Source: Spirochaetota bacterium (lineage in GTDB: Bacteria; Spirochaetota; Brachyspiria; Brachyspirales; JACRPF01). From it: 48,443 bases of DNA. The notes beneath the pieces were generated by a model, which did no database searches, was not told where the DNA came from, and saw only the letters and a program-made list of their open reading frames with translations. The position numbers and the translations under genes were made by a program. How positions within the stretch are numbered: position 1 is the first letter of the stretch; each line of letters opens with the position of its first letter. This document shows positions 1 to 48,443 of the stretch, in pieces. Location: contig JBBTBY010000013.1 of assembly GCA_038043445.1 (NCBI GenBank), positions 1 to 48,443 on the forward strand, in the 5' to 3' direction.

Positions 1-1046
1 CGGACGACGGCTTCTATGCGCGGCGGATAAAAAAACTCGGCAAGCCCGTTCTCCTCGTCATCAACAAAGCGGACAATGATACTCGTGCGCAGGCGGCGTA
101 TGAATTCGATCGCCTGGGTTTTTCCGAGAAGCTCGTGATAAGCGCTGAACACAGCATTGGTCTCGCCGATCTTACCGAGGTGATAGAAGCGCATATCCCG
201 GATATTCCCGTCGATCAGCAGATCACTGAGGATCAGACCCGGCCGACCGATGAAGTGAACATCGCCATCGTTGGAAAACCGAATACCGGTAAATCGACCC
301 TGCTCAACACGCTCGTCGGTGATGACAGAAGCATCGTAAGCGAGATAGCCGGCACTACGCGCGATCCGGTCGACTCGCTCATCGAATTCAAGGGTAAGCG
401 CGTACGCCTCGTCGATACGGCGGGCATCCGGAAGAAAAAGCGCGTCGCCGAGGACATCGAGTACTACAGCGTCAACCGCGCCATAAAGGTGATAGAATCG
501 TGCGACGTGGCGATACTCCTCATCGATATCACCGACGGCTTCACCGATCAGGATAAGAAGATAGCCTCGCTCATCGTCGATAGAAGGCGCGGGCTTGTCA
601 TCGGCGTCAATAAATGGGACAAGCACCCGGAAGACGTATCGTGGGCCGACTATGAAGCGTATCTCAGGAAAGAATTGCAGGTGGCACCATACGCGGTGAT
701 CACGAAGCTTTCCGGCATGAAGAAAAAGGACGCCGATCAGATAATGTCGCTCGCGCTCCGGGTGGCCGCCGTACGCGAAACGAAACTGGAAACGCATGCG
801 CTTACCGAGCTTCTTCACGGCGCCACCAAACGCTATTCGGTGACCGCGGGGAAAACGACGTTCAAAGTGTTCTACGTGGTGCAGACCGACATCAAACCGC
901 CGACATTTTTGCTTTTTTGCAATCATCCTGATACAATAGCGATGCATTATCGGCGTTATCTCGAACACCGCCGGCGGGAAGTGTACGATTTCCGGGGCAC
1001 GCCGATAGAGATGCGATACAAGAAGCGCAGGGAGGAGAAACGATGA
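1..1046 (+). CDS. der: GTPase Der (EngA), 5' end outside window
   Basis: Essential double-domain GTPase that assists 50S ribosome assembly in the cytoplasm. The reading frame is open from base 3, so the start lies upstream. The first visible residues hold the G4 motif NKAD of G domain 1. The second G domain is complete: P-loop GKPNTGKST (T where most Der proteins have V), GTTRD, DTAG and NKWD. A C-terminal KH-like domain follows, with the typical ending around FRGTPIEMRYKKR. The stop overlaps the start of plsY by four bases (ATGA), so the two are probably translationally coupled. About 347 residues are visible, against roughly 440-490 in the family, so some 100 or more residues are missing upstream. 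Confidence 0.96.
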   Translation, partial: DDGFYARRIKKLGKPVLLVINKADNDTRAQAAYEFDRLGFSEKLVISAEHSIGLADLTEVIEAHIPDIPVDQQITEDQTRPTDEVNIAIVGKPNTGKSTLLNTLVGDDRSIVSEIAGTTRDPVDSLIEFKGKRVRLVDTAGIRKKKRVAEDIEYYSVNRAIKVIESCDVAILLIDITDGFTDQDKKIASLIVDRRRGLVIGVNKWDKHPEDVSWADYEAYLRKELQVAPYAVITKLSGMKKKDADQIMSLALRVAAVRETKLETHALTELLHGATKRYSVTAGKTTFKVFYVVQTDIKPPTFLLFCNHPDTIAMHYRRYLEHRRREVYDFRGTPIEMRYKKRREEKR

Positions 1047-1753
1047 GCGATATCCTGATACCAACAGCCGTGTTCATCGCATGCTATCTTGTCGGGGCCG
1101 TTCCGTTCTCGCTGCTTATCGGTTTTGCTGCGGGTGTGGACATCCGTACAAAGGGGAGCGGCAATATCGGCGCTACGAATGTCATTCGTTCAGCGGGGCT
1201 TGTGCCGGGCATATTCGCCTTCGTTCTCGATATCGGCAAGGGCCTCGGGATGGTCATCGCAGCCTATTTCGTTCTCGGTCATTTCATTCCCGGCTATCCG
1301 AAATGGTATCTTGTCGCCGCTGCGCTCGCCGCCATCATCGGCCATATCTTCCCGGTGTATCTGAAATTCAAGGGCGGTAAAGGCGTTGCCACATCGGCGG
1401 GTGCGGTATTCGTACTCGCCCCGGTGTCGGTCATCACCTCAGCGATAGCATTCGGCATTGCGTTCTTTGCGTCGGGGAAAACGGTCGCCATAGGCTCGAC
1501 AGCCGCCGCGATAACGTTTCCCATTATACTGACGATATTTCAATTCTGCATACCGTCGTTTAACACCTGGTTCTTCGGCATCGATTATCCGTATCTCCTC
1601 GCGCTTTCGCTCATCGTCTGCGCATTCATCGTCATCCGGCACATACCGAATTATAAGCGTCTTCTTGCCGGCTCGGAAATGAGCTTTTCGAAAAAGAAAG
1701 CCGCAAAAAAATCGTCGAAAGGAAAGCGTTCCGGTGGACGCCGAAACAAGTAA
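1043..1753 (+). CDS. plsY: Glycerol-3-phosphate acyltransferase PlsY
   Basis: Integral membrane enzyme that transfers an acyl group from acyl-phosphate to glycerol-3-phosphate, the first step of phospholipid synthesis. Family motifs are clear: GSGNIGATN and KGGKGVATSAG, within five or so hydrophobic segments. The 236-aa length is slightly above the usual 190-220 because of a Lys/Ser/Arg-rich cytoplasmic tail (KKKAAKKSSKGKRSGG). The start has a GGAGGAG ribosome site inside the der 3' end. The next gene, gpsA, makes the glycerol-3-phosphate substrate and overlaps plsY by 20 bases, a functionally sensible pairing. Confidence 0.95.
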   Translation: MSDILIPTAVFIACYLVGAVPFSLLIGFAAGVDIRTKGSGNIGATNVIRSAGLVPGIFAFVLDIGKGLGMVIAAYFVLGHFIPGYPKWYLVAAALAAIIGHIFPVYLKFKGGKGVATSAGAVFVLAPVSVITSAIAFGIAFFASGKTVAIGSTAAAITFPIILTIFQFCIPSFNTWFFGIDYPYLLALSLIVCAFIVIRHIPNYKRLLAGSEMSFSKKKAAKKSSKGKRSGGRRNK

Positions 1754-2741
1754 TCGCATCGGCATTATCGGGGCCGGCGGCTGGGGACTGGCGCTTGCCA
1801 ACGTTCTATCATCGCGTCATGCGGTAAGCGTGTGGGTATACGAGAAGCCGGAATTGGATGCGCTTAGCCGCGATCGTGAATCGAGGACATATCTTCCCGA
1901 CATCAAGCTCAATGCCTCGATACGCTTCTCCGATTCCCTTGAGGACACCGCTCGCGATACGGATGTTATCGTGATGGTCACGCCGTCATTCGCCTATCGC
2001 TCGGCGGCGGAAGGCATAGCGCCGTTCATAACGAAGAAGACCGTCGTCGTATCCGCAACGAAGGGGCTTGAGGTCGGCAGCACGCGTACGATGAGCGAAG
2101 TGGCGCGAAGCGTTCTGCCGAAAGGCGTGGAAGTGCTCACGCTCTCGGGGCCGTCGCATGCCGAAGAGGTGGGGCGTCTTGTGCCTACCGCGGTGGTCCT
2201 TGCGGGGAAAAAGCTGTCGACAGCGCGCCGTATCCGCGATGTGTTCATGACGCCGCCGTATTTCCGCGTCTATACGTCCGATGATCAGAAGGGAGTAGAA
2301 CTCGGCGGATCGCTCAAGAACATCATCGCCATCGCAGCGGGCGTCATCGACGGGCTTCATCTCGGCGATAATCCCAAAGCAGCGCTCATCACGCGCGGCT
2401 TGGCGGAGATAGTGCGCTTCGGCGTTACGCACGGGGCGAAGGCAAAGACGTTCTACGGACTTTCGGGCGTGGGCGACCTCATCGTCACCTGCGCGAGCGA
2501 ATTGAGCCGCAATCATCACGTGGGGCGCCTCATCGCCGAAGGGAAGAACTACGATGATATTCGTGCATCGATGAAGCAGGTCGCCGAGGGCGTATATGCG
2601 GCGAAGGCGATACATGAATACGCGAAAAAGCATAAGGTCGTCATGCCGATAACCGAGAGCGTGTACCGCGTTCTCTTTGAGAAATCCAATGCGAAAGAAG
2701 AGCTCATGGCGCTCATGAGCCGCGGGGCGAAAGAGGAATGA
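1734..2741 (+). CDS. gpsA: Glycerol-3-phosphate dehydrogenase [NAD(P)+]
   Basis: Reduces dihydroxyacetone phosphate to sn-glycerol-3-phosphate for phospholipid synthesis. The Rossmann motif GIIGAGGWGLALA lies near residue 8. Typical family stretches follow: VSATKGLE, LSGPSHAEEV, the catalytic-lysine region GGSLKNIIAIAAG and GLSGVGDLIVTC. Length 335 aa is normal. It starts with GTG inside the plsY coding region (20-base overlap), and its stop overlaps the following ATG (ATGATG). The overlap chain der-plsY-gpsA and onward implies one transcript. Confidence 0.95.
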   Translation: MDAETSNRIGIIGAGGWGLALANVLSSRHAVSVWVYEKPELDALSRDRESRTYLPDIKLNASIRFSDSLEDTARDTDVIVMVTPSFAYRSAAEGIAPFITKKTVVVSATKGLEVGSTRTMSEVARSVLPKGVEVLTLSGPSHAEEVGRLVPTAVVLAGKKLSTARRIRDVFMTPPYFRVYTSDDQKGVELGGSLKNIIAIAAGVIDGLHLGDNPKAALITRGLAEIVRFGVTHGAKAKTFYGLSGVGDLIVTCASELSRNHHVGRLIAEGKNYDDIRASMKQVAEGVYAAKAIHEYAKKHKVVMPITESVYRVLFEKSNAKEELMALMSRGAKEE

Positions 2742-3490
2742 TGTCCCGCTTCGGTGTGCGCTTTTCACGCGCCTGTATCACCCTCTGCATCGCAGGCTTC
2801 TTCACTGTACCATGTTTCGGGGCGACGAACACGAATGTGTCGTGGATATCACACGACATGGAAGCCTATGCCGCCCTCGATGTGAACCGAATGCTCGGGG
2901 TATCGTTCGATACGCGCGTGCTCTACCGTGCGCTTCTGTGGGATCACGTGCGTGCGTCCGCGGGTATTTCGTTCACGTGGATGTCACCGTCGCTTGACGG
3001 GTACTTCCTTTCCGTGCGATATGAGAATATCCTCGATACCGGTCTCGGTGCCGGCGTCTCCTTCATCGCCGATATATTCCCCGCATCGCTCAAAGCAGTG
3101 CACGGCATCATCCCCTCGCTGTCCTGGCGCATGCAGTTCTTTTTCGCTGAATTCGGCGTTGCGTTGCGTTCCTTCACCGCCGACAGCGCCGCGATATGGA
3201 ACATTTTTCACTACGCAAGCCCCGTCTTCGAAACGCTCTTCCATTATCAGATCGGATGCACCTTCGCATTCTTCAACGAATTCTGGACGCTCACGGCGTC
3301 GTTCGGCAACTTCGATGAATTCTACATCGGCAATTTCGGCACCATCATGCTCCGCATGCGCAATGAATTCCTTGTCTCCGCACCGTGGCGCGTCTTTGCC
3401 GATGTGACGATACGCCCGAGCGGGTCCCTTGCACTGGCGGGCACCTATGCCGTGATCTTTATCTGCATCGGCGGACGGGTGACACTATGA
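2738..3490 (+). CDS. Secreted, barrel-like protein of unknown function
   Basis: Not recognised as a named family. The 250-aa product begins with a basic stretch and a hydrophobic segment ending in CFGA, which looks like a Sec signal peptide with cleavage near residue 29. The mature part alternates short hydrophobic and aromatic stretches with polar turns, and has no long transmembrane helix, which suggests an outer-membrane barrel. It overlaps gpsA by four bases upstream and the lipoprotein gene downstream by four bases (ATGA), so it is co-translated with both. An envelope function with the downstream phosphoesterase is inference from context. Confidence 0.75.
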   Translation: MMSRFGVRFSRACITLCIAGFFTVPCFGATNTNVSWISHDMEAYAALDVNRMLGVSFDTRVLYRALLWDHVRASAGISFTWMSPSLDGYFLSVRYENILDTGLGAGVSFIADIFPASLKAVHGIIPSLSWRMQFFFAEFGVALRSFTADSAAIWNIFHYASPVFETLFHYQIGCTFAFFNEFWTLTASFGNFDEFYIGNFGTIMLRMRNEFLVSAPWRVFADVTIRPSGSLALAGTYAVIFICIGGRVTL

Positions 3491-4293
3491 TGCGCGCGGT
3501 GCTCGCTGCCGCGCTCGGTGCCGTGCTCATGCTCGGCTGCTCGCTCGATCCGTTCGGCTTCCTCGCCTCCTCCGATGTCGATGAGCGCTTCAACGACGGG
3601 CTTTCGCTCCCCGCGCCGACGAACCTTTCGCTCACGCCGCCGTACTCCTTCGTCGTCATCGCCGATACGCACGTGCACGACGCGGAGTCGGCAGCGCGTG
3701 TGGCATCGCTTTCCCTAAAGCTCATCGCTGCCGATGAATTCGTCCTCGCCGCAGGCGATCTCGTGCAGAACGGCTTGAGAAGCGATGTGATACTCTTTAC
3801 GAACGCCATGCGGGAAGCGACAGCCGCGCTCGGCATACCCTGGTTCGCCGTCCCGGGGAATCATGACCTCTACTTCGGCGGCTGGACGAATTTCCGCGAG
3901 CACATCGGCCGTTCGATATACTCCTTCTCCGCCGGAGCGCTTCGCGTCATAGCTATGGACTCTGCGAACGGCACGCTCGGAAAAAAGCAGTATGACTGGC
4001 TCTCACAGACGCTGGCGAGCCGCTCCGAAGCACACTGCATCGTGTTCACGCACTTTCAATTCTTCAGCCCGGCGATAACCGAGACGCAGCAGTATACCGA
4101 TATCGAAGAGGCGGCATATCTCATGTATCTTTTCGAAACGAGGTCGGTATCCTATGTGCTGAGCGGGCATTCACATGCGGATGTGCATCACATGATAAAC
4201 GGCGTGTCGTATCTTACGGTCGCGAATCACCCGGCATCGATAGTACGGATGACGGTGACAGCAACGAATATGACGCATGTGGTCTTGCATTGA
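3487..4293 (+). CDS. Lipoprotein of the calcineurin-like metallophosphoesterase family
   Basis: Predicted lipid-anchored metallo-phosphoesterase. I chose the ATG at 3487, which overlaps the previous stop (ATGA) and opens a clean lipoprotein signal ending in LMLGC (lipid-modified Cys about residue 18). An in-frame upstream extension would hide this signal. The metal-binding motifs appear in order: DTHVHD, AAGDLVQNG, GNHD, a lone His in FTHFQFF, and GHSHADVHH. All dinuclear-metal ligands expected of the fold seem present, so it should be active. Substrate is unknown. Length is 268 aa. Confidence 0.88.
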   Translation: MMRAVLAAALGAVLMLGCSLDPFGFLASSDVDERFNDGLSLPAPTNLSLTPPYSFVVIADTHVHDAESAARVASLSLKLIAADEFVLAAGDLVQNGLRSDVILFTNAMREATAALGIPWFAVPGNHDLYFGGWTNFREHIGRSIYSFSAGALRVIAMDSANGTLGKKQYDWLSQTLASRSEAHCIVFTHFQFFSPAITETQQYTDIEEAAYLMYLFETRSVSYVLSGHSHADVHHMINGVSYLTVANHPASIVRMTVTATNMTHVVLH

Positions 4294-4301
4294 TCGAACA
4301 C

Positions 4302-5633
4302 TCACCCGCCCTTCAATTGCTTCATTATCCACTCATATCGCTTCTTCAGTTCCTTCTCGAAACCGATGTCCGCAGGATCGTAGTACGATGCATTCTTCGA
4401 CAGATATTCCTGCGCGACGATGTGATAGGGGAAATTGTGCGGATATTTGTATTCACCCGGACCGTTCTTATCGCGTTCGGATGAGTGAGAATCCTTGAGA
4501 TAATTCGGTACCGCCGGCACATCACCGGCGCGAACTTCGGTAAGCGCTTTGTTTATCGCTCGATATGCCGAATTCGATTTCGGGCTCAGCGCGAGATAGA
4601 GCGCGCATTCGGAGAGTATGAGCGATGCCTCCGGCATGCCGACAAGATCGACGAGCGTGAACGCGGAGGCGGCCACCGTGAGTGCATTGGGGTCGGCTAA
4701 GCCTATGTCCTCGGCGGCAAGTATCGAGAGGCGGCGGGCTATGAAACGCGGGTCCTCGCCGGACTCAAGCATGCGCGCGAGATAGTGGACGGCCGCGTGG
4801 GGGTCGCTCCCGCGTATCGATTTTATGAACGCGCTTATGACATCATAATGCTCATCGCCGTCGCGGTCGTAGCGGAGTGCCTTCTTCTGCACCACCTCGG
4901 AAACAATGTCGCGCGTGACCGCGGTGCCGCGGTCCTCGTCCATGACGGAAGCGAGGAAAGCGAATTCAAGATACGTGAGCGCCTTGCGCACATCACCGAG
5001 CGCGGCCTTGACGATGGCGGTGACCGCGTCGTCGTCGATGGCGACCTTTTCGTTCCCGAGACCGTCGGCATGGGAGATGGCGCGCATGACCGATGAGCGC
5101 ACGTCGTCGTCGGAGAGTTCCTTGAACGCGAAGAGCATGACGCGCGAGAGAAGCGCATTGGTGAGATAGAAATACGGGTTCTGCGTTGTCGAGCCGATGA
5201 GTATCACCGTGCCCGCCTCGAGCGAGGGGAGGAGCGCGTCCTGCTGGCCTTTGTTGAAGCGGTGTATCTCATCGATGAAGAGTATCGTCTTCTTTCCGGC
5301 GCGGAGGTTCTTTTCGCCGGTGCGTATCGCATCGCGGAGTTCCGCCACGTTGGAAAGAACGGCGTTGATGCGGAGGTACGCGCAGTGCGTGCGTTCGGCG
5401 ATGATGGCCGCCAATGTCGATTTGCCGGTTCCCGGAGGGCCGTGGAAAATAAGCGAGGTGAGAATATCCCTTTCTATCAATCGGCGGAGGGGTTTTCCTT
5501 CTCCGAGAATATGCGATTGACCGGCCATATCAGCGAGCGTCCGCGGGCGCATTCTGTCGGCAAGCGGGCCTTTCGAACCGGATGTCCCCTCAGGCGGGGG
5601 CGCTTCATCAAAAAGATCGCTCGACTCCGCCAC
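4302..5633 (-). CDS. rarA: Replication-associated recombination protein A (AAA+ ATPase, MgsA/RarA)
   Basis: DNA-dependent AAA+ ATPase acting at stalled replication forks, related to the clamp-loader family and to eukaryotic WRNIP1. Walker A GPPGTGKST is near residue 66 and Walker B ILFIDEIHRF near residue 118. Sensor-region GSTTQNPYF and the C-terminal tetramer-domain motifs AAEDIGLADP and YKYPHNFPYHIVAQEYL are present. It is 443 aa, a normal length, and starts with GTG. It lies 12 bases downstream of the 5646-6638 gene on the same strand and is convergent with the phosphoesterase gene, with only eight bases between and no visible terminator. Confidence 0.96.
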   Translation of the reverse strand: MAESSDLFDEAPPPEGTSGSKGPLADRMRPRTLADMAGQSHILGEGKPLRRLIERDILTSLIFHGPPGTGKSTLAAIIAERTHCAYLRINAVLSNVAELRDAIRTGEKNLRAGKKTILFIDEIHRFNKGQQDALLPSLEAGTVILIGSTTQNPYFYLTNALLSRVMLFAFKELSDDDVRSSVMRAISHADGLGNEKVAIDDDAVTAIVKAALGDVRKALTYLEFAFLASVMDEDRGTAVTRDIVSEVVQKKALRYDRDGDEHYDVISAFIKSIRGSDPHAAVHYLARMLESGEDPRFIARRLSILAAEDIGLADPNALTVAASAFTLVDLVGMPEASLILSECALYLALSPKSNSAYRAINKALTEVRAGDVPAVPNYLKDSHSSERDKNGPGEYKYPHNFPYHIVAQEYLSKNASYYDPADIGFEKELKKRYEWIMKQLKGG

Positions 5634-5645
5634 GGGATTGTTCCG

Positions 5646-6638
5646 CTACTTCGGTGTGCGCGTTTTAATGACCGTATCGAGTGCGGTAAGATGATGGGCG
5701 AGCGTATCCAGGCGCGGCTTTAATTCATAGGCGAGGAGATCGGATACGGTGACGTAGTCGTCGGTCTTGAACGCATCGAGCACGCCCACGAGCACATCCT
5801 GAAGGCTTTTTATCTGCGCTTCGAGCGTGACGTTCCCGTGCGTGATGGACGAATAGTCGAGCGAGAACGTTTCCTGTATGCGCGCAAGGACGGAGATGAT
5901 GCTCCCCACGCCGTCGCAGAATTTATCGATGCCGGTAAGCGCCGCCTTATCGCGTCCCTTGTGGAGGAGGATAACGACCTTGTCGAGCAGCGATGAGAGC
6001 GGGGTGACGAGCCCGATGAGCGAGGCAAGGCGCTCATGCGCGTTCTCCGCCGTTATCGCGCCGCCGATCAGCTTCAAGAGCTGTATCTCGGCATTGGCGA
6101 TGTGCAGGAGCACATGATGCCCGAGGTCGGCGAGGAACGGGACTATGTCATCGGCAAAGAATTTCCGTGCGGACGCATCCGCATCGTTCACAAGCCGTGC
6201 GAGCCGCTCTTTCTTTATTTCAAGGAGCTTCAGCTTCTCGTTCGTGTTCTCCTCGTTGAGATTGATGCCGAGCAGATGCGCCGATCGCGGGAGTATCGAG
6301 ATGAGCCATCCGATGCCGTCCACCGCGTCGGCAAGCTTCACGGATGCGTCATCCTTCGCGGCAACGAGGCGTTCGATGTGCTCGTATGCGCTCGTAAGCG
6401 ACGTGTACGCGTATTCCTCGTATGCCATTGCGTGGAAATGTATCGTCTTCACGCCGGAAATCGGCACATCGCTCCCGGCATTATCGACGACATAGAGCAC
6501 GTTCCCGTCGACGACGACATCGGTTATCGCCATGCGCTCGCCGGCGCACCACGTTTCCATGCCTGCGATGATATCGGCCACGGTCTTTTCCTGTTCGACC
6601 TTGAGATCGAACGGCGTATCGTTGAGAAGGACCTGCAT
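5646..6638 (-). CDS. Conserved-looking helical protein of unknown function
   Basis: Not recognised. I placed the start at 6638 (MQVLLNDTPFDLK) because AGAGGAA sits eight bases upstream. In-frame ATGs further up (MKRNR, MAYYY) lack a ribosome site, and the remaining extension runs into repeat-like intergenic DNA. The 330-aa product has a small alpha/beta start of about 80 residues, reminiscent of a ubiquitin-like or CheW-like small domain (weak guess), then about 240 residues of mostly helical, Leu-rich sequence. No signal peptide or membrane segment is evident. It precedes rarA by 12 bases, which suggests co-transcription. Confidence 0.7.
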   Translation of the reverse strand: MQVLLNDTPFDLKVEQEKTVADIIAGMETWCAGERMAITDVVVDGNVLYVVDNAGSDVPISGVKTIHFHAMAYEEYAYTSLTSAYEHIERLVAAKDDASVKLADAVDGIGWLISILPRSAHLLGINLNEENTNEKLKLLEIKKERLARLVNDADASARKFFADDIVPFLADLGHHVLLHIANAEIQLLKLIGGAITAENAHERLASLIGLVTPLSSLLDKVVILLHKGRDKAALTGIDKFCDGVGSIISVLARIQETFSLDYSSITHGNVTLEAQIKSLQDVLVGVLDAFKTDDYVTVSDLLAYELKPRLDTLAHHLTALDTVIKTRTPK

Positions 6639-6707
6639 ACGATTCCTCTTCATGTTTACATAATAATACGCCATGGTATAGTTTTCCCGGCGAAATAGCA
6701 AGAATAC

Positions 6708-6915
6708 GGTGAGACCCAAATCCTCACATAAGGATAAAGAGAAACCACGGAGATCACGGAGAAAAGGCCGAGAAAGAACGGAAGGGCAGCTGAACATTTT
6801 CACCCGAAAGATGACACCCTCTGCGCATTATCCTCCATGCTTTTTATTGCACTCTCTTACGTCCTCTGTGCTCTCCGTGGTTTTATTTTCTTACGTGATA
6901 ATTCGGGTGAGACCC
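6708..6915. mobile_element. MITE-like inverted-repeat element with 10-bp flanking direct repeats
   Basis: Occupies most of the 378-base gap 6639-7016. The ten bases GGTGAGACCC occur at 6708-6717 and again at 6906-6915, flanking about 188 bases whose two ends are inverted copies. The best-conserved arms are 6741-6763 (CCACGGAGATCACGGAG) and 6863-6884 (its reverse complement with two changes), with weaker pairing outside them. No reading frame inside looks real. The structure fits a non-autonomous element with a target-site duplication, although the duplication could be coincidental. Confidence 0.55.
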
Positions 6916-7016
6916 GCCGCGGCAGCGAGTGATCGCGTATGCCGCTGTCCGGTGTTTACTTCGCCGGCTTGGATTATTACCTTATCTGCGAAGTAAATAT
7001 TGAGAAGGAGTTCCTC

Positions 7017-7574
7017 ATGAAAGCGATCATCCCACTTTCGTTCATGCTTCTTGCAGCTGCGCTCTCCGCGAGAACGTATATCGCGGACCCGGCGCATTCA
7101 AGCATCGGCTTCTCCGTGAAACATCTTGGGATAAGCACGGTGCGGGGACTGTTCAAGACGTTCACGACGACGTTCTCCGCCGATGAGGAGAAGGGCGTCA
7201 TCAGTGCGCTGTCAGCCGACATAGACACGGCAAGCGTGGATACGCGTGTGGATATGCGCGATAACCATCTTCGCAGCGCCGATTTCTTCGATGTGAAGCA
7301 GTTTCCCGCGGCGAAATTCGTCATGAAGTCGTATACGGGGACGAAGGCGGGCGGGAAGATCCTCGGCGATCTTACGCTGCACGGAGTTACAAAACCCGTA
7401 ACGCTCGACCTCGTTATCACGGGGAGCATGACGGACAAGAACGGCAAGACGCGCATCGCCGGTACCGCAACGGGTGTCATCAATCGCACCGATTTCGGCG
7501 TGGGAAAAAAGGGCGAAATGCCGGTCAGCGAGAGCGTTACGCTTACCATCGACATCGAGGCCATAGCGCAGTAA
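7017..7574 (+). CDS. YceI family periplasmic lipid-binding protein
   Basis: The start at 7017 follows GAGAAGGAG and opens a clear Sec signal peptide (MKAIIPLSFMLLAAALSA). The mature protein has the hallmarks of the YceI lipocalin-like barrel: an opening ADPAHSSIGFSVKHLGIS, DTRVDMRDNHLRSADFFDV, LTLHGVTKPVTLD and a closing INRTDFGVG. Family members bind polyprenoid or fatty-acid-like ligands in the periplasm. The ligand here cannot be read from sequence. Length is 185 aa, typical. It appears monocistronic, with a repeat element upstream and a small frame plus a separate promoter downstream. Confidence 0.93.
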   Translation: MKAIIPLSFMLLAAALSARTYIADPAHSSIGFSVKHLGISTVRGLFKTFTTTFSADEEKGVISALSADIDTASVDTRVDMRDNHLRSADFFDVKQFPAAKFVMKSYTGTKAGGKILGDLTLHGVTKPVTLDLVITGSMTDKNGKTRIAGTATGVINRTDFGVGKKGEMPVSESVTLTIDIEAIAQ

Positions 7575-7581
7575 GGCGCGC

Positions 7582-7761
7582 GTGATACGATTTTCGGGCG
7601 AAGGGAATATATCCGCACGCGGTGCCGCGGCGAAACACGGCATCGGTGCGGATGCAGCCGAAAAGATCGGGAAGCGCCTGGCCGCGAAGAGCTGTATCGT
7701 GGCGGCCGATGCGGTGAACGATATCGCCGCCGCAAGGGAAAAGGACGGTCTTTTGTCTTGA
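7582..7761 (+). CDS. Possible small protein, 59 aa
   Basis: A GTG-initiated frame fills the space between the YceI gene and the ABC transporter gene. The product is Ala-rich, with a helical middle (GADAAEKIGKRLAAKSC) and many GCG/GCC codons like the neighbouring genes. There is no good ribosome site. It could be the remnant of a larger enzyme or chance coding. The 3' end overlaps the -35 region of the next promoter. I do not recognise a family. Confidence 0.3.
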   Translation: MIRFSGEGNISARGAAAKHGIGADAAEKIGKRLAAKSCIVAADAVNDIAAAREKDGLLS

Positions 7762-7785
7762 TTTTTAGCGCGGACGCGGTATACT
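7758..7785 (+). promoter_or_regulatory. Sigma70-type promoter for the ABC exporter operon
   Basis: TTGATT at 7758-7763, a 16-base spacer, and TATACT at 7780-7785. The ABC ATPase ATG is only eight bases beyond the -10 box and has no Shine-Dalgarno sequence, so the transcript should be leaderless or nearly so. Confidence 0.65.
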
Positions 7786-7793
7786 GCGGCGCC

Positions 7794-8756
7794 ATGATAG
7801 AAGTACGCTCCATCGTCAAGGATTACGGCGAACACCGCGCGCTCTCCGATGTTTCATTCACGGTAGCCCGCGGGGACATCGTCGGGCTTCTCGGCCCCAA
7901 CGGCGCGGGGAAAACGACGACCATGCGCATCATCACCGGCTTCCTTCCGGCGACATCCGGTGAAGTGTTCGTGGCCGGCGCCGAAGTGCATGACGATCCC
8001 CTCTCGGTGAAAAAGCGCATCGGCTATATGCCTGAGAACGTGGCGCTCTACAACGAAATGCGCGTGGCCGATTATCTTTCCTTCTGCGCGGAACTGAAAG
8101 GCGTCGCATCGAACGCTATCGCTTCGAAGGTCGATACGGCCATGGAGCTCGTGAAATTGACCGATAAGCGGCGCGTCGTGATAGGCCGTCTTTCGAAGGG
8201 GTACCGCCAGCGCGTGGGGCTCGCCCAGGCGATACTGCATGAACCCGATGTGCTCATACTCGATGAGCCGACGGTGGGCCTTGATCCCAATCAGATCGTG
8301 GAGATACGTTCGCTCATTTCATCGCTCGCCGGAAGCCGCACGGTCATCATATCAAGTCATATACTCCCCGAGATAGAAGCGACATGCAAGCGCGCGATAA
8401 TCATCAACGGCGGTAAGGTCATCGCCACCGACACCATCGAAGGGCTTAAGCGCCGCGTGGAGACGGAGATAAAGGGCGGTAATGTGCTCGTGCGCGTCCG
8501 CGAAAAAATGAATGAAGCGGTGGCGGACCTTCGACGCATGATCGGCGTATCGAGCGTGAAGACCGCCGAGGACGGCTTTATCCGCATACAGAGCGAAACG
8601 GGCACCGATATACGGTCCGACGTCGCGCGCATGCTCGTCACGAAAGGGTACGATGTCGTCGAATTGACGGCGAACGCCATCGATCTCGAAGAGATATTCA
8701 TTCACCTGACGCACAAGGGCAATGCACACGGGGCACATGCCGGGGCACATGCATGA
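7794..8756 (+). CDS. ABC transporter ATP-binding protein (GldA-like, ABC-2 type)
   Basis: Cytoplasmic ATPase of an ABC-2 exporter. The start was set at 7794, just after a strong -10 box. An upstream in-frame ATG at 7758 lies within the promoter. Walker A GPNGAGKT is at residues 34-41, followed by the signature region LSKGYRQRVGLAQA, Walker B VLILDEPTVGLDP and the switch region ISSHILPEIE. A C-terminal extension of about 100 residues resembles that of GldA-type ATPases and ends in a His/Ala-rich tail (GNAHGAHAGAHA). Length is 320 aa. The stop overlaps the permease start by four bases (ATGA). Substrate is unknown. Confidence 0.93.
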   Translation: MIEVRSIVKDYGEHRALSDVSFTVARGDIVGLLGPNGAGKTTTMRIITGFLPATSGEVFVAGAEVHDDPLSVKKRIGYMPENVALYNEMRVADYLSFCAELKGVASNAIASKVDTAMELVKLTDKRRVVIGRLSKGYRQRVGLAQAILHEPDVLILDEPTVGLDPNQIVEIRSLISSLAGSRTVIISSHILPEIEATCKRAIIINGGKVIATDTIEGLKRRVETEIKGGNVLVRVREKMNEAVADLRRMIGVSSVKTAEDGFIRIQSETGTDIRSDVARMLVTKGYDVVELTANAIDLEEIFIHLTHKGNAHGAHAGAHA

Positions 8757-9466
8757 AGGCGCGCAACGTACGCACGATATTCCTCCGCGAGCTCCGCTCG
8801 TTCTACATATCGCCGCTCTATTACATACTCGGCTTCATCTATCTCGCGCTCACGGGCTTTTTCTTCACCATGGACATTCACTTCGTCAAGCTCGCGGTGA
8901 TGGAGAACTCGCTCTACAATATCGGTTTCTTCTCGATACTCTTCCTTTCCATTCTCTGCATCAAGCTCGTTTCCGAGGAGAAATCGTCGGGAACGTTCGA
9001 GCTCGTGATGACCTCTCCCATACAGTCGTTCGAATATGTGCTCGGCAAATATCTTTCGGTGCTCACCGTCTACGCATCGTTCCTTATCATAACGCTCGCC
9101 TACCCGGTATTCCTCATGATATTCGGCACGCCCGATGTCGGCGTCATACTCTCAGGCTATCTCGGGCTATTCCTTCTCGGCGCGGCCGTGCTCGGGCTCG
9201 GCCTTGTGGCCACATCGCTCACGCGTTCGCAGCTTGTCGCCGCCATTCTCGGCGTCTCGCTCGCACTCCTCGCGTATGTGATCAACTGGATAGCGGATAT
9301 GTTCTACTCCGCCAAGCGCGTGCTCGAGGCCATATCGATAACCACGCAGTTCGCCAATTTCACCAAGGGCCTCATCGACGTGTCGAACATCCTCTTCTTC
9401 ATTACATGGATAACCGTCTGTCTCGCCGTCTCCACGCTCATCGTTGAATCGTACAAATGGCGATAG
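8753..9466 (+). CDS. ABC-2 type permease (GldF-like)
   Basis: Six hydrophobic segments in 237 aa form the membrane half of the exporter whose ATPase is encoded just upstream with a four-base overlap. The opening (IFLRELRSFYISPLYYI) and the cytoplasmic loop EEKSSGTFELVMTSPI are typical of GldF/YhaP-like permeases. In many bacteria a GldG-like partner follows. Here the next gene is uppP, six bases away, so the usual third component is missing from this operon. Confidence 0.9.
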   Translation: MKARNVRTIFLRELRSFYISPLYYILGFIYLALTGFFFTMDIHFVKLAVMENSLYNIGFFSILFLSILCIKLVSEEKSSGTFELVMTSPIQSFEYVLGKYLSVLTVYASFLIITLAYPVFLMIFGTPDVGVILSGYLGLFLLGAAVLGLGLVATSLTRSQLVAAILGVSLALLAYVINWIADMFYSAKRVLEAISITTQFANFTKGLIDVSNILFFITWITVCLAVSTLIVESYKWR

Positions 9467-9472
9467 CGCGCG

Positions 9473-10318
9473 ATGCTTGAAGCCTTCATACTCGGCGCCG
9501 TACAGGGTGTAACGGAATTCCTTCCCGTGTCAAGCTCGACGCATCTGCGATTTCTGCATCACTTCTTCGGCTTCGATCTTTCCATGAACACCGTCGCCTT
9601 CGATATCACGCTCCATTGCGCGACATTGCTTGCCGTTGTCATCGTGTTCCGAGAGGAGATACGCACGGTGATCACAGGCTTCATGAAAGCACTCACCCCG
9701 TCATCGATAAAGGACATACGGCGCACCTGGCGTAAGAACGAGCAATTGCGCTTCGTCATCTACGTTCTCACTGCAACGGCGTTGACCTTCCTCGTTTATT
9801 TTGCGATGAAAATGCTCGGCGTTCCGCTCAAAGACACCGTATCATCAGATGCAGAGGCGGAACGCGGCATGCTCATGACGTTCTCGGCGGGGCTCATCGT
9901 CACCGGTTTCATACTCTTCGCATCGCTTCTGGCGAAACGCTATGGACAGCATCGCAAGCCGACCGTCATCATTGCCATTATCGTCGGCATCGCGCAGGGG
10001 CTCGCCCTCTTTCCCGGCATTTCACGCTCAGGGATTACGATAACCGCAGCGCTTCTCTCGGGGATATCGCCGGCAGCCGCAGGAAGCCTTTCTTTCCTGC
10101 TCTCTTTACCCGCGGTCGCCGGAGCGGCGCTCCTTGACGTGAAGAACATCGCCGCTATGGAACTCATCCCGCTTGCCGTCGGATTTATAAGCGCGTTCGT
10201 ATTCGGTTATTGTGCGCTGAGGCTCCTCATCGCCATGATACGCCGCGGGAGTTTTTTCGTGTTCGGTTTCTACTGCATTGCGGCAGGCGTTTCGATGATC
10301 GTCTATCTGATGCGGTAG
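9473..10318 (+). CDS. uppP: Undecaprenyl-diphosphatase UppP (BacA)
   Basis: Membrane phosphatase that recycles undecaprenyl pyrophosphate to the monophosphate carrier used for peptidoglycan and surface polysaccharides; it also gives bacitracin tolerance. Both catalytic-region signatures are present: GVTEFLPVSSSTHL near residue 12 and PGISRSGITI near residue 180. About eight hydrophobic segments and 281 aa are normal. It is six bases downstream of the ABC permease, so co-transcription with the exporter is likely and hints at an envelope substrate for it (inference). Confidence 0.95.
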   Translation: MLEAFILGAVQGVTEFLPVSSSTHLRFLHHFFGFDLSMNTVAFDITLHCATLLAVVIVFREEIRTVITGFMKALTPSSIKDIRRTWRKNEQLRFVIYVLTATALTFLVYFAMKMLGVPLKDTVSSDAEAERGMLMTFSAGLIVTGFILFASLLAKRYGQHRKPTVIIAIIVGIAQGLALFPGISRSGITITAALLSGISPAAAGSLSFLLSLPAVAGAALLDVKNIAAMELIPLAVGFISAFVFGYCALRLLIAMIRRGSFFVFGFYCIAAGVSMIVYLMR

Positions 10319-10408
10319 CGTAACTGATTTATCACATGGGCGCTGTCAATAGGTGTGAGAATGTGTATTGCAGGTAAGGAAAATAAGCCACGGATATGGT
10401 GGCGACCG

Positions 10409-10536
10409 CGTAGGCGTCTGTCGCGAAAATAGAGAACAGCGGGTTGCAACCCGCTGTTCTCATCGATCCTGATAAATTCTTGATGCTCATTATTCTTCGT
10501 TATGGGCGAGTAGCATTTTCGCGACAGCCTCCGTAG
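10409..10536. mobile_element. Small inverted-repeat (MITE-like) element containing a palindrome
   Basis: Lies in the 335-base gap 10319-10653, which otherwise holds only a terminator. Arms of 13 identical bases (CTGTCGCGAAAAT) are at 10418-10430 and, inverted, at 10515-10527. The arms can be extended to about 17 bases with three mismatches. CGTAG flanks both sides (10409-10413 and 10532-10536), like a 5-bp target duplication. Inside, 10433-10460 is a perfect 13-bp stem with a two-base loop around CGGGTTGCAACCCG. A variant of this inner palindrome recurs at 43302-43327. Confidence 0.55.
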
Positions 10537-10593
10537 TTGCTTTGCGATTATTATAAAGAGCGATCTGCACCGCATTGCTGCACACAACAAATG

Positions 10594-10632
10594 AAAAAGG
10601 CCGTCCGCTGTTACTGTGCGGACGGCCTTTTT
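10594..10632. terminator. Bidirectional intrinsic terminator
   Basis: A ten-base-pair stem (GGCCGTCCGC at 10599-10608 with GCGGACGGCC at 10618-10627) with a nine-base loop, flanked by A5 on the left and T5 on the right. It can end the minus-strand barrel gene (stop at 10654) and plus-strand transcripts from uppP. Confidence 0.88.
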
Positions 10633-10653
10633 GTGATAAGGTTACAGTAGATA

Positions 10654-12240
10654 CTAGAAGCGCATGCTTGCTTGTATCGACCAGTTGCCGAGAGACCAGA
10701 TATCCGTTGCAACAACGGTACCTGTGTTGACGTACTGCATGTCGATCGTAAAGTCTTTCGAAACGGTGAACGTAAGACCGACTGAATACGCTACACCAGT
10801 AGTCCAGCTTGCGAGTCCCGCCACATTGGTAGATGCCGTTTCGTTGCCGGCACCGAAGTTCGTGGTCGTTGTCGTCACGCCGTTGGTGATCAACGTCGAA
10901 GTGATCTTATTCGGCACTGAGGTGCTTGTCGTCGAGGAATACGAATACGCGAATCTCGGCTGTATGCCGGCGCGTATCGCCAACCACTCCGTGCAATCGA
11001 TCTGAACAGCGGCCGGAACGAATATGCTTCCCGCAATGGTCTGTACATTCATGCTGGTCGTGTTCGCCGTCGGTGTCTGCAGCTGATAGCTGTATCCATT
11101 CGACCCCATAAGAGTGAAATTCGTCGTCGATTGTACGTACGATTCCGGCGTGTATGTCGCCTCAAGTCCGAGGCCGGCTCCAAGTTTTATCTTGTTGTCG
11201 GCGATGCGCGTGTTCATATAGAGGCAGTTACTCGTCGAAAGCGGCAGCGCCATATACCCGTCCTGATACGTCACATTGGACACTGTCACGTTGCTCGTGT
11301 ACCCCACCGCAGGGACATAATCTCTCCTCCCCGAGTTGATGGCGGTAGCGCCGTTGAAGCGCATTCCGAGAGCAGCGTTCAGTGATGCATACAGTTTCAG
11401 TCCGATGTCCTTTGCGAGCGTCATTCGTGTTGCGGCACCGAGCCCGAAATAATTAACGCTCGTATTGTTCACCCAGTTCTGGTTGCTGGCGACCGGCGTA
11501 GTGATCGTATTCGTCGGGAACACGTTGGTCTCGCCGTATGAGCCGATGGTCGCGTTCTCAACAAGCCGATACGATATCGGTATGTAGATCTGCATATCGC
11601 CCATTTTCACGGCCGGGGTCAGTATATGCGTGATCGTATTCGTGCTCTGCCGGTTACCGGGATTATATCCCAACGTGAGCGTATTCCAGATGGTCCCGTT
11701 ATTGGTCGCAAGCGCGTTGGACACCAAGTTCCCCTGCTGCGCGCCGAGATTATCAAGCGTTCCAGAACGATTGTTCATGTTCATGATAAGCTCATACGAT
11801 ATACCGAGCTTCATCGCATCGCTGTTGATAAGGCTGGCAACGAGTTTGATGTTGCGCTGCGAGTTATCAAGCGTGAGATTTCCGGCGATCGTGCTGTTCG
11901 CAAAATTCGTTCCGTTTTGCCGAATATTGGTGCTTAACGAAAAATTGGACATCGGCGAAATGTTTTCCGTATCGTTCACGGCCAAGGTGATTCGAACAGG
12001 AAGACCGGTCATAAGACCTATCATGCCGTCCCAGTTCACCGTGTTCATGGTCGCATTGAACCCTCTCCAGCCAAGGTCAGTGATGTTCTTTTCAACCTTG
12101 AAAATGTAGAGCGGATCAGCCGCCATATATACGTCGTTCTCGAACAGGCCGTAGCTGTAGCCCCATTGCAGCGAAGTGATCGCGAATGACGAGCTTGCGA
12201 TAACGCATACCGCCATCAGTGATGTGAGAATCTTTTTCAT
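10654..12240 (-). CDS. Outer-membrane beta-barrel-like protein of unknown function
   Basis: A 528-aa exported protein. It starts with a textbook signal peptide (MKKILTSLMAVCVIASSSFA), preceded by AGGAG. The mature chain is rich in Asn, Thr and Ser, has many short alternating beta-like strands and no long hydrophobic helix, and ends in a strand closing with Phe (WSIQASMRF), as expected for BAM-assembled barrels. Codon use is more AT-rich than the neighbours. It has its own promoter with a leader of about 140 bases and a strong terminator, so it is monocistronic. Porin or adhesin roles are possible; no specific family was recognised. Confidence 0.8.
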   Translation of the reverse strand: MKKILTSLMAVCVIASSSFAITSLQWGYSYGLFENDVYMAADPLYIFKVEKNITDLGWRGFNATMNTVNWDGMIGLMTGLPVRITLAVNDTENISPMSNFSLSTNIRQNGTNFANSTIAGNLTLDNSQRNIKLVASLINSDAMKLGISYELIMNMNNRSGTLDNLGAQQGNLVSNALATNNGTIWNTLTLGYNPGNRQSTNTITHILTPAVKMGDMQIYIPISYRLVENATIGSYGETNVFPTNTITTPVASNQNWVNNTSVNYFGLGAATRMTLAKDIGLKLYASLNAALGMRFNGATAINSGRRDYVPAVGYTSNVTVSNVTYQDGYMALPLSTSNCLYMNTRIADNKIKLGAGLGLEATYTPESYVQSTTNFTLMGSNGYSYQLQTPTANTTSMNVQTIAGSIFVPAAVQIDCTEWLAIRAGIQPRFAYSYSSTTSTSVPNKITSTLITNGVTTTTTNFGAGNETASTNVAGLASWTTGVAYSVGLTFTVSKDFTIDMQYVNTGTVVATDIWSLGNWSIQASMRF

Positions 12241-12385
12241 TTCTTCTAACTCCTCTTAATAATACGAGATCGTAAAGTGATTCGTTCAATTGCGCTATTG
12301 TTCCCGCTTTATTATTTTGCGAAAACGCCAGCGACTCCTCCATTTCGGTCAAGCTCATGGTTTAGCAGTTATTTCCGTGTGAAGG

Positions 12386-12413
12386 ATTATACATTTTCAG
12401 GATATTTATGCAA
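12386..12413 (-). promoter_or_regulatory. Promoter of the barrel gene
   Basis: On the minus strand TTGCAT, a 16-base spacer and TATAAT. The implied start gives an untranslated leader of about 140 bases before the ATG at 12240. No known riboswitch was recognised in it. Confidence 0.65.
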
Positions 12414-12491
12414 TACCCCCCTCGGCGTGGTGTTTGACTTTCTATTATGGTAACGCAGCGAAATAATTGCATGAGGCCGGAATCAGCAGCC

Positions 12492-12550
12492 AGACACGAA
12501 TTACACTAATTTCCACGAATTATTCGTGGTTATTCGTGCAATTCGTGTCT
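12492..12550. repeat. 59-bp imperfect palindrome
   Basis: Two 29-base arms around one central T pair with four mismatches. The right arm holds three variants of an ATTCGTG unit. It sits in the 438-base gap 12241-12678 between the divergent barrel gene and aspS, which otherwise holds only the two promoters. It resembles in style the arms at 6741-6884 and 27104-27170. Confidence 0.75.
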
Positions 12551-12617
12551 ATCCCTCTTAATTTGGCGTCAATCGATCAGAGCATTTCACCTACAAAATA
12601 AATTCATTCACCCGGCG

Positions 12618-12646
12618 TTGCGGCACATCGGTATTTACTATATAAT
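12618..12646 (+). promoter_or_regulatory. Promoter of aspS
   Basis: TTGCGG, a 17-base spacer and a perfect TATAAT at 12641-12646, 32 bases before the chosen aspS start. Confidence 0.65.
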
Positions 12647-12678
12647 GGCGCCGCATTCAATATGATATGAGGATGAAT

Positions 12679-14454
12679 ATGCACACCTATCGAACGCATA
12701 CCTGCGGAGCGCTTTCCAAGGCGGATGTCGGGAAAACCGTCCGCGTGAGCGGCTGGATACACAATAAACGCGACCATGGCGGTGTTCTTTTCATAGACCT
12801 GCGCGACCATTACGGGCTCACGCAGGTGGTGGTACGCCCCTCGGCGCCGTTCCAGGATGCCGTCTCGCATCTTCCCAAGGAGACGGTGGTGCGCTTCGAC
12901 GGCGTTGTGATAGAACGCACCCCGGAGAACGTCAACCCGAAGCTCGCCACCGGTGCGATAGAAGTGGAAGCAAGCGCATACGAAGTGCTCGGAATCGCAG
13001 AGATAGTGCCCTTCAGCGTATTCCCGGACGATCTGACATCCGAAGAGCTGCGTCTGAAGTACCGCTACCTCGATCTGCGTAAGGACCACCTGCATGCGAA
13101 CATCATCCTCCGCGCGAAGGTGATTTCAGCGATACGCCAGAAGATGACATCGCTCGGTTTCAACGAATTCCAGACGCCGATACTCACCGCATCGAGCCCG
13201 GAAGGCGCGCGCGATTATCTCGTACCCTCGCGCGTGCACGCGGGGAAATTCTACGCACTCCCGCAGGCCCCGCAGCAGTTCAAGCAGCTCCTCATGATGT
13301 CGGGGTTTGACCGCTACTTCCAGGTCGCGCCCTGTTTCCGCGACGAGGACTCACGCGCCGACCGCTCGCCCGGTGAATTCTATCAGCTCGATATCGAGAT
13401 GTCGTTCGTCACGCAGGACGATATCTTTACGACGCTTGAGGATGTGATGTACACCATATTCACGCAGTTCTCCTCGTGGCAGATGACGAAGCCCCCGTTC
13501 CCCCGCATCCCGTACCGTGAGTCCATGGTGAAATACGGCACCGACAAGCCGGACCTCCGCATACCGATAGAGAACCGCGATGTGAGCGACATCTTCAAGC
13601 GCTCGGATTTCAAGATATTCAAGGACATTATCGCGAAGGGCGGCGTCGTCCGCGCGATACCGGTGAAGGGCATCGTCGATGAGCCGCGGAGCTTTTTTGA
13701 CAAGCTCGTCGAGTTCGCGCAGTCCCTCGGCTCGAAAGGCCTTGCGTATCTCCAGTTCGAAAAGGACGGCTCGATAAAGGGGCCGCTCATGAAATTCCTC
13801 ACACCGGAGCGCATCAAGGAGATAACCGACAGCTGCGGCATCGGCAGCGGCGACGTTGTGTTCTTCATCTGCGAAAAACAGAAAGCGGCGGACAGTCTCG
13901 CCGGTCAGATACGCACGAAGATAGGCACTGATCTCAAACTCATCGAAGAGAACGTGTTCAAATTCTGCTGGATAACCGATTTTCCCATGTTCGAGTACAG
14001 CGACGAGGAAAAAAAGGTCATCTTCTCGCACAACCCGTTCTCCATGCCGCAGGGCGGGATGGAAGCGCTCGAGAAGAAGGACCCGCTCGATATACTCGCC
14101 TATCAGTACGACATCGTCTGCAACGGCATCGAACTCTCAAGCGGCGCGATACGCAATCACCGTCCGGACGTCATGTACAAGGCGTTTCAGATCGCCGGAT
14201 ATGATTCGAGCGTCGTCGATACGAAATTCCCCGCGCTCATCAATGCGTTCAAGTTCGGCGCACCGCCGCACGGGGGCATCGCACCGGGCATAGACCGTAT
14301 GGTCATGCTCCTTGCGAACGAAACGAACATACGCGAGGTCATAGCCTTCCCGATGAACCAGAAGGCGCAGGACCTGCTCATGGGTGCACCGGCAGGCGTT
14401 ACGCCGCGCCAGCTGAAGGAACTCCACATACGGCTCGCCGAAGAGGAAGATTGA
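12679..14454 (+). CDS. aspS: Aspartyl-tRNA synthetase
   Basis: Class II synthetase charging tRNA-Asp. The N-terminal anticodon-binding OB domain opens with [20 protein letters not shown]. Class II motif 2 is near [19 protein letters not shown]. The GAD insertion domain of bacterial AspRS lies about residues 290-420, and motif 3 is [11 protein letters not shown]. Length of 591 aa fits the bacterial type. Three in-frame ATGs (12667, 12673, 12679) are available. I chose the last because GAGG lies six bases upstream of it. Whether it is discriminating or also charges tRNA-Asn cannot be decided here, as no gatCAB is in view. Confidence 0.97.
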
Positions 14455-14465
14455 TCTCGGATCTC

Positions 14466-16076
14466 TTATCGTGCCCGCTCAAGATTGACGAGGAGTTTCC
14501 CGGAAAGCGAGAGCGTATCGCTCTCCGCGCGCAGGCTGAGATACACGATGCGCGGGAAGCTTTCGCGGCGGAGCATGCCGAACGTCGAAAAATATTCGTA
14601 CGACAGCGGGAAATTGAAATAGAACATGCCGTGCGACGGGGCAAGCCCCATGGCGTTCATGTGCGGACTTTTTGACGCAAGATTGTCGTTACGCGATGCG
14701 CTTACGATGACGTCCTTGAGCGCGTCCAGGTCGTACGAGAAGAAGAAACGGTCCCTGATCGGGCAGAAGAATATCTTCTGGTCGCCGAGATCGTAATAAT
14801 AGATGAAGCGGTCCTTGAACCGTATCTCCCGTTTTCGGAGCGCGCTGGTGCGTTTCGCAAGCGAGGCTTCAAGTGCGGGCAAAGCGGTCGCTTCATCCTT
14901 AAGCACGCACATGACGACGACATGATAGGTGTCGGTACCGCGGAGCACGCCGATAGCGGCCTCGCCCCCGACGGCAGGCAGCAGGTCGGCTATGCCGGTA
15001 CGCGCGTTCATGCTGTTCAATGAAGCGGCAAGGGCCGCTGCAAAGCGGACATTGGTCATGGTGGTCGCATACGCGTACGCCGACGCATACCAGCGGCCCA
15101 TATCGCGCGCAGAAAGTGAAAGCAGGAGCACCGTTGAGCGCGGGAAATACAGATGCGCCGTTTTTTTCCGCGCCGGCCCGAAGACCTCGGACAGTTCATA
15201 CGAGGCATTCCCGTGATGATTGATGGAAAGCGTCACATCCGTTTCACGCGCGTGCGGACGGGCAGAGGCGAAGACCTCATCACCGCGTATGAGCTTGCCG
15301 GCGATGAATGCCAACGGCTCCACGGAGGACAATGCCGACGTACGGAAACGTGCCGTGTGAAAATAGGCCTGTACCGGAGCGGCACCGGGATCGGCCGCAT
15401 CGCGGAGGAATCGCTCTTCGGACAATGCCGGCCCCTTCGAACGGTAAAAATCGATGAGGAACACAAGATTGCTGTAGCCGCCCGTACCGATGATACGCCC
15501 GCGCAACCATGCATTGTAGAACACGGGGGCATCGCCCTCGCGCCATTCCTCCACGGTCACCCCGCGATAGGACGAACGCCGTTTCTCGAGATGTCTCCCC
15601 GCAAGCCTGATCGTCGATACCGGCGTGCCGATGATCGAGAGTACGGCGCAGGGAAGATTCCCGATATCGGCGACGACATACGCCCTGCTTTCGGCGATAT
15701 TCGTGGCATCACCGCTGAGAAGGATGAACGCGGCGTCCCGCGAAAGGGCTGAGCGAATGATGGAGCGCGGAAAGAACGGCAGGGAGTTGCACGCCGTGAC
15801 GGCCGACCGCAGCGCCTGAAGCGAGGTACGCACTGCCTCTTCCTCTCGCAGATCGCTCGCATATTCGGATTCGAGGAAGCGCTCGGTCAGGCGCAAGGGC
15901 CCCTTGCAGGCGAGATAGAGTAACGTCGAGCGCGGCAATTCACGTACGTACACCGATCTTTTCGTAAGCCCTTTCGCACCGAACGACAGCCATGCAATAA
16001 GTGCAACGATAGCCGCGATTATGGCTATCGTCACGCCTATTTTTGTCAATTGCCGTCGCCGGCGAATGCTCATCAT
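14466..16076 (-). CDS. Membrane-anchored exported protein of unknown function
   Basis: A 536-aa protein with a basic N-terminus and one strong transmembrane segment at about residues 13-32 (GVTIAIIAAIVALIAWLSFG). The rest is predicted outside the cytoplasm. The opening LPRSTLLYLACKGPLRLTERFLES and the many aromatic/hydrophobic strand segments are reminiscent of DUF3352-type proteins, but I cannot confirm the family. No catalytic motif is visible. It is convergent with aspS (11-base gap, no terminator) and is followed upstream on the same strand by rlmE after about 70 bases. Confidence 0.75.
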   Translation of the reverse strand: MMSIRRRRQLTKIGVTIAIIAAIVALIAWLSFGAKGLTKRSVYVRELPRSTLLYLACKGPLRLTERFLESEYASDLREEEAVRTSLQALRSAVTACNSLPFFPRSIIRSALSRDAAFILLSGDATNIAESRAYVVADIGNLPCAVLSIIGTPVSTIRLAGRHLEKRRSSYRGVTVEEWREGDAPVFYNAWLRGRIIGTGGYSNLVFLIDFYRSKGPALSEERFLRDAADPGAAPVQAYFHTARFRTSALSSVEPLAFIAGKLIRGDEVFASARPHARETDVTLSINHHGNASYELSEVFGPARKKTAHLYFPRSTVLLLSLSARDMGRWYASAYAYATTMTNVRFAAALAASLNSMNARTGIADLLPAVGGEAAIGVLRGTDTYHVVVMCVLKDEATALPALEASLAKRTSALRKREIRFKDRFIYYYDLGDQKIFFCPIRDRFFFSYDLDALKDVIVSASRNDNLASKSPHMNAMGLAPSHGMFYFNFPLSYEYFSTFGMLRRESFPRIVYLSLRAESDTLSLSGKLLVNLERAR

Positions 16077-16145
16077 ACCGATATCCTCGTCCGGAGGGAC
16101 CGGACCGCCTTATAAGTATCGTCAATTAAGGAAGGATTTTTTAAT

Positions 16146-16724
16146 TCAGGTATGGAATGCCCGGCAGCAGAGAAAGAGCTCACGGCTTTCCTCACGCGAG
16201 CTTTTCGGCTTGAAATTCGCTACAGTTGCGAACATCGCCTTCAGTTCGGTGCGGTATGCGGTAAGGTCGGGACCATCGAACACCTTGATGAAAAAGTGGC
16301 CGCCTCGCGAAAGGAGCGCGGGCAGCGCGCGTGTTATCACCCGGCAGAGATTGATAGAGCGATAATGGTTCGCCTCGGGGTCGGCGATGGTGTTCGCCAT
16401 GGCATCGCTTATCACCGCGGAAAACAGCCCCCCGCGGACGAGCGATGCGGCGTCGATCGTTTTGATATCGCCCTGGATGAACGTGAAATGCGGATGACTG
16501 AACTGTACGGGGAGTATATCGATGCCGGTGACCGAACCGGTGGTGATGACCGATCGCGTCAGGAACTGGCTCCACGACCCCGGTGCGCAGCCGACATCAA
16601 GAACACGGTCGGCAGGGCGTATGAATGAGAACTTCTCAAGCGCTTCCGAAAGCTTGTACACCGAGCGGGCAAGATACTGTTCCTCTTTCGCCTTCCGGAA
16701 ATACCGGTCGCGAACCTCTTTCAA
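16146..16724 (-). CDS. rlmE: 23S rRNA 2'-O-ribose methyltransferase RlmE (FtsJ)
   Basis: SAM-dependent methyltransferase that modifies the 23S A-loop uridine (U2552 in E. coli). SAM motif DVGCAPGSWSQ is near residue 43. The K-D-K-E catalytic tetrad can be placed: Lys in ARSVYKL, Asp in VISDAMAN, Lys in GGHFFIKVFDG and Glu in SREESRELF. VISDAMAN differs from the common LSDMAPN but keeps the Asp. The 192-aa length is slightly short, consistent with a trimmed N-terminus. Its ATG overlaps the stop of the upstream TPR gene by four bases. Confidence 0.93.
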   Translation of the reverse strand: MKEVRDRYFRKAKEEQYLARSVYKLSEALEKFSFIRPADRVLDVGCAPGSWSQFLTRSVITTGSVTGIDILPVQFSHPHFTFIQGDIKTIDAASLVRGGLFSAVISDAMANTIADPEANHYRSINLCRVITRALPALLSRGGHFFIKVFDGPDLTAYRTELKAMFATVANFKPKSSREESRELFLCCRAFHT

Positions 16725-18193
16725 TTCTCCGTCCCCTCGGCCTCGTTCTCTTCCTTGAGCTCTTCCTCGTGGGCTTCGTCACGGTCGGGCGTTGTTATCG
16801 CACTGCCGCTCTCATCGAGCTTCACCTGCTGCGCCTTCTTGAGGAGCGACTGGAGGCCCGAACCGTCGATGAGATCGATAGGGCGCGAGGTGGCGAATGC
16901 CAGGGCCTGGTCGGAGAATTTCGCGGGTGAAATGAACACCGCGCGGCTGATATTGTTCTTTTTCGCGATATCGAGGATCTGCCGTATCTCGGGCTCCTGC
17001 ACCTTCTGCGTCTCCCGCCGGATACGGATGATGCGATTGAGCAGTTTCGCGTTTCGCCACTTGACCTCGTCGGCCTCCGTCGCGTTGATGACCGCATCGC
17101 CGTTCATCTCGAAGCGCATATCGAGTATCTTGAAGCCCATGACCGCAACGAGCTTTCTGACAAGCTCTTCGAAACGATTATTGGACGCCGTGAGATAATC
17201 CTTCATGGCATCGTCATGGCGCAGGCTCGCATAGGTAGTGAGCTTCTCGGCGACATCAAGATACCCGGCGCGTATGGCGTTGATCTTCTCCCACTGCTCG
17301 ATGGCGGAAATAAGATCGCGCGTTTCCTCGAAGCATTTCGCGAGCGCATACCGCGTGGCGATGCTCACGTTGTCGTCCCCCGGGAGTCCCGCAAGTCCGC
17401 GCTCAAGTTCGACGATCGCCTTGAGATAATTCCCGATCTCGATGAAGCACAGCCCGCGTTCAAGGAAGGCCTTGCGTTTGAGATCGTTATCGCGCAGCGC
17501 AAGCTCGAATTCCTCGAGCGCCTTGAGATAGTCCTTCCCGTTGCGGTAGAGCTTGCCCAGATGATAATGGAGCAGCGGGTTCTTCGGATCGAATTTGAGC
17601 GCCTTGATGAGAAAGTCGAGCGCCTCGACCTCTTTGCCGGAATTGAATTTCGCCAGCCCGAGGTACATGAATGATTCGCCGAACTGGGGATTGATCTCGA
17701 TAGCCTTGGCAAGATACCCGCACGCATTATCGTAGTTGCTGCTTTCGTAGTATATCTTCCCGATGAAGAAATACGGCTCGTGGCTGTTGGGGTCCACCTT
17801 GGCGAGGATGAGATATTCCTTAAGCGCGTCCTCGGTCTTGTTGAGCGTAAGCAGTACCTTGCCGAGCTTCTTGCGCAGCTTCACCTCGAACTGCAGGCTC
17901 TCGCTTTTCGTATCGCGGAGCGCCGCGCGGTATTCAACGATCGCCATGGCGAGATTGTCGGCACCCGAATGGCAGTCGCCGAGGAGCGCATGCAGCTGTC
18001 CGTAAATGCCGCTGTTGCCCTTCTGTGCGAGCATGTTCTTGATGATGCGTATGGCGTTGGGATATTGTTTGTTCTCGACGAGCTTCTGCACCGCCGATAT
18101 CTGCTGGGGCATGTATATCATGCGGAAGATATAGTAGACGATGACCCCGAGCAGAAAGAGGACTACGGTCGTCATGACGGCGAGTTCGATCAT
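16721..18193 (-). CDS. TPR protein with a degenerate Mrr-like (restriction endonuclease fold) C-terminal domain
   Basis: A 490-aa protein. Residues 1-30 form a transmembrane anchor (VVLFLLGVIVYYIF). About 35-325 contain TPR repeats, with clear motifs such as HEPYFFIGKIYYESSNYDNA and NPLLHYHLGKLYRNGKDYLK. Residues about 336-450 resemble an Mrr-type nuclease domain: FEELVRKLVAVMGFK at the start and SRAVFISPAKFSDQALAFA then IDLIDGSGLQSLL at the end. The catalytic D...QxK pattern expected in Mrr (QCKRY-like) is replaced by IRIRRET, so nuclease activity is doubtful. The tail is acidic. It shares an operon with rlmE by four-base overlap. Function unknown; a scaffold role is plausible. Confidence 0.82.
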   Translation of the reverse strand: MIELAVMTTVVLFLLGVIVYYIFRMIYMPQQISAVQKLVENKQYPNAIRIIKNMLAQKGNSGIYGQLHALLGDCHSGADNLAMAIVEYRAALRDTKSESLQFEVKLRKKLGKVLLTLNKTEDALKEYLILAKVDPNSHEPYFFIGKIYYESSNYDNACGYLAKAIEINPQFGESFMYLGLAKFNSGKEVEALDFLIKALKFDPKNPLLHYHLGKLYRNGKDYLKALEEFELALRDNDLKRKAFLERGLCFIEIGNYLKAIVELERGLAGLPGDDNVSIATRYALAKCFEETRDLISAIEQWEKINAIRAGYLDVAEKLTTYASLRHDDAMKDYLTASNNRFEELVRKLVAVMGFKILDMRFEMNGDAVINATEADEVKWRNAKLLNRIIRIRRETQKVQEPEIRQILDIAKKNNISRAVFISPAKFSDQALAFATSRPIDLIDGSGLQSLLKKAQQVKLDESGSAITTPDRDEAHEEELKEENEAEGTEN

Positions 18194-18231
18194 ACCATCT
18201 CGCTCCTTGTGCTCCAGTATACAGCAAACCG

Positions 18232-18267
18232 GAAAAAATGAGAAGCGCTGAGGCGGAGCCTCAGCGC
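18232..18267 (-). terminator. Intrinsic terminator after the 74-aa gene
   Basis: On the minus strand a ten-pair stem (GCGCTGAGGC / GCCTCAGCGC) with a three-base loop begins directly after the stop codon at 18270 and is followed a few bases later by a run of six T. Confidence 0.8.
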
Positions 18268-18269
18268 GC

Positions 18270-18494
18270 TCATTTCCCGTCCGGCTTGCTCCCGATAAGG
18301 GTGATATTGATGCTCACCTGATATCGTTCATGGCTTTCGGGATTCTCCACTTTATCGCCGGCATAGAATCCGATGGACCCGGTGGAGAACACCTTCTCCT
18401 GGGCCAGTATCGTTTTCCATTCCCTGCCGTCGGGGTCGCGGACGATTATCGACAGATGCTTCGGTGCGTTCGGATCGCGTTTTTTCGGTTCCAT
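18270..18494 (-). CDS. Small conserved-looking protein, 74 aa
   Basis: Not recognised. The product begins MEPKKRDPNAPKHLSIIVRD and is mixed beta-like, ending in KPDGK. It has no signal peptide or membrane segment. AAGGATG lies upstream of the ATG, a plausible promoter (TTTACA, 17 bases, TAGGAT) lies before that, and a strong terminator follows the stop, so it is a complete single-gene unit and likely real. Its promoter overlaps, back to back, that of the divergent AraC gene. Confidence 0.75.
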   Translation of the reverse strand: MEPKKRDPNAPKHLSIIVRDPDGREWKTILAQEKVFSTGSIGFYAGDKVENPESHERYQVSINITLIGSKPDGK

Positions 18495-18518
18495 GGGACA
18501 TCCTTTTGTCTTTGTCCT

Positions 18519-18547
18519 ATCCTATCGTATTTTCCGGCCATTGTAAA
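18519..18547 (-). promoter_or_regulatory. Promoter of the 74-aa gene
   Basis: Minus strand TTTACA (18542-18547), a 17-base spacer and TAGGAT (18519-18524). Its -35 box shares bases with the -35 box of the divergent AraC promoter. Confidence 0.5.
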
Positions 18548-18568
18548 CCGTACGGCATTTGATATACT
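18541..18568 (+). promoter_or_regulatory. Promoter of the AraC-type gene, leaderless layout
   Basis: TTGTAA, a 16-base spacer and TATACT with an extended -10 TG (TGATATACT). Exactly six bases separate the -10 box from the ATG at 18575, so transcription should begin at or next to the start codon. Confidence 0.7.
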
Positions 18569-18574
18569 CTCCCC

Positions 18575-19465
18575 ATGGATTTCCTTCCGGACGACCAGAA
18601 GAACACGTTCCTTTCCGAAGCGCTCTCTCGCCAGCGCGTCATCGATCTTGACGGCATCGCCGTGACGATAGCGCTTTTCCATCAGCGCACGAGCACGCCG
18701 AACGAGGCGACAGCGTTCCATACGCATGAATATCACGAGTACAGCTTTGTGCGCAGCGGCAGCATCTGCTACGAGATCGAAGGCGAACGATGCGAGCGCA
18801 AACCCGTCGAGACGATATTCATCCCTGCCGGGAAACGTCATCGCTGGATGACAGGTCCGATACCCGTCGTACTTGACGGCTTCATGCTCTCGATAGCCGC
18901 GCCGCCGCCGTATCGTTCTTTCGTCGCTTCGATCTCCGCGCTCGCGAAAGAATCGCACTACCGGATGCGATCGCCCGCCGCCGTGCTCCCGGAAATAGAC
19001 CGCGAGATAGAGGGGAACGCGCCTTATGCCCGCCGGCGCGTCCATGCCCTCGTGACCGATATGATATACTGGCTGTTCCGGGAGAATTTCACCCGTGCGC
19101 TGGGCGCATCCGCTGCCGCACCGCCGTCGGTAAGCTCACGCAGGGAAATGGCTCTTTACACAAAAGCGCTCGCTTTCATCTCGGCACATATCTCCGAACC
19201 CATTACCCCCGCGCGTGTAGCATCCGAACTGGGGTTTTCGGCGCGCTATATCAACCGCATATTCAATCGCTTCGCCGGCATGTCCTCCGGCGAATATATG
19301 CGCGAAATGAAGCTCGGGCGTTCATTTGTCGCACTGTCCGGAACATCGCGGGCGAGCATCGCCGAGGTCGCCGCGTCCATCGGCATGCGTGATGTATCGT
19401 ATTTCACCCGGCTTTTCCATAAGCGGTACGGCATGTCCCCCCGCGATATGCGCGATGCGGTCTAG
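18575..19465 (+). CDS. AraC family transcriptional regulator with cupin sensor domain
   Basis: DNA-binding regulator of 296 aa. The N-terminal half is a cupin-like ligand domain (HTHEYHEYSFVRSGSICYEIEG, FIPAGKRHRW). The C-terminal 100 residues are the paired helix-turn-helix: FISAHISEPITPARVASELG, then IAEVAASIGMRDVSYFTRLFHKRYG with the family-typical SPRDMR ending. Such regulators usually sense a sugar or related small molecule. No sugar operon adjoins it, so the target is unclear. It has no Shine-Dalgarno sequence, in keeping with a leaderless message. Confidence 0.93.
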   Translation: MDFLPDDQKNTFLSEALSRQRVIDLDGIAVTIALFHQRTSTPNEATAFHTHEYHEYSFVRSGSICYEIEGERCERKPVETIFIPAGKRHRWMTGPIPVVLDGFMLSIAAPPPYRSFVASISALAKESHYRMRSPAAVLPEIDREIEGNAPYARRRVHALVTDMIYWLFRENFTRALGASAAAPPSVSSRREMALYTKALAFISAHISEPITPARVASELGFSARYINRIFNRFAGMSSGEYMREMKLGRSFVALSGTSRASIAEVAASIGMRDVSYFTRLFHKRYGMSPRDMRDAV

Positions 19466-19526
19466 CACATCGTTCTAACGGCACGTATACGCGCGGTACG
19501 CGGCGGCTGAAAACCCCGAAAAAGTC

Positions 19527-19555
19527 TTGACAGCAGGCTAAAAAACATTTATCAT
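19527..19555 (+). promoter_or_regulatory. Promoter of the LytM-like / M16 operon
   Basis: Perfect TTGACA, a 17-base spacer and TATCAT, about 50 bases before the ATG at 19607. Confidence 0.75.
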
Positions 19556-19606
19556 GGGACCGATAATAGTAATAAGGTAGAAGACGCGGGAGCGCATACG
19601 TCACGA

Positions 19607-20515
19607 ATGAAACTGAAAGAGAAGATACGGGAAACACTGCGGAAGGTGGATGCCAAGGGCCGCGAACGCATTACGGTCATGTTCGTCCCCCATTCGCAGA
19701 AGAAGATACGCAGTTTCCATATCTCGTATTATGCCATCTTTGCCGCCGTCGGCATCGTCTTCGTCGTCTCCTTTTTTTCGTTCTCGCTTTTGACCGGTAA
19801 ATCGATGAAAGAGAACGAACGCGCCTTCCTCTCGCGACGCATCGACGAATCGAAATATCAGCTCTCGGTCATGCGGGAGAAGGTGAAGGAATTCGTTTCG
19901 CAGACGAGATATCGCGACGATCTGAAAAGACTTTTCGTGTCCGCGGGTTATATACGCCCCGGGGATTCCATTCTCGCCATCGGCGGCGGTGAAGAGGATG
20001 TCCCGTTCTCTGTTTCCGCAACGAATGAAACCTCAGGCGCCGAGCTCATCGAAATGGAAAGCGTCGTCAATGAGCTGTCCTTAAGCCGCCGCTATCTCGA
20101 TAAACTGCAGCAATTCCTCAAATCGCGAAAATCGTTCGTCGACTGCATACCGAATCTCTGGCCGCTCACGCCGGGCAACGGCGTCATCGTCAAGCGCTAC
20201 ACGGACCGCGACCCGTATGCGGACCGCGGGCTGTATCTCGGTGTCATCGCCGGCACACCGGTACGCGCCGCAGCAGGCGGCACCGTCATCGAGGTCGGCC
20301 CCGACGGGGACGACGGTACTCGCGTCGTCGTCATGCATCCCTATGGTTTCAAGACATTGTACCGCGGCTTGGGCCGCGTTGATGTAAAATCGTCGCGCCA
20401 GGTGGCAAAGGGTGAAGTGATCGGTCTTGCCGGCGCGGGACGGCCGTTCTTATATCAGCTCATGGTCGCAAGCACGCTTGTCGACCCGGAGACGTTCATA
20501 TCAGGAAATTATTAG
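19607..20515 (+). CDS. Membrane-anchored LytM/M23-like protein lacking zinc ligands
   Basis: A 302-aa protein with a cytoplasmic basic start, one transmembrane helix at about residues 40-62, a helical stretch to about residue 180, and a C-terminal LytM-type fold (GTPVRAAAGGTVIEVG, GFKTLYRGLGRV, VAKGEVIGLAGAG). The usual zinc ligands are gone: the HxGxD segment reads RGLYLGVIAG, YAHL reads YRGL and HLHFE reads FLYQLMV. It is therefore likely a non-catalytic regulator or scaffold, in the manner of EnvC or NlpD (family knowledge; analogy is inference). First gene of an operon with a 44-aa gene and an M16 peptidase. Confidence 0.85.
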   Translation: MKLKEKIRETLRKVDAKGRERITVMFVPHSQKKIRSFHISYYAIFAAVGIVFVVSFFSFSLLTGKSMKENERAFLSRRIDESKYQLSVMREKVKEFVSQTRYRDDLKRLFVSAGYIRPGDSILAIGGGEEDVPFSVSATNETSGAELIEMESVVNELSLSRRYLDKLQQFLKSRKSFVDCIPNLWPLTPGNGVIVKRYTDRDPYADRGLYLGVIAGTPVRAAAGGTVIEVGPDGDDGTRVVVMHPYGFKTLYRGLGRVDVKSSRQVAKGEVIGLAGAGRPFLYQLMVASTLVDPETFISGNY

Positions 20516-20524
20516 GGGGGGAGC

Positions 20525-20659
20525 ATGCCTTTTAAACTTGACGGCGCCAAATTCAACACGATAGAAGAGTTGAAGGAAGCGCTCTACCCATTGTATGCCG
20601 ACAAGATGAGCAAAGAGGAATTCGATAAATTCGTCGAAGAGCACGCGGAAAGAACGTAG
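20525..20659 (+). CDS. Small protein of 44 aa in the LytM-like / M16 operon
   Basis: A short but convincing gene: an AGGGGGGGAG ribosome site sits just before the ATG, codon use matches the neighbours, and the frame exactly fills the gap between two genes. Its TAG stop overlaps the GTG start of the M16 peptidase by one base. The product starts MPFKLDGAKFNTIEELKEAL and is acidic and helical, without a signal peptide. No family recognised. Confidence 0.75.
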   Translation: MPFKLDGAKFNTIEELKEALYPLYADKMSKEEFDKFVEEHAERT

Positions 20660-23250
20660 TGCTCCGTCTTGCCGCCGTTCTCACGGCATTTATCGCCGCA
20701 TCGTTCGCCGCCCCCTCGTATCACGTATCGAACGCGGTCATTGCGGGCGCATCGCAGACGACGCTTGAGAACGGACTTACCGTCATCATCCATGAGGATT
20801 TCCGCTCGCCGCTCGTCGCGGTGCGCTGTTATGTGCTCACCGGATCGATACACGAGGACACATGGCTCGGTTCCGGGCTGTCCCATTTCTTCGAACACGC
20901 GCTCTTCCTCGGCACGACATCGCGCCCCGATCAGCGTCGCATCGCCGCGGACATAGAATCCCTCGGGGGCGGCAATTTTAACGCATATACGACGATAGAC
21001 CACACGTGCTATCTGTTCACCGTGAGCGCCAACGGCTGTGAAGAAGGGTTATCGATACTTGCGGACATGATCGGCAATTCGGTGTTCCCGGCCGCTGCGG
21101 TCAAAGCGGAGCAGGGGACGATACACAAGGAAATGGCCATGGGCGAGGATAATGCCGACCGCGTGTTCTCCCGCTTCTTCAGCCGCTCGTTCTTCACCGA
21201 AAGCCCGTACCGCTATCCGGTCATCGGTTACCGTGACATCTATGACCGCCTCACCACGAACGATATCCACGCGTATTACCGTACACGATACGTCCCCAAC
21301 AATATGGTACTTGTCATCGCCGGCGGCATCGCCCGCGGGAAGGCGCTCGAAGCGGCGAAGAAGACGTTCGGACCGCTTGCACGCAAACCGATCAGGGACC
21401 TCTATGTGCCGGATGAGCCGCCGCATACCGCACGGCGGGAATTCATCGATCGATCGCGCGTGACGAAAGTGCCCATGGTGGAGATCGGCTTTCAGACAGT
21501 GAGCGTGTTCCATGAGGATATGTACCCGCTCGATCTCCTCGCATCGATATTGTCCGAAGAGAACATCGGCATCCTTGAAAAGGAGCTTGTCGAGAAGAAC
21601 ATAGCATACCGTGCCCAAGCGCAGTCGTGGACACCCCGTTCACGCGGCGTCTTCAGCTTCTACGCGGAGCTCATGCCGGAACGGACGTACGCTGAATACG
21701 AGCGCGCTGTTTTCAGCATCATCGAAAAGATCGGCAAGGGACTCCCGGCGGGGGTGCTCGACCGGGCGAAAAACACCGCTATCGTGCATGCGATACGCTC
21801 GCGAGAGAGCGTCGACGGCATTGCCGGTGCTCTCGGCGGGAACTATATATGGGCCGGCAATCCATTGTTCGACGAGACGTATCTCAACGGCATCGTACGT
21901 GTGACCGCTGATGATATCGCACGTGTGATAAAGCGCTATTTCGTGAAAGAGAAAGAGACGCTGGTAGCGCTTCTCCCTGCCGGGACCGAAGAGAAAACGA
22001 AACGGGTGGAGACCGCGGCGGCGGCGGAACGCGCCGTGACGGCGGTGCTGCCGAACGGGATGACCGTGGTCGCGCGGCGTACACCGGCACGGACGATAAG
22101 CGCCGCGGCGCTCTTCCGCGGCGGTCTTGTCGCCGAGGATGCATCGAATAACGGCATTCACAACCTGCTCGCGACGACGATGGCGCGCGGGTCGGTATCG
22201 TTCCCGAAGGAAAAACTTTTTTCCGCGCTCAATTCCCGCGGGGGGACGCTTACCGGCGAGAGCGGTAATTACTACTGCGCGCTCAAGGTAAAAATGCTCG
22301 CTGCGGACGCCCGCGAGGCGCTCACGATACTTGCATCCGCCCTCCGCGAGCCGACGCTTACCGAGGAAGAGATAGGCCTTGTGAAAAAAGAGGCCGAGCA
22401 TTCGCTCAAGCGCTCCGAACGTGATGCGTTCTATCAGGGCGGCATGCGTTTCCGTTCGCGCATCTACGCGGAACACCCCTATGCGCGGCCCTCGCTCGGA
22501 ACGACGAACACCATCGCACGCATTACGAGGAACGATGTCGTGTCGCTCCACAAAAAGGCCGTTACCGGGAAGAACATCGTACTCGCCATCGCCGGCGATA
22601 TGCCGTCCGATGCGCTTATCAGCATGGTGCGTGCCGCGTTCGGGCCCATCGCCGCCGGTATGGTGAACGAACTGTCATCGCTCCCGACGCCGGAGATGCC
22701 AACGAGGACGTTCGCCGAGCCGATGCCCGGTTTTGCGCAGAGCATTGTCAATATCGGTATGCCGGGCCCGCATCGCTACAGCCCCGATTATTATCCTGCC
22801 GAAATACTCTGTAATATCCTTGACGGCATGGGCGGACGTCTTTTCACCGCAGTACGGGGCGATAATTCGCTCGCGTATTCGGTGGGGTGCTATCAGAGTC
22901 CCAAGCTCGGGAGCGGTGTCATAGTGCTCTATGCCGCTGTCGAGGCCGCTGAAAAAAAAGCGCCGCTTGCCGCCTCTCTCATGCAGAGCGAACTTGACCG
23001 TCTTATGAAGTCCATGAGCGACGGCGAACTCACTCGTGCCAGGAATATCGCCGTTACGGAAATGGACCGCGGACTGCAGGATACCGCATTTGAAGCGTTC
23101 GAGCTCGCGCTCAGGGTATATTGCAGCGCCGACCCCAACGACCTCTACCGAAGCAGGGAACTGTTCGAGAAGGTCACCCGCGATGACCTGGCCGCCATGT
23201 ATAAGCGGTATTTCGGGGGCCGTATACAGGTCATTGCCGGCGGGGAATAG
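20659..23250 (+). CDS. M16 (pitrilysin) family zinc metallopeptidase, secreted
   Basis: An 863-aa two-half M16 protease. GTG start overlapping the previous stop; a signal peptide (LRLAAVLTAFIAASFA) follows. The inverted zinc motif HFFEH is in the first half (GLSHFFEHALFLGTT), with the downstream Glu in the EQGTIHKEMAMGEDN stretch. The second half (from about residue 455) keeps the fold (ATTMARGS, ...LAYSVGCYQSPK with the family R/Y loop) but has no HxxEH, as expected of the non-catalytic half. It acts on peptides in the periplasm or outside. Substrate unknown. Confidence 0.92.
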   Translation: MLRLAAVLTAFIAASFAAPSYHVSNAVIAGASQTTLENGLTVIIHEDFRSPLVAVRCYVLTGSIHEDTWLGSGLSHFFEHALFLGTTSRPDQRRIAADIESLGGGNFNAYTTIDHTCYLFTVSANGCEEGLSILADMIGNSVFPAAAVKAEQGTIHKEMAMGEDNADRVFSRFFSRSFFTESPYRYPVIGYRDIYDRLTTNDIHAYYRTRYVPNNMVLVIAGGIARGKALEAAKKTFGPLARKPIRDLYVPDEPPHTARREFIDRSRVTKVPMVEIGFQTVSVFHEDMYPLDLLASILSEENIGILEKELVEKNIAYRAQAQSWTPRSRGVFSFYAELMPERTYAEYERAVFSIIEKIGKGLPAGVLDRAKNTAIVHAIRSRESVDGIAGALGGNYIWAGNPLFDETYLNGIVRVTADDIARVIKRYFVKEKETLVALLPAGTEEKTKRVETAAAAERAVTAVLPNGMTVVARRTPARTISAAALFRGGLVAEDASNNGIHNLLATTMARGSVSFPKEKLFSALNSRGGTLTGESGNYYCALKVKMLAADAREALTILASALREPTLTEEEIGLVKKEAEHSLKRSERDAFYQGGMRFRSRIYAEHPYARPSLGTTNTIARITRNDVVSLHKKAVTGKNIVLAIAGDMPSDALISMVRAAFGPIAAGMVNELSSLPTPEMPTRTFAEPMPGFAQSIVNIGMPGPHRYSPDYYPAEILCNILDGMGGRLFTAVRGDNSLAYSVGCYQSPKLGSGVIVLYAAVEAAEKKAPLAASLMQSELDRLMKSMSDGELTRARNIAVTEMDRGLQDTAFEAFELALRVYCSADPNDLYRSRELFEKVTRDDLAAMYKRYFGGRIQVIAGGE

Positions 23251-23276
23251 CCGTCGAAATAGCGCCCCGCGTTGCC

Positions 23277-23304
23277 TTGTTTTTTTATCAATGTGTGCTA
23301 TAAT
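23277..23304 (+). promoter_or_regulatory. Promoter of the carD operon
   Basis: TTGTTT, a 16-base spacer and TATAAT with an extended -10 TG (TGCTATAAT). Transcription should start near 23311, a few bases before a short upstream frame. Confidence 0.7.
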
Positions 23305-23313
23305 CCGGCTTGA

Positions 23314-23370
23314 ATGGACACAATGAATACGTTATCATCTCTCATGCTATACGGGAATATACATGTTTAA
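23314..23370 (+). other. Possible 18-codon leader frame overlapping the carD start
   Basis: ATG at 23314, nine bases after the -10 box, opens MDTMNTLSSLMLYGNIHV, which stops at 23370, eight bases into carD in another frame. carD itself has only a weak ribosome site (CGGGA), so coupling through this frame is conceivable. No experimental support. Confidence 0.35.
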
Positions 23371-23866
23371 AAAGAAGGCCTATGTCGTGTATCCCATGTA
23401 CGGGGTGTGCAAGGTCGTTACCTTTGAAAAACATAAATTCGACGATAAGAACATCGACTTTTATGTGCTCGAATGCGAGATGGAAAATATCGTATTGAAG
23501 GTCCCCGTCGACAGCGTAAAGACCATGGGCATACGGAAGATCATAAGCCGCGCCGAGGCGAGTGAATTCCTCAAGATGCTCCAGCGCAAACCGACGGACA
23601 TCGAGGACAATTGGAAGATACGCTATCAGGAGAACGTCGATAAGCTCAAGACCGGCCGCATCAAAGAGGCCATCGAGGTCGCTCGCGGGCTTTTCATCCG
23701 CAATCGTTTCAAGGAACTGTCTTCGTCCGAAAAGCGTCTGTACGAGAAAGCGTATCAGTTCATCGTCGATGAGATAAGCATTGCCCTCAAGAAGGACAAG
23801 GAATTCATCGAGGACATCGTTTCCAGCGCACTTGAGAAATCGGCGAAAAAATTCGAACACCGCTGA
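23363..23866 (+). CDS. carD: CarD/CdnL family RNA polymerase-binding regulator
   Basis: A 167-aa protein that binds the RNA polymerase beta subunit and stabilises open complexes, mainly at rRNA and growth-related promoters. The N-terminal Tudor-like RNA-polymerase interaction domain is clear (KKAYVVYPMYGVCKVV, FYVLECEMENIVLKVPVDSVKTMGIR). The C-terminal helical DNA-binding domain follows (TDIEDNWKIRYQENVDKLKTG, SSSEKRLYEKAYQFIVDEI). Length is typical. It leads an operon with the PIN/TRAM gene 24 bases downstream. Confidence 0.94.
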   Translation: MFKKKAYVVYPMYGVCKVVTFEKHKFDDKNIDFYVLECEMENIVLKVPVDSVKTMGIRKIISRAEASEFLKMLQRKPTDIEDNWKIRYQENVDKLKTGRIKEAIEVARGLFIRNRFKELSSSEKRLYEKAYQFIVDEISIALKKDKEFIEDIVSSALEKSAKKFEHR

Positions 23867-23890
23867 CGCGGTCGTTATCCGGAGCATCCT

Positions 23891-24886
23891 ATGTGGCGTA
23901 TCCTTGTACTTGCAGCGGCAGCCGTTACCATAGCCGCTGTCGATCAATTCGTTCTCTATCCTGTTCATGCTATCGTGTTCGGCATGTGCGCCCTTGTTCT
24001 CTTCGCCGGGGAATTCTTCGTCTTCCGCCGGTCGCATGCGCGCGACATCATACTCGGCGCCTGCGCGATATTGCTCACGCTCGTCTTCTATCTCCTCGCC
24101 TCCGCGGCGGTGACCGCCGTATTCCCGGGCATAGAATCCTGGGCGCGCTTTGTTCTCTTTTTCGGCATCGCCTATCTTGTCTTCGGGGCATCGATAGCGA
24201 TCTCTCCCGAAGTGGGGCGTTTTGTGGCGAGGCTTTCCGGTCAGGATGCGGCGAAGGAAGCGAAGATCGTCGATACGAGCGTTATCATTGACGGGCGCAT
24301 CGCCGTTATCGCGGAAACGGGTTTCATCGAGGGCACGCTCGTTGTCCCCGCGTTCGTCGTCAAGGAGATGCAGTACTTGAGCGACAGCGCCGATCCGCAG
24401 AAGCGCATACGCGGCCGCCGCGGGCTCGATATACTCAACAAGATGAAATCGTCGAAAAAGGTGCCGGTGCTCATCTCGGACATCGATTATCCGAACATAC
24501 GCGAGGTCGATCTCAAGCTCCTTGAGCTCGCGAAGGCGATGAACGGCAAGGTGATAACCAACGATTACAATCTCAACAAGGTCGCATCCATACACGACGT
24601 CGAAGTGCTCAATCTGAACGATCTTGCCACGATGGTGCGCTCCGATGTACAGTCGGGCGATGTCATCAAAGTGGAGCTCATACGCGCAGGCACCGATAAG
24701 AACCAGGCCGTCGGTCATCTCGAGGACGGCACCATGGTCGTCGTCGAGAACGCGGACCGGAGCATCGGCAAGACCGTGGATGTGCGCGTACAGACGGTGC
24801 GCCAGACATCGGCGGGAAGGATGCTTTTCGGTGAGCTCAATCATGCCGGCGGCGGCGGTGGAAAACCTTTCCGCGGACGCAGATAA
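23891..24886 (+). CDS. PIN/TRAM domain membrane protein (YacL-like)
   Basis: A 331-aa protein with four hydrophobic segments in residues 1-110, then a PIN-type nuclease domain: acidic residues in KIVDTSVIIDGR, VVKEMQYLSD and VITNDYNLNKVA. A C-terminal TRAM domain follows (GDVIKVELIRAG, VGHLEDGTMVVVENA, VDVRVQTVRQTSAGRMLFG), and a Gly/Arg-rich tail. This is the architecture of YacL in Firmicutes. Function there is poorly defined, probably RNA-related. A GGAG site precedes the ATG. Confidence 0.93.
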   Translation: MWRILVLAAAAVTIAAVDQFVLYPVHAIVFGMCALVLFAGEFFVFRRSHARDIILGACAILLTLVFYLLASAAVTAVFPGIESWARFVLFFGIAYLVFGASIAISPEVGRFVARLSGQDAAKEAKIVDTSVIIDGRIAVIAETGFIEGTLVVPAFVVKEMQYLSDSADPQKRIRGRRGLDILNKMKSSKKVPVLISDIDYPNIREVDLKLLELAKAMNGKVITNDYNLNKVASIHDVEVLNLNDLATMVRSDVQSGDVIKVELIRAGTDKNQAVGHLEDGTMVVVENADRSIGKTVDVRVQTVRQTSAGRMLFGELNHAGGGGGKPFRGRR

Positions 24887-24901
24887 GCCGTCATCACGCG
24901 C

Positions 24902-25801
24902 ATGCCAGAGCACATGCCAACGCACCTGCTTTCATCAAAAGACCTTGACCGATTTTTAAATGTCGCCGCTCGCGCAGCGGTACGCGCCGGCACAGCCGCG
25001 CACAAACGTTTCGGAAAGGCACGGAACATAAAGCGCAAGGGCGCCATCGATCTTGTCACCGAGGCGGATAAAGCGGCGGAGAAGCTCATACGCGCTGCCA
25101 TCGAGAAAAAGTTCCCCCATCATTCGTTCTACGGCGAGGAATCGGGCCGCGATCTGCGTACATCGGAATTCGTCTGGGTGGTAGACCCCATCGACGGCAC
25201 GACGAATTTCGTTCACGGCTATCCGTTCTATGCGGTATCGATAGGACTTGTCTTTCAGGGCGAGACCGTTCTCGGCTGCGTCTATGAGCCGCTCACCAAG
25301 TCGCTCTATACCGCTCATACGAAAGCGTCATCGAAAAAGAACGGGCGTGTGATACATGTTTCACGCACGGCACGGCTCATCGATTCGCTCATGATTACCG
25401 GCTTCTATTACAATGTAATGGACAACACCGGCTACGACAATATGCTCGAGTTCAATCGCATCGTGAAATGCACACAGGGCGTTCGCCGCGACGGTTCGGC
25501 CGTGCTCGATCTCTGCCGCGTGGCCGAGGGCGCGGTTGAAGGATTCTGGGAATATTCGCTCGCACCGTGGGATGTCTGCGCGGGGGGCATCATCGTCCAA
25601 AAGGCCGGCGGTACGGTGAGCGGGCTTGACGGAAAGCCGTACGATATTCATTCACGGAAGTGCATTGTCGCGAGCAACGGACGCGTGCACGGGAAATTCA
25701 TCCGTGCGTTGAAAGGACGCTCGGCATGGCATCCGTCATCGGTGCCGTCCGGAAAGCGGCCGTCGGTCAATATCATCCCCTGCGCCGGTACGCGAACATG
25801 A
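24902..25801 (+). CDS. Inositol monophosphatase family phosphatase
   Basis: Mg-dependent sugar or inositol phosphatase of the SuhB/IMPase fold. Metal-site motifs: GEESG, DPIDGTTNFVHGYPFYAVSI and, near the C-terminus, APWDVCAGGIIVQKAGG. The protein normally ends near HGKFIRALKG; here it continues for about 27 unusual residues (Ser/Pro-rich), which may be an annotation-neutral extension. ATGs at 24902 and 24914 are both possible; neither has a good ribosome site. 299 aa if the first is used. Substrate among inositol-1-P, NADP or FBP cannot be decided. Confidence 0.92.
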   Translation: MPEHMPTHLLSSKDLDRFLNVAARAAVRAGTAAHKRFGKARNIKRKGAIDLVTEADKAAEKLIRAAIEKKFPHHSFYGEESGRDLRTSEFVWVVDPIDGTTNFVHGYPFYAVSIGLVFQGETVLGCVYEPLTKSLYTAHTKASSKKNGRVIHVSRTARLIDSLMITGFYYNVMDNTGYDNMLEFNRIVKCTQGVRRDGSAVLDLCRVAEGAVEGFWEYSLAPWDVCAGGIIVQKAGGTVSGLDGKPYDIHSRKCIVASNGRVHGKFIRALKGRSAWHPSSVPSGKRPSVNIIPCAGTRT

Positions 25802-25836
25802 TGAGACGACCGGGCTTTTCCTCTGGAAGGAATGAT

Positions 25837-27036
25837 ATGACATTCGACGAGATCAAAACCACATTCGGTCTTACCGACGGTCTTCGCGACGGCTTCGATG
25901 CATCGATGACAGCACTTCATGAAGCCGATGCTTTCCTCGATAAAGGATCCGTTGCGGCGAACACCGCACGCCTCACCATGAGCGACGAGATCGCGAAGCT
26001 TATCATCGACAGCCTCGTGCTTTTTGATGATGTCCGTGCGAAGGCGCTTTTCTGGCATTGTCGGCGGCGCATTGCATCCGGTGAACGGGGCGATCACAAC
26101 CGATGGGGCGTGCCCTCCGGCGGGCCGAATGCATCGATGCTCTACGCATTCGTCGTGCTTTCCTTTGTGCCCGATACGTTCGCATTGCATGCGCGCCGCG
26201 GCATACCCGAGGAGATCACACGCGATACGCTCGCCGATATCGAGCGCTGGATACACACGGAAAAAGAGCGGCACGGTGCCTTCGGCTTCCGCGAGGTCGG
26301 CTGGCTGTGCAATCATATAACGGGAAAGCTGTTCGCACTCGGTCGCCTGCAGTTCCTGATGGAACATTTCTCCTTCGACGATATCATCCTTCACCGTAGG
26401 GACGGCTCGGTGACCGTGCTCGCACCTGCGGGAATGAAGTACCGCGCCGACGGCCTCTACGACGGCACGAACGGCATCATCGATGCGAATGCGAGGACAA
26501 CGGTCTTTCGCGAGAGCGAGAAAGCGTTTGAAGGCAACGTCATTCTGCCGACAGGGCGTATCACCGACACCGTCGCAGTTCTTCCGAAGAACGAATATCG
26601 CCGCGTCGTATCCAAAGGGGATAATGCGCTGAGCTTCCACATCCCCGCAAGCGGGCCGATGGACCATGGGGCCTGCGGCGCATCGTTCGCGCGTGCAAAT
26701 GAATTCTTTCCAAAGTATTTTCCGGAGTACGGATCAAAAGCGTTCTTCTCGACGTCGTGGCTCTATGACGGCGAGCTTGAAAAAGTGCTTCCGCCCGCGG
26801 CCAACATCGTGAAATTCCTCCGCGAGTTCTATCTTCTTCCGCTCGAAAAGGCGAATGACGATCAGATGTTCGAGCGCGTCTTCCTCAAGCGCTATGAGCA
26901 TATCGAGGAAGCCCCGCAGACGACGTCCGTGCAGAAAGCCATCGTCGCGCACATGAAGGGCGGCGGGTACTTCCGGAGCGCGAAGGCGATACTGCTTCCG
27001 GAAGATGACAGATGGGATACGCCCTATAGGAAATAA
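25837..27036 (+). CDS. N-acyltransferase (NAT_N/GNAT_C, DUF5596-type)
   Basis: A 399-aa protein. The start at 25837 follows GGAAGGA; longer frames overlap the phosphatase gene and are unlikely. The N-terminal helical part includes GWLCNHITGKLFALGRLQF, a conserved stretch I associate with NAT_N proteins. The C-terminal half (LSFHIPASGPM, FFPKYFPEYG, FFSTSWLYDGEL) matches the GNAT-like C-terminal domain. The acyl donor and acceptor are not known. It is 36 bases downstream of the phosphatase and probably co-transcribed. Confidence 0.75.
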   Translation: MTFDEIKTTFGLTDGLRDGFDASMTALHEADAFLDKGSVAANTARLTMSDEIAKLIIDSLVLFDDVRAKALFWHCRRRIASGERGDHNRWGVPSGGPNASMLYAFVVLSFVPDTFALHARRGIPEEITRDTLADIERWIHTEKERHGAFGFREVGWLCNHITGKLFALGRLQFLMEHFSFDDIILHRRDGSVTVLAPAGMKYRADGLYDGTNGIIDANARTTVFRESEKAFEGNVILPTGRITDTVAVLPKNEYRRVVSKGDNALSFHIPASGPMDHGACGASFARANEFFPKYFPEYGSKAFFSTSWLYDGELEKVLPPAANIVKFLREFYLLPLEKANDDQMFERVFLKRYEHIEEAPQTTSVQKAIVAHMKGGGYFRSAKAILLPEDDRWDTPYRK

Positions 27037-27103
27037 AATGGCGGTCCCGGTTTCGATCATGGAGCCGAAGCCCAAGGCCGCCCAGCGAATTATTGAAAGA
27101 ACC

Positions 27104-27170
27104 GACCACGAAAGGCACGAAAGGGGAGGGGGAATCAATGATTATTTCCCTTTTCGTTTCTTTCATGGTT
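27104..27170. repeat. Imperfect inverted repeat
   Basis: Arms around ACCACGAAAGGCACGAAA (left) and its degenerate inverse (right, TTTCGTTTCTTTCATGGT) about 30 bases apart. It lies in the 421-base gap 27037-27457, which also contains a strong promoter and a 135-base leader but no gene. The unit resembles the repeats at 6741-6884 and 12492-12550. Confidence 0.6.
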
Positions 27171-27287
27171 CAATTCCCATTATTTTCATCGCACCTGTTC
27201 TTCTGCAAAGCCCGCTGTGCCTGAAATTCATGATCACGGTATTAATAAGGATATTCTGTTAACCTTCGGGTATTAGTGTAAATAATA

Positions 27288-27316
27288 TTGACAATATTAC
27301 ATGGTTTCAATATACT
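27288..27316 (+). promoter_or_regulatory. Strong sigma70-type promoter of the surface-protein operon
   Basis: Perfect TTGACA, a 17-base spacer and TATACT, about 135 bases before the ATG at 27458. The leader contains a small hairpin (CGGATG/CATCCG) near 27411-27426; I recognise no riboswitch. AGGAG lies seven bases before the ATG. Confidence 0.85.
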
Positions 27317-27457
27317 GTTAGACAGCCCTCGAGGTGTGCATGCCCGGTATTCTGTGTTCTGTTGGAGACATCGTTTTTCATCTCTGTGGGGGGTGTCGTG
27401 TATCACGGCGGATGATCCCATCCGAATTTTCGTTACGTCATCATTAGGAGTCATGTC

Positions 27458-30400
27458 ATGAATCGCAACAAAATTTTCGCGTCGATCACCACATTGCTGC
27501 TTTTCGCCACCACTGCTGTCGCAACCGACATAGTGTCGAATGGTGGTTTCGAAAAGGCGACGTGGGAAACGACAGATTGGTTCTCAAATGTGGGAGCGAC
27601 GATTTCGGGTTCTCGCATGGGCCGGTCGAGCTTGTTTTCAAAGAACGGCGGTTTTTCATATTGGATATCAAATGCCGTACAACCGGCAGGGACGATGCAT
27701 TTTCAGTCCAGAACTAACGCTGCCTCCGCAGCAACAGGATACAGTTTTTCAGCGTGGATATTGCGTAAGAACTACGGCGGAGGGGGTCAATTGCAGGGAA
27801 ATTTGCGGGTCAATTGGCTCACGGCTGCTGATGGGGCCAATGGAAGCGCCACATTGTCGCTTACCGGTCTGGCAGATGGTGTGTGGTCGAATGCCAGTAA
27901 TGTGATCACAAGTCCGGCAGGCACGGCGAAGTTTTATATCACCGCTGAACCGCGACAAGTCCCCGCCAACGGAGGAAAGGTAATATTTTTTGACGACATA
28001 ACCTTGATCAACGGCATACCGCCGGTTGTAACATTGCTCAGTCCGCTCAATAATACCACGGGCGTTCTGGTGACGGCGAATATCGTTCTGACTTTCAATG
28101 TGGCTGTCGCGAAGGGCTCGGGCTATATTTATATTCGAAAATATATGGATGACAGTATTGTGCAGACAATTGATATAAACGATGCAACTCCGGGCGTTAT
28201 TACCATGGGCGCGACGAGCGTTACCATCAATCTTCCCGCCGATCTTGCATCAGCAACACAATACTATGTTACGGTTGACAGCGGGGCTATAAAAGACACA
28301 CAGGCCGTGCCGATCGATTTTCCCGGTATATCATCAAAAACAACGTGGAGATTTGTAACTACGGATGCTGTCCCTCCAACAGTGACCGCGCTCAGTCCTA
28401 CGAACGGTTCATTAAATATCATGCCGAGCAGGAGCCTTGTCCTCACCTTCGATGAAAGTGTAGCGAAGGGGGCGGGGAGCATCCTTATCAGGAATTATGT
28501 CGACGATACGACGATTCTCACGATACCCGTGACTTCCCCGGAGGTCACCGTATCGAACAATATCGTTACCATAAATCCGACGAATGATATTCTTGAAACA
28601 AATGTATATGTGAACATCCCTGCCGGCACTATACGAGACCTTTCAGCGAACAACCATGCTGGTTTCCTGGTGAAAACGGATTGGAACTTTCAGGTCTTCG
28701 ACGGTGTTGCACCGACAGTAACAGCGATAACTCCGCTCAACGGGGCGCTCGGCGTTGCCACCGCCAGCACATTGCAATTGGTTTTTACTGAGAATGTACA
28801 AAAAGGTACGGGGAATATTTACATAAAGAATTCTTTAGATGACAGCATCACCCATACCATCGATGTGACAAGCGGCAGCGTTGTAATCGCCAACACGGTT
28901 GTGACGATAACGCCGCCGGGCGGACTGCTCGTGGATAAGCAATACTATGTTACGATAGACGCTACCGCGATAAAGGACTTTGCCGCTGTCGCCAATTTTT
29001 ATTCAGGTATAAGCGGTAAGAACAGCTGGATGTTCCTGACGACCGGCGCGACCGCCCCTGGGATACTGTTACTCAGCCCTGCGGATGAGGCGGCCGGTGT
29101 ATCGTCCGAGGCGAACCTTGTGATCGCATTCGATAAGAACATATGCCTGTATCCCGGTGATGACGCAAGCGGAACCTATCGGTATTTTTCGATCTATCAG
29201 ACGGCAGGCCCGACGCTGCTTCAGCAGATCAAGTCCAGTGATGTTGTTATTTCAAATAATGCCATTTATATCAACCCTCCCAGCAACCTTCCCGAGGGAG
29301 CGATATATGTGAACATTGATTCCGGAGCGATAAGCAATCTCAGTCAAATGGCGTACGGGGGTATATTGAATAATACGACGTGGAATTTTACCGTCGCAGA
29401 TACAACACCACCGACCATTTTCATACTGAATCCGCCGAATAATTCGGCAGGTTTCAACCTGACTGCAGATATTGAAATAACATTTGATGAGGCTATACAA
29501 AAGGGAACGGGGAATATATACATCAAGAAATATTCCGATGACAGCATGGCACAGACAATCGATGTTGCCACTGCAGCGGTGACGATAGCAGGGAATAAGG
29601 CAACCATCAATCCACCGAGCGATCTTATCGCCGGTGTGCGCTACTATGTGACCATGGACGCAGGCGCTATAAAAGATACCGCGACAACGCAGAATAATTA
29701 CGGCGGGATAAGCGCAAAAACCGTGTGGTCATTCGTCGCTGCGGACACGACCGCGCCGACGGCGACCGCATTCTACCCATTGGACGGTGCGAGTGCCGTC
29801 GTGCCGAGCACGCCGCTCGCTATTTCCTTCAGTGAGGATATTCAAAAAGGATCGGGCTTTATCCAGATAAAACGCTCGAACGACAATGTGCTTCTCTTGG
29901 CGATCGATGTGCAGAGCACGAACGTGCTCGTAGCATCGAATGTCGTGCTCATCACGCATCCATTGTCCATCCCCGATACGAACGTGTATGTGAATATTGC
30001 CTCCGGCGTGATACAGGACCTTTCGGCGAATGAATATGCAGGGGTTACCGGTACTACGGATTGGGATTTCAGCATTCTTGATAATTTTGCTCCGGTGGTA
30101 ACTGCGTATACGCCGACGAACACACAGATCGGCGTTTCTGTCGGTGAATTTCTCCGGCTTACATTCGATGAAATAGTGCAAAAAGGGGCCGGCAATATCT
30201 ATATCAAGAATTTCGCGACCGATGCGGTGACACATACCATCGATGTGACGACGGCGAATGTCGCCATCGCCCTTAACAGGGTGACGATAACGCCGCCTGG
30301 CGGACTTGCGACGAACATGAAGTATTATGTGACCATCGATGCCGGCGCGATAAAGGATATGGCGAACGCGGTCAATAATTACGGGGGTATAAGCTCGAAG

Positions 30401-31027
30401 AGCGTGTGGTCGTTCGAAACACCCGATACATTGCCTCCGACCGTGCAGAGTCTTTCACCGACCAACGGCGATCGCTACGCGGGCATGTCGTCGAATCTCA
30501 TCATGACGTTCGTTGAGCCGATACTCTGGGCCGGCGGGAGTGATACGATCACGATAAAGCGTTTCATTGATAATACAACACTTTACACGTTCACGAACAA
30601 TGATCCGTCGGTTGTTATCAGCGGGAACGTCATCAGCATTGATCCGTCCGCCGAGCTGCCGAGGGAGAATCTATATGTCCTTATCGGGCCGACACTTCTC
30701 GTGGACAGAAGCGGCAACCTGTATGACGGCATAGCTGCAAATAACACATGGCAATTCACCGTGGGGGAGGCGATCTCCACCAACCGCGGAGTGCCATATA
30801 ACACCATAACTCGAAGGACGGATGCATCGGTGCGCTTCAATAATCTTGTTGCCGGCGACGAGATATGGATATACTCGGCGAGCGGATACAAACTCGCCAC
30901 TGTGCCGTATGTGGCCGCAACGACGTACTGGACGATACCGGCGAATTTAAGCTCGGGCGTCTATATCGTGAAGATACGCAACAGCGGTGCCTTTGTCGGT
31001 TCGTATAAAATAGTGATACTGCGGTAA
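27458..31027 (+). CDS. Large surface protein: carbohydrate-binding-like domain, eight Ig-like (Big_5/SbsA-type) domains, sorting-like C-terminus
   Basis: An 1189-aa exported protein. Signal peptide residues 1-22. Residues about 24-185 look like a galactose-binding/CBM-type beta-sandwich (SNGGFEKATWETTDW, FFDDITLINGI). Eight Ig-like domains start near residues 188, 305, 420, 532, 651, 765, 877 and 993, each opening like PPTVTALSPTNG. They alternate between type A (YYVTIDAGAIKD) and type B (VYVNI), giving four A-B pairs. Residues about 1107-1189 resemble a type IX/FlgD-like C-terminal domain (EIWIYSASGYKLATV, SSGVYIVKIRNSG, YKIVILR). The gene is more AT-rich than its surroundings. Its neighbour, 21 bases on, is PorV-like. 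Confidence 0.85.
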   Translation: MNRNKIFASITTLLLFATTAVATDIVSNGGFEKATWETTDWFSNVGATISGSRMGRSSLFSKNGGFSYWISNAVQPAGTMHFQSRTNAASAATGYSFSAWILRKNYGGGGQLQGNLRVNWLTAADGANGSATLSLTGLADGVWSNASNVITSPAGTAKFYITAEPRQVPANGGKVIFFDDITLINGIPPVVTLLSPLNNTTGVLVTANIVLTFNVAVAKGSGYIYIRKYMDDSIVQTIDINDATPGVITMGATSVTINLPADLASATQYYVTVDSGAIKDTQAVPIDFPGISSKTTWRFVTTDAVPPTVTALSPTNGSLNIMPSRSLVLTFDESVAKGAGSILIRNYVDDTTILTIPVTSPEVTVSNNIVTINPTNDILETNVYVNIPAGTIRDLSANNHAGFLVKTDWNFQVFDGVAPTVTAITPLNGALGVATASTLQLVFTENVQKGTGNIYIKNSLDDSITHTIDVTSGSVVIANTVVTITPPGGLLVDKQYYVTIDATAIKDFAAVANFYSGISGKNSWMFLTTGATAPGILLLSPADEAAGVSSEANLVIAFDKNICLYPGDDASGTYRYFSIYQTAGPTLLQQIKSSDVVISNNAIYINPPSNLPEGAIYVNIDSGAISNLSQMAYGGILNNTTWNFTVADTTPPTIFILNPPNNSAGFNLTADIEITFDEAIQKGTGNIYIKKYSDDSMAQTIDVATAAVTIAGNKATINPPSDLIAGVRYYVTMDAGAIKDTATTQNNYGGISAKTVWSFVAADTTAPTATAFYPLDGASAVVPSTPLAISFSEDIQKGSGFIQIKRSNDNVLLLAIDVQSTNVLVASNVVLITHPLSIPDTNVYVNIASGVIQDLSANEYAGVTGTTDWDFSILDNFAPVVTAYTPTNTQIGVSVGEFLRLTFDEIVQKGAGNIYIKNFATDAVTHTIDVTTANVAIALNRVTITPPGGLATNMKYYVTIDAGAIKDMANAVNNYGGISSKSVWSFETPDTLPPTVQSLSPTNGDRYAGMSSNLIMTFVEPILWAGGSDTITIKRFIDNTTLYTFTNNDPSVVISGNVISIDPSAELPRENLYVLIGPTLLVDRSGNLYDGIAANNTWQFTVGEAISTNRGVPYNTITRRTDASVRFNNLVAGDEIWIYSASGYKLATVPYVAATTYWTIPANLSSGVYIVKIRNSGAFVGSYKIVILR

Positions 31028-31048
31028 CCAGGGAGAAAGGATAGTACC

Positions 31049-32239
31049 ATGAAAATAACAAAGATATTCTGCATCGCAGCGATCGCGTTATCACCCGTTC
31101 TCGCGCAGTTCACCGGCACCGGCGTTACGGCGCTTTCCATTGCACCCGACGCGCGCTCGGCGGGACTGGCGGACGCCAATGCAACGTTCTCGGGCACGTT
31201 AAGTTCGATATTCGGGAACCCGGCAGGGCTCTCGTCGATGAAAGGCATGCAGATCGCCGGACAATATACGATGCACATCGAAGGCATGCATTACGGCAAT
31301 GTGTCCTGGGGTATGCCGCTGCCGTTCGGTGCGATAGGGGTGAATGTCATCGGATTCACTTATGGTGACATACCGAACTATGTCGAAGGCGTGCTTTCCG
31401 GATCGCTTATGCCGTTCGATGTGGTCGCCAATATCGGATACGCTGTCCCGCTCAGTTTCGCCCCCATTCTGTCGAACCTGTCGGCAGGCATAGTCGCCCG
31501 GGTGATGATGGAAAGCCTCGGGCCGACGTATCAGGGATTCGGTTTTGCCGGCGATGTGGGCATACTCTGGCGCGGCATTGTGGGCGCGTTCGTCAACAAT
31601 GAATGGCTGAACGGCATAGACTTGGGCGTGGTCGCGCGCAACCTCGGCGTAGGCCCCGCCTTTGATGGCGGCAAGGCGGTCACCCTTCCCATGACCATAG
31701 CCATAGGCCTCGGCTATACCCTGCCGCTTCGCGACAATGCGGGACAGTTCGCATCGTTCCGCATCCCCATCGATGTGCTGCCGATTTCGGAAATAGGTTT
31801 CGATATGCGCTACGGCGTGGAATTCTCCTACGAACGATTGCCCCTCGGCATGAAGATATCCGCACGCGCGGGCGCCGGTCTCCCCTACGCGGGCGACATA
31901 CTCGGCACGCTCCGCTTCGGTGCGGGCTTTGAGATACTCGGCATCGCGATACAGTATGCCTTCGTGAACAAGGCCGACCTCGGAGCGGACCATGCCATCG
32001 GGCTCTCATACCGCTTCGATACCGTGCCGCTTGAAGCGCCGAAAGCCGTCGATACAAAGCCTGTGGATACCAAACCCCTCGATACGAAACCGGCGGATAA
32101 GGCGGGGGTCAAGCCGCTGGATACAAAACCGGTCGATGCGAAGCCCGTGACGACGCCGGTGAAACCCGTAACGACGACACCGGTAAAGCCGGCGGATACG
32201 AAACCGGCGACAACAACTCCGGCGAAGACAGGGAAATAG
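31049..32239 (+). CDS. PorV/UPF0164-like outer-membrane protein with repetitive C-terminal tail
   Basis: A 396-aa protein with a signal peptide (MKITKIFCIAAIALSPVLA). The opening GVTALSIAPDARSAGLADA and FGNPAGLSSMKG is the signature of the PorV/PorQ and treponemal UPF0164 barrels (family knowledge). The rest alternates barrel-like strands. The last 60 residues are Pro/Lys/Thr-rich with DTKP-type repeats, an unusual extension beyond the barrel. In type IX secretion PorV brings C-terminal-domain cargo to the cell surface; the adjacent multi-Ig protein could be such a client, but no other type IX genes are in the window. Confidence 0.82.
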   Translation: MKITKIFCIAAIALSPVLAQFTGTGVTALSIAPDARSAGLADANATFSGTLSSIFGNPAGLSSMKGMQIAGQYTMHIEGMHYGNVSWGMPLPFGAIGVNVIGFTYGDIPNYVEGVLSGSLMPFDVVANIGYAVPLSFAPILSNLSAGIVARVMMESLGPTYQGFGFAGDVGILWRGIVGAFVNNEWLNGIDLGVVARNLGVGPAFDGGKAVTLPMTIAIGLGYTLPLRDNAGQFASFRIPIDVLPISEIGFDMRYGVEFSYERLPLGMKISARAGAGLPYAGDILGTLRFGAGFEILGIAIQYAFVNKADLGADHAIGLSYRFDTVPLEAPKAVDTKPVDTKPLDTKPADKAGVKPLDTKPVDAKPVTTPVKPVTTTPVKPADTKPATTTPAKTGK

Positions 32240-32284
32240 TTACGTGGATTGACTCGGGTCTAAAAAAAGCTAATAGGATGAAAT

Positions 32285-32316
32285 AGAACAAGGGCCCATG
32301 AGCCCTTGTTCTTTAT
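32285..32316. terminator. Bidirectional terminator
   Basis: Eleven-pair stem AGAACAAGGGC / GCCCTTGTTCT with a six-base loop, between the convergent PorV-like gene and the FAD oxidoreductase gene. The T tracts on both sides are short. Confidence 0.75.
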
Positions 32317-32343
32317 TATCGCAACTGCTTTGAATAAGAGATA

Positions 32344-34041
32344 CTACCGCTTTTGACCGCCAATAATCCCTATCACCGCCTGCACGCACGGCTTGAACAA
32401 GAGCGATCCGATCTTACAGAGAATAGTCTCCGGTATCCGCCTGCCGAAGTATATTCTCATTGATAAAAGCATGCGTTTGAGCATGCTCCCGGAGAGCGGC
32501 TCCCGGTCGAACATCTCACTCCCTTCGGGGACGTAGAAGCCCAAGGCTTGCGATACAAGACAGTAGAGGAATCGCGCGAGATCGCGTTTCAGCTCCGGCA
32601 TGCGCGCGCTTTCAAAACGCGATGGATGGAGGAGATACGGGTTCTTCACGAACATGGCCGCTATGGTACGCAGATCGCCGCCCGTGAGGTCGTTCGCAAT
32701 GCGCCGCTGTATTATCTCCGAGGGGAGCTCCGTGCATCTTTTCGCGAACTCATGGAAGTATTCATCGCGGCGAATGGCGTAGTGAAAGCCCTGAAAGAAT
32801 TTATTGAGCGCCATCTTCTTCTCGCATGACCTGAGCCACGCGATATCATACTCACGGAGCATGCGTACGGATGTGTCACCGGCGGCAAGCGCCTTCTCGA
32901 TGACGGGGGCTGCGAGGGAGGCTTCCTCGAGCGAGGGTGCGAAACCGAAGCCGGTATCCGGTATCTGCCGTGTGGCGCTCGCACCGATGAAGAGGATATT
33001 GTCGTAGGCGGATGCCTCGCGGAAATCCGTCATCGGTATGATGCCTTTTCGTTCGCGCTCGAAGTTTCCCGAAAGTTTCCTGATATTGAGCCAGCTCGAC
33101 AGGTAGCGTTCCATCTCCTCCGACGGCGGCTCACCGGCGGGATCTCCCGGCGTCGTTTCGGTGAAGACCATGACGCCCGCGCCTGCCGACTTCGGACCGA
33201 AAACGTCCACCCAGAAATTGGCGCTCGTCACCGTGGGCATGGCAAGGTCCCAGATTATCTCCGGCTGCGGCCGTTTCAATCCGCTGAACTCGTACATGAG
33301 GCATTTGAGCACCGTGCAGGAACGCTGGCGGTGGAACGACCGTACGAGGTTCGAATGATATCCCCCCGCATCGACTATCATCCGTGCACGGAACGCCATG
33401 TTGTCGCGCTCTTTTTCGATATTATCGAGCTCGTCCATGGCATTGACGGTGACCAGGGGGTCATGCTTCTGGAAGAAGGCGTCATCCACGTTCAGGCGCG
33501 ATGTCGAGCGTGGAAAGCTTTTACGAGCAACGCTATAACGCAGGGTGCGGTAGTCGTTAACGACGGTCTTGCCGATGACGAGGCCATCGCGCGCGAAGGC
33601 GGTCAGTTCGCAGTTCTCGACCACCGTGCAGTACGCATCATCGATGCGCGATGCGAGGAGCGAAAGCACTTTCCGCTGGTCCATGAGGCAGTAGTCGATA
33701 TGCGTGGGCGCGTTCAGGCCGAAGTAATTGCGGAAGTAGGTGTCGCGATGGCGCATCTGTACCGCGGCGGCAAGGCCGTATCGCTCGACGATGGGGTACG
33801 GCAATGCGAACACCTTGTCCGTCTCGAGGAAGCGTCCCCGTTCCAAAAGGACGGAGCGGATCTTACGCTGCGAGAGCTCATGCGCCATCGCAAGTCCCGC
33901 GGGGCCGGCACCAGCGATGATGACATCGAACGGGGTGCGTGCGATCTCGGCAGCGCGAGCAGCGTCCGCCGGCACCGACACATTGTATACCGCGCGGCGG
34001 ACATGCGCCGCGGCGCGATGCATTCGTTGCGCCATTATCAT
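32344..34041 (-). CDS. FAD-dependent oxidoreductase (geranylgeranyl-reductase/lycopene-cyclase-like)
   Basis: A 565-aa flavoprotein. The FAD-binding GxGxxG motif is IIAGAGPAGLAMAHELS at about residue 40. A second FAD motif reads NILFIGASATRQIPDTGFGFAPSLEEA around residue 370. The long C-terminal part is helical. Families with this fold oxidise or reduce isoprenoid or polyketide substrates; the substrate here is unknown. The first ATG overlaps the kinase stop (ATGA); an ATG two codons later (34035) has better spacing to the GAGGAG site. Coupling to a histidine kinase gene is unusual. Confidence 0.82.
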   Translation of the reverse strand: MIMAQRMHRAAAHVRRAVYNVSVPADAARAAEIARTPFDVIIAGAGPAGLAMAHELSQRKIRSVLLERGRFLETDKVFALPYPIVERYGLAAAVQMRHRDTYFRNYFGLNAPTHIDYCLMDQRKVLSLLASRIDDAYCTVVENCELTAFARDGLVIGKTVVNDYRTLRYSVARKSFPRSTSRLNVDDAFFQKHDPLVTVNAMDELDNIEKERDNMAFRARMIVDAGGYHSNLVRSFHRQRSCTVLKCLMYEFSGLKRPQPEIIWDLAMPTVTSANFWVDVFGPKSAGAGVMVFTETTPGDPAGEPPSEEMERYLSSWLNIRKLSGNFERERKGIIPMTDFREASAYDNILFIGASATRQIPDTGFGFAPSLEEASLAAPVIEKALAAGDTSVRMLREYDIAWLRSCEKKMALNKFFQGFHYAIRRDEYFHEFAKRCTELPSEIIQRRIANDLTGGDLRTIAAMFVKNPYLLHPSRFESARMPELKRDLARFLYCLVSQALGFYVPEGSEMFDREPLSGSMLKRMLLSMRIYFGRRIPETILCKIGSLLFKPCVQAVIGIIGGQKR

Positions 34042-35339
34042 TTCTCCTCAGGCGTGAGCGGGAGCCGTATCATGAACGTTGTCCGATCAAGCGGCGTGCT
34101 TGCAACGGTCACATCGCCGCCGAGCGTGTTCACGATATAGTCGTGTACGAAGTGAAGGCCCAGGCCCAGCCCTTCTTTTTTTGTGGAGAACACGGTGAAT
34201 ATTCTCTTGATATTATCGGGGGATATTCCCGGGCCGTTGTCGTTGATGACTATCACGGCCGTGTCCGCCGTATGCGCTACCGAGACGCCGATGCGTTTTT
34301 CCGTGACCTGCGATGCATTGAGGCTCTGCACCGCATTGGTGATGATATTGAGGAATACGGAGAGGAGCCGGTATTTCGATGTGACGACGGGTATCACCCC
34401 CCCCTCAAGTCCCGAGCAGTCGAACGTTATCTGCGCGGTCTTGCTCCTGCTCAAGAGCACGAAGTCGACGGCCTCGCGCACGGTGCTCCGTACATCGATG
34501 CGTTCCTCGCGCTGCGGATCGAGACGGATATACGAAAGGAACTGATTGATGATCTTCTCGATATCGTCAATGCTCTTCCCGATGAGCGGGTAGTATCTGC
34601 CTGTTTCCGGCGTATTCGCATGCATGCGCACGCCCTCAAGCGCCATGACGATGGTATGGAGCATGTTCTTGAGATCATGGAGCATGACGGAGAATATCTC
34701 ACCGCTCACGATGAATTTCATCGCGCCGATGAGCTTCTCGTTGAGCGAGCGGTTCTCATTGAGCTGCGCGGTGATGGTGTCGATGAGCATGCCGTAGTAG
34801 TACGAGATGAAAAGATGGAATGTGAGTATCGTGAACACCTTGAGGAAGATGATGGGCACGCTGAAATTCCCGAAGCGAAGCGCCGCGAACACATCCCCCG
34901 CCGCCAGAACGACGAGGAAAAACGACGTTATGAGGACGGGGCCTGCTTTCCGCATCGCGAGGTTCGGGAGCAAGCGCCAGAAGAAGAACATCCCCTGCAG
35001 CGTCACGAGGAGTACGAGGAATATCGGGGAGAACGTGATCGAGAATTCTATGCGTGTCGCAACATCGAGGGCGGTGAGACTTATCACATCGAGGATGCCG
35101 AAGAATATGACAAGACCCGACTCGTATCCGCGGACGCGGCGAATGTGGAAGATGATGTCCGGTATGATGACGATAAAAGCTACCGCGAACGACACCGCCA
35201 TATAGAACGCGAACAGCGACCGGTACTGCGGCAGTATGAAGCCGACCACGACAAGCCCTGCATTGCCGATGACGGCAAGGAGATAGCGAAGGAGTATGTA
35301 CTGCCGCGGCCTGAACCAGGGATACAGTGCCTCAGACAT
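34038..35339 (-). CDS. Membrane sensor histidine kinase (canonical H-box)
   Basis: A 433-aa kinase with six hydrophobic segments in residues 1-180 as sensor, then a transmitter. The phospho-acceptor is His221 in MLHDLKNMLH. The N box reads NIITNAVQSL, the G1 box DNGPGIS, the F box FTVFSTKKE and the G2 box GLGLGLHFV, so all ATP-site motifs are present. No response regulator is adjacent, so it is an orphan. It overlaps the upstream membrane-protein gene by eight bases and the FAD gene by four bases. It is a close paralogue of the 36006-37301 protein. Confidence 0.92.
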   Translation of the reverse strand: MSEALYPWFRPRQYILLRYLLAVIGNAGLVVVGFILPQYRSLFAFYMAVSFAVAFIVIIPDIIFHIRRVRGYESGLVIFFGILDVISLTALDVATRIEFSITFSPIFLVLLVTLQGMFFFWRLLPNLAMRKAGPVLITSFFLVVLAAGDVFAALRFGNFSVPIIFLKVFTILTFHLFISYYYGMLIDTITAQLNENRSLNEKLIGAMKFIVSGEIFSVMLHDLKNMLHTIVMALEGVRMHANTPETGRYYPLIGKSIDDIEKIINQFLSYIRLDPQREERIDVRSTVREAVDFVLLSRSKTAQITFDCSGLEGGVIPVVTSKYRLLSVFLNIITNAVQSLNASQVTEKRIGVSVAHTADTAVIVINDNGPGISPDNIKRIFTVFSTKKEGLGLGLHFVHDYIVNTLGGDVTVASTPLDRTTFMIRLPLTPEEK

Positions 35340-35913
35340 GGAAGAGCCATGCGGCGGTACGCAGTACGGCGAACACGACGATGCCCCAGAACCAGCCGTA
35401 GCCGAGCGACACAGGGACGGGTATCTTCCACGGCGTCATGGCCTTGCCGAATATTTTGTAGAAGGAATTGGTATACTTGAAATAATGGATGGCGTGAAAG
35501 AGCGCTTCGATGATATTCCCGATGAGGAAGGTGACGAGCACGGACGGGAACACGTAGTAGATGACCGAGGGGAGGCCTGCGAGCGGAACGAAGGTGAAAC
35601 GGAGGATATCCGTCTCAAGCCAGTGCGTTACGGCGAAACAGAAGGACATGAGACCCGACCAGGCGAGCGGTAATGAGAACGAAAGGTCGCGCTTGACGAA
35701 CGGGATGCGCAGCATGAGAAAATCGTATTCCCAGAGCCTGTCGGTGAATATCTCAAAGCACATGCCGATGACGAAGAGCAGCGCGGCGAAGAAGATGAAA
35801 AGCTTCCATTCATGATAGTGGTTGAGCAGGAAGAAGGCGCCGACAAGGCCGCCCAAGCCGATGATGCCGATGACACAGAGCTCTTTGATGACCGCGATGG
35901 TTTTCCGTTTCAT
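35332..35913 (-). CDS. Integral membrane protein of unknown function in the kinase operon
   Basis: A 193-aa hydrophobic protein with about five membrane segments (ELCVIGIIGLGGLVGAFFLL, LFIFFAALLFVIGMC and others). I placed the start at 35913, preceded by GGGGGA and a perfect TTGACA promoter; an in-frame ATG upstream lies beyond the promoter. It is not homologous by eye to the sensor parts of the kinases. Eight-base overlap with the kinase gene suggests the pair works together, perhaps as sensor or transport partner (inference). Confidence 0.82.
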   Translation of the reverse strand: MKRKTIAVIKELCVIGIIGLGGLVGAFFLLNHYHEWKLFIFFAALLFVIGMCFEIFTDRLWEYDFLMLRIPFVKRDLSFSLPLAWSGLMSFCFAVTHWLETDILRFTFVPLAGLPSVIYYVFPSVLVTFLIGNIIEALFHAIHYFKYTNSFYKIFGKAMTPWKIPVPVSLGYGWFWGIVVFAVLRTAAWLFHV

Positions 35914-35942
35914 TGTTCCCCCAATGAAGTTTACGTATCGCA

Positions 35943-35970
35943 ATAGTACCGTATGAAGTACGCTTGTCAA
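35943..35970 (-). promoter_or_regulatory. Promoter of membrane protein - kinase - FAD oxidoreductase operon
   Basis: Minus strand TTGACA, a 16-base spacer and TACTAT. A start near 35936 gives a leader of about 23 bases to the ATG at 35913. Confidence 0.75.
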
Positions 35971-36005
35971 GACACCGGCGGTGGAATATCGTGCCTTCAC
36001 CGCGT

Positions 36006-37301
36006 TCATTTCCCCACGTGCGGGATACGGACGGTGAACACGGTGCGTTCGTTGGGAACGCTTTCCGCCGTGACCGTGCCGCCGAGCGTGCCCACGATGT
36101 ACTCATGGACGAAATACAGGCCAAGCCCGGTCTTCTTCTTCGAATAGAGCGAGAACATGTCCGTGATGTCCTCGGCGCTGATGCCGGGGCCATTATCCTC
36201 GACAGTGACCTCGATGCACTCGCCGGCAGCGACCGATACGCGTACGCGTTTTTCCGCGGAAGACTGCATGGCCGGCGTGTCAATGGCATTGGTGATGAGG
36301 TTGAGGAACACCGAGAGGAGGCGGTACTTTGATGCGGTGAGGTATATCGGGTCGCCCTCATCGATACCGGATGTTACGAACTCGATGAGCGCCGTTCTTT
36401 TCCGGCTGATGCGGATGAACGCGAGCGCTTCCCGTGTGATCTCCCGCACATCGACGGTCTCCACGAACTGCGGGTCAAGCTTGATGTATGAGAGGAACTG
36501 ATCGACGATGGTCTCTGTATCTGTTACGCTTTGCCCGATGATGGGGTAGAAGCGTTCACCCTCCGCCGGCTGCGCCGCATGCGCGCGTATGCTGTTCAGC
36601 GAGGTGACTATCGTGTGCATCATGCTCTTAACGTCGTTGAGCATGACGGAAAATATCTCGCCGCTCACGATGAATTTCATCGAGCCGATGAGCCGTTCAT
36701 TGAGACGGGTGTTCTCCTCAAGGCGTTCGGCGATGTATGAGAGGAGCAGGCTGTAGAGCCGGGTGACGAAGGCATGTGCGGAGATTATTATCAGAATCTT
36801 GACGAGGAAGAACACGATATTGGAATGAGCGTACCGGAAATAGAGCACGGCATCCGTGGCGATCATGGTCGCAAGGAAATAGACGGTTATCCACAACGCG
36901 TTCGGCAGGATGCGAAAAGCCGGGGTGATGGAACGATAGAAATATGCCCCCTGTATGGTCACGATGGGGATGAGGAATATCGGCGAGAATTGTATCTGGA
37001 AATAGACACGGGTGATGGCATCGAGCACGAGGAGATAGATGATATCGAGCAAGAGGAAATGCAGGATAATATCGCGATTACAGTCCTTCCTGCGGAAAAG
37101 GTGTAAGCCGGCGTCGACCACGGCAATAATGCCCGTCTCTACCACGGCGGCGATAAAATACAGGAAGAGAATATCCCGATACTGCGGAAAAACGAACATG
37201 GCCGCAGCAAGCGCACAATTGCTGACAGCGGAGATGGAATATCGCAGTGTGACGAAATAGCGCGAGCCGAACACTGCGGGGTAGGGATAGGGGTCGTGCA
37301 T
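36006..37301 (-). CDS. Membrane histidine-kinase-like protein lacking the phospho-acceptor His
   Basis: A 431-aa paralogue of the neighbouring kinase, with the same six-segment sensor and near-identical linker (SMKFIVSGEIFSVML). Where the neighbour has His221 in MLHDLKN, this protein has Asn222 in MLNDVKS. The ATP-binding motifs remain: NLITNAID, DNGPGIS and GLGLYFVHEY. It may therefore bind ATP but not autophosphorylate on the usual His; a His five residues on (SMMHTIV) is conserved in both and is not the usual acceptor. It has its own promoter with a palindromic spacer. Pseudokinase or allosteric partner is an inference. Confidence 0.9.
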   Translation of the reverse strand: MHDPYPYPAVFGSRYFVTLRYSISAVSNCALAAAMFVFPQYRDILFLYFIAAVVETGIIAVVDAGLHLFRRKDCNRDIILHFLLLDIIYLLVLDAITRVYFQIQFSPIFLIPIVTIQGAYFYRSITPAFRILPNALWITVYFLATMIATDAVLYFRYAHSNIVFFLVKILIIISAHAFVTRLYSLLLSYIAERLEENTRLNERLIGSMKFIVSGEIFSVMLNDVKSMMHTIVTSLNSIRAHAAQPAEGERFYPIIGQSVTDTETIVDQFLSYIKLDPQFVETVDVREITREALAFIRISRKRTALIEFVTSGIDEGDPIYLTASKYRLLSVFLNLITNAIDTPAMQSSAEKRVRVSVAAGECIEVTVEDNGPGISAEDITDMFSLYSKKKTGLGLYFVHEYIVGTLGGTVTAESVPNERTVFTVRIPHVGK

Positions 37302-37321
37302 GAGGTTCCTTTCTTACCCGT

Positions 37322-37349
37322 ATGATACAGCACCGGGGCGTGCTGTCAA
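37322..37349 (-). promoter_or_regulatory. Promoter of the kinase-like gene with a palindromic spacer
   Basis: Minus strand TTGACA, a 16-base spacer and TATCAT. The spacer contains an inverted repeat ACAGCAC-N6-GTGCTGT (37327-37346) that touches both boxes, a classic position for a repressor site. Confidence 0.7.
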
Positions 37350-37391
37350 GAATGTTCTTGGCGGAAGGAACGCCGTGTTCGATGCACTTCC

Positions 37392-37419
37392 TTGACTTTG
37401 CATTGTGTCAGGGTATAAT
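37392..37419 (+). promoter_or_regulatory. Promoter of the purS-purQ-nadB operon
   Basis: TTGACT, a 16-base spacer and a perfect TATAAT at 37414-37419, 27 bases before the purS ATG. It is divergent from the kinase-like promoter, with about 40 bases between. Confidence 0.8.
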
Positions 37420-37446
37420 CCGCACATCCGATATGAGGCGGTCCCC

Positions 37447-37680
37447 ATGAAGGCCATTGTCAATGTGTACCTGAAAAAGAACATCCTCGATCCGCAGGGC
37501 GTAACGGTGCAGAAAGCGCTGTCCTCGCTCGGTTTCGGCGTTTCCTCGCTCCGTATCGGCAAACGCTTTGAGATAGAGGTCGACAGCAACGACCCGCAAG
37601 CAGTGAAGAAAATGCTCGCCGAAGCAAGCGATAAGCTCCTTGCCAATCCGGTGATAGAGGACTTCGAGGTGATCGTGTGA
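37447..37680 (+). CDS. purS: Phosphoribosylformylglycinamidine synthase subunit PurS
   Basis: Small subunit of the three-part FGAM synthase (PurS-PurQ-PurL) of purine synthesis, bridging the glutaminase and synthetase. 77 aa: [37 protein letters not shown] and a closing NPVIEDFEV match the family. I start at 37447 rather than the in-frame upstream codon 37405, which lies within the promoter. The stop overlaps the purQ GTG start. Confidence 0.93.
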
Positions 37681-38363
37681 AGGTCGCCGTCATTGTCTTC
37701 CCCGGATCGAACTGCGACCGCGACTGCCGCCACGTAGCCGGCACGGTGTTCCACGAACAGGCGTCATTCGTCTGGCACAAGGACCAATTCGATGAAAAAG
37801 CGTACGATCTGATAATACTCCCGGGCGGGTTTTCCTACGGTGACTATCTGCGCTGCGGCGCCATCGCCCGTTTTTCGCCGGTCATGCAGAGCGTCATAGC
37901 GCATGCAAAGCGCGGCGGGTTTGTGCTCGGCATATGCAACGGATTTCAGGTGCTTACCGAGGCGCATCTGCTTCCCGGTGCGCTCATCCGCAACACGAAC
38001 CTGAAATTCGTCTGTAAGGATTCCTGTCTGCGTGTCGAGAACGCGAAGACGCGTTTTACGAGCGGCTACAAAAAGAACGCCGTCATATCGGTGCCGATAG
38101 CCCACGGCGAGGGAAATTACCGTGCCGACGATGCGCTCTTGTCATCGCTCGTTGAAAACGGACAGATAGTGTTCACCTACTGCACGGAAGCGGGCGATGT
38201 GACGCCCGAGGCGAACCCCAACGGCTCGTGCAGGAATATCGCCGGCATCATCAATCGCGAGGGGAATGTACTCGGTATGATGCCCCATCCGGAGCGGGTG
38301 AGCGAATCCATACTCGGCGGCACCGGCGGGGCGCCGCTCTTTCAATCGATATTCGCCGCATAG
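37677..38363 (+). CDS. purQ: Phosphoribosylformylglycinamidine synthase subunit PurQ (glutaminase)
   Basis: Releases ammonia from glutamine for FGAM synthesis. Class I amidotransferase: nucleophile Cys87 in [11 protein letters not shown] and catalytic His in [20 protein letters not shown] is typical. 228 aa. GTG start overlaps the purS stop by two bases. purL is not in the window, so it must lie elsewhere. nadB follows ten bases downstream. Confidence 0.95.
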
Positions 38364-38373
38364 AAAATAAAAG

Positions 38374-39873
38374 ATGAACACAGCCATTATCGGATGCGGC
38401 ATCGCAGGACTCACCGCCGCACTTGAACTTGCCGAACGCGGCATATCCGTCGAGCTCATCACCAAAGAGGTGGACCCCCTCGAAAGCAATTCCTATCATG
38501 CGCAGGGCGGTATCGTGTATGTCAGCCGCGAGGACTCCCCCGAGCTCCTTGTCGCGGATATCATGACCGCCAACGGCAATACCGGCGACAAGGCGATAGC
38601 GCATCTGGTCGCGACGGAAGGCCCCGTTGCCGTGCGTGAGCTCCTCATCGAACGATACGGCGTGCCGTTCGCCCGCGACGGGCACGGCGAATTGTGCTTC
38701 GGCGGCGAGGCCGCGCATTCCACACGGCGTATACTCTACATCAAGGATGCCACCGGCGAAGGGATAGTCCGCACGCTCTATGCGCATGCCGAGAAGCATC
38801 CGCTCATATCGATACGGCGCCGGACGATGATCGCCGGTATCGCCGTGAAAGGGAAACGGGCCGTCGGCGTCTACACCAAAGAGGACGACGGCGATGTTGC
38901 CGCTCTGCCCGCAGACGCGGTGATACTGGCCGCGGGCGGTCTCGGGCAGATCTACGCGCATACGACGAACCCCCGTTCGGCCACCGGCGACGGTTTTGCA
39001 CTCGCCCTTCGTGCCGGGGCTCTGCTTCGCGGCATGGAATATACGCAGTTCCATCCCACGACCATGTTCGACCCGCGTACGAACAACGCCCTTGTGAGCG
39101 AAGCAGTGCGCGGAGAAGGCGCACGCATACTGGCGAAGAACGGCGATGACTTCATGCCGTCGTATCATCCCGCCGCTTCGCTCGCCCCGCGCGACATCGT
39201 TTCACGCGCGATAGCGCTTGAGCTCGTCAAACGCAACGAGGGCTATGTGCTCCTCGACTGCAGGGGCATCAGCGCGGACATGCTTCGCGATCGTTTCCCG
39301 CATATCGTCGAGAAGGCGCTCGCCGCCGGTGTCGATATCACCACGACGCCGCTCCCGGTGGTGCCCGCGTTCCATTTTTCCTGCGGGGGCGTCGCCGTCG
39401 ATGAGCATGCGCGCACAGCGGTGAGCGGGCTCTACGCGGTCGGCGAGGTATCCTCGACGGGTCTGCACGGCGCCAATCGGCTTGCGAGTACATCGCTTCT
39501 TGAGGGTCTTACGTTCGGCAGACGAGCCGCACAGGATATCGCGGAGCAGAAGTTCATGCGTTCAACGCCGGCCATTGCTCCGTGGCATGACAACGGCAGC
39601 CGAGTGCCTGAGGCCGATATGATAACGCAGGACTGGACATCGATAAAGAACATCATGTGGAACTGTGTCGGCATCGTACGGGGCAGGAGACGCCTTGCGC
39701 GTGCGGTACATGACCTTACGCATGTGCGGGCGGCGATGGGGCGATATTATGCAGGGGCGAAAAAGAACCGCTCGCTGCTGCAGCTGGAGAACGCGCTTAC
39801 GACGGCGAGTGCGGTCGCGTCCGCAGCGAATGACAACCGTGTGAGCGCCGGCTGTCATTATCGAATCGATTAG
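38374..39873 (+). CDS. nadB: L-aspartate oxidase NadB
   Basis: FAD enzyme that oxidises L-aspartate to iminoaspartate, first step of de novo NAD synthesis. Rossmann motif IIGCGIAGLTAALE at the start; the flavin/active-site stretches SYHAQGGI, LAAGGLGQIYAHTTNP, TQFHPTTM and GLYAVGEVSSTGLHGANRLASTS follow. The 499-aa length is a little short because of a compact C-terminal helical domain. It is ten bases after purQ, so NAD and purine synthesis are co-transcribed. nadA and nadC are not in the window. Confidence 0.94.
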   Translation: MNTAIIGCGIAGLTAALELAERGISVELITKEVDPLESNSYHAQGGIVYVSREDSPELLVADIMTANGNTGDKAIAHLVATEGPVAVRELLIERYGVPFARDGHGELCFGGEAAHSTRRILYIKDATGEGIVRTLYAHAEKHPLISIRRRTMIAGIAVKGKRAVGVYTKEDDGDVAALPADAVILAAGGLGQIYAHTTNPRSATGDGFALALRAGALLRGMEYTQFHPTTMFDPRTNNALVSEAVRGEGARILAKNGDDFMPSYHPAASLAPRDIVSRAIALELVKRNEGYVLLDCRGISADMLRDRFPHIVEKALAAGVDITTTPLPVVPAFHFSCGGVAVDEHARTAVSGLYAVGEVSSTGLHGANRLASTSLLEGLTFGRRAAQDIAEQKFMRSTPAIAPWHDNGSRVPEADMITQDWTSIKNIMWNCVGIVRGRRRLARAVHDLTHVRAAMGRYYAGAKKNRSLLQLENALTTASAVASAANDNRVSAGCHYRID

Positions 39874-39914
39874 GGTGATACCAAGAGCATCGTACCGATA
39901 ATTGGCTTTTTGTT

Positions 39915-39923
39915 TGCTATAAT
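39915..39923 (+). promoter_or_regulatory. Extended -10 promoter, leaderless layout
   Basis: TGCTATAAT; the -10 box ends six bases before the ATG at 39930. No clear -35 box is seen, as is usual for extended -10 promoters. Confidence 0.6.
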
Positions 39924-39929
39924 CGTCCC

Positions 39930-40589
39930 ATGGCGTATAATAGCAGCATGAAGCGCGAAAAGCACATACCGTATTTCGAGCTTGTCGAGACGTTCAAGGC
40001 GTCGGAATGCCCGGTCTGTCACCTCATCAAGGACCGCCGCGATAAATACTTCAACACGCTCGTCTATGAGCATCTCACCGATAAATTCTTCCGCGCCGCG
40101 TACAATACGACGTTCGGTTTCTGCAACGATCATGCGCATAAATTCCTCGAATATACCAACGGTGCCGGCATTGCCATCGTGCATGAAAGCCTTCTTGACA
40201 TCGCCATCGAAGCGCTTGCGAAGGGATCGCTTAAGGGCATCAAGCGCGGGGAATGCAAGATGTGCGTGAATGAGCGCACCATGGAAATGCAGTATCTCTC
40301 GACGACGGCCGCCTATTTCGAGGATGATGCGTTTAAGCGCGATTTTCTTTCATCGCCGGGACTCTGTGTGCCGCATTACGCCATGCTCGAGAAAGAGACA
40401 TGGGGCATGCCGAAATGGTTCCATGAATACCATCTGAAAAAATACCGCGAGTTGCGCGATGCGTCGCGGAAATTCATCGACAGCACGGACTTCACCAAGA
40501 AGGTCGATATCACCGAAGAGGAAAAGGGCGTATGGAAGAAGGTGATACCGCTCCTCTACGGATACCGCGGGCAGGACCGCGGTCACTGA
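39930..40589 (+). CDS. DUF6062-type protein with two putative zinc sites
   Basis: A 219-aa cytoplasmic protein resembling the DUF6062 family; function unknown. Cysteines and histidines fall in a repeated pattern: Cys27-x2-Cys30, Cys65-x2-His68, then Cys109-x2-Cys112 and Cys146-x2-His149, spaced nearly equally in both halves. This suggests an internal duplication with one CCCH metal site per half (observation plus inference). No ribosome site precedes the ATG; a leaderless start is likely. A second in-frame ATG is at 39948. Confidence 0.8.
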   Translation: MAYNSSMKREKHIPYFELVETFKASECPVCHLIKDRRDKYFNTLVYEHLTDKFFRAAYNTTFGFCNDHAHKFLEYTNGAGIAIVHESLLDIAIEALAKGSLKGIKRGECKMCVNERTMEMQYLSTTAAYFEDDAFKRDFLSSPGLCVPHYAMLEKETWGMPKWFHEYHLKKYRELRDASRKFIDSTDFTKKVDITEEEKGVWKKVIPLLYGYRGQDRGH

Positions 40590-40597
40590 AAATTTTA

Positions 40598-40617
40598 CAC
40601 GGGGCTGAAGCCCTGTG
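40598..40617. repeat. Short palindrome, possible terminator between convergent genes
   Basis: CACGGGGCT and AGCCCTGTG pair around a two-base centre with one G-T pair. On the minus strand it is followed by TAAAATTTT, so it may end the hexosaminidase transcript. Confidence 0.5.
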
Positions 40618-40622
40618 CTTCT

Positions 40623-43280
40623 TCACTCTACGATCGTAACGCCCGCGATCACATATCCCATGTTCTTCGCCGCAGTGAGCGTTATCGACTTCACCATGCC
40701 GCCGACGGCCATGTCGTACTGCCAGAGCCCATGCTTCCCGCCGGAGGAATACACCGGCTGTGCGACGGAATAGATCTCCTCGCGAGCATTGCGCGTGAGC
40801 AGTTTTCCGTTCTCGACATCGCCGGGCATGAGAAGCTTCATGACGATATTGCCGATCTCGCGGCGTATGACAATGGGCTGTTTGACCGACGTATCCCCCT
40901 CAATGCTGATGGCGCCGATCTCCTTCATCGCAACGTCCGTCTGAAGACTGGTATAGAGGAACGATATCGCCTTTGCACGCCTGCCGACCGGTATCGTGAG
41001 CGATTTCTCCTCGGTAACGGTAATGCCCGCCGCGGATCCGCTTCCCGCGAAGAAGAAAGGCATGCCGTATTCGGTCGTGAACGTTCCGGCGCTGAAACCG
41101 CCCGGCTCAGCGAATGAAGAATCAGCCGCCGCGGAGAGGTCTACGGGTGCTGCCGTCTCACCGCCGCGCGGGAAATAGCGTACCGGATACATCCCGGCGA
41201 CGACATTGTTGAAACCGCGCACGGCGAACGACGGCGTATAGAAATCGACGGCCGGTGTATACGCATTCCAGAACGATACGCCCGCCTGTACATACGGCCA
41301 CATCTTTTTTGCGTATTGGAACATCGACTTCGCATTGCCGCTGTATCCTGTCCACGTGGTATGGAGCATGCCGTAGATGTTCTTCTTTTTCCCGTAGCGT
41401 GAAAAATTGATGATGTTGTTCACATCCTCTTCGCCGGTGGCGCCGATAACACGGAAGCCCAGGGCCTGGAACTGATCGACCTCGGGGAATTCCGCCGCGG
41501 GGCGGTAATCCCAGACGGCTATCATCGCGCTTTTATCCATCTTTTTCGCTACGTTGAGGAGTTCCTCGCGATGCGCCGGATGCGAACGCCCGTTGAGATA
41601 ATCCTGCCAGACCATGAGCGACAGGTTTTCCTTCTTCGCGTACACTTCATAGAACTGCATGTCTTTCCAGAGAAGATCGGCAAGCGACAGCTTCATGTTC
41701 TCCGGACGGTTCGGATACTTTCCGCGCATAGTGACCTCATCATGACCGATGTGGATATATGACGGCGAGGGAAATATCGTACGCATGTCCGCGAAGAGTT
41801 CGTTCATTATCTCGTATGTCCTCGGGTTGGAAACGTTATACGCATACGGCATTCCAGGGTCTTCGGCGATATCGATGTTCGCCTTGTTCTTAAAGAGATA
41901 TTCGCTGTGTCCATAGGTCTGAAAGAGCGGATCGACATCGATGAAATGCTCTTCGGCGATGCGTATGAGCTCCTTCATATCGTCCATCGACATGCCCCAT
42001 GCCTGATGGAGCTCCGGATGGCTCGGCCATTTCGCGTATTCGCATTCGAAGAGTATGCGGTTTATCCTGAGCGGGCCGAACACGTTCCTGATGAAAAGCG
42101 AATGGAGCTTGAGCGAGTTGTCGTCGGCAAGGAGATGTATGCTGCGATAGGGGAAATCCGCCCAGTCCTTCACGGTGCCGATGCGAATGGCGCCGCTCTC
42201 ATCACAGAGCTGTACTACGGTGGAAAGAGCATAGTAAATGCTCGCCGGCGTGTTCGCGCTGATGACGACGCCTGACTTGCTAACCGATATCTCGTGATAA
42301 TCGAATGATGAAGCGTTCGGCGCGGCCGCTTTCTTCACGGTGATGAATCCGGCGGCTTCCGGCTTTGCCGTACGGGCGATACCGGCGGCGGTAAAGAGCT
42401 CCGTGAGAAGCGATGCGTAGCGCGCCGTGTTCTTTGAGTTCTCGATGGCGATGCCGAGCGATGCGGGGAGCATCACCGTTCCGCCGGATATCGATGCGCT
42501 CTTCGGCTTCGGGAATATCTCGCTGCTGAGCGATCGTTTCTGCACTGACATCGGTGCGCGAAGCGAGATCGATCCGCCCTGCGGCGTCACCGCCGGGAGC
42601 GCGATGAAGCTCTTGAAATCGCCGGATGCGGTAAGCGTCATCTCATGATAGAAACGCTCGCCCTTCGCGATGGACGGCGCCGTCGATACCGGAAAAATGA
42701 ATATTTCGCGGCCCTTGTACGGTTTTGCACGGCGGTCGACCATCGTGAAACCGGGGCCTTTCACCGCTTCGATGACTATCGTGCCGATCTTGCTTTTCAT
42801 GGTAAGCCGTTTCGATTCCGCTGATATTTCGGAAAGTGATGATGTCACGTTCATCACCATGCCGCCTTCGTTCTCAACGCGTGCATCCTCCATGAATATC
42901 GCCGGTATTGCGAGCGGAATGTATTCGAGCATGGCATCGCGTTCCACCTTGAGCGTGCCGTCGATGACGATGCGTATCGACTGGGGTGAAACCGATTCGA
43001 ACCGGAATTCGTCCATGTAGAAATCGGTGGGGCTGTCAGGGTCGGAGGTGATAAGGAGCGACGATGCCGTGCGTGTTGTCTTAACGGGGAATTTCGCGAG
43101 CCAGAAATACTGCGTCTTCCAGCTTTTCTCCACGCAGACGAACGAAGTTCCCATGCTGAACTTGTTCTCCTTGAAAGTGACCGTCGGGCCGTCGTTGCGG
43201 TTGGCCATTTCGAATTTCCAGTCGCCCTGGGCGAAGATCGATGCAGTGAGAATGATGATGAGCGCGATCACGTGTTTCAT
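40623..43280 (-). CDS. Secreted glycoside hydrolase family 20-like beta-hexosaminidase with unknown N-terminal module
   Basis: An 885-aa protein. The start at 43280 follows GGAGGC and opens a signal peptide (MKHVIALIIILTASIFAQG); the long frame upstream is not supported. Residues about 20-250 are a module shared with the neighbouring deacetylase. A GH20 domain-2-like region (about 270-375) includes ISANTPASIYYALSTVVQL. The catalytic barrel (about 377-680) has the paired acid residues Asp514-Glu515 in YIHIGHDEV. A C-terminal beta-rich domain follows. GH20 enzymes release terminal GlcNAc or GalNAc by substrate-assisted catalysis. Exact substrate unknown. Confidence 0.85.
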   Translation of the reverse strand: MKHVIALIIILTASIFAQGDWKFEMANRNDGPTVTFKENKFSMGTSFVCVEKSWKTQYFWLAKFPVKTTRTASSLLITSDPDSPTDFYMDEFRFESVSPQSIRIVIDGTLKVERDAMLEYIPLAIPAIFMEDARVENEGGMVMNVTSSLSEISAESKRLTMKSKIGTIVIEAVKGPGFTMVDRRAKPYKGREIFIFPVSTAPSIAKGERFYHEMTLTASGDFKSFIALPAVTPQGGSISLRAPMSVQKRSLSSEIFPKPKSASISGGTVMLPASLGIAIENSKNTARYASLLTELFTAAGIARTAKPEAAGFITVKKAAAPNASSFDYHEISVSKSGVVISANTPASIYYALSTVVQLCDESGAIRIGTVKDWADFPYRSIHLLADDNSLKLHSLFIRNVFGPLRINRILFECEYAKWPSHPELHQAWGMSMDDMKELIRIAEEHFIDVDPLFQTYGHSEYLFKNKANIDIAEDPGMPYAYNVSNPRTYEIMNELFADMRTIFPSPSYIHIGHDEVTMRGKYPNRPENMKLSLADLLWKDMQFYEVYAKKENLSLMVWQDYLNGRSHPAHREELLNVAKKMDKSAMIAVWDYRPAAEFPEVDQFQALGFRVIGATGEEDVNNIINFSRYGKKKNIYGMLHTTWTGYSGNAKSMFQYAKKMWPYVQAGVSFWNAYTPAVDFYTPSFAVRGFNNVVAGMYPVRYFPRGGETAAPVDLSAAADSSFAEPGGFSAGTFTTEYGMPFFFAGSGSAAGITVTEEKSLTIPVGRRAKAISFLYTSLQTDVAMKEIGAISIEGDTSVKQPIVIRREIGNIVMKLLMPGDVENGKLLTRNAREEIYSVAQPVYSSGGKHGLWQYDMAVGGMVKSITLTAAKNMGYVIAGVTIVE

Positions 43281-43301
43281 GGTTGCCTCCGTACAGCAGT
43301 G

Positions 43302-43327
43302 GAACAGCGGGTTGCAAATCGCTGTTC
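43302..43327. repeat. Palindromic repeat, second copy
   Basis: Stem GAACAGCG...CGCTGTTC around GGTTGCAAAT. It is a slightly decayed copy of the perfect palindrome at 10433-10460, here placed between the hexosaminidase and deacetylase genes, without the outer inverted arms. Confidence 0.75.
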
Positions 43328-43350
43328 TCGTGGATGATATATATTGCTTC

Positions 43351-44883
43351 TCATTGCGGTTTTCCCCAATGCTCAGGATGCGTAAGAATAATGACCCGTG
43401 TGCCCCGTGTGAGCGACGCGAGGTATGCGGCAAGATCGGCGACACTTTTGTCCTTGAAACGCCCGTCGATATCGCCGGTCGACACATCGCGCTTGATAAG
43501 GTATGCCTCATACGAAAGTCCGTAGTCGGCGGTGGAATGCATGCCGTACGGATAGGAGACGCCGTTCGTCACGATATGTCCCTTCTTCCCGAACTCGGAG
43601 AACATCCACATATTGTTGAGTCCCATACCGATGACGGTGCCGTCGCCGTGCGCCGCCGCTCCCGTAACGGTGATGCCGAGCGTGCGGTATCGCTCTATCT
43701 CTTCTTTCATGAACGCAACGGGGTCGAACTGATATTTCCACATCATGCTGAAAAGATCGGTATGTATGCCTATCTCAAATCCCTTATCCGAGAGCTTTTT
43801 CGCGAGCGCGCGTATCGCCGCGTTCGGGGCGATGATGCCGTTCTTCACATCGCCGTAATATGTTGCCGAGTGAAGGATGTAGTATGTCGACCGTATGCCC
43901 GCTTCATGCTCGAGCTTCGCCATCGCAAGCGCTTTTTCGGGATGGCTGTCGATATCGTGGCGCATGCCGATGACGACTGTATCCTTTGTTGTATCCGTAA
44001 CGAGATCGCGCACGGTGAGCACGCGGTACTGCGGTTTCGTTATCTCGGCAAGGAGCGTACGGTAATCGTCCCAGCTGAATTTCCCGCCGTACGCCGATTC
44101 CGCCCGTACGATATCCTCAAGCGGGCGTTCATCAGCGGTACCGAAAAAGACTTTCGTCCTGAGCACGGCCGGCGGTATCTCCGAAGCTGCCGCAGCGGCC
44201 ATAGTGCTTTTCTGACGTACGGTGAACGATACTTCCTGCTCGTACACATCGTTCTGCGAGAGCGTTACCGCTTTCTGCTCCATGATGATGAAACCCTTCG
44301 CGCCGAGATAGGGCTTTTCGCGCCTGTCCTGCATGATGAGCTTACTGCCCTTCTTGACGGTGACGGTAATGTCACACTTCGGTGAGCGTATCTCGCAGAC
44401 GCTCCATGGAGGAGAATCGGGCATGGTTCCTGCATAATATGCCGCCAGATCGATGGTCTTTGCGTCGAATGCCATCTTCGCTCCGCTCATCACCGCTTCG
44501 GGTATGTTCGCAACGACATGCGTAACGAAGGCGCTTACGTTCTCCGTGAGAATGCCGCGCACCGCTATCGCGAACGTATCGGGAGATGCCGCCGTGATGC
44601 GATGGTATTCGACGGCGAATGGCGATGGCTTCGCCGGGTCGGTGGCGACGGTAAGCCCATGTTCCGAGCGAGTGACGAGCGGGGCATGTTTCGCACCGTA
44701 ATACCAGTGGCTTTTCCAAGGCGGTTCCATACAGAGAAGGAGTGAATTGGCGATAATGACAGTATTACTCTGGGCGACGGAGAATCCGGCATTGCCTGTC
44801 CAGTCCATGCGAAAACCGGATTCCTCGATGCCGGCGGCGCTTACGCAGATAGCAGCAAGGATGAAAAGTACATGCATTCTCAT
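43351..44883 (-). CDS. Secreted polysaccharide-deacetylase-like (NodB fold) protein with the same N-terminal module
   Basis: A 510-aa protein with signal peptide (VLFILAAICVSAAG). Residues about 18-235 resemble the N-terminal part of the adjacent hexosaminidase (LIMQDRREKPYLG beside FTMVDRRAKPYKG). The C-terminal part is NodB-like: metal Asp in RHDIDSHPE (His309, Asp310, Asp312), histidines in GIHTDLF, and HGDG and THPEHWG motifs. It may deacetylate an amino sugar polymer, though the His-x3-His spacing is not textbook, so activity is unproven. ATGs at 44883 and two codons later are possible; the first is six bases from a -10 box. Confidence 0.8.
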   Translation of the reverse strand: MRMHVLFILAAICVSAAGIEESGFRMDWTGNAGFSVAQSNTVIIANSLLLCMEPPWKSHWYYGAKHAPLVTRSEHGLTVATDPAKPSPFAVEYHRITAASPDTFAIAVRGILTENVSAFVTHVVANIPEAVMSGAKMAFDAKTIDLAAYYAGTMPDSPPWSVCEIRSPKCDITVTVKKGSKLIMQDRREKPYLGAKGFIIMEQKAVTLSQNDVYEQEVSFTVRQKSTMAAAAASEIPPAVLRTKVFFGTADERPLEDIVRAESAYGGKFSWDDYRTLLAEITKPQYRVLTVRDLVTDTTKDTVVIGMRHDIDSHPEKALAMAKLEHEAGIRSTYYILHSATYYGDVKNGIIAPNAAIRALAKKLSDKGFEIGIHTDLFSMMWKYQFDPVAFMKEEIERYRTLGITVTGAAAHGDGTVIGMGLNNMWMFSEFGKKGHIVTNGVSYPYGMHSTADYGLSYEAYLIKRDVSTGDIDGRFKDKSVADLAAYLASLTRGTRVIILTHPEHWGKPQ

Positions 44884-44889
44884 GACATC

Positions 44890-44898
44890 AGTATACCA
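44890..44898 (-). promoter_or_regulatory. Extended -10 promoter of the deacetylase gene, leaderless layout
   Basis: Minus strand TGGTATACT; six bases then ATG (44883). No good -35 box. Confidence 0.6.
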
Positions 44899-44966
44899 TG
44901 GAATTCAGGATTGTGGCGGGTAGCCGTTTCCCATTGCAGTGTACTATCGTCCCCTCCGCCGAGCAT

Positions 44967-45004
44967 AAAAAACGGGATAACGAAAGCCATGCTTCGTTAT
45001 CCCG
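44967..45004 (-). terminator. Intrinsic terminator of the Spy-like gene
   Basis: On the minus strand a twelve-pair stem (CGGGATAACGAA / TTCGTTATCCCG) with an eight-base loop followed by T6, about 50 bases after the stop codon at 45058. Confidence 0.88.
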
Positions 45005-45057
45005 GGAATTATCGGAATGCCGCCGGAAAGGGCGAACGGCGGACCAAGGGTGTCGAA

Positions 45058-45570
45058 TTATTTCTCTTTATGTTTTTCGCGGGCGCTTTTCATGCGCTCT
45101 TCCAGTTTCTTACGCATTTCTTTCCATTTTTCCACCTGCTCGGCCGTGAGTATCGGCTTGCAGTCGACATTGAATTTGAAGCGCAGAAACTCGATCTCTG
45201 ATGCCATTTTCGCCCGTTTTTCCATGCCGTCCTTCACTTTCGCCATATCGGGGGCGTCTTTCGCGCGTTCGGCTTCGAGCGGCTCGACGAACTTTTTGAG
45301 CTCCTCGCTCTTGGCGTCCAATTCCTTTTGGCCTTTTTCGGCGAGATCCTTCACCTTCTTATACTGCTCATCGGTGAGCGTGAGCGTCTGCTTGAGCATT
45401 TCGGCCATGCCGGTGAGCGTCTGCATGTCGGGACGCTTGTGTTCACCGCTTTCGGATTTTTCGGTCTTTTTCTTGTCTGCGGTACCCGATGTCTCGTCTT
45501 TTTTCGTGTCCGCGGCAAAGAGCGTTCCCGCCAATACACCGGCGAGCAGGCAGAGAAGCATACGTTTCAT
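45058..45570 (-). CDS. Periplasmic Spy/CpxP-like (LTXXQ motif) protein
   Basis: A 170-aa exported, highly charged helical protein. The ATG at 45570 follows AGGAGG; signal peptide MKRMLLCLLAGVLAGTLFA. Two LTxxQ motifs, LTDEQ (65-69) and LTAEQ (141-145), mark the Spy/CpxP family of periplasmic chaperone or stress proteins. The helical hairpin is longer and more Lys/Glu-rich than in Spy. It has a strong terminator. The role in envelope or metal stress is by family analogy only. Confidence 0.8.
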   Translation of the reverse strand: MKRMLLCLLAGVLAGTLFAADTKKDETSGTADKKKTEKSESGEHKRPDMQTLTGMAEMLKQTLTLTDEQYKKVKDLAEKGQKELDAKSEELKKFVEPLEAERAKDAPDMAKVKDGMEKRAKMASEIEFLRFKFNVDCKPILTAEQVEKWKEMRKKLEERMKSAREKHKEK

Positions 45571-45655
45571 AGAGATCCTCCTGATGATCGTTCGGGCGCA
45601 ATTGATCACGCTCCGGTCATCGTTAGACGTGGCAGTGGGCGTATAGTTCCCGGCG

Positions 45656-46597
45656 TCATGGCATAGGTGTCGCAGCCGATCGGCGTATCGCTTCCGCTCG
45701 ACGCAGCGCTTCCGGCGTCATACCGGCGATGCGTTTGAACACGCGGTGAAAGTAGGCGGCATCCGTGAATCCGAGCTCGGCGGCGATACGCGGTATCGGC
45801 AGTGTCGTCGCAGAGAGAAGACGTTTCGCCTTTTCAACGCGCACCTGATTGACATAGGCCGTCACCGGCATCCCTGACGCACGCTGGAAAAGCCGATAGA
45901 AATGGCTCTTGCTCAATCCCGAATAGGTGATGGCCTTCGCGACATTGGTCGGTTCGGCGATATGCGCGGCGAGATAATCGAACACGGGGGCCATGGGCGA
46001 TTCGCTCTTTGCTGCAAGACCGGCGGTACTAATGATGAGCGACAGGAGCGAACGGAACTGCGTTGAAAGGTGAAAGATGCGGTCATGCCGTGCGGCGGAG
46101 AATTCGTGGATGAGCGAAAGCCACGCGTTCGTGATGCGTGCAAGGGCATCGTCCGGGAAATGCACGATGCCCGCCTTCACCGAGAACGGCCGTGCGAGAA
46201 GGAACGCCCCGAGGAGGTCGTCCGCGGTACTGCCGGTGAGTGCATCATCGATGACCTTCGGCAGAAAACCGATGATGAGCTTTTCCATGCGCGCTGCGGT
46301 GATGATCTCGCGGTGCTCTTCGAGATCGTTCAGGAAGAAGAGGTCGCCGGTGCGTGCGCGGTGTTCCCTGCCGCCGATATGAACGATGGATGTGCCCGAG
46401 AGCACGAGCTCTATCTCAAGGAAGCCGTGGAAATGCGGCGCTATCGTTCGCGGGCCATCGTAAGACACATAGTAGGGGTACATCTCGACAGGGGCGTTCT
46501 GTCGGAAGGAAAAGACGTTCCCGCGCGCTTCGATGAGCGATGCCCAGTCGCGTTTGCTCTGCGCTTGAGCGGGGATGTGATAGCACGAGGGGAGCAT
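45656..46597 (-). CDS. AraC family transcriptional regulator with cupin sensor domain
   Basis: A 313-aa regulator. Cupin-like N-terminal domain (APHFHGFLEIELVLSGTSIV, TGDLFFLNDLEEH) and C-terminal double helix-turn-helix (EPTNVAKAITYSGLSKSHFYRLF; IPRIAAELGFTDAAYFHRVFKRIAGMTPEALRR). No Shine-Dalgarno sequence: a consensus promoter lies directly before the ATG. It is near the carbohydrate enzymes at 40623-44883 and may control them, but the Spy-like gene lies between and this is inference. Confidence 0.93.
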   Translation of the reverse strand: MLPSCYHIPAQAQSKRDWASLIEARGNVFSFRQNAPVEMYPYYVSYDGPRTIAPHFHGFLEIELVLSGTSIVHIGGREHRARTGDLFFLNDLEEHREIITAARMEKLIIGFLPKVIDDALTGSTADDLLGAFLLARPFSVKAGIVHFPDDALARITNAWLSLIHEFSAARHDRIFHLSTQFRSLLSLIISTAGLAAKSESPMAPVFDYLAAHIAEPTNVAKAITYSGLSKSHFYRLFQRASGMPVTAYVNQVRVEKAKRLLSATTLPIPRIAAELGFTDAAYFHRVFKRIAGMTPEALRRAEAIRRSAATPMP

Positions 46598-46603
46598 GAA
46601 GTC

Positions 46604-46632
46604 ATTATACGGACGGCATGAACGCTTGTCAA
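46604..46632 (-). promoter_or_regulatory. Consensus promoter of the AraC gene, leaderless layout
   Basis: Minus strand TTGACA, a 17-base spacer, TATAAT, then exactly six bases and ATG. Both boxes match the sigma70 consensus, which makes the leaderless reading strong here. Confidence 0.8.
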
Positions 46633-46639
46633 TCGAACG

Positions 46640-48443
46640 TCATTTCGCGCGGGCCTTCGGCTTGAGCTTTGCCAGTTCGGCGGGGGGGATACGGTTTTCT
46701 ATCTCGGAATAACGACGTTCGTTGGCATCGATGCCGCGCGCTTCCCTGAGCAGTTTGTACCCTTCCGCATATCGTCTCTCATAGATGGCCTGTTCCGCTT
46801 TTCGCGCGGCCTCATCCGCCTTTTCCCCGAGCGTAATGCGCTGCAGGAGCACATTGTATTTCTTTTCATCGCGCGGATTGAGCTTTCGCGCGTCGGCAAG
46901 CGACCATTTTGCCGACCAGAAACCGCGGTTGGATACCGCGTCAACGGCGCGATAGTACGCCGCCGTACCTGCGATCTCATCATTGATCCTGCGCTCGAGC
47001 ATATCACAGCGATACGCCTTGTCCGCATGGAGCGTGCGTGCTTCGACAAGGAGCGTGCGTGCTTTCTCATAGGCGCGATCATCGATGAGCGAACGCGAGC
47101 GCTCGTATTTCGCCGCCGCCGAGCGTTCATTGCCGATGCGCGCCGAGAGCGAGCGATAGCGTACCATATCCTTCGGGTTCGCCTTGATGAGCCCTGCGAG
47201 AACGGCATCGGCATCGTCATACTTTTCCCCGTCGACGAATGCGAGAGCCTCACGATACTTCGCATCGAACCGTTCGTCCGCATCGATGACCGTGACAAGA
47301 GCGGAAAAGCGCCATCCCTCCCGGGGATTGAGCGTTCGTGCTTCGGCCATCGTACGACGCGCGTCCGCGAACGACCGGTTGGACAGGAGCCGTATCGCGT
47401 CGCGATAGAGGTCGTCGGCGCGAAGTTCATCCGAGATGCGGCGGGTGAGCTCATCGAATCGGCGGCTGTCGGCATCCGATACGCGTACAACGGTGTTCAT
47501 CGCCGTACGTGCCTTTTCATACCTGCGCGCATCGACAAGGAGATAGGACGGCCGGAACACCGACCACGCGCGTTCCTCATTGGTGAGCCGTCCGTAAAGC
47601 AGCGCTGTCGTATTCGTATCGAGCGTTCGTGTCTGCCGTATCTCGGACAAGAGTGCGCGTGCATCCGCATAGGAGTGCGCATTGATGTATGAGAGCACCC
47701 TGCGCTCCGCGGTATACGCGCGCTCACGGGAAAGCACCTTTGCCTCCATTGCTGAGAACGATGCGCGGTCGGCAGCGCCGGTACGAACGGCACGCGCCTC
47801 GGCGATTATCGTCTTCGCCTTCGCGAATTCATTGTTCGCAACGAGTGATTCGACCTGGCGAAGCTTATCGCCGACGCCCTCCTCAAGAGCGATGCGTTTT
47901 TCGAGCGCTTCATACGATGCGGTGTTATTCACCCCGAGCGCGCGCGCCTCCGAAAGTTTCGTCCGTGCATCCCAGTATTTCTTCTGTCCGACAAGTTCCC
48001 TGGCATCGCGGTAGCATACCGCCGCACGGATCTCGTTGTCGATGCGCCGCGTAAGCTCATCACCGCGCGATCTGTCCCGCGTCGAAAGGAATTGCGCCTC
48101 GCCGATGAGCATTCGTGCACGGTCGTACACATCCCGTTTGATGAAGCTTTCGGCTGCCGCATATTTCTCCGCCGCCCTGAGCTCGCTTGTGATGCGGTTC
48201 TCGAGTTCCGCGAACTTCGGTATATCCAAAGGATGAAGGCGTTTTGCATCGACAAGGAGTTTCTGCGCATTGGTATAATTGCGGGTCTCGACCGATGACA
48301 GGGCAATACGGAAATTCTCGGCCGCACGTTCTTCACGAGCGATACGCTTTTCCAGTATCTCGTACGCATCCAGTTTCCGCGGGCAGAGCTTTTTCGCGTC
48401 GCCGAGAAGCCATTTCGCGCCGAAATAATCGCGCCGTTCGACC
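46640..48443 (-). CDS. Long helical-repeat protein, 5' end outside window
   Basis: The frame is open to the window edge; the apparent TTG start at 48229 is internal, because in-frame sequence upstream continues the same repeats. At least 600 residues are visible, built of about eleven units of roughly 50-60 residues. Consensus: Y-x2-A-R-x2-L-x-E-A-R-x-L, then Y-x2-L-x2-R-I. Each unit looks like two or three helices, TPR-like but longer. It is rich in Arg, Ala and Glu. Only the C-terminus (LKPKARAK) is seen. Location and function are unknown; a scaffold is the natural guess. Confidence 0.8.
   Translation of the reverse strand, partial: VERRDYFGAKWLLGDAKKLCPRKLDAYEILEKRIAREERAAENFRIALSSVETRNYTNAQKLLVDAKRLHPLDIPKFAELENRITSELRAAEKYAAAESFIKRDVYDRARMLIGEAQFLSTRDRSRGDELTRRIDNEIRAAVCYRDARELVGQKKYWDARTKLSEARALGVNNTASYEALEKRIALEEGVGDKLRQVESLVANNEFAKAKTIIAEARAVRTGAADRASFSAMEAKVLSRERAYTAERRVLSYINAHSYADARALLSEIRQTRTLDTNTTALLYGRLTNEERAWSVFRPSYLLVDARRYEKARTAMNTVVRVSDADSRRFDELTRRISDELRADDLYRDAIRLLSNRSFADARRTMAEARTLNPREGWRFSALVTVIDADERFDAKYREALAFVDGEKYDDADAVLAGLIKANPKDMVRYRSLSARIGNERSAAAKYERSRSLIDDRAYEKARTLLVEARTLHADKAYRCDMLERRINDEIAGTAAYYRAVDAVSNRGFWSAKWSLADARKLNPRDEKKYNVLLQRITLGEKADEAARKAEQAIYERRYAEGYKLLREARGIDANERRYSEIENRIPPAELAKLKPKARAK

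Follow-up and report, generated by a model that had tools for sequence, protein, structure and literature searches.

A CTD cargo gene and its PorV-like neighbour as a proposed cargo-shuttle pair of a type IX-like export route in Spirochaetota

According to reviews, the type IX secretion route is confined to Bacteroidota and their close relatives. In F. johnsoniae a carrier binds the C-terminal sorting domain (CTD) of the substrate at SprA, and extraction of the carrier-substrate complex needs energy from the GldLM motor (PMC10994853). In Bacteroidota one PorV carries all type A cargo, and cognate shuttles exist for type B cargo alone; these are the PorP/SprF proteins, encoded directly downstream of the cargo, which are believed to be produced in stoichiometric amounts and to have a role once secretion is over, for example as anchors (PMC12618676, PMC9143113). 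A search of the open-access literature, which left subscription papers outside its reach, found no account of Spirochaetota with SprA, PorV pairs or CTD proteins. Here we describe two neighbouring genes that probably encode a cargo and its shuttle for a type IX-like route of export across the outer membrane in this phylum, secretion itself being inferred and not demonstrated.

The arrangement resembles both branches of the Bacteroidota system. With the type A/PorV branch (6h3i; PMC10994853) it has in common a SprA-type translocon, a PorV-family barrel and Sec-dependent proteins whose very C-terminus is a type A-like CTD, but in the spirochaete PorV-like genes are numerous and as a rule one follows each cargo gene directly, searches of the genome did not detect PorM, PorN or C25/PorU, and the host lies in Spirochaetota. 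With type B CTDs and PorP/SprF (PMC12618676, PMC9143113) it shares a shuttle gene directly downstream of the cargo, an apparent one-to-one pairing and a shuttle proposed as surface anchor, whereas its CTD is type A-like (TIGR04183) and its shuttle belongs to the PorV/PorQ family. In the order of its genes the spirochaete arrangement follows the type B branch, while its parts are type A-like.

The window, by which we mean the whole stretch of 48,443 nucleotides that was analysed (G000:C13:1-48443), comes from an assembly, here called G000, of 5.13 Mb in 178 contigs with 1.95% estimated contamination. An earlier note on this DNA had supposed a spirochaete-type host, and the genome is indeed in Spirochaetota, in the order of Brachyspira murdochii but in another family. 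The features of the two-gene region are as follows.

27288..27316, + strand: promoter-like site TTGACA-N17-TATACT, 11 of 12, upstream of the cargo gene (consensus scan)
27458..31027, + strand: cargo gene, 1189 aa (open reading frame; Pfam Big_5; TIGR04183)
27458..27523, + strand: Sec-type signal peptide, about 22 aa, MNRNKIFASITTLLLFATTAVA (read from sequence; hydrophobic core score 2.28)
28025..30710, + strand: multi-Ig passenger region of Big_5 repeats, approximate limits (hmmscan)
30761..31024, + strand: CTD, the last 88 residues (TIGR04183, alignment, local profile)
31030..31040, + strand: Shine-Dalgarno-like AGGGAGAAAGG before the PorV-like gene (sequence)
31049..32239, + strand: PorV-like outer-membrane barrel gene, 396 aa, proposed cognate shuttle/anchor (NF033709; profile of relatives against 6h3i)
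32018..32236, + strand: Lys/Pro/Thr-rich low-complexity tail after the barrel, predicted to be periplasmic (read from sequence; outside the NF033709 match)
32285..32312, + strand: terminator-like hairpin of 11 pairs, closing the two-gene unit (scan)

The product of the upstream gene had been read as a multi-Ig protein with a type A sorting-like C-terminus, and both parts of that reading are borne out. Following the signal peptide and an N-terminal domain, it has eight Ig-like domains, matched by Pfam Big_5 in 8 stretches (E 5e-92), and ends in the type A sorting domain. Of 47 complete CTD proteins, 42 likewise have an N-terminal hydrophobic segment, compared with 148 of 351 other proteins. The T9SS type A sorting domain model TIGR04183, with a curated cut-off of 23, scored the cargo C-terminus at 24.3 bits when the genome was searched and at 24.5 bits when the domain was taken alone; the whole 1189-aa protein scored 20.0 bits, that is, below the cut-off, and Pfam Por_Secre_tail also stayed below its own, with 16.3 of 27 bits. 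Alignment of the CTD with 12 other C-termini from the same genome revealed a conserved G-x-Y and a conserved C-terminal arginine. A local CTD profile, derived from G000 and its relatives and joined by the window cargo itself during iteration, matched the cargo with E 9e-13 and had zero matches among 816 reversed C-termini, and the match is therefore not a matter of chance.

Searches of solved structures point in the same direction. When a profile of 13 C-termini from G000 was compared with all solved structures, the CTD of PorZ came first (E 9e-9, full length) and that of PorU second (6e-5), while FlgD reached 0.0075 and the cargo CTDs solved in SprA complexes 0.02-0.07. Unrelated beta-propeller proteins (E 0.001-0.006) rank between the PorU CTD and FlgD; as these are chance-level matches, only those to PorZ and PorU are meaningful. 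FlgD_ig (PF13860) had no match in the 1189-aa protein up to E 1, and several C-termini related to that of the window do match it. These profile comparisons make the C-terminus of the cargo a type A-like CTD of the T9SS and not merely a FlgD-like domain. The pair does not fit the pattern of a type B CTD with a PorP/SprF-family shuttle: its CTD matches type A and the neighbour belongs to the PorV/PorQ family.

That neighbour starts 21 bp after the cargo stop codon on the same strand, and its description in the earlier note as PorV-like stands. It scored 97 bits with the PorV/PorQ family model NF033709 (curated cut-off 90, residues 24-323), and a profile of its relatives matched the PorV of the solved SprA complex 6h3i with E 4e-29. 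With the PorV equivalog model NF033710 it reached only 35 bits, the cut-off being 250, and it fell far short of the cut-offs of the PorQ and PorV2 equivalog models; as far as NF033710 can tell, the barrel is PorV-like and no PorV ortholog. Used as query in a contig scan across genomes, the low-complexity tail returned only unrelated tails, and a tblastn search of plasmids with the PorV-like gene gave no match. With a promoter-like site before the cargo gene, a Shine-Dalgarno-like stretch between the genes and a hairpin after them, the pair looks like a single two-gene unit, which remains an inference from sequence; promoter-like sites are no commoner in this region than in shuffled sequence, so the one listed is weak alone.

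Beyond what the earlier note had seen, the pairing recurs across the genome and the phylum. The genome encodes 13 CTD proteins by TIGR04183, the window cargo included, so that at least 12 others share its C-terminus, and 14 PorV-like proteins by NF033709; most pairs are adjacent with the cargo gene first. Local profiles run over the neighbourhoods fetched from G000 found 18 PorV-like genes; 13 of them directly follow a CTD gene of the same strand, one of these 13, on contig C75, being a 187-aa fragment, and just upstream of a further two (contigs C45 and C134) there is a TIGR04183 match that gene picking had missed. Over the neighbourhoods from G000 and other phylum genomes together, a CTD gene lies immediately upstream of 47 of 88 PorV-like genes, compared with 12 of 667 other genes (P 7e-39), and the intergenic gaps within pairs are mostly -4 to 44 bp. 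The neighbourhoods were picked for holding PorV or CTD matches, and the absolute pairing fractions are not genome-wide rates. Some CTD genes of G000, on contigs C87, C12 and C72, have no adjoining PorV; the C12 and C72 proteins, with no PorV-like gene behind them, may borrow a shuttle.

CTD and PorV also look like cognate partners by descent. Within genomes, CTD similarity correlates with the similarity of the adjacent PorVs (rho 0.25, P 0.007 by within-genome permutation), a correlation which rests on G000 and G012 and is not seen in G025 and G036. When pairs are compared between genomes, the closest CTD in another genome is the partner of the closest PorV for 20 of 46 pairs, where 3.3 are expected (P 0.001), and 1000 shuffles gave at most 14 such coincidences. 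Part of this observed match comes from whole operons inherited together. The nearest partners of the window pair are pairs of G036 and G012, with unrelated passengers: the cargo proteins align only over the last 80 residues, and the PorVs are 33% identical. Since CTD and PorV are related here and the passengers are not, comparison of these sequences suggests that CTD and PorV are inherited as a unit with the passenger swapped.

A search of the genome for sov/SprA, which the earlier note had proposed, was successful, although not with the existing model. The NCBIfam SprA model TIGR04189 had no match in G000; of the 198 phylum genomes, 73 had sub-cutoff matches to it, in collinear pieces, on open reading frames of mostly about 1,850-2,300 aa. 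An alignment of 19 such Spirochaetota sequences matched F. johnsoniae SprA (6h3i) with E 4e-46, whereas phmmer searches of solved structures with single SprA proteins found nothing. A phylum profile of 12 of these Spirochaetota sequences then placed SprA at G000:C116:1-4404 (E 1e-232, profile positions 692-1939). This protein is 1468 aa long and its N-terminal part is off the contig; the likely reason for the TIGR04189 miss is that SprA, cut by the contig start, lacks the part in which that model scores best. The phylum profile detects homologs in 79 of the 198 genomes, single-contig genomes such as G026 among them, and in G159, of the same family as G000, the SprA contig also carries ribosomal protein genes and rpoA.

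The presence of SprA goes with that of CTDs. Co-occurrence was assessed at thresholds of two and three TIGR04183 matches per genome, and SprA was present in 26 of 27 genomes with three or more; the sole CTD-rich genome without it, G033, is 76% complete. Single matches were not used as evidence because they are often short open reading frames, those of 120-160 aa among them being probably FlgD. In 53 SprA-bearing genomes fewer than three CTDs were detected, and there SprA may also serve something else. Families f20, f28, f9 and others (e.g. L134-L142) have SprA and few CTDs, with a well-matching PorV-family gene of about 400 aa that does not adjoin a CTD gene. More distant and shorter SprA-like open reading frames (about 1,580-1,630 aa) occur in G006, G049 and G142 of family f8 and match the profile only over positions of about 705-1008.

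Other components of the Bacteroidota system were not detected. PorN/GldN (PF19841) was found in neither G000 nor G159, with one weak sub-threshold match in 198 genomes; PorM/GldM (TIGR03517) was likewise found in neither, with sub-threshold short matches in 4 of 198; and a PorU-type C25 peptidase (PF01364) was found in neither, while five other phylum genomes have one over the cut-off. None of these searches had a positive control. With SprA/Sov present and PorM, PorN and C25/PorU undetected, the suggestion of a reduced or parallel surface-display route is supported, but negative profile searches without a control, which left out PorK and PorL, do not prove a reduction, and we speak of a route that is either reduced or diverged.

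According to the route that we propose, the cargo would cross into the periplasm via Sec, the SprA/Sov-like translocon, whose gene lies elsewhere in the genome, would take up its CTD, and the cargo would then exit SprA sideways in complex with its own PorV-like barrel, the product of the next gene on the same transcript. Since the searches found no sortase of the C25/PorU type, the barrel most likely remains attached to the cargo and anchors it in the outer membrane. Whereas the identities of the genes, their pairing, the presence of SprA, its co-occurrence with CTD-rich genomes and the matched inheritance of CTD and PorV are shown by the sequence data, export itself, the specificity of each PorV and its retention as anchor are inferred, as is the way in which extraction of the complex from SprA is powered in the absence of a detected PorL/M-N apparatus. 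No experiment supports export, and the genome's own SprA is truncated by the contig start. The further step, that a SprA-type translocon works with neither a PorL/M-K/N motor nor a sortase, each type A cargo's own PorV leaving with the cargo and staying as a permanent, sometimes cell-wall-tethered anchor, can be offered only as a tentative conjecture that is more apt to fail than to hold.

A somewhat stronger case, if still short of an even one, can be made for an ordinary and complete T9SS whose PorK, PorL, PorM, PorN and PorU homologs are too diverged for profiles trained on Bacteroidota. TIGR04189 likewise missed the genome's own SprA until the phylum profile was used, no control genome matched GldN or GldM and the sensitivity of the searches is accordingly undemonstrated, and F. 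johnsoniae SprA requires the motor for substrate release (PMC10994853). The SprA model is, however, equally Bacteroidota-trained and still matched, below cut-off, in 73 genomes, while GldN and GldM gave only a few sub-threshold matches in 198 and none in G000 or G159. A different doubt concerns the specificity of the pairs: the PorV-like protein could be a general, recyclable shuttle as in Bacteroidota, where one PorV serves all type A cargo (PMC12618676), adjacency reflecting co-regulation only. The orphan CTD genes of G000, which must borrow a PorV, and the missing correlation in G025 and G036 speak for this. We nevertheless regard it as unlikely, because a single genome has at least 14 PorV-like genes, in most cases one for each cargo, and because nearest CTD and PorV partners coincide far above chance even without passenger similarity.

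Two other explanations would remove the export route altogether. That a plain FlgD-type Ig domain and a FadL-type porin are adjacent by accident, with no type IX-like export, draws on the distant similarity between the CTDs and the FlgD Ig-like domain (PF13860), direct for several sibling C-termini that match FlgD_ig, on lone TIGR04183 matches in SprA-less genomes that are probably FlgD, and on PorV-family genes in such genomes, for example in family f19. The f19 barrels are of the same family but have neither SprA nor a CTD gene upstream, and the PorV family would have a different role there. The window CTD, on the other hand, matches TIGR04183 and not PF13860, the profile search places T9SS CTDs above FlgD, the cargo is a surface-type multi-domain protein, and SprA is present in G000. 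The condition set by the earlier note for its own refutation, a C-terminus that matches FlgD-like domains only and is shared by no other protein, is not fulfilled, and with the presence of SprA, the pairing statistics and the matched inheritance of CTD and PorV we consider a FlgD-only reading largely refuted and very improbable. Recent acquisition of the pair from Bacteroidota, or contaminating contigs, is harder still to credit. The assembly is in 178 contigs with some estimated contamination, but SprA lies with ribosomal protein genes and rpoA in G159 and is found in single-contig genomes, so contamination does not explain it and was rejected; moreover, SprA homologs within the phylum can be aligned with one another over their whole length but with the Bacteroidota model only in part.

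Should the cargo-shuttle reading hold, a SprA-PorV-CTD set that is widespread in Spirochaetota would shift the boundaries known for the type IX system and predict which proteins these spirochaetes display. It would also serve as a natural test, showing whether motor and sortase are indispensable or were added later, and the cognate CTD-PorV pairs would offer many natural sets for studying how a shuttle recognises its signal.

Some PorV-like barrels are fused to other domains, namely OmpA (L043 on contig C78 of G000, 4508-7267), TPR (L034 on C21, 6342-9839), PEGA (L028 on C64, 716-3325) and, with a weak match, LysM (L033 on C167, 2327-4867). We infer that these domains possibly tie some of the barrels to the cell wall, which would parallel the proposed PorP-PorE link of P. 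gingivalis. Large CTD proteins at three loci, L026 (C75), L031 (C12) and L032 (C72), have a common N-terminal TIGR03790 domain. Beside the C75 cargo (L026, 9442-11985) are two proteins of 414 and 418 aa with a YGDPTL motif at the end, which recalls C25 peptidases; neither matched a Pfam or NCBIfam family. At L147-L151, in family f19 and relatives without SprA, the PorV-family gene stands beside a conserved TPR-like protein of about 1030 aa. Very large expansions of both CTD and PorV were seen in G012, G025 and G036 (families f13 and f23), with 66-78 CTD candidates (27 scored) and 61-82 PorV candidates (10 scored) per genome.

Follow-up and report, generated by a model that had tools for sequence, protein, structure and literature searches.

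The membrane protein RocA of Streptococcus pyogenes interacts with the canonical kinase CovS, whose phosphatase activity it represses; like the protein described here, HK-N, RocA is kinase-like, with six predicted TM helices, a DHp domain and a CA-like domain, and has no need of a phospho-histidine (PMC7028121, PMC7380576). RocA has a dispensable histidine and a degraded CA domain, whereas HK-N has an asparagine at the acceptor position and a mostly intact CA domain. Also in S. pyogenes, FasB and FasC, two kinase-like proteins that are encoded together, as are HK-N and its paralogue HK-H, reportedly associate as a heterodimer and divide the work between them (PMC12675982). Both retain a candidate histidine and neither was seen to homodimerise, whereas HK-H appears fully able to act on its own. 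In Caulobacter, DivL carries a residue other than histidine (Tyr550) at the acceptor position and keeps the kinase fold, as does HK-N; it has no kinase or phosphatase activity, senses DivK~P and regulates another kinase (PMC4211667). It differs from HK-N in having PAS domains and in acting on a kinase that is not its twin, CckA, whereas HK-N has an asparagine, a six-TM sensor and a close paralogue as its neighbour. Mixed dimers are also formed by the paralogous kinases ChrS and HrrS, and a pseudokinase variant of ChrS alters signalling (PMC9491836).

By analogy, the best reading of HK-N is that it would work like RocA, FasBC or DivL. It is probably a functional pseudo-histidine kinase beside a canonical paralogue, and thus a new example of a kind of protein that is already known. 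Among the kinase pairs studied by experiment, few natural ones have, to our knowledge, a member without an acceptor. NtrB (NRII) belongs to the same broad HisKA type as HK-N, and its laboratory mutant H139N, with the same His-to-Asn change, reportedly served to demonstrate phosphorylation in trans within mixed dimers; H139N is an engineered variant of a soluble protein, whereas the asparagine of HK-N is natural. With the terms employed, a literature search brought up no description of an acceptor changed naturally from His to Asn.

The window, by which we mean the whole analysed stretch of 48,443 nucleotides, is part of a draft genome of 5.1 Mb from an uncultured spirochaete of environmental origin. 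Both kinase genes lie where the initial annotation had placed them and are on the minus strand: HK-N at 36006–37301 (431 amino acids) and HK-H at 34038–35339 (433 amino acids), the latter a canonical kinase with acceptor His221 and a phosphatase-type asparagine at +4. Their description as close paralogues was borne out by an end-to-end alignment with 44% identity over 433 columns (E=1e-124). As neighbours they are one gene apart and not directly side by side, since the gene of a membrane protein, P0003, lies between them. In HK-N a membrane sensor region (about residues 1–195) is followed by DHp and then by HATPase_c, and HK-H is laid out likewise, with a sensor of about 195 residues. The AF2 model of HK-N predicts six TM helices in the sensor region and, with low confidence, agrees with a six-helix membrane region and a DHp-CA fold; its mean pLDDT of 58.9 makes it usable as an outline only. 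In a Foldseek search the DHp-CA part fell with HK853, ZraS and LvrB as well as with DivL. With HMMER, Pfam HATPase_c was present in HK-N (1.7e-20, 73.9 bits), in HK-H (76.2 bits) and in the related kinase of the sister genus (genome G159). Pfam HisKA was matched by HK-H (E=3e-7) and by the sister-genus kinase (2e-9), and HMMER gave no HisKA match in HK-N.

The H-box readings MLNDVKS for HK-N and MLHDLKN for HK-H could be reproduced. The codon AAC at 36636–36638 (minus strand) encodes Asn222 of HK-N, and HMMER alignment to the solved kinases ZraS and ThkA placed this residue exactly opposite their acceptor histidines, as had been claimed. The corresponding codon of HK-H, CAT at 34677–34679 (minus strand), encodes His221, and the sister-genus kinase also has histidine there. 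HATPase_c proteins were detected at 35 places in the host genome, 30 of which were retrieved, and every one of the HisKA type was read. Histidine is kept in all 26 other readable HisKA kinases, with HK-N as the single exception (the other three retrieved proteins are two CheA-like and one gyrase B-like), which argues that the asparagine is not there by chance. The aspartate at +1 is retained. It is strongly supported by the sequence that HK-N does not autophosphorylate at the canonical position. The initial annotation had proposed ATP sensing in the absence of phosphotransfer; the loss of canonical autophosphorylation stands well, whereas ATP sensing is weakened by an altered G2 box and lid.

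The acceptor is not the only residue of the DHp helix that has changed. At +2 leucine is replaced by valine, and at +4 HK-N has serine (DxxS) where HK-H and the sister-genus kinase have asparagine (DxxN), so that the E/DxxT/N phosphatase motif is absent. In CrdS the equivalent of the +4 asparagine, N375, is required for phosphatase and dispensable for kinase activity, with threonine as a partial substitute; serine was not among the substitutions quoted (PMC3510030). The asparagine-dependent phosphatase step has probably been lost in HK-N, which would then have weak or no phosphatase activity. Counted at the alpha-1 columns where HK-H and the sister-genus kinase are identical, HK-N-specific changes occur at 0, +2, +4, +11, +14, +15 and +18, and on a helix with 100 degrees per residue all except +2 fall within 60 degrees of the acceptor. 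In permutations this clustering on the acceptor face had p = 0.021 or 0.009, depending on the stretch chosen, which are modest values from few positions; with the upstream coil included p was 0.06, and without position 0 it was 0.045 or 0.024. The dimer-core face of the helix is largely free of substitutions. Between −13 and +20, private changes number two in HK-H and none in the sister-genus kinase. Positions +11 and +15 have the offsets which we take to be those of A271 and T275 from His260 in HK853, and these two residues are altered in the rewired HK853 interface, according to the titles of the structure entries. The ancestral docking face for a response regulator has thus probably been lost or changed in HK-N. 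The coiled coil and alpha-1 are nevertheless the best-conserved part of the protein, with 69–73% identity to both His-type kinases as compared to 30–34% in the sensor.

Autophosphorylation on another residue would have an obvious candidate in His229, which lies at +7, two turns along the helix. This histidine is present in all three kinases, and its equal presence in both His-type kinases means that it is no compensating change; since the +4 and docking positions have changed too, we consider such a rerouted reaction very improbable.

In the ATP-binding domain the N, G1 and G2 boxes had all been described as intact. This holds for the N box (N..NA) and for G1 (DNGPGI), but not for G2, which lacks two residues and the first glycine: HK-N reads KKKT--GLGL where HK-H and the sister-genus kinase read KKEGLGLGL. 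The first glycine of GxGxG is gone and the GLGL core is retained, and no shorter ATP lid was seen. These changes may abolish ATP binding by HK-N. However, the first glycine is likewise missing from a CreC-like, His-bearing kinase encoded in the host genome (KSTGLGL), so its absence alone is no proof that ATP binding was lost, and the lid in the AF2 model is too uncertain for judging nucleotide binding. A split kinase in which the ATP domain of HK-N phosphorylates His221 of HK-H in trans within a mixed dimer would fit the intact N and G1 boxes, a HATPase_c score of 73.9 bits that is close to the 76.2 of HK-H, the retained aspartate at +1 and the model proposed for FasB and FasC. It would, however, have to operate with the shortened G2 box and lid, and no split is needed because HK-H has an intact CA domain of its own, which makes donation of the CA domain quite unlikely in our estimate.

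On the minus strand the gene order is HK-N, P0003, HK-H and a FAD-dependent enzyme. P0003 (35332–35913, minus strand) is likely a protein of 193 amino acids that starts at the ATG at 35913, after a Shine-Dalgarno-like run GGGGGA; it had no match in Pfam or NCBIfam. P0006, its orthologue in the sister genus, shares 48% identity with it and has a start that matches the ATG at 35913; by this comparison the ORF start at 36009 probably lies too far upstream. A start at 35913 leaves a gap of 92 nucleotides behind HK-N. This later start of P0003, taken from the sister-genus orthologue, also led us to abandon a reading as one operon in which every junction is an ATGA overlap. The FAD-dependent enzyme, a member of the lycopene cyclase/geranylgeranyl reductase superfamily (32344–34041, minus strand), has a start that overlaps the end of HK-H and an orthologue with 66% identity in the corresponding position of the sister genus; its synteny with a sensor kinase is thus seen in both genera.

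Two promoter-like sites, both consensus matches only, were found on the minus strand. One, TTGACA-N16-TATCAT at 37322–37349, agrees with the consensus at 11 of 12 positions and lies about 20 nucleotides before the ATG of HK-N; the other, TTGACA-N16-TACTAT at 35943–35970 (10 of 12), lies in the 92-nucleotide gap and could drive P0003, HK-H and the FAD enzyme separately. They are the only matches in the window to the pattern with at most one mismatch (expected number 0.42), and two matches occurred in 8 of 100 shuffles. No terminator-like site is listed in the gap behind HK-N. Given these sites and a gap in which no terminator-like site is listed, HK-N is perhaps expressed separately, with read-through being possible. 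The region 37322–37419 of the window contains two divergent consensus-like promoters about 43 bp apart, of which TTGACA-N16-TATCAT points towards HK-N and TTGACT-N16-TATAAT towards genes that by eye resemble purS and purQ.

Orthologues of HK-N were sought in 296 genomes of the phylum, in the whole family (two genomes) and in 100 relatives, and the sole relative that turned up was the kinase of the sister genus. A contig scan with P0001 gave no relative, and one with an alignment of the three sequences gave just two hits, the kinase of the sister genus and an unrelated kinase. HK-N is thus known from one genome. This kinase family turned up in just one other genome, where a single kinase, of the His type, occupies the same slot; by synteny it is the counterpart of HK-H, so its histidine neither refutes nor confirms the asparagine as a feature of HK-N orthologues. 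The order there is P0007 (a membrane protein), P0006 (the equivalent of P0003), the His kinase, the FAD enzyme and a receiver-HD-GYP protein, which is encoded immediately after the kinase operon. In the host genome its orthologue, 67% identical, is an orphan response regulator (G000:C7:35322-36410, locus L020:7305-8417) on a different contig from the kinases, with no kinase gene adjoining. Judged from the order in the sister genus, the receiver-HD-GYP protein is most likely the cognate regulator and output of HK-H, displaced in the host genome. Ahead of the kinase operon the sister genus has two small membrane-protein ORFs (L013:8865-9455 and 9455-9658, minus strand). In the larger one, P0007, the motifs IPIEN and GEE are, by eye, reminiscent of membrane lycopene cyclase domains; P0007 gave no match in Pfam or NCBIfam, and no relative of it was found in the host genome. 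The possibility that P0007 is a relic of HK-N or a relative of P0003 was rejected, as there is no similarity.

In a tree of the DHp-CA parts of the three kinases, the branch of HK-N has a length of 0.65 changes per column versus 0.34 and 0.30 for the other two; the tree is a trichotomy, with an AU p of about 0.5 for both alternative groupings. The duplication likely occurred before or near the split of the genera. The codon-position differences of HK-N (third 0.53–0.55, first 0.40–0.41, second 0.30–0.33) are close to those that separate the two His kinases from each other, with GC3 at 0.74 in HK-N and 0.76 in HK-H. A frame of 431 codons has remained unbroken, and the N and G1 boxes have been retained, across a divergence comparable to the genus split, which argues against a sequencing error or a fresh mutation. 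An error in the sequence or assembly would require one base change only (CAC to AAC) in what is a single draft genome. Several linked changes in the same gene speak against it: the replacement of leucine by valine at +2 and of asparagine by serine at +4 and the deletion in G2 fit a real change of constraint, and we hold an artefact to be hardly conceivable. A duplicate that is decaying and without function might be recognized by the longer branch (0.65) and by the changes at catalytic positions and in G2, and the sister genus has none. On the other side are the 431-codon frame, intact at 44% identity, a coding-like substitution pattern and GC3, the conservation of the dimer helix and of the N and G1 boxes, and the presence of a promoter-like site, and we regard decay as improbable. 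HK-N has the fold of a kinase, is without the acceptor histidine and is encoded by an intact gene, which is what distinguishes a pseudo-histidine kinase.

A heterodimer of HK-N and HK-H, inferred from the genomic neighbourhood, the conservation of the helix, the spared dimer-core face and the precedents, is the best reading. HK-N would have arisen by an old duplication of the neighbouring HK-H, and since the dimer core is kept, the two proteins would most likely pair. In such a dimer only the HK-H subunit would provide the histidine and a phosphatase-competent face, and the presence of HK-N would change the balance between the kinase and phosphatase activities of HK-H towards the orphan receiver-HD-GYP protein, which, by its synteny in the sister genus, may then affect c-di-GMP turnover. 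The promoter-like site of its own would allow the dose of HK-N to be set apart from that of HK-H. For the proposal in full, a membrane pseudokinase that is an old duplicate of HK-H, pairs with it and shifts its balance towards the HD-GYP regulator, we consider the chances about even. Against pairing it may be argued that another gene separates the two kinases and that each may have its own transcript, and HK-N could act as a homodimer alone. A homodimer repurposed in the manner of DivL, serving as sensor or adaptor for another regulator or kinase independently of HK-H, would agree with the changed specificity-setting positions +11 and +15 of alpha-1, with a sensor region unlike that of HK-H (30% identity) and with the separate promoter-like site; DivL itself binds DivK~P in spite of having no kinase or phosphatase activity (PMC4211667). 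Yet the dimer-core face and the coil are nearly identical to those of HK-H, the gene is still beside that of HK-H and no candidate partner is encoded nearby, so this possibility appears rather doubtful. Returning to the pairing of HK-N with HK-H, a more far-reaching version would be a natural asymmetric dimer in which HK-N, which would bring neither acceptor histidine nor phosphatase residue and a changed docking face for the regulator, and would be set by its own promoter and sensor, tunes the ratio of kinase to phosphatase activity in a c-di-GMP pathway linked to an enzyme of the isoprenoid or carotenoid type; we advance this tentatively and hold it to be somewhat unlikely. With losses that map to one face of a helix, a preserved dimer core and a mostly preserved ATP site, the HK-N/HK-H pair offers a clean test case for the change of a duplicated kinase into a regulatory subunit, and it is also suited to asking if mixed dimers shift the kinase/phosphatase balance.

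Elsewhere in the window, at 27458–31027, a probably secreted protein of 1189 amino acids is encoded, with repeated segments that carry YYVTID/VYVNI motifs and by eye appear Ig-like, and with a sorting-like domain at the C-terminus.

Follow-up and report, generated by a model that had tools for sequence, protein, structure and literature searches.

Neighbouring GH20 and divergent NodB-like proteins of a Spirochaetota bacterium share an N-terminal module with a predicted super-sandwich fold

Introduction

In the Model A architecture of GH20 beta-N-acetylhexosaminidases a GH20b domain is followed by the GH20 domain, and the text of the corresponding review of GH20 enzymes nowhere mentions a sandwich domain (PMC4449183). 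In glycosidases of the families GH97, GH129, GH101 and GH63 (YgjK) a super-sandwich precedes a (beta/alpha) barrel; in BtGH97a it comprises the N-terminal residues 1-317 and supplies, with Glu194, a ligand for the calcium of the active site (PMC2670981). A deacetylase domain and a glycoside hydrolase domain are found together in PgaB, there in one chain (PMC5933820).

We analysed a stretch of 48,443 nt (the window) from a 5.1 Mb draft genome of a Spirochaetota bacterium, in which a NodB-like and a GH20 protein are encoded next to each other. As in PgaB, a deacetylase would work together with a glycoside hydrolase on a common amino-sugar glycan (here predicted), but as two chains with a common front domain and with a hydrolase of another family. 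Our literature search found nothing naming a super-sandwich module combined with GH20 and NodB-like enzymes.

Results and discussion

The gene pair

Both open reading frames lie on the minus strand, at the positions given by the first-pass annotation, with the NodB-like gene (43351..44883, 510 aa) first and the GH20 gene (40623..43280, 885 aa) second. By inspection, the starts of both proteins, MRMHVLFILAAICVSAAG for the NodB-like and MKHVIALIIILTASIFA for the GH20 protein, resemble signal peptides, indicating export. The GH20 start had been placed at 43511, which is only the mechanical start of the reading frame; the real start is the ATG at 43280, with GGAGG 5 nt before it on the minus strand, and hence the genes do not overlap but are separated by a gap of 70 bp between the NodB-like stop (43351) and this ATG. 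A pattern scan detected a terminator-like hairpin of 13 pairs followed by T6 (44973..45004, minus strand) between the pair and a Spy-like gene upstream. As this hairpin is strong, the pair looks like a transcription unit of its own (no promoter was identified for it), and the hairpin is the probable upstream limit of a two-gene operon.

A genome from another class of the phylum (G040; UWPOB_SPIRO2, JAFLEE010000018) has both genes in identical order, 35 bp apart and downstream of a LacI-type regulator gene, and their products are 48% (NodB-like) and 57% (GH20) identical to the window proteins. In a third genome (G001; NC_groundwater_1980, JACRPF010000009) the GH20 gene is present and the NodB-like gene absent, so that the pair is not obligatory. 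Near this GH20 gene lies, at 13544-16588 of the same locus (minus strand), a gene for a protein of 1014 residues with ankyrin-like repeats and, by inspection, a lipoprotein-like start.

The rest of the window contains mostly housekeeping genes and nothing pointing to a glycan. It also encodes a protein of 1189 residues with eight Big_5 (bacterial Ig-like) stretches (27458-31027, plus strand), and a perfect sigma-70 consensus promoter, TTGACA-17-TATAAT, is located at 46604-46632 on the minus strand, directly upstream of an AraC-type regulator gene (46597-45656).

The GH20 protein

Membership of the 885-aa protein in GH20 is clear from its Pfam matches, with 49.9 bits for PF02838 (cut-off 26.1) and 39.4 bits for PF00728 (cut-off 22.3). 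The GH20b domain is encoded at 42159..42521 (PF02838, E 6.8e-13) and the matched part of the catalytic barrel at 41433..42000 (PF00728, E 6.1e-10), both on the minus strand. The catalytic pair Asp514-Glu515 within the motif HIGHDEV (41736-41741, minus strand) is kept in all three orthologues, and the predicted hexosaminidase looks active. A C-terminal region (40626..41180, minus strand) has no family match and is conserved in the alignment of the orthologues. The protein thus shares GH20b, barrel and catalytic Asp-Glu with Model A, but carries ahead of GH20b an additional module (42585..43229, minus strand). GH20 relatives on Deinococcus and Thermomicrobium plasmids are without this module; the former adjoins nagZ and the latter anmK and murQ, so that this branch of GH20 may be connected with the recycling of amino sugars from the cell wall.

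The NodB-like protein

Catalytic parts as unrelated as GH20 and NodB had been proposed before, and this was borne out, with the qualification that the NodB-like domain (residues 253-510; 43354..44127, minus strand) is divergent. The window protein itself gave no Pfam match, while three of the seven members of its family reach PF01522 (best E 6.6e-4), and the family profile led to weak matches in the PDB to CE4 chitin and peptidoglycan deacetylases (best E 0.0013). Invariant in the family are H309, D310, D312, H374, H412, D471 and H502. The first motif with its two Asp, a variant of TFDD, is conserved as RHDxD in 7/7 members, and GxH, a further His, an Asp and a late HP..W are kept as well. The HxxxH metal site of CE4 motif 2 was not found, as the window protein retains H374 but has Phe at position +4; the invariant H412 may replace the second His. 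The Asp-Asp motif, GxH and the late HP motif resemble those of CE4/NodB deacetylases, to whose structures the profile matches are weak and from which the window protein differs by the missing HxxxH and Pfam match, its fusion to the N-terminal module and its export. For a domain so divergent and without the canonical HxxxH, the assignment as deacetylase is a prediction only.

The Asp-Asp motif, GxH and late HP are also common to the NodB-like proteins of the surface-polysaccharide type (WbmS-like); again, fusion to the module and export distinguish the window protein. Its nearest plasmid-borne relatives (haloarchaea, Spirosoma and Sphingomonas) belong to surface-polysaccharide clusters with DUF354, WecB and HisH/HisF2 with N-acetyl sugar amidotransferase as neighbours. 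Together with the absence of HxxxH, this would fit an enzyme that is not a deacetylase but modifies the cell's own exported glycan, which the GH20 enzyme would trim, so that the operon would serve synthesis instead of breakdown. As the identity to these relatives is no higher than 20-27%, as neither module nor signal peptide is present in them, and as glycan-synthesis genes are absent near the pair, we regard such a role as improbable.

Homology of the N-terminal modules

The module of the NodB-like protein (44194..44832, minus strand) and that of the GH20 protein, both of about 210 residues, align over nearly their full length with an identity of about 24%. That both proteins begin with a common module, as suggested by the first-pass annotation, was confirmed by tblastn (E 2e-14 and 8e-15), a Smith-Waterman score of 167 compared to a maximum of 65 in 2000 shuffles (mean 31, SD 5; z 27) and hhalign (E 1.8e-20 over 189 columns). 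The two motifs by which it had been recognized by eye are in register in the alignment. Chance similarity, for which nothing but the low identity of about 24% could be claimed, is ruled out for practical purposes by z values of 27-37 in 4/4 cross-comparisons, by the hhalign result and by a second genome that keeps the likeness. Among five module sequences from the three genomes (the window's, G001 and G040), which form the alignment used throughout, 24 columns are invariant, including C, E and WK early and DRRxKPYxG near the end.

In a tree, GH20-borne modules are set apart from NodB-borne ones, reflecting a grouping by enzyme and not by genome, with identities of 59-89% among the GH20-borne modules, 35% among the NodB-borne ones and 24-27% across types. 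Recent gene conversion within the operon is ruled out by this clustering, and the sharing must be old: either the module was on both enzymes before the lineages split, or the operon moved as a unit. The adjacency of the genes, the cross-identity of just 24-27% and a NodB-like gene lost or never present in G001 would also agree with a module that was left over when a domain was duplicated within the operon and that was retained for folding or stability without a common ligand, in which case the substrates need not match. Such an origin appears rather unlikely, since WK and DRRxKPYxG remained invariant while the remainder diverged to 24% and since the operon was retained across classes.

Predicted fold

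Neither Pfam nor NCBIfam has a family for the module, and a sequence-profile search of the PDB with it gave no match. An AlphaFold2 model of the GH20 module, built on the five-sequence alignment (pTM 0.76, pLDDT 74), led in Foldseek to aldose-1-epimerases, galactose mutarotases, GH129, YgjK and a GH2 enzyme as best PDB matches (E 1.2e-6, probability 1.00, TM-score 0.5-0.6 normalised to the query), predicting a galactose-mutarotase-like super-sandwich. The model of the full NodB-like protein, in which the five-sequence alignment supplied the rows for the module, is weak (pTM 0.52); its best matches are GH129, GH97 and GH101 (E 4e-9), in which a super-sandwich is followed by a barrel. The strand order agrees between the two modules, as expected for one fold and not for two different ones, although the models are not independent because they share alignment rows. 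According to these models, the module, previously called undescribed, is so at the level of the sequence family, but its predicted fold is a known one that is not recognisable by sequence.

The catalytic residues of the aldose 1-epimerase GalM are His and Glu. No His is invariant among the five module sequences, in difference to GalM, and activity of the module as mutarotase is not expected. What the module has in common with the super-sandwich domains of GH97, GH129, GH101, GH63 YgjK and GalM is its predicted fold, with Foldseek E values reaching 1e-6, and, for the four glycosidase types, also its place ahead of a (beta/alpha) barrel (PMC2670981). The known domains are larger, with about 300-340 residues compared to about 210 here, share no detectable sequence match with the module, and in the glycosidases have catalytic partners other than GH20 and NodB-like domains.

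Distribution and a second module family

A profile of the module detected it in 3/393 Spirochaetota genomes and 2/31 of the window's own class, always on GH20 or NodB-like enzymes. The window's genome has just these two copies, and thus the idea that further enzymes of this genome might be fused to the module was not supported. Four additional marginal matches from a single-sequence search of 345 phylum genomes (E 7e-4 to 8e-3) were lost with the profile. Outside the phylum the search used near patterns only: two module peptide patterns, which detect only near relatives, gave the same two Spirochaetes MAGs among 84,980 species genomes. No match was found in a contig scan of species genomes with the NodB-like protein as query, nor in viral contigs.

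A different N-terminal module of about 205 residues is present on contig C21 of the window's genome, on two GH20 proteins and on an SGNH hydrolase encoded between them (C21:22000-41000, 2690-13688 therein, minus strand; followed by GH5-like and DUF3604 genes). In a search of 345 genomes its profile found no others than the three that have the first module, with this second module on GH20 enzymes in all three and on the neighbouring SGNH hydrolase in two. In G040, GH20 and SGNH genes with this module are neighbours at 6277-11626 of C100:94000-112000 (plus strand), with a heparinase II/III-like gene at 3-2366 of the same stretch, and a further such GH20 gene, at 4767-9279 of C1:160000-173360, adjoins the gene of a sulfatase akin to N-sulphoglucosamine sulphohydrolase. 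The SGNH-borne modules cluster together across genomes in a tree. GH20 and SGNH enzymes with a common front module are an arrangement parallel to the GH20 and NodB-like pair. The two module families are colinear over 156-199 columns, with W and DR motifs at corresponding places, and descent from a common ancestor is likely on these alignments but, with P values of 0.01-0.02 and pairwise z values mostly below 3, falls short of being shown.

Possible role of the module

According to the first-pass annotation the module could direct both enzymes to a single amino-sugar polymer (chitin, peptidoglycan or a glycosaminoglycan, for example); it would then be a free targeting part, comparable to a carbohydrate-binding module (CBM) and without a catalytic share. 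A common ligand would indeed account more readily than packing on different barrels for WK and DRRxKPYxG being invariant on unrelated enzymes, and the second front module, common to GH20 and SGNH enzymes, also fits. The predicted fold, however, is that of integral glycosidase domains and unlike a typical CBM, and the module is confined to two enzyme types, with no further copy in the genome, whereas CBMs spread widely. Since super-sandwich domains of glycosidases are usually packed against the barrel and can contribute to the active site, free targeting is not the default expectation, and the integral super-sandwich of BtGH97a (PMC2670981) favours a module packed on the barrel as part of the pocket. 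A conservation of the GH20 module as strong as that of the enzyme (59% and 57%) fits an integral part. From the models and this analogy, a pocket-forming role would be at least as likely as targeting, which we consider a conceivable but less probable function.

We therefore favour, at about even chances for the explanation as a whole, an operon for two exported enzymes built on one plan, an N-terminal super-sandwich followed by a (beta/alpha) barrel of GH20 or divergent NodB-like type, that would act on one amino-sugar glycan. The NodB-like enzyme would remove N-acetyl groups and the GH20 enzyme release terminal HexNAc, with the module packed against each barrel as part of the substrate site, where the invariant WK and DRRxKPY may either contact a group that is present in both substrates or hold the fold. 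The homology of the modules, the operon order kept in another class and the divergence of the modules along with their enzymes support this explanation. Operon linkage, shared module and the chemistry of both families suggest work on the same material and make a common amino-sugar substrate plausible. Arguments against this explanation are that a common packing surface is not guaranteed for unrelated catalytic domains, that the conserved surface residues could equally reflect binding, and that the models rest on five sequences, with a weak one for the NodB-like protein. As for the glycan, nagZ, anmK and murQ beside the GH20 relatives from outside the phylum hint by analogy at wall-derived amino sugars, and the heparinase-like and sulfatase genes at the paralogous loci of G040 at sulfated glycans.

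More tentatively, and with rather more doubt than confidence, the two arrangements may belong to a rare, lineage-restricted super-sandwich family serving repeatedly as an aiming or pocket part. It would coordinate unrelated enzymes (GH20 with NodB-like, GH20 with SGNH) on a single amino-sugar glycan, and every operon would have a module version of its own.

A GH20 and a NodB-like enzyme are hereby added to the architectures with a predicted mutarotase-like super-sandwich, as a natural pair for asking whether such domains recognise the substrate or merely support the barrel. If our explanation is true, it is the front domain and not the catalytic family that tells which enzymes have a common substrate, and it could lead to partners that catalytic annotation misses.
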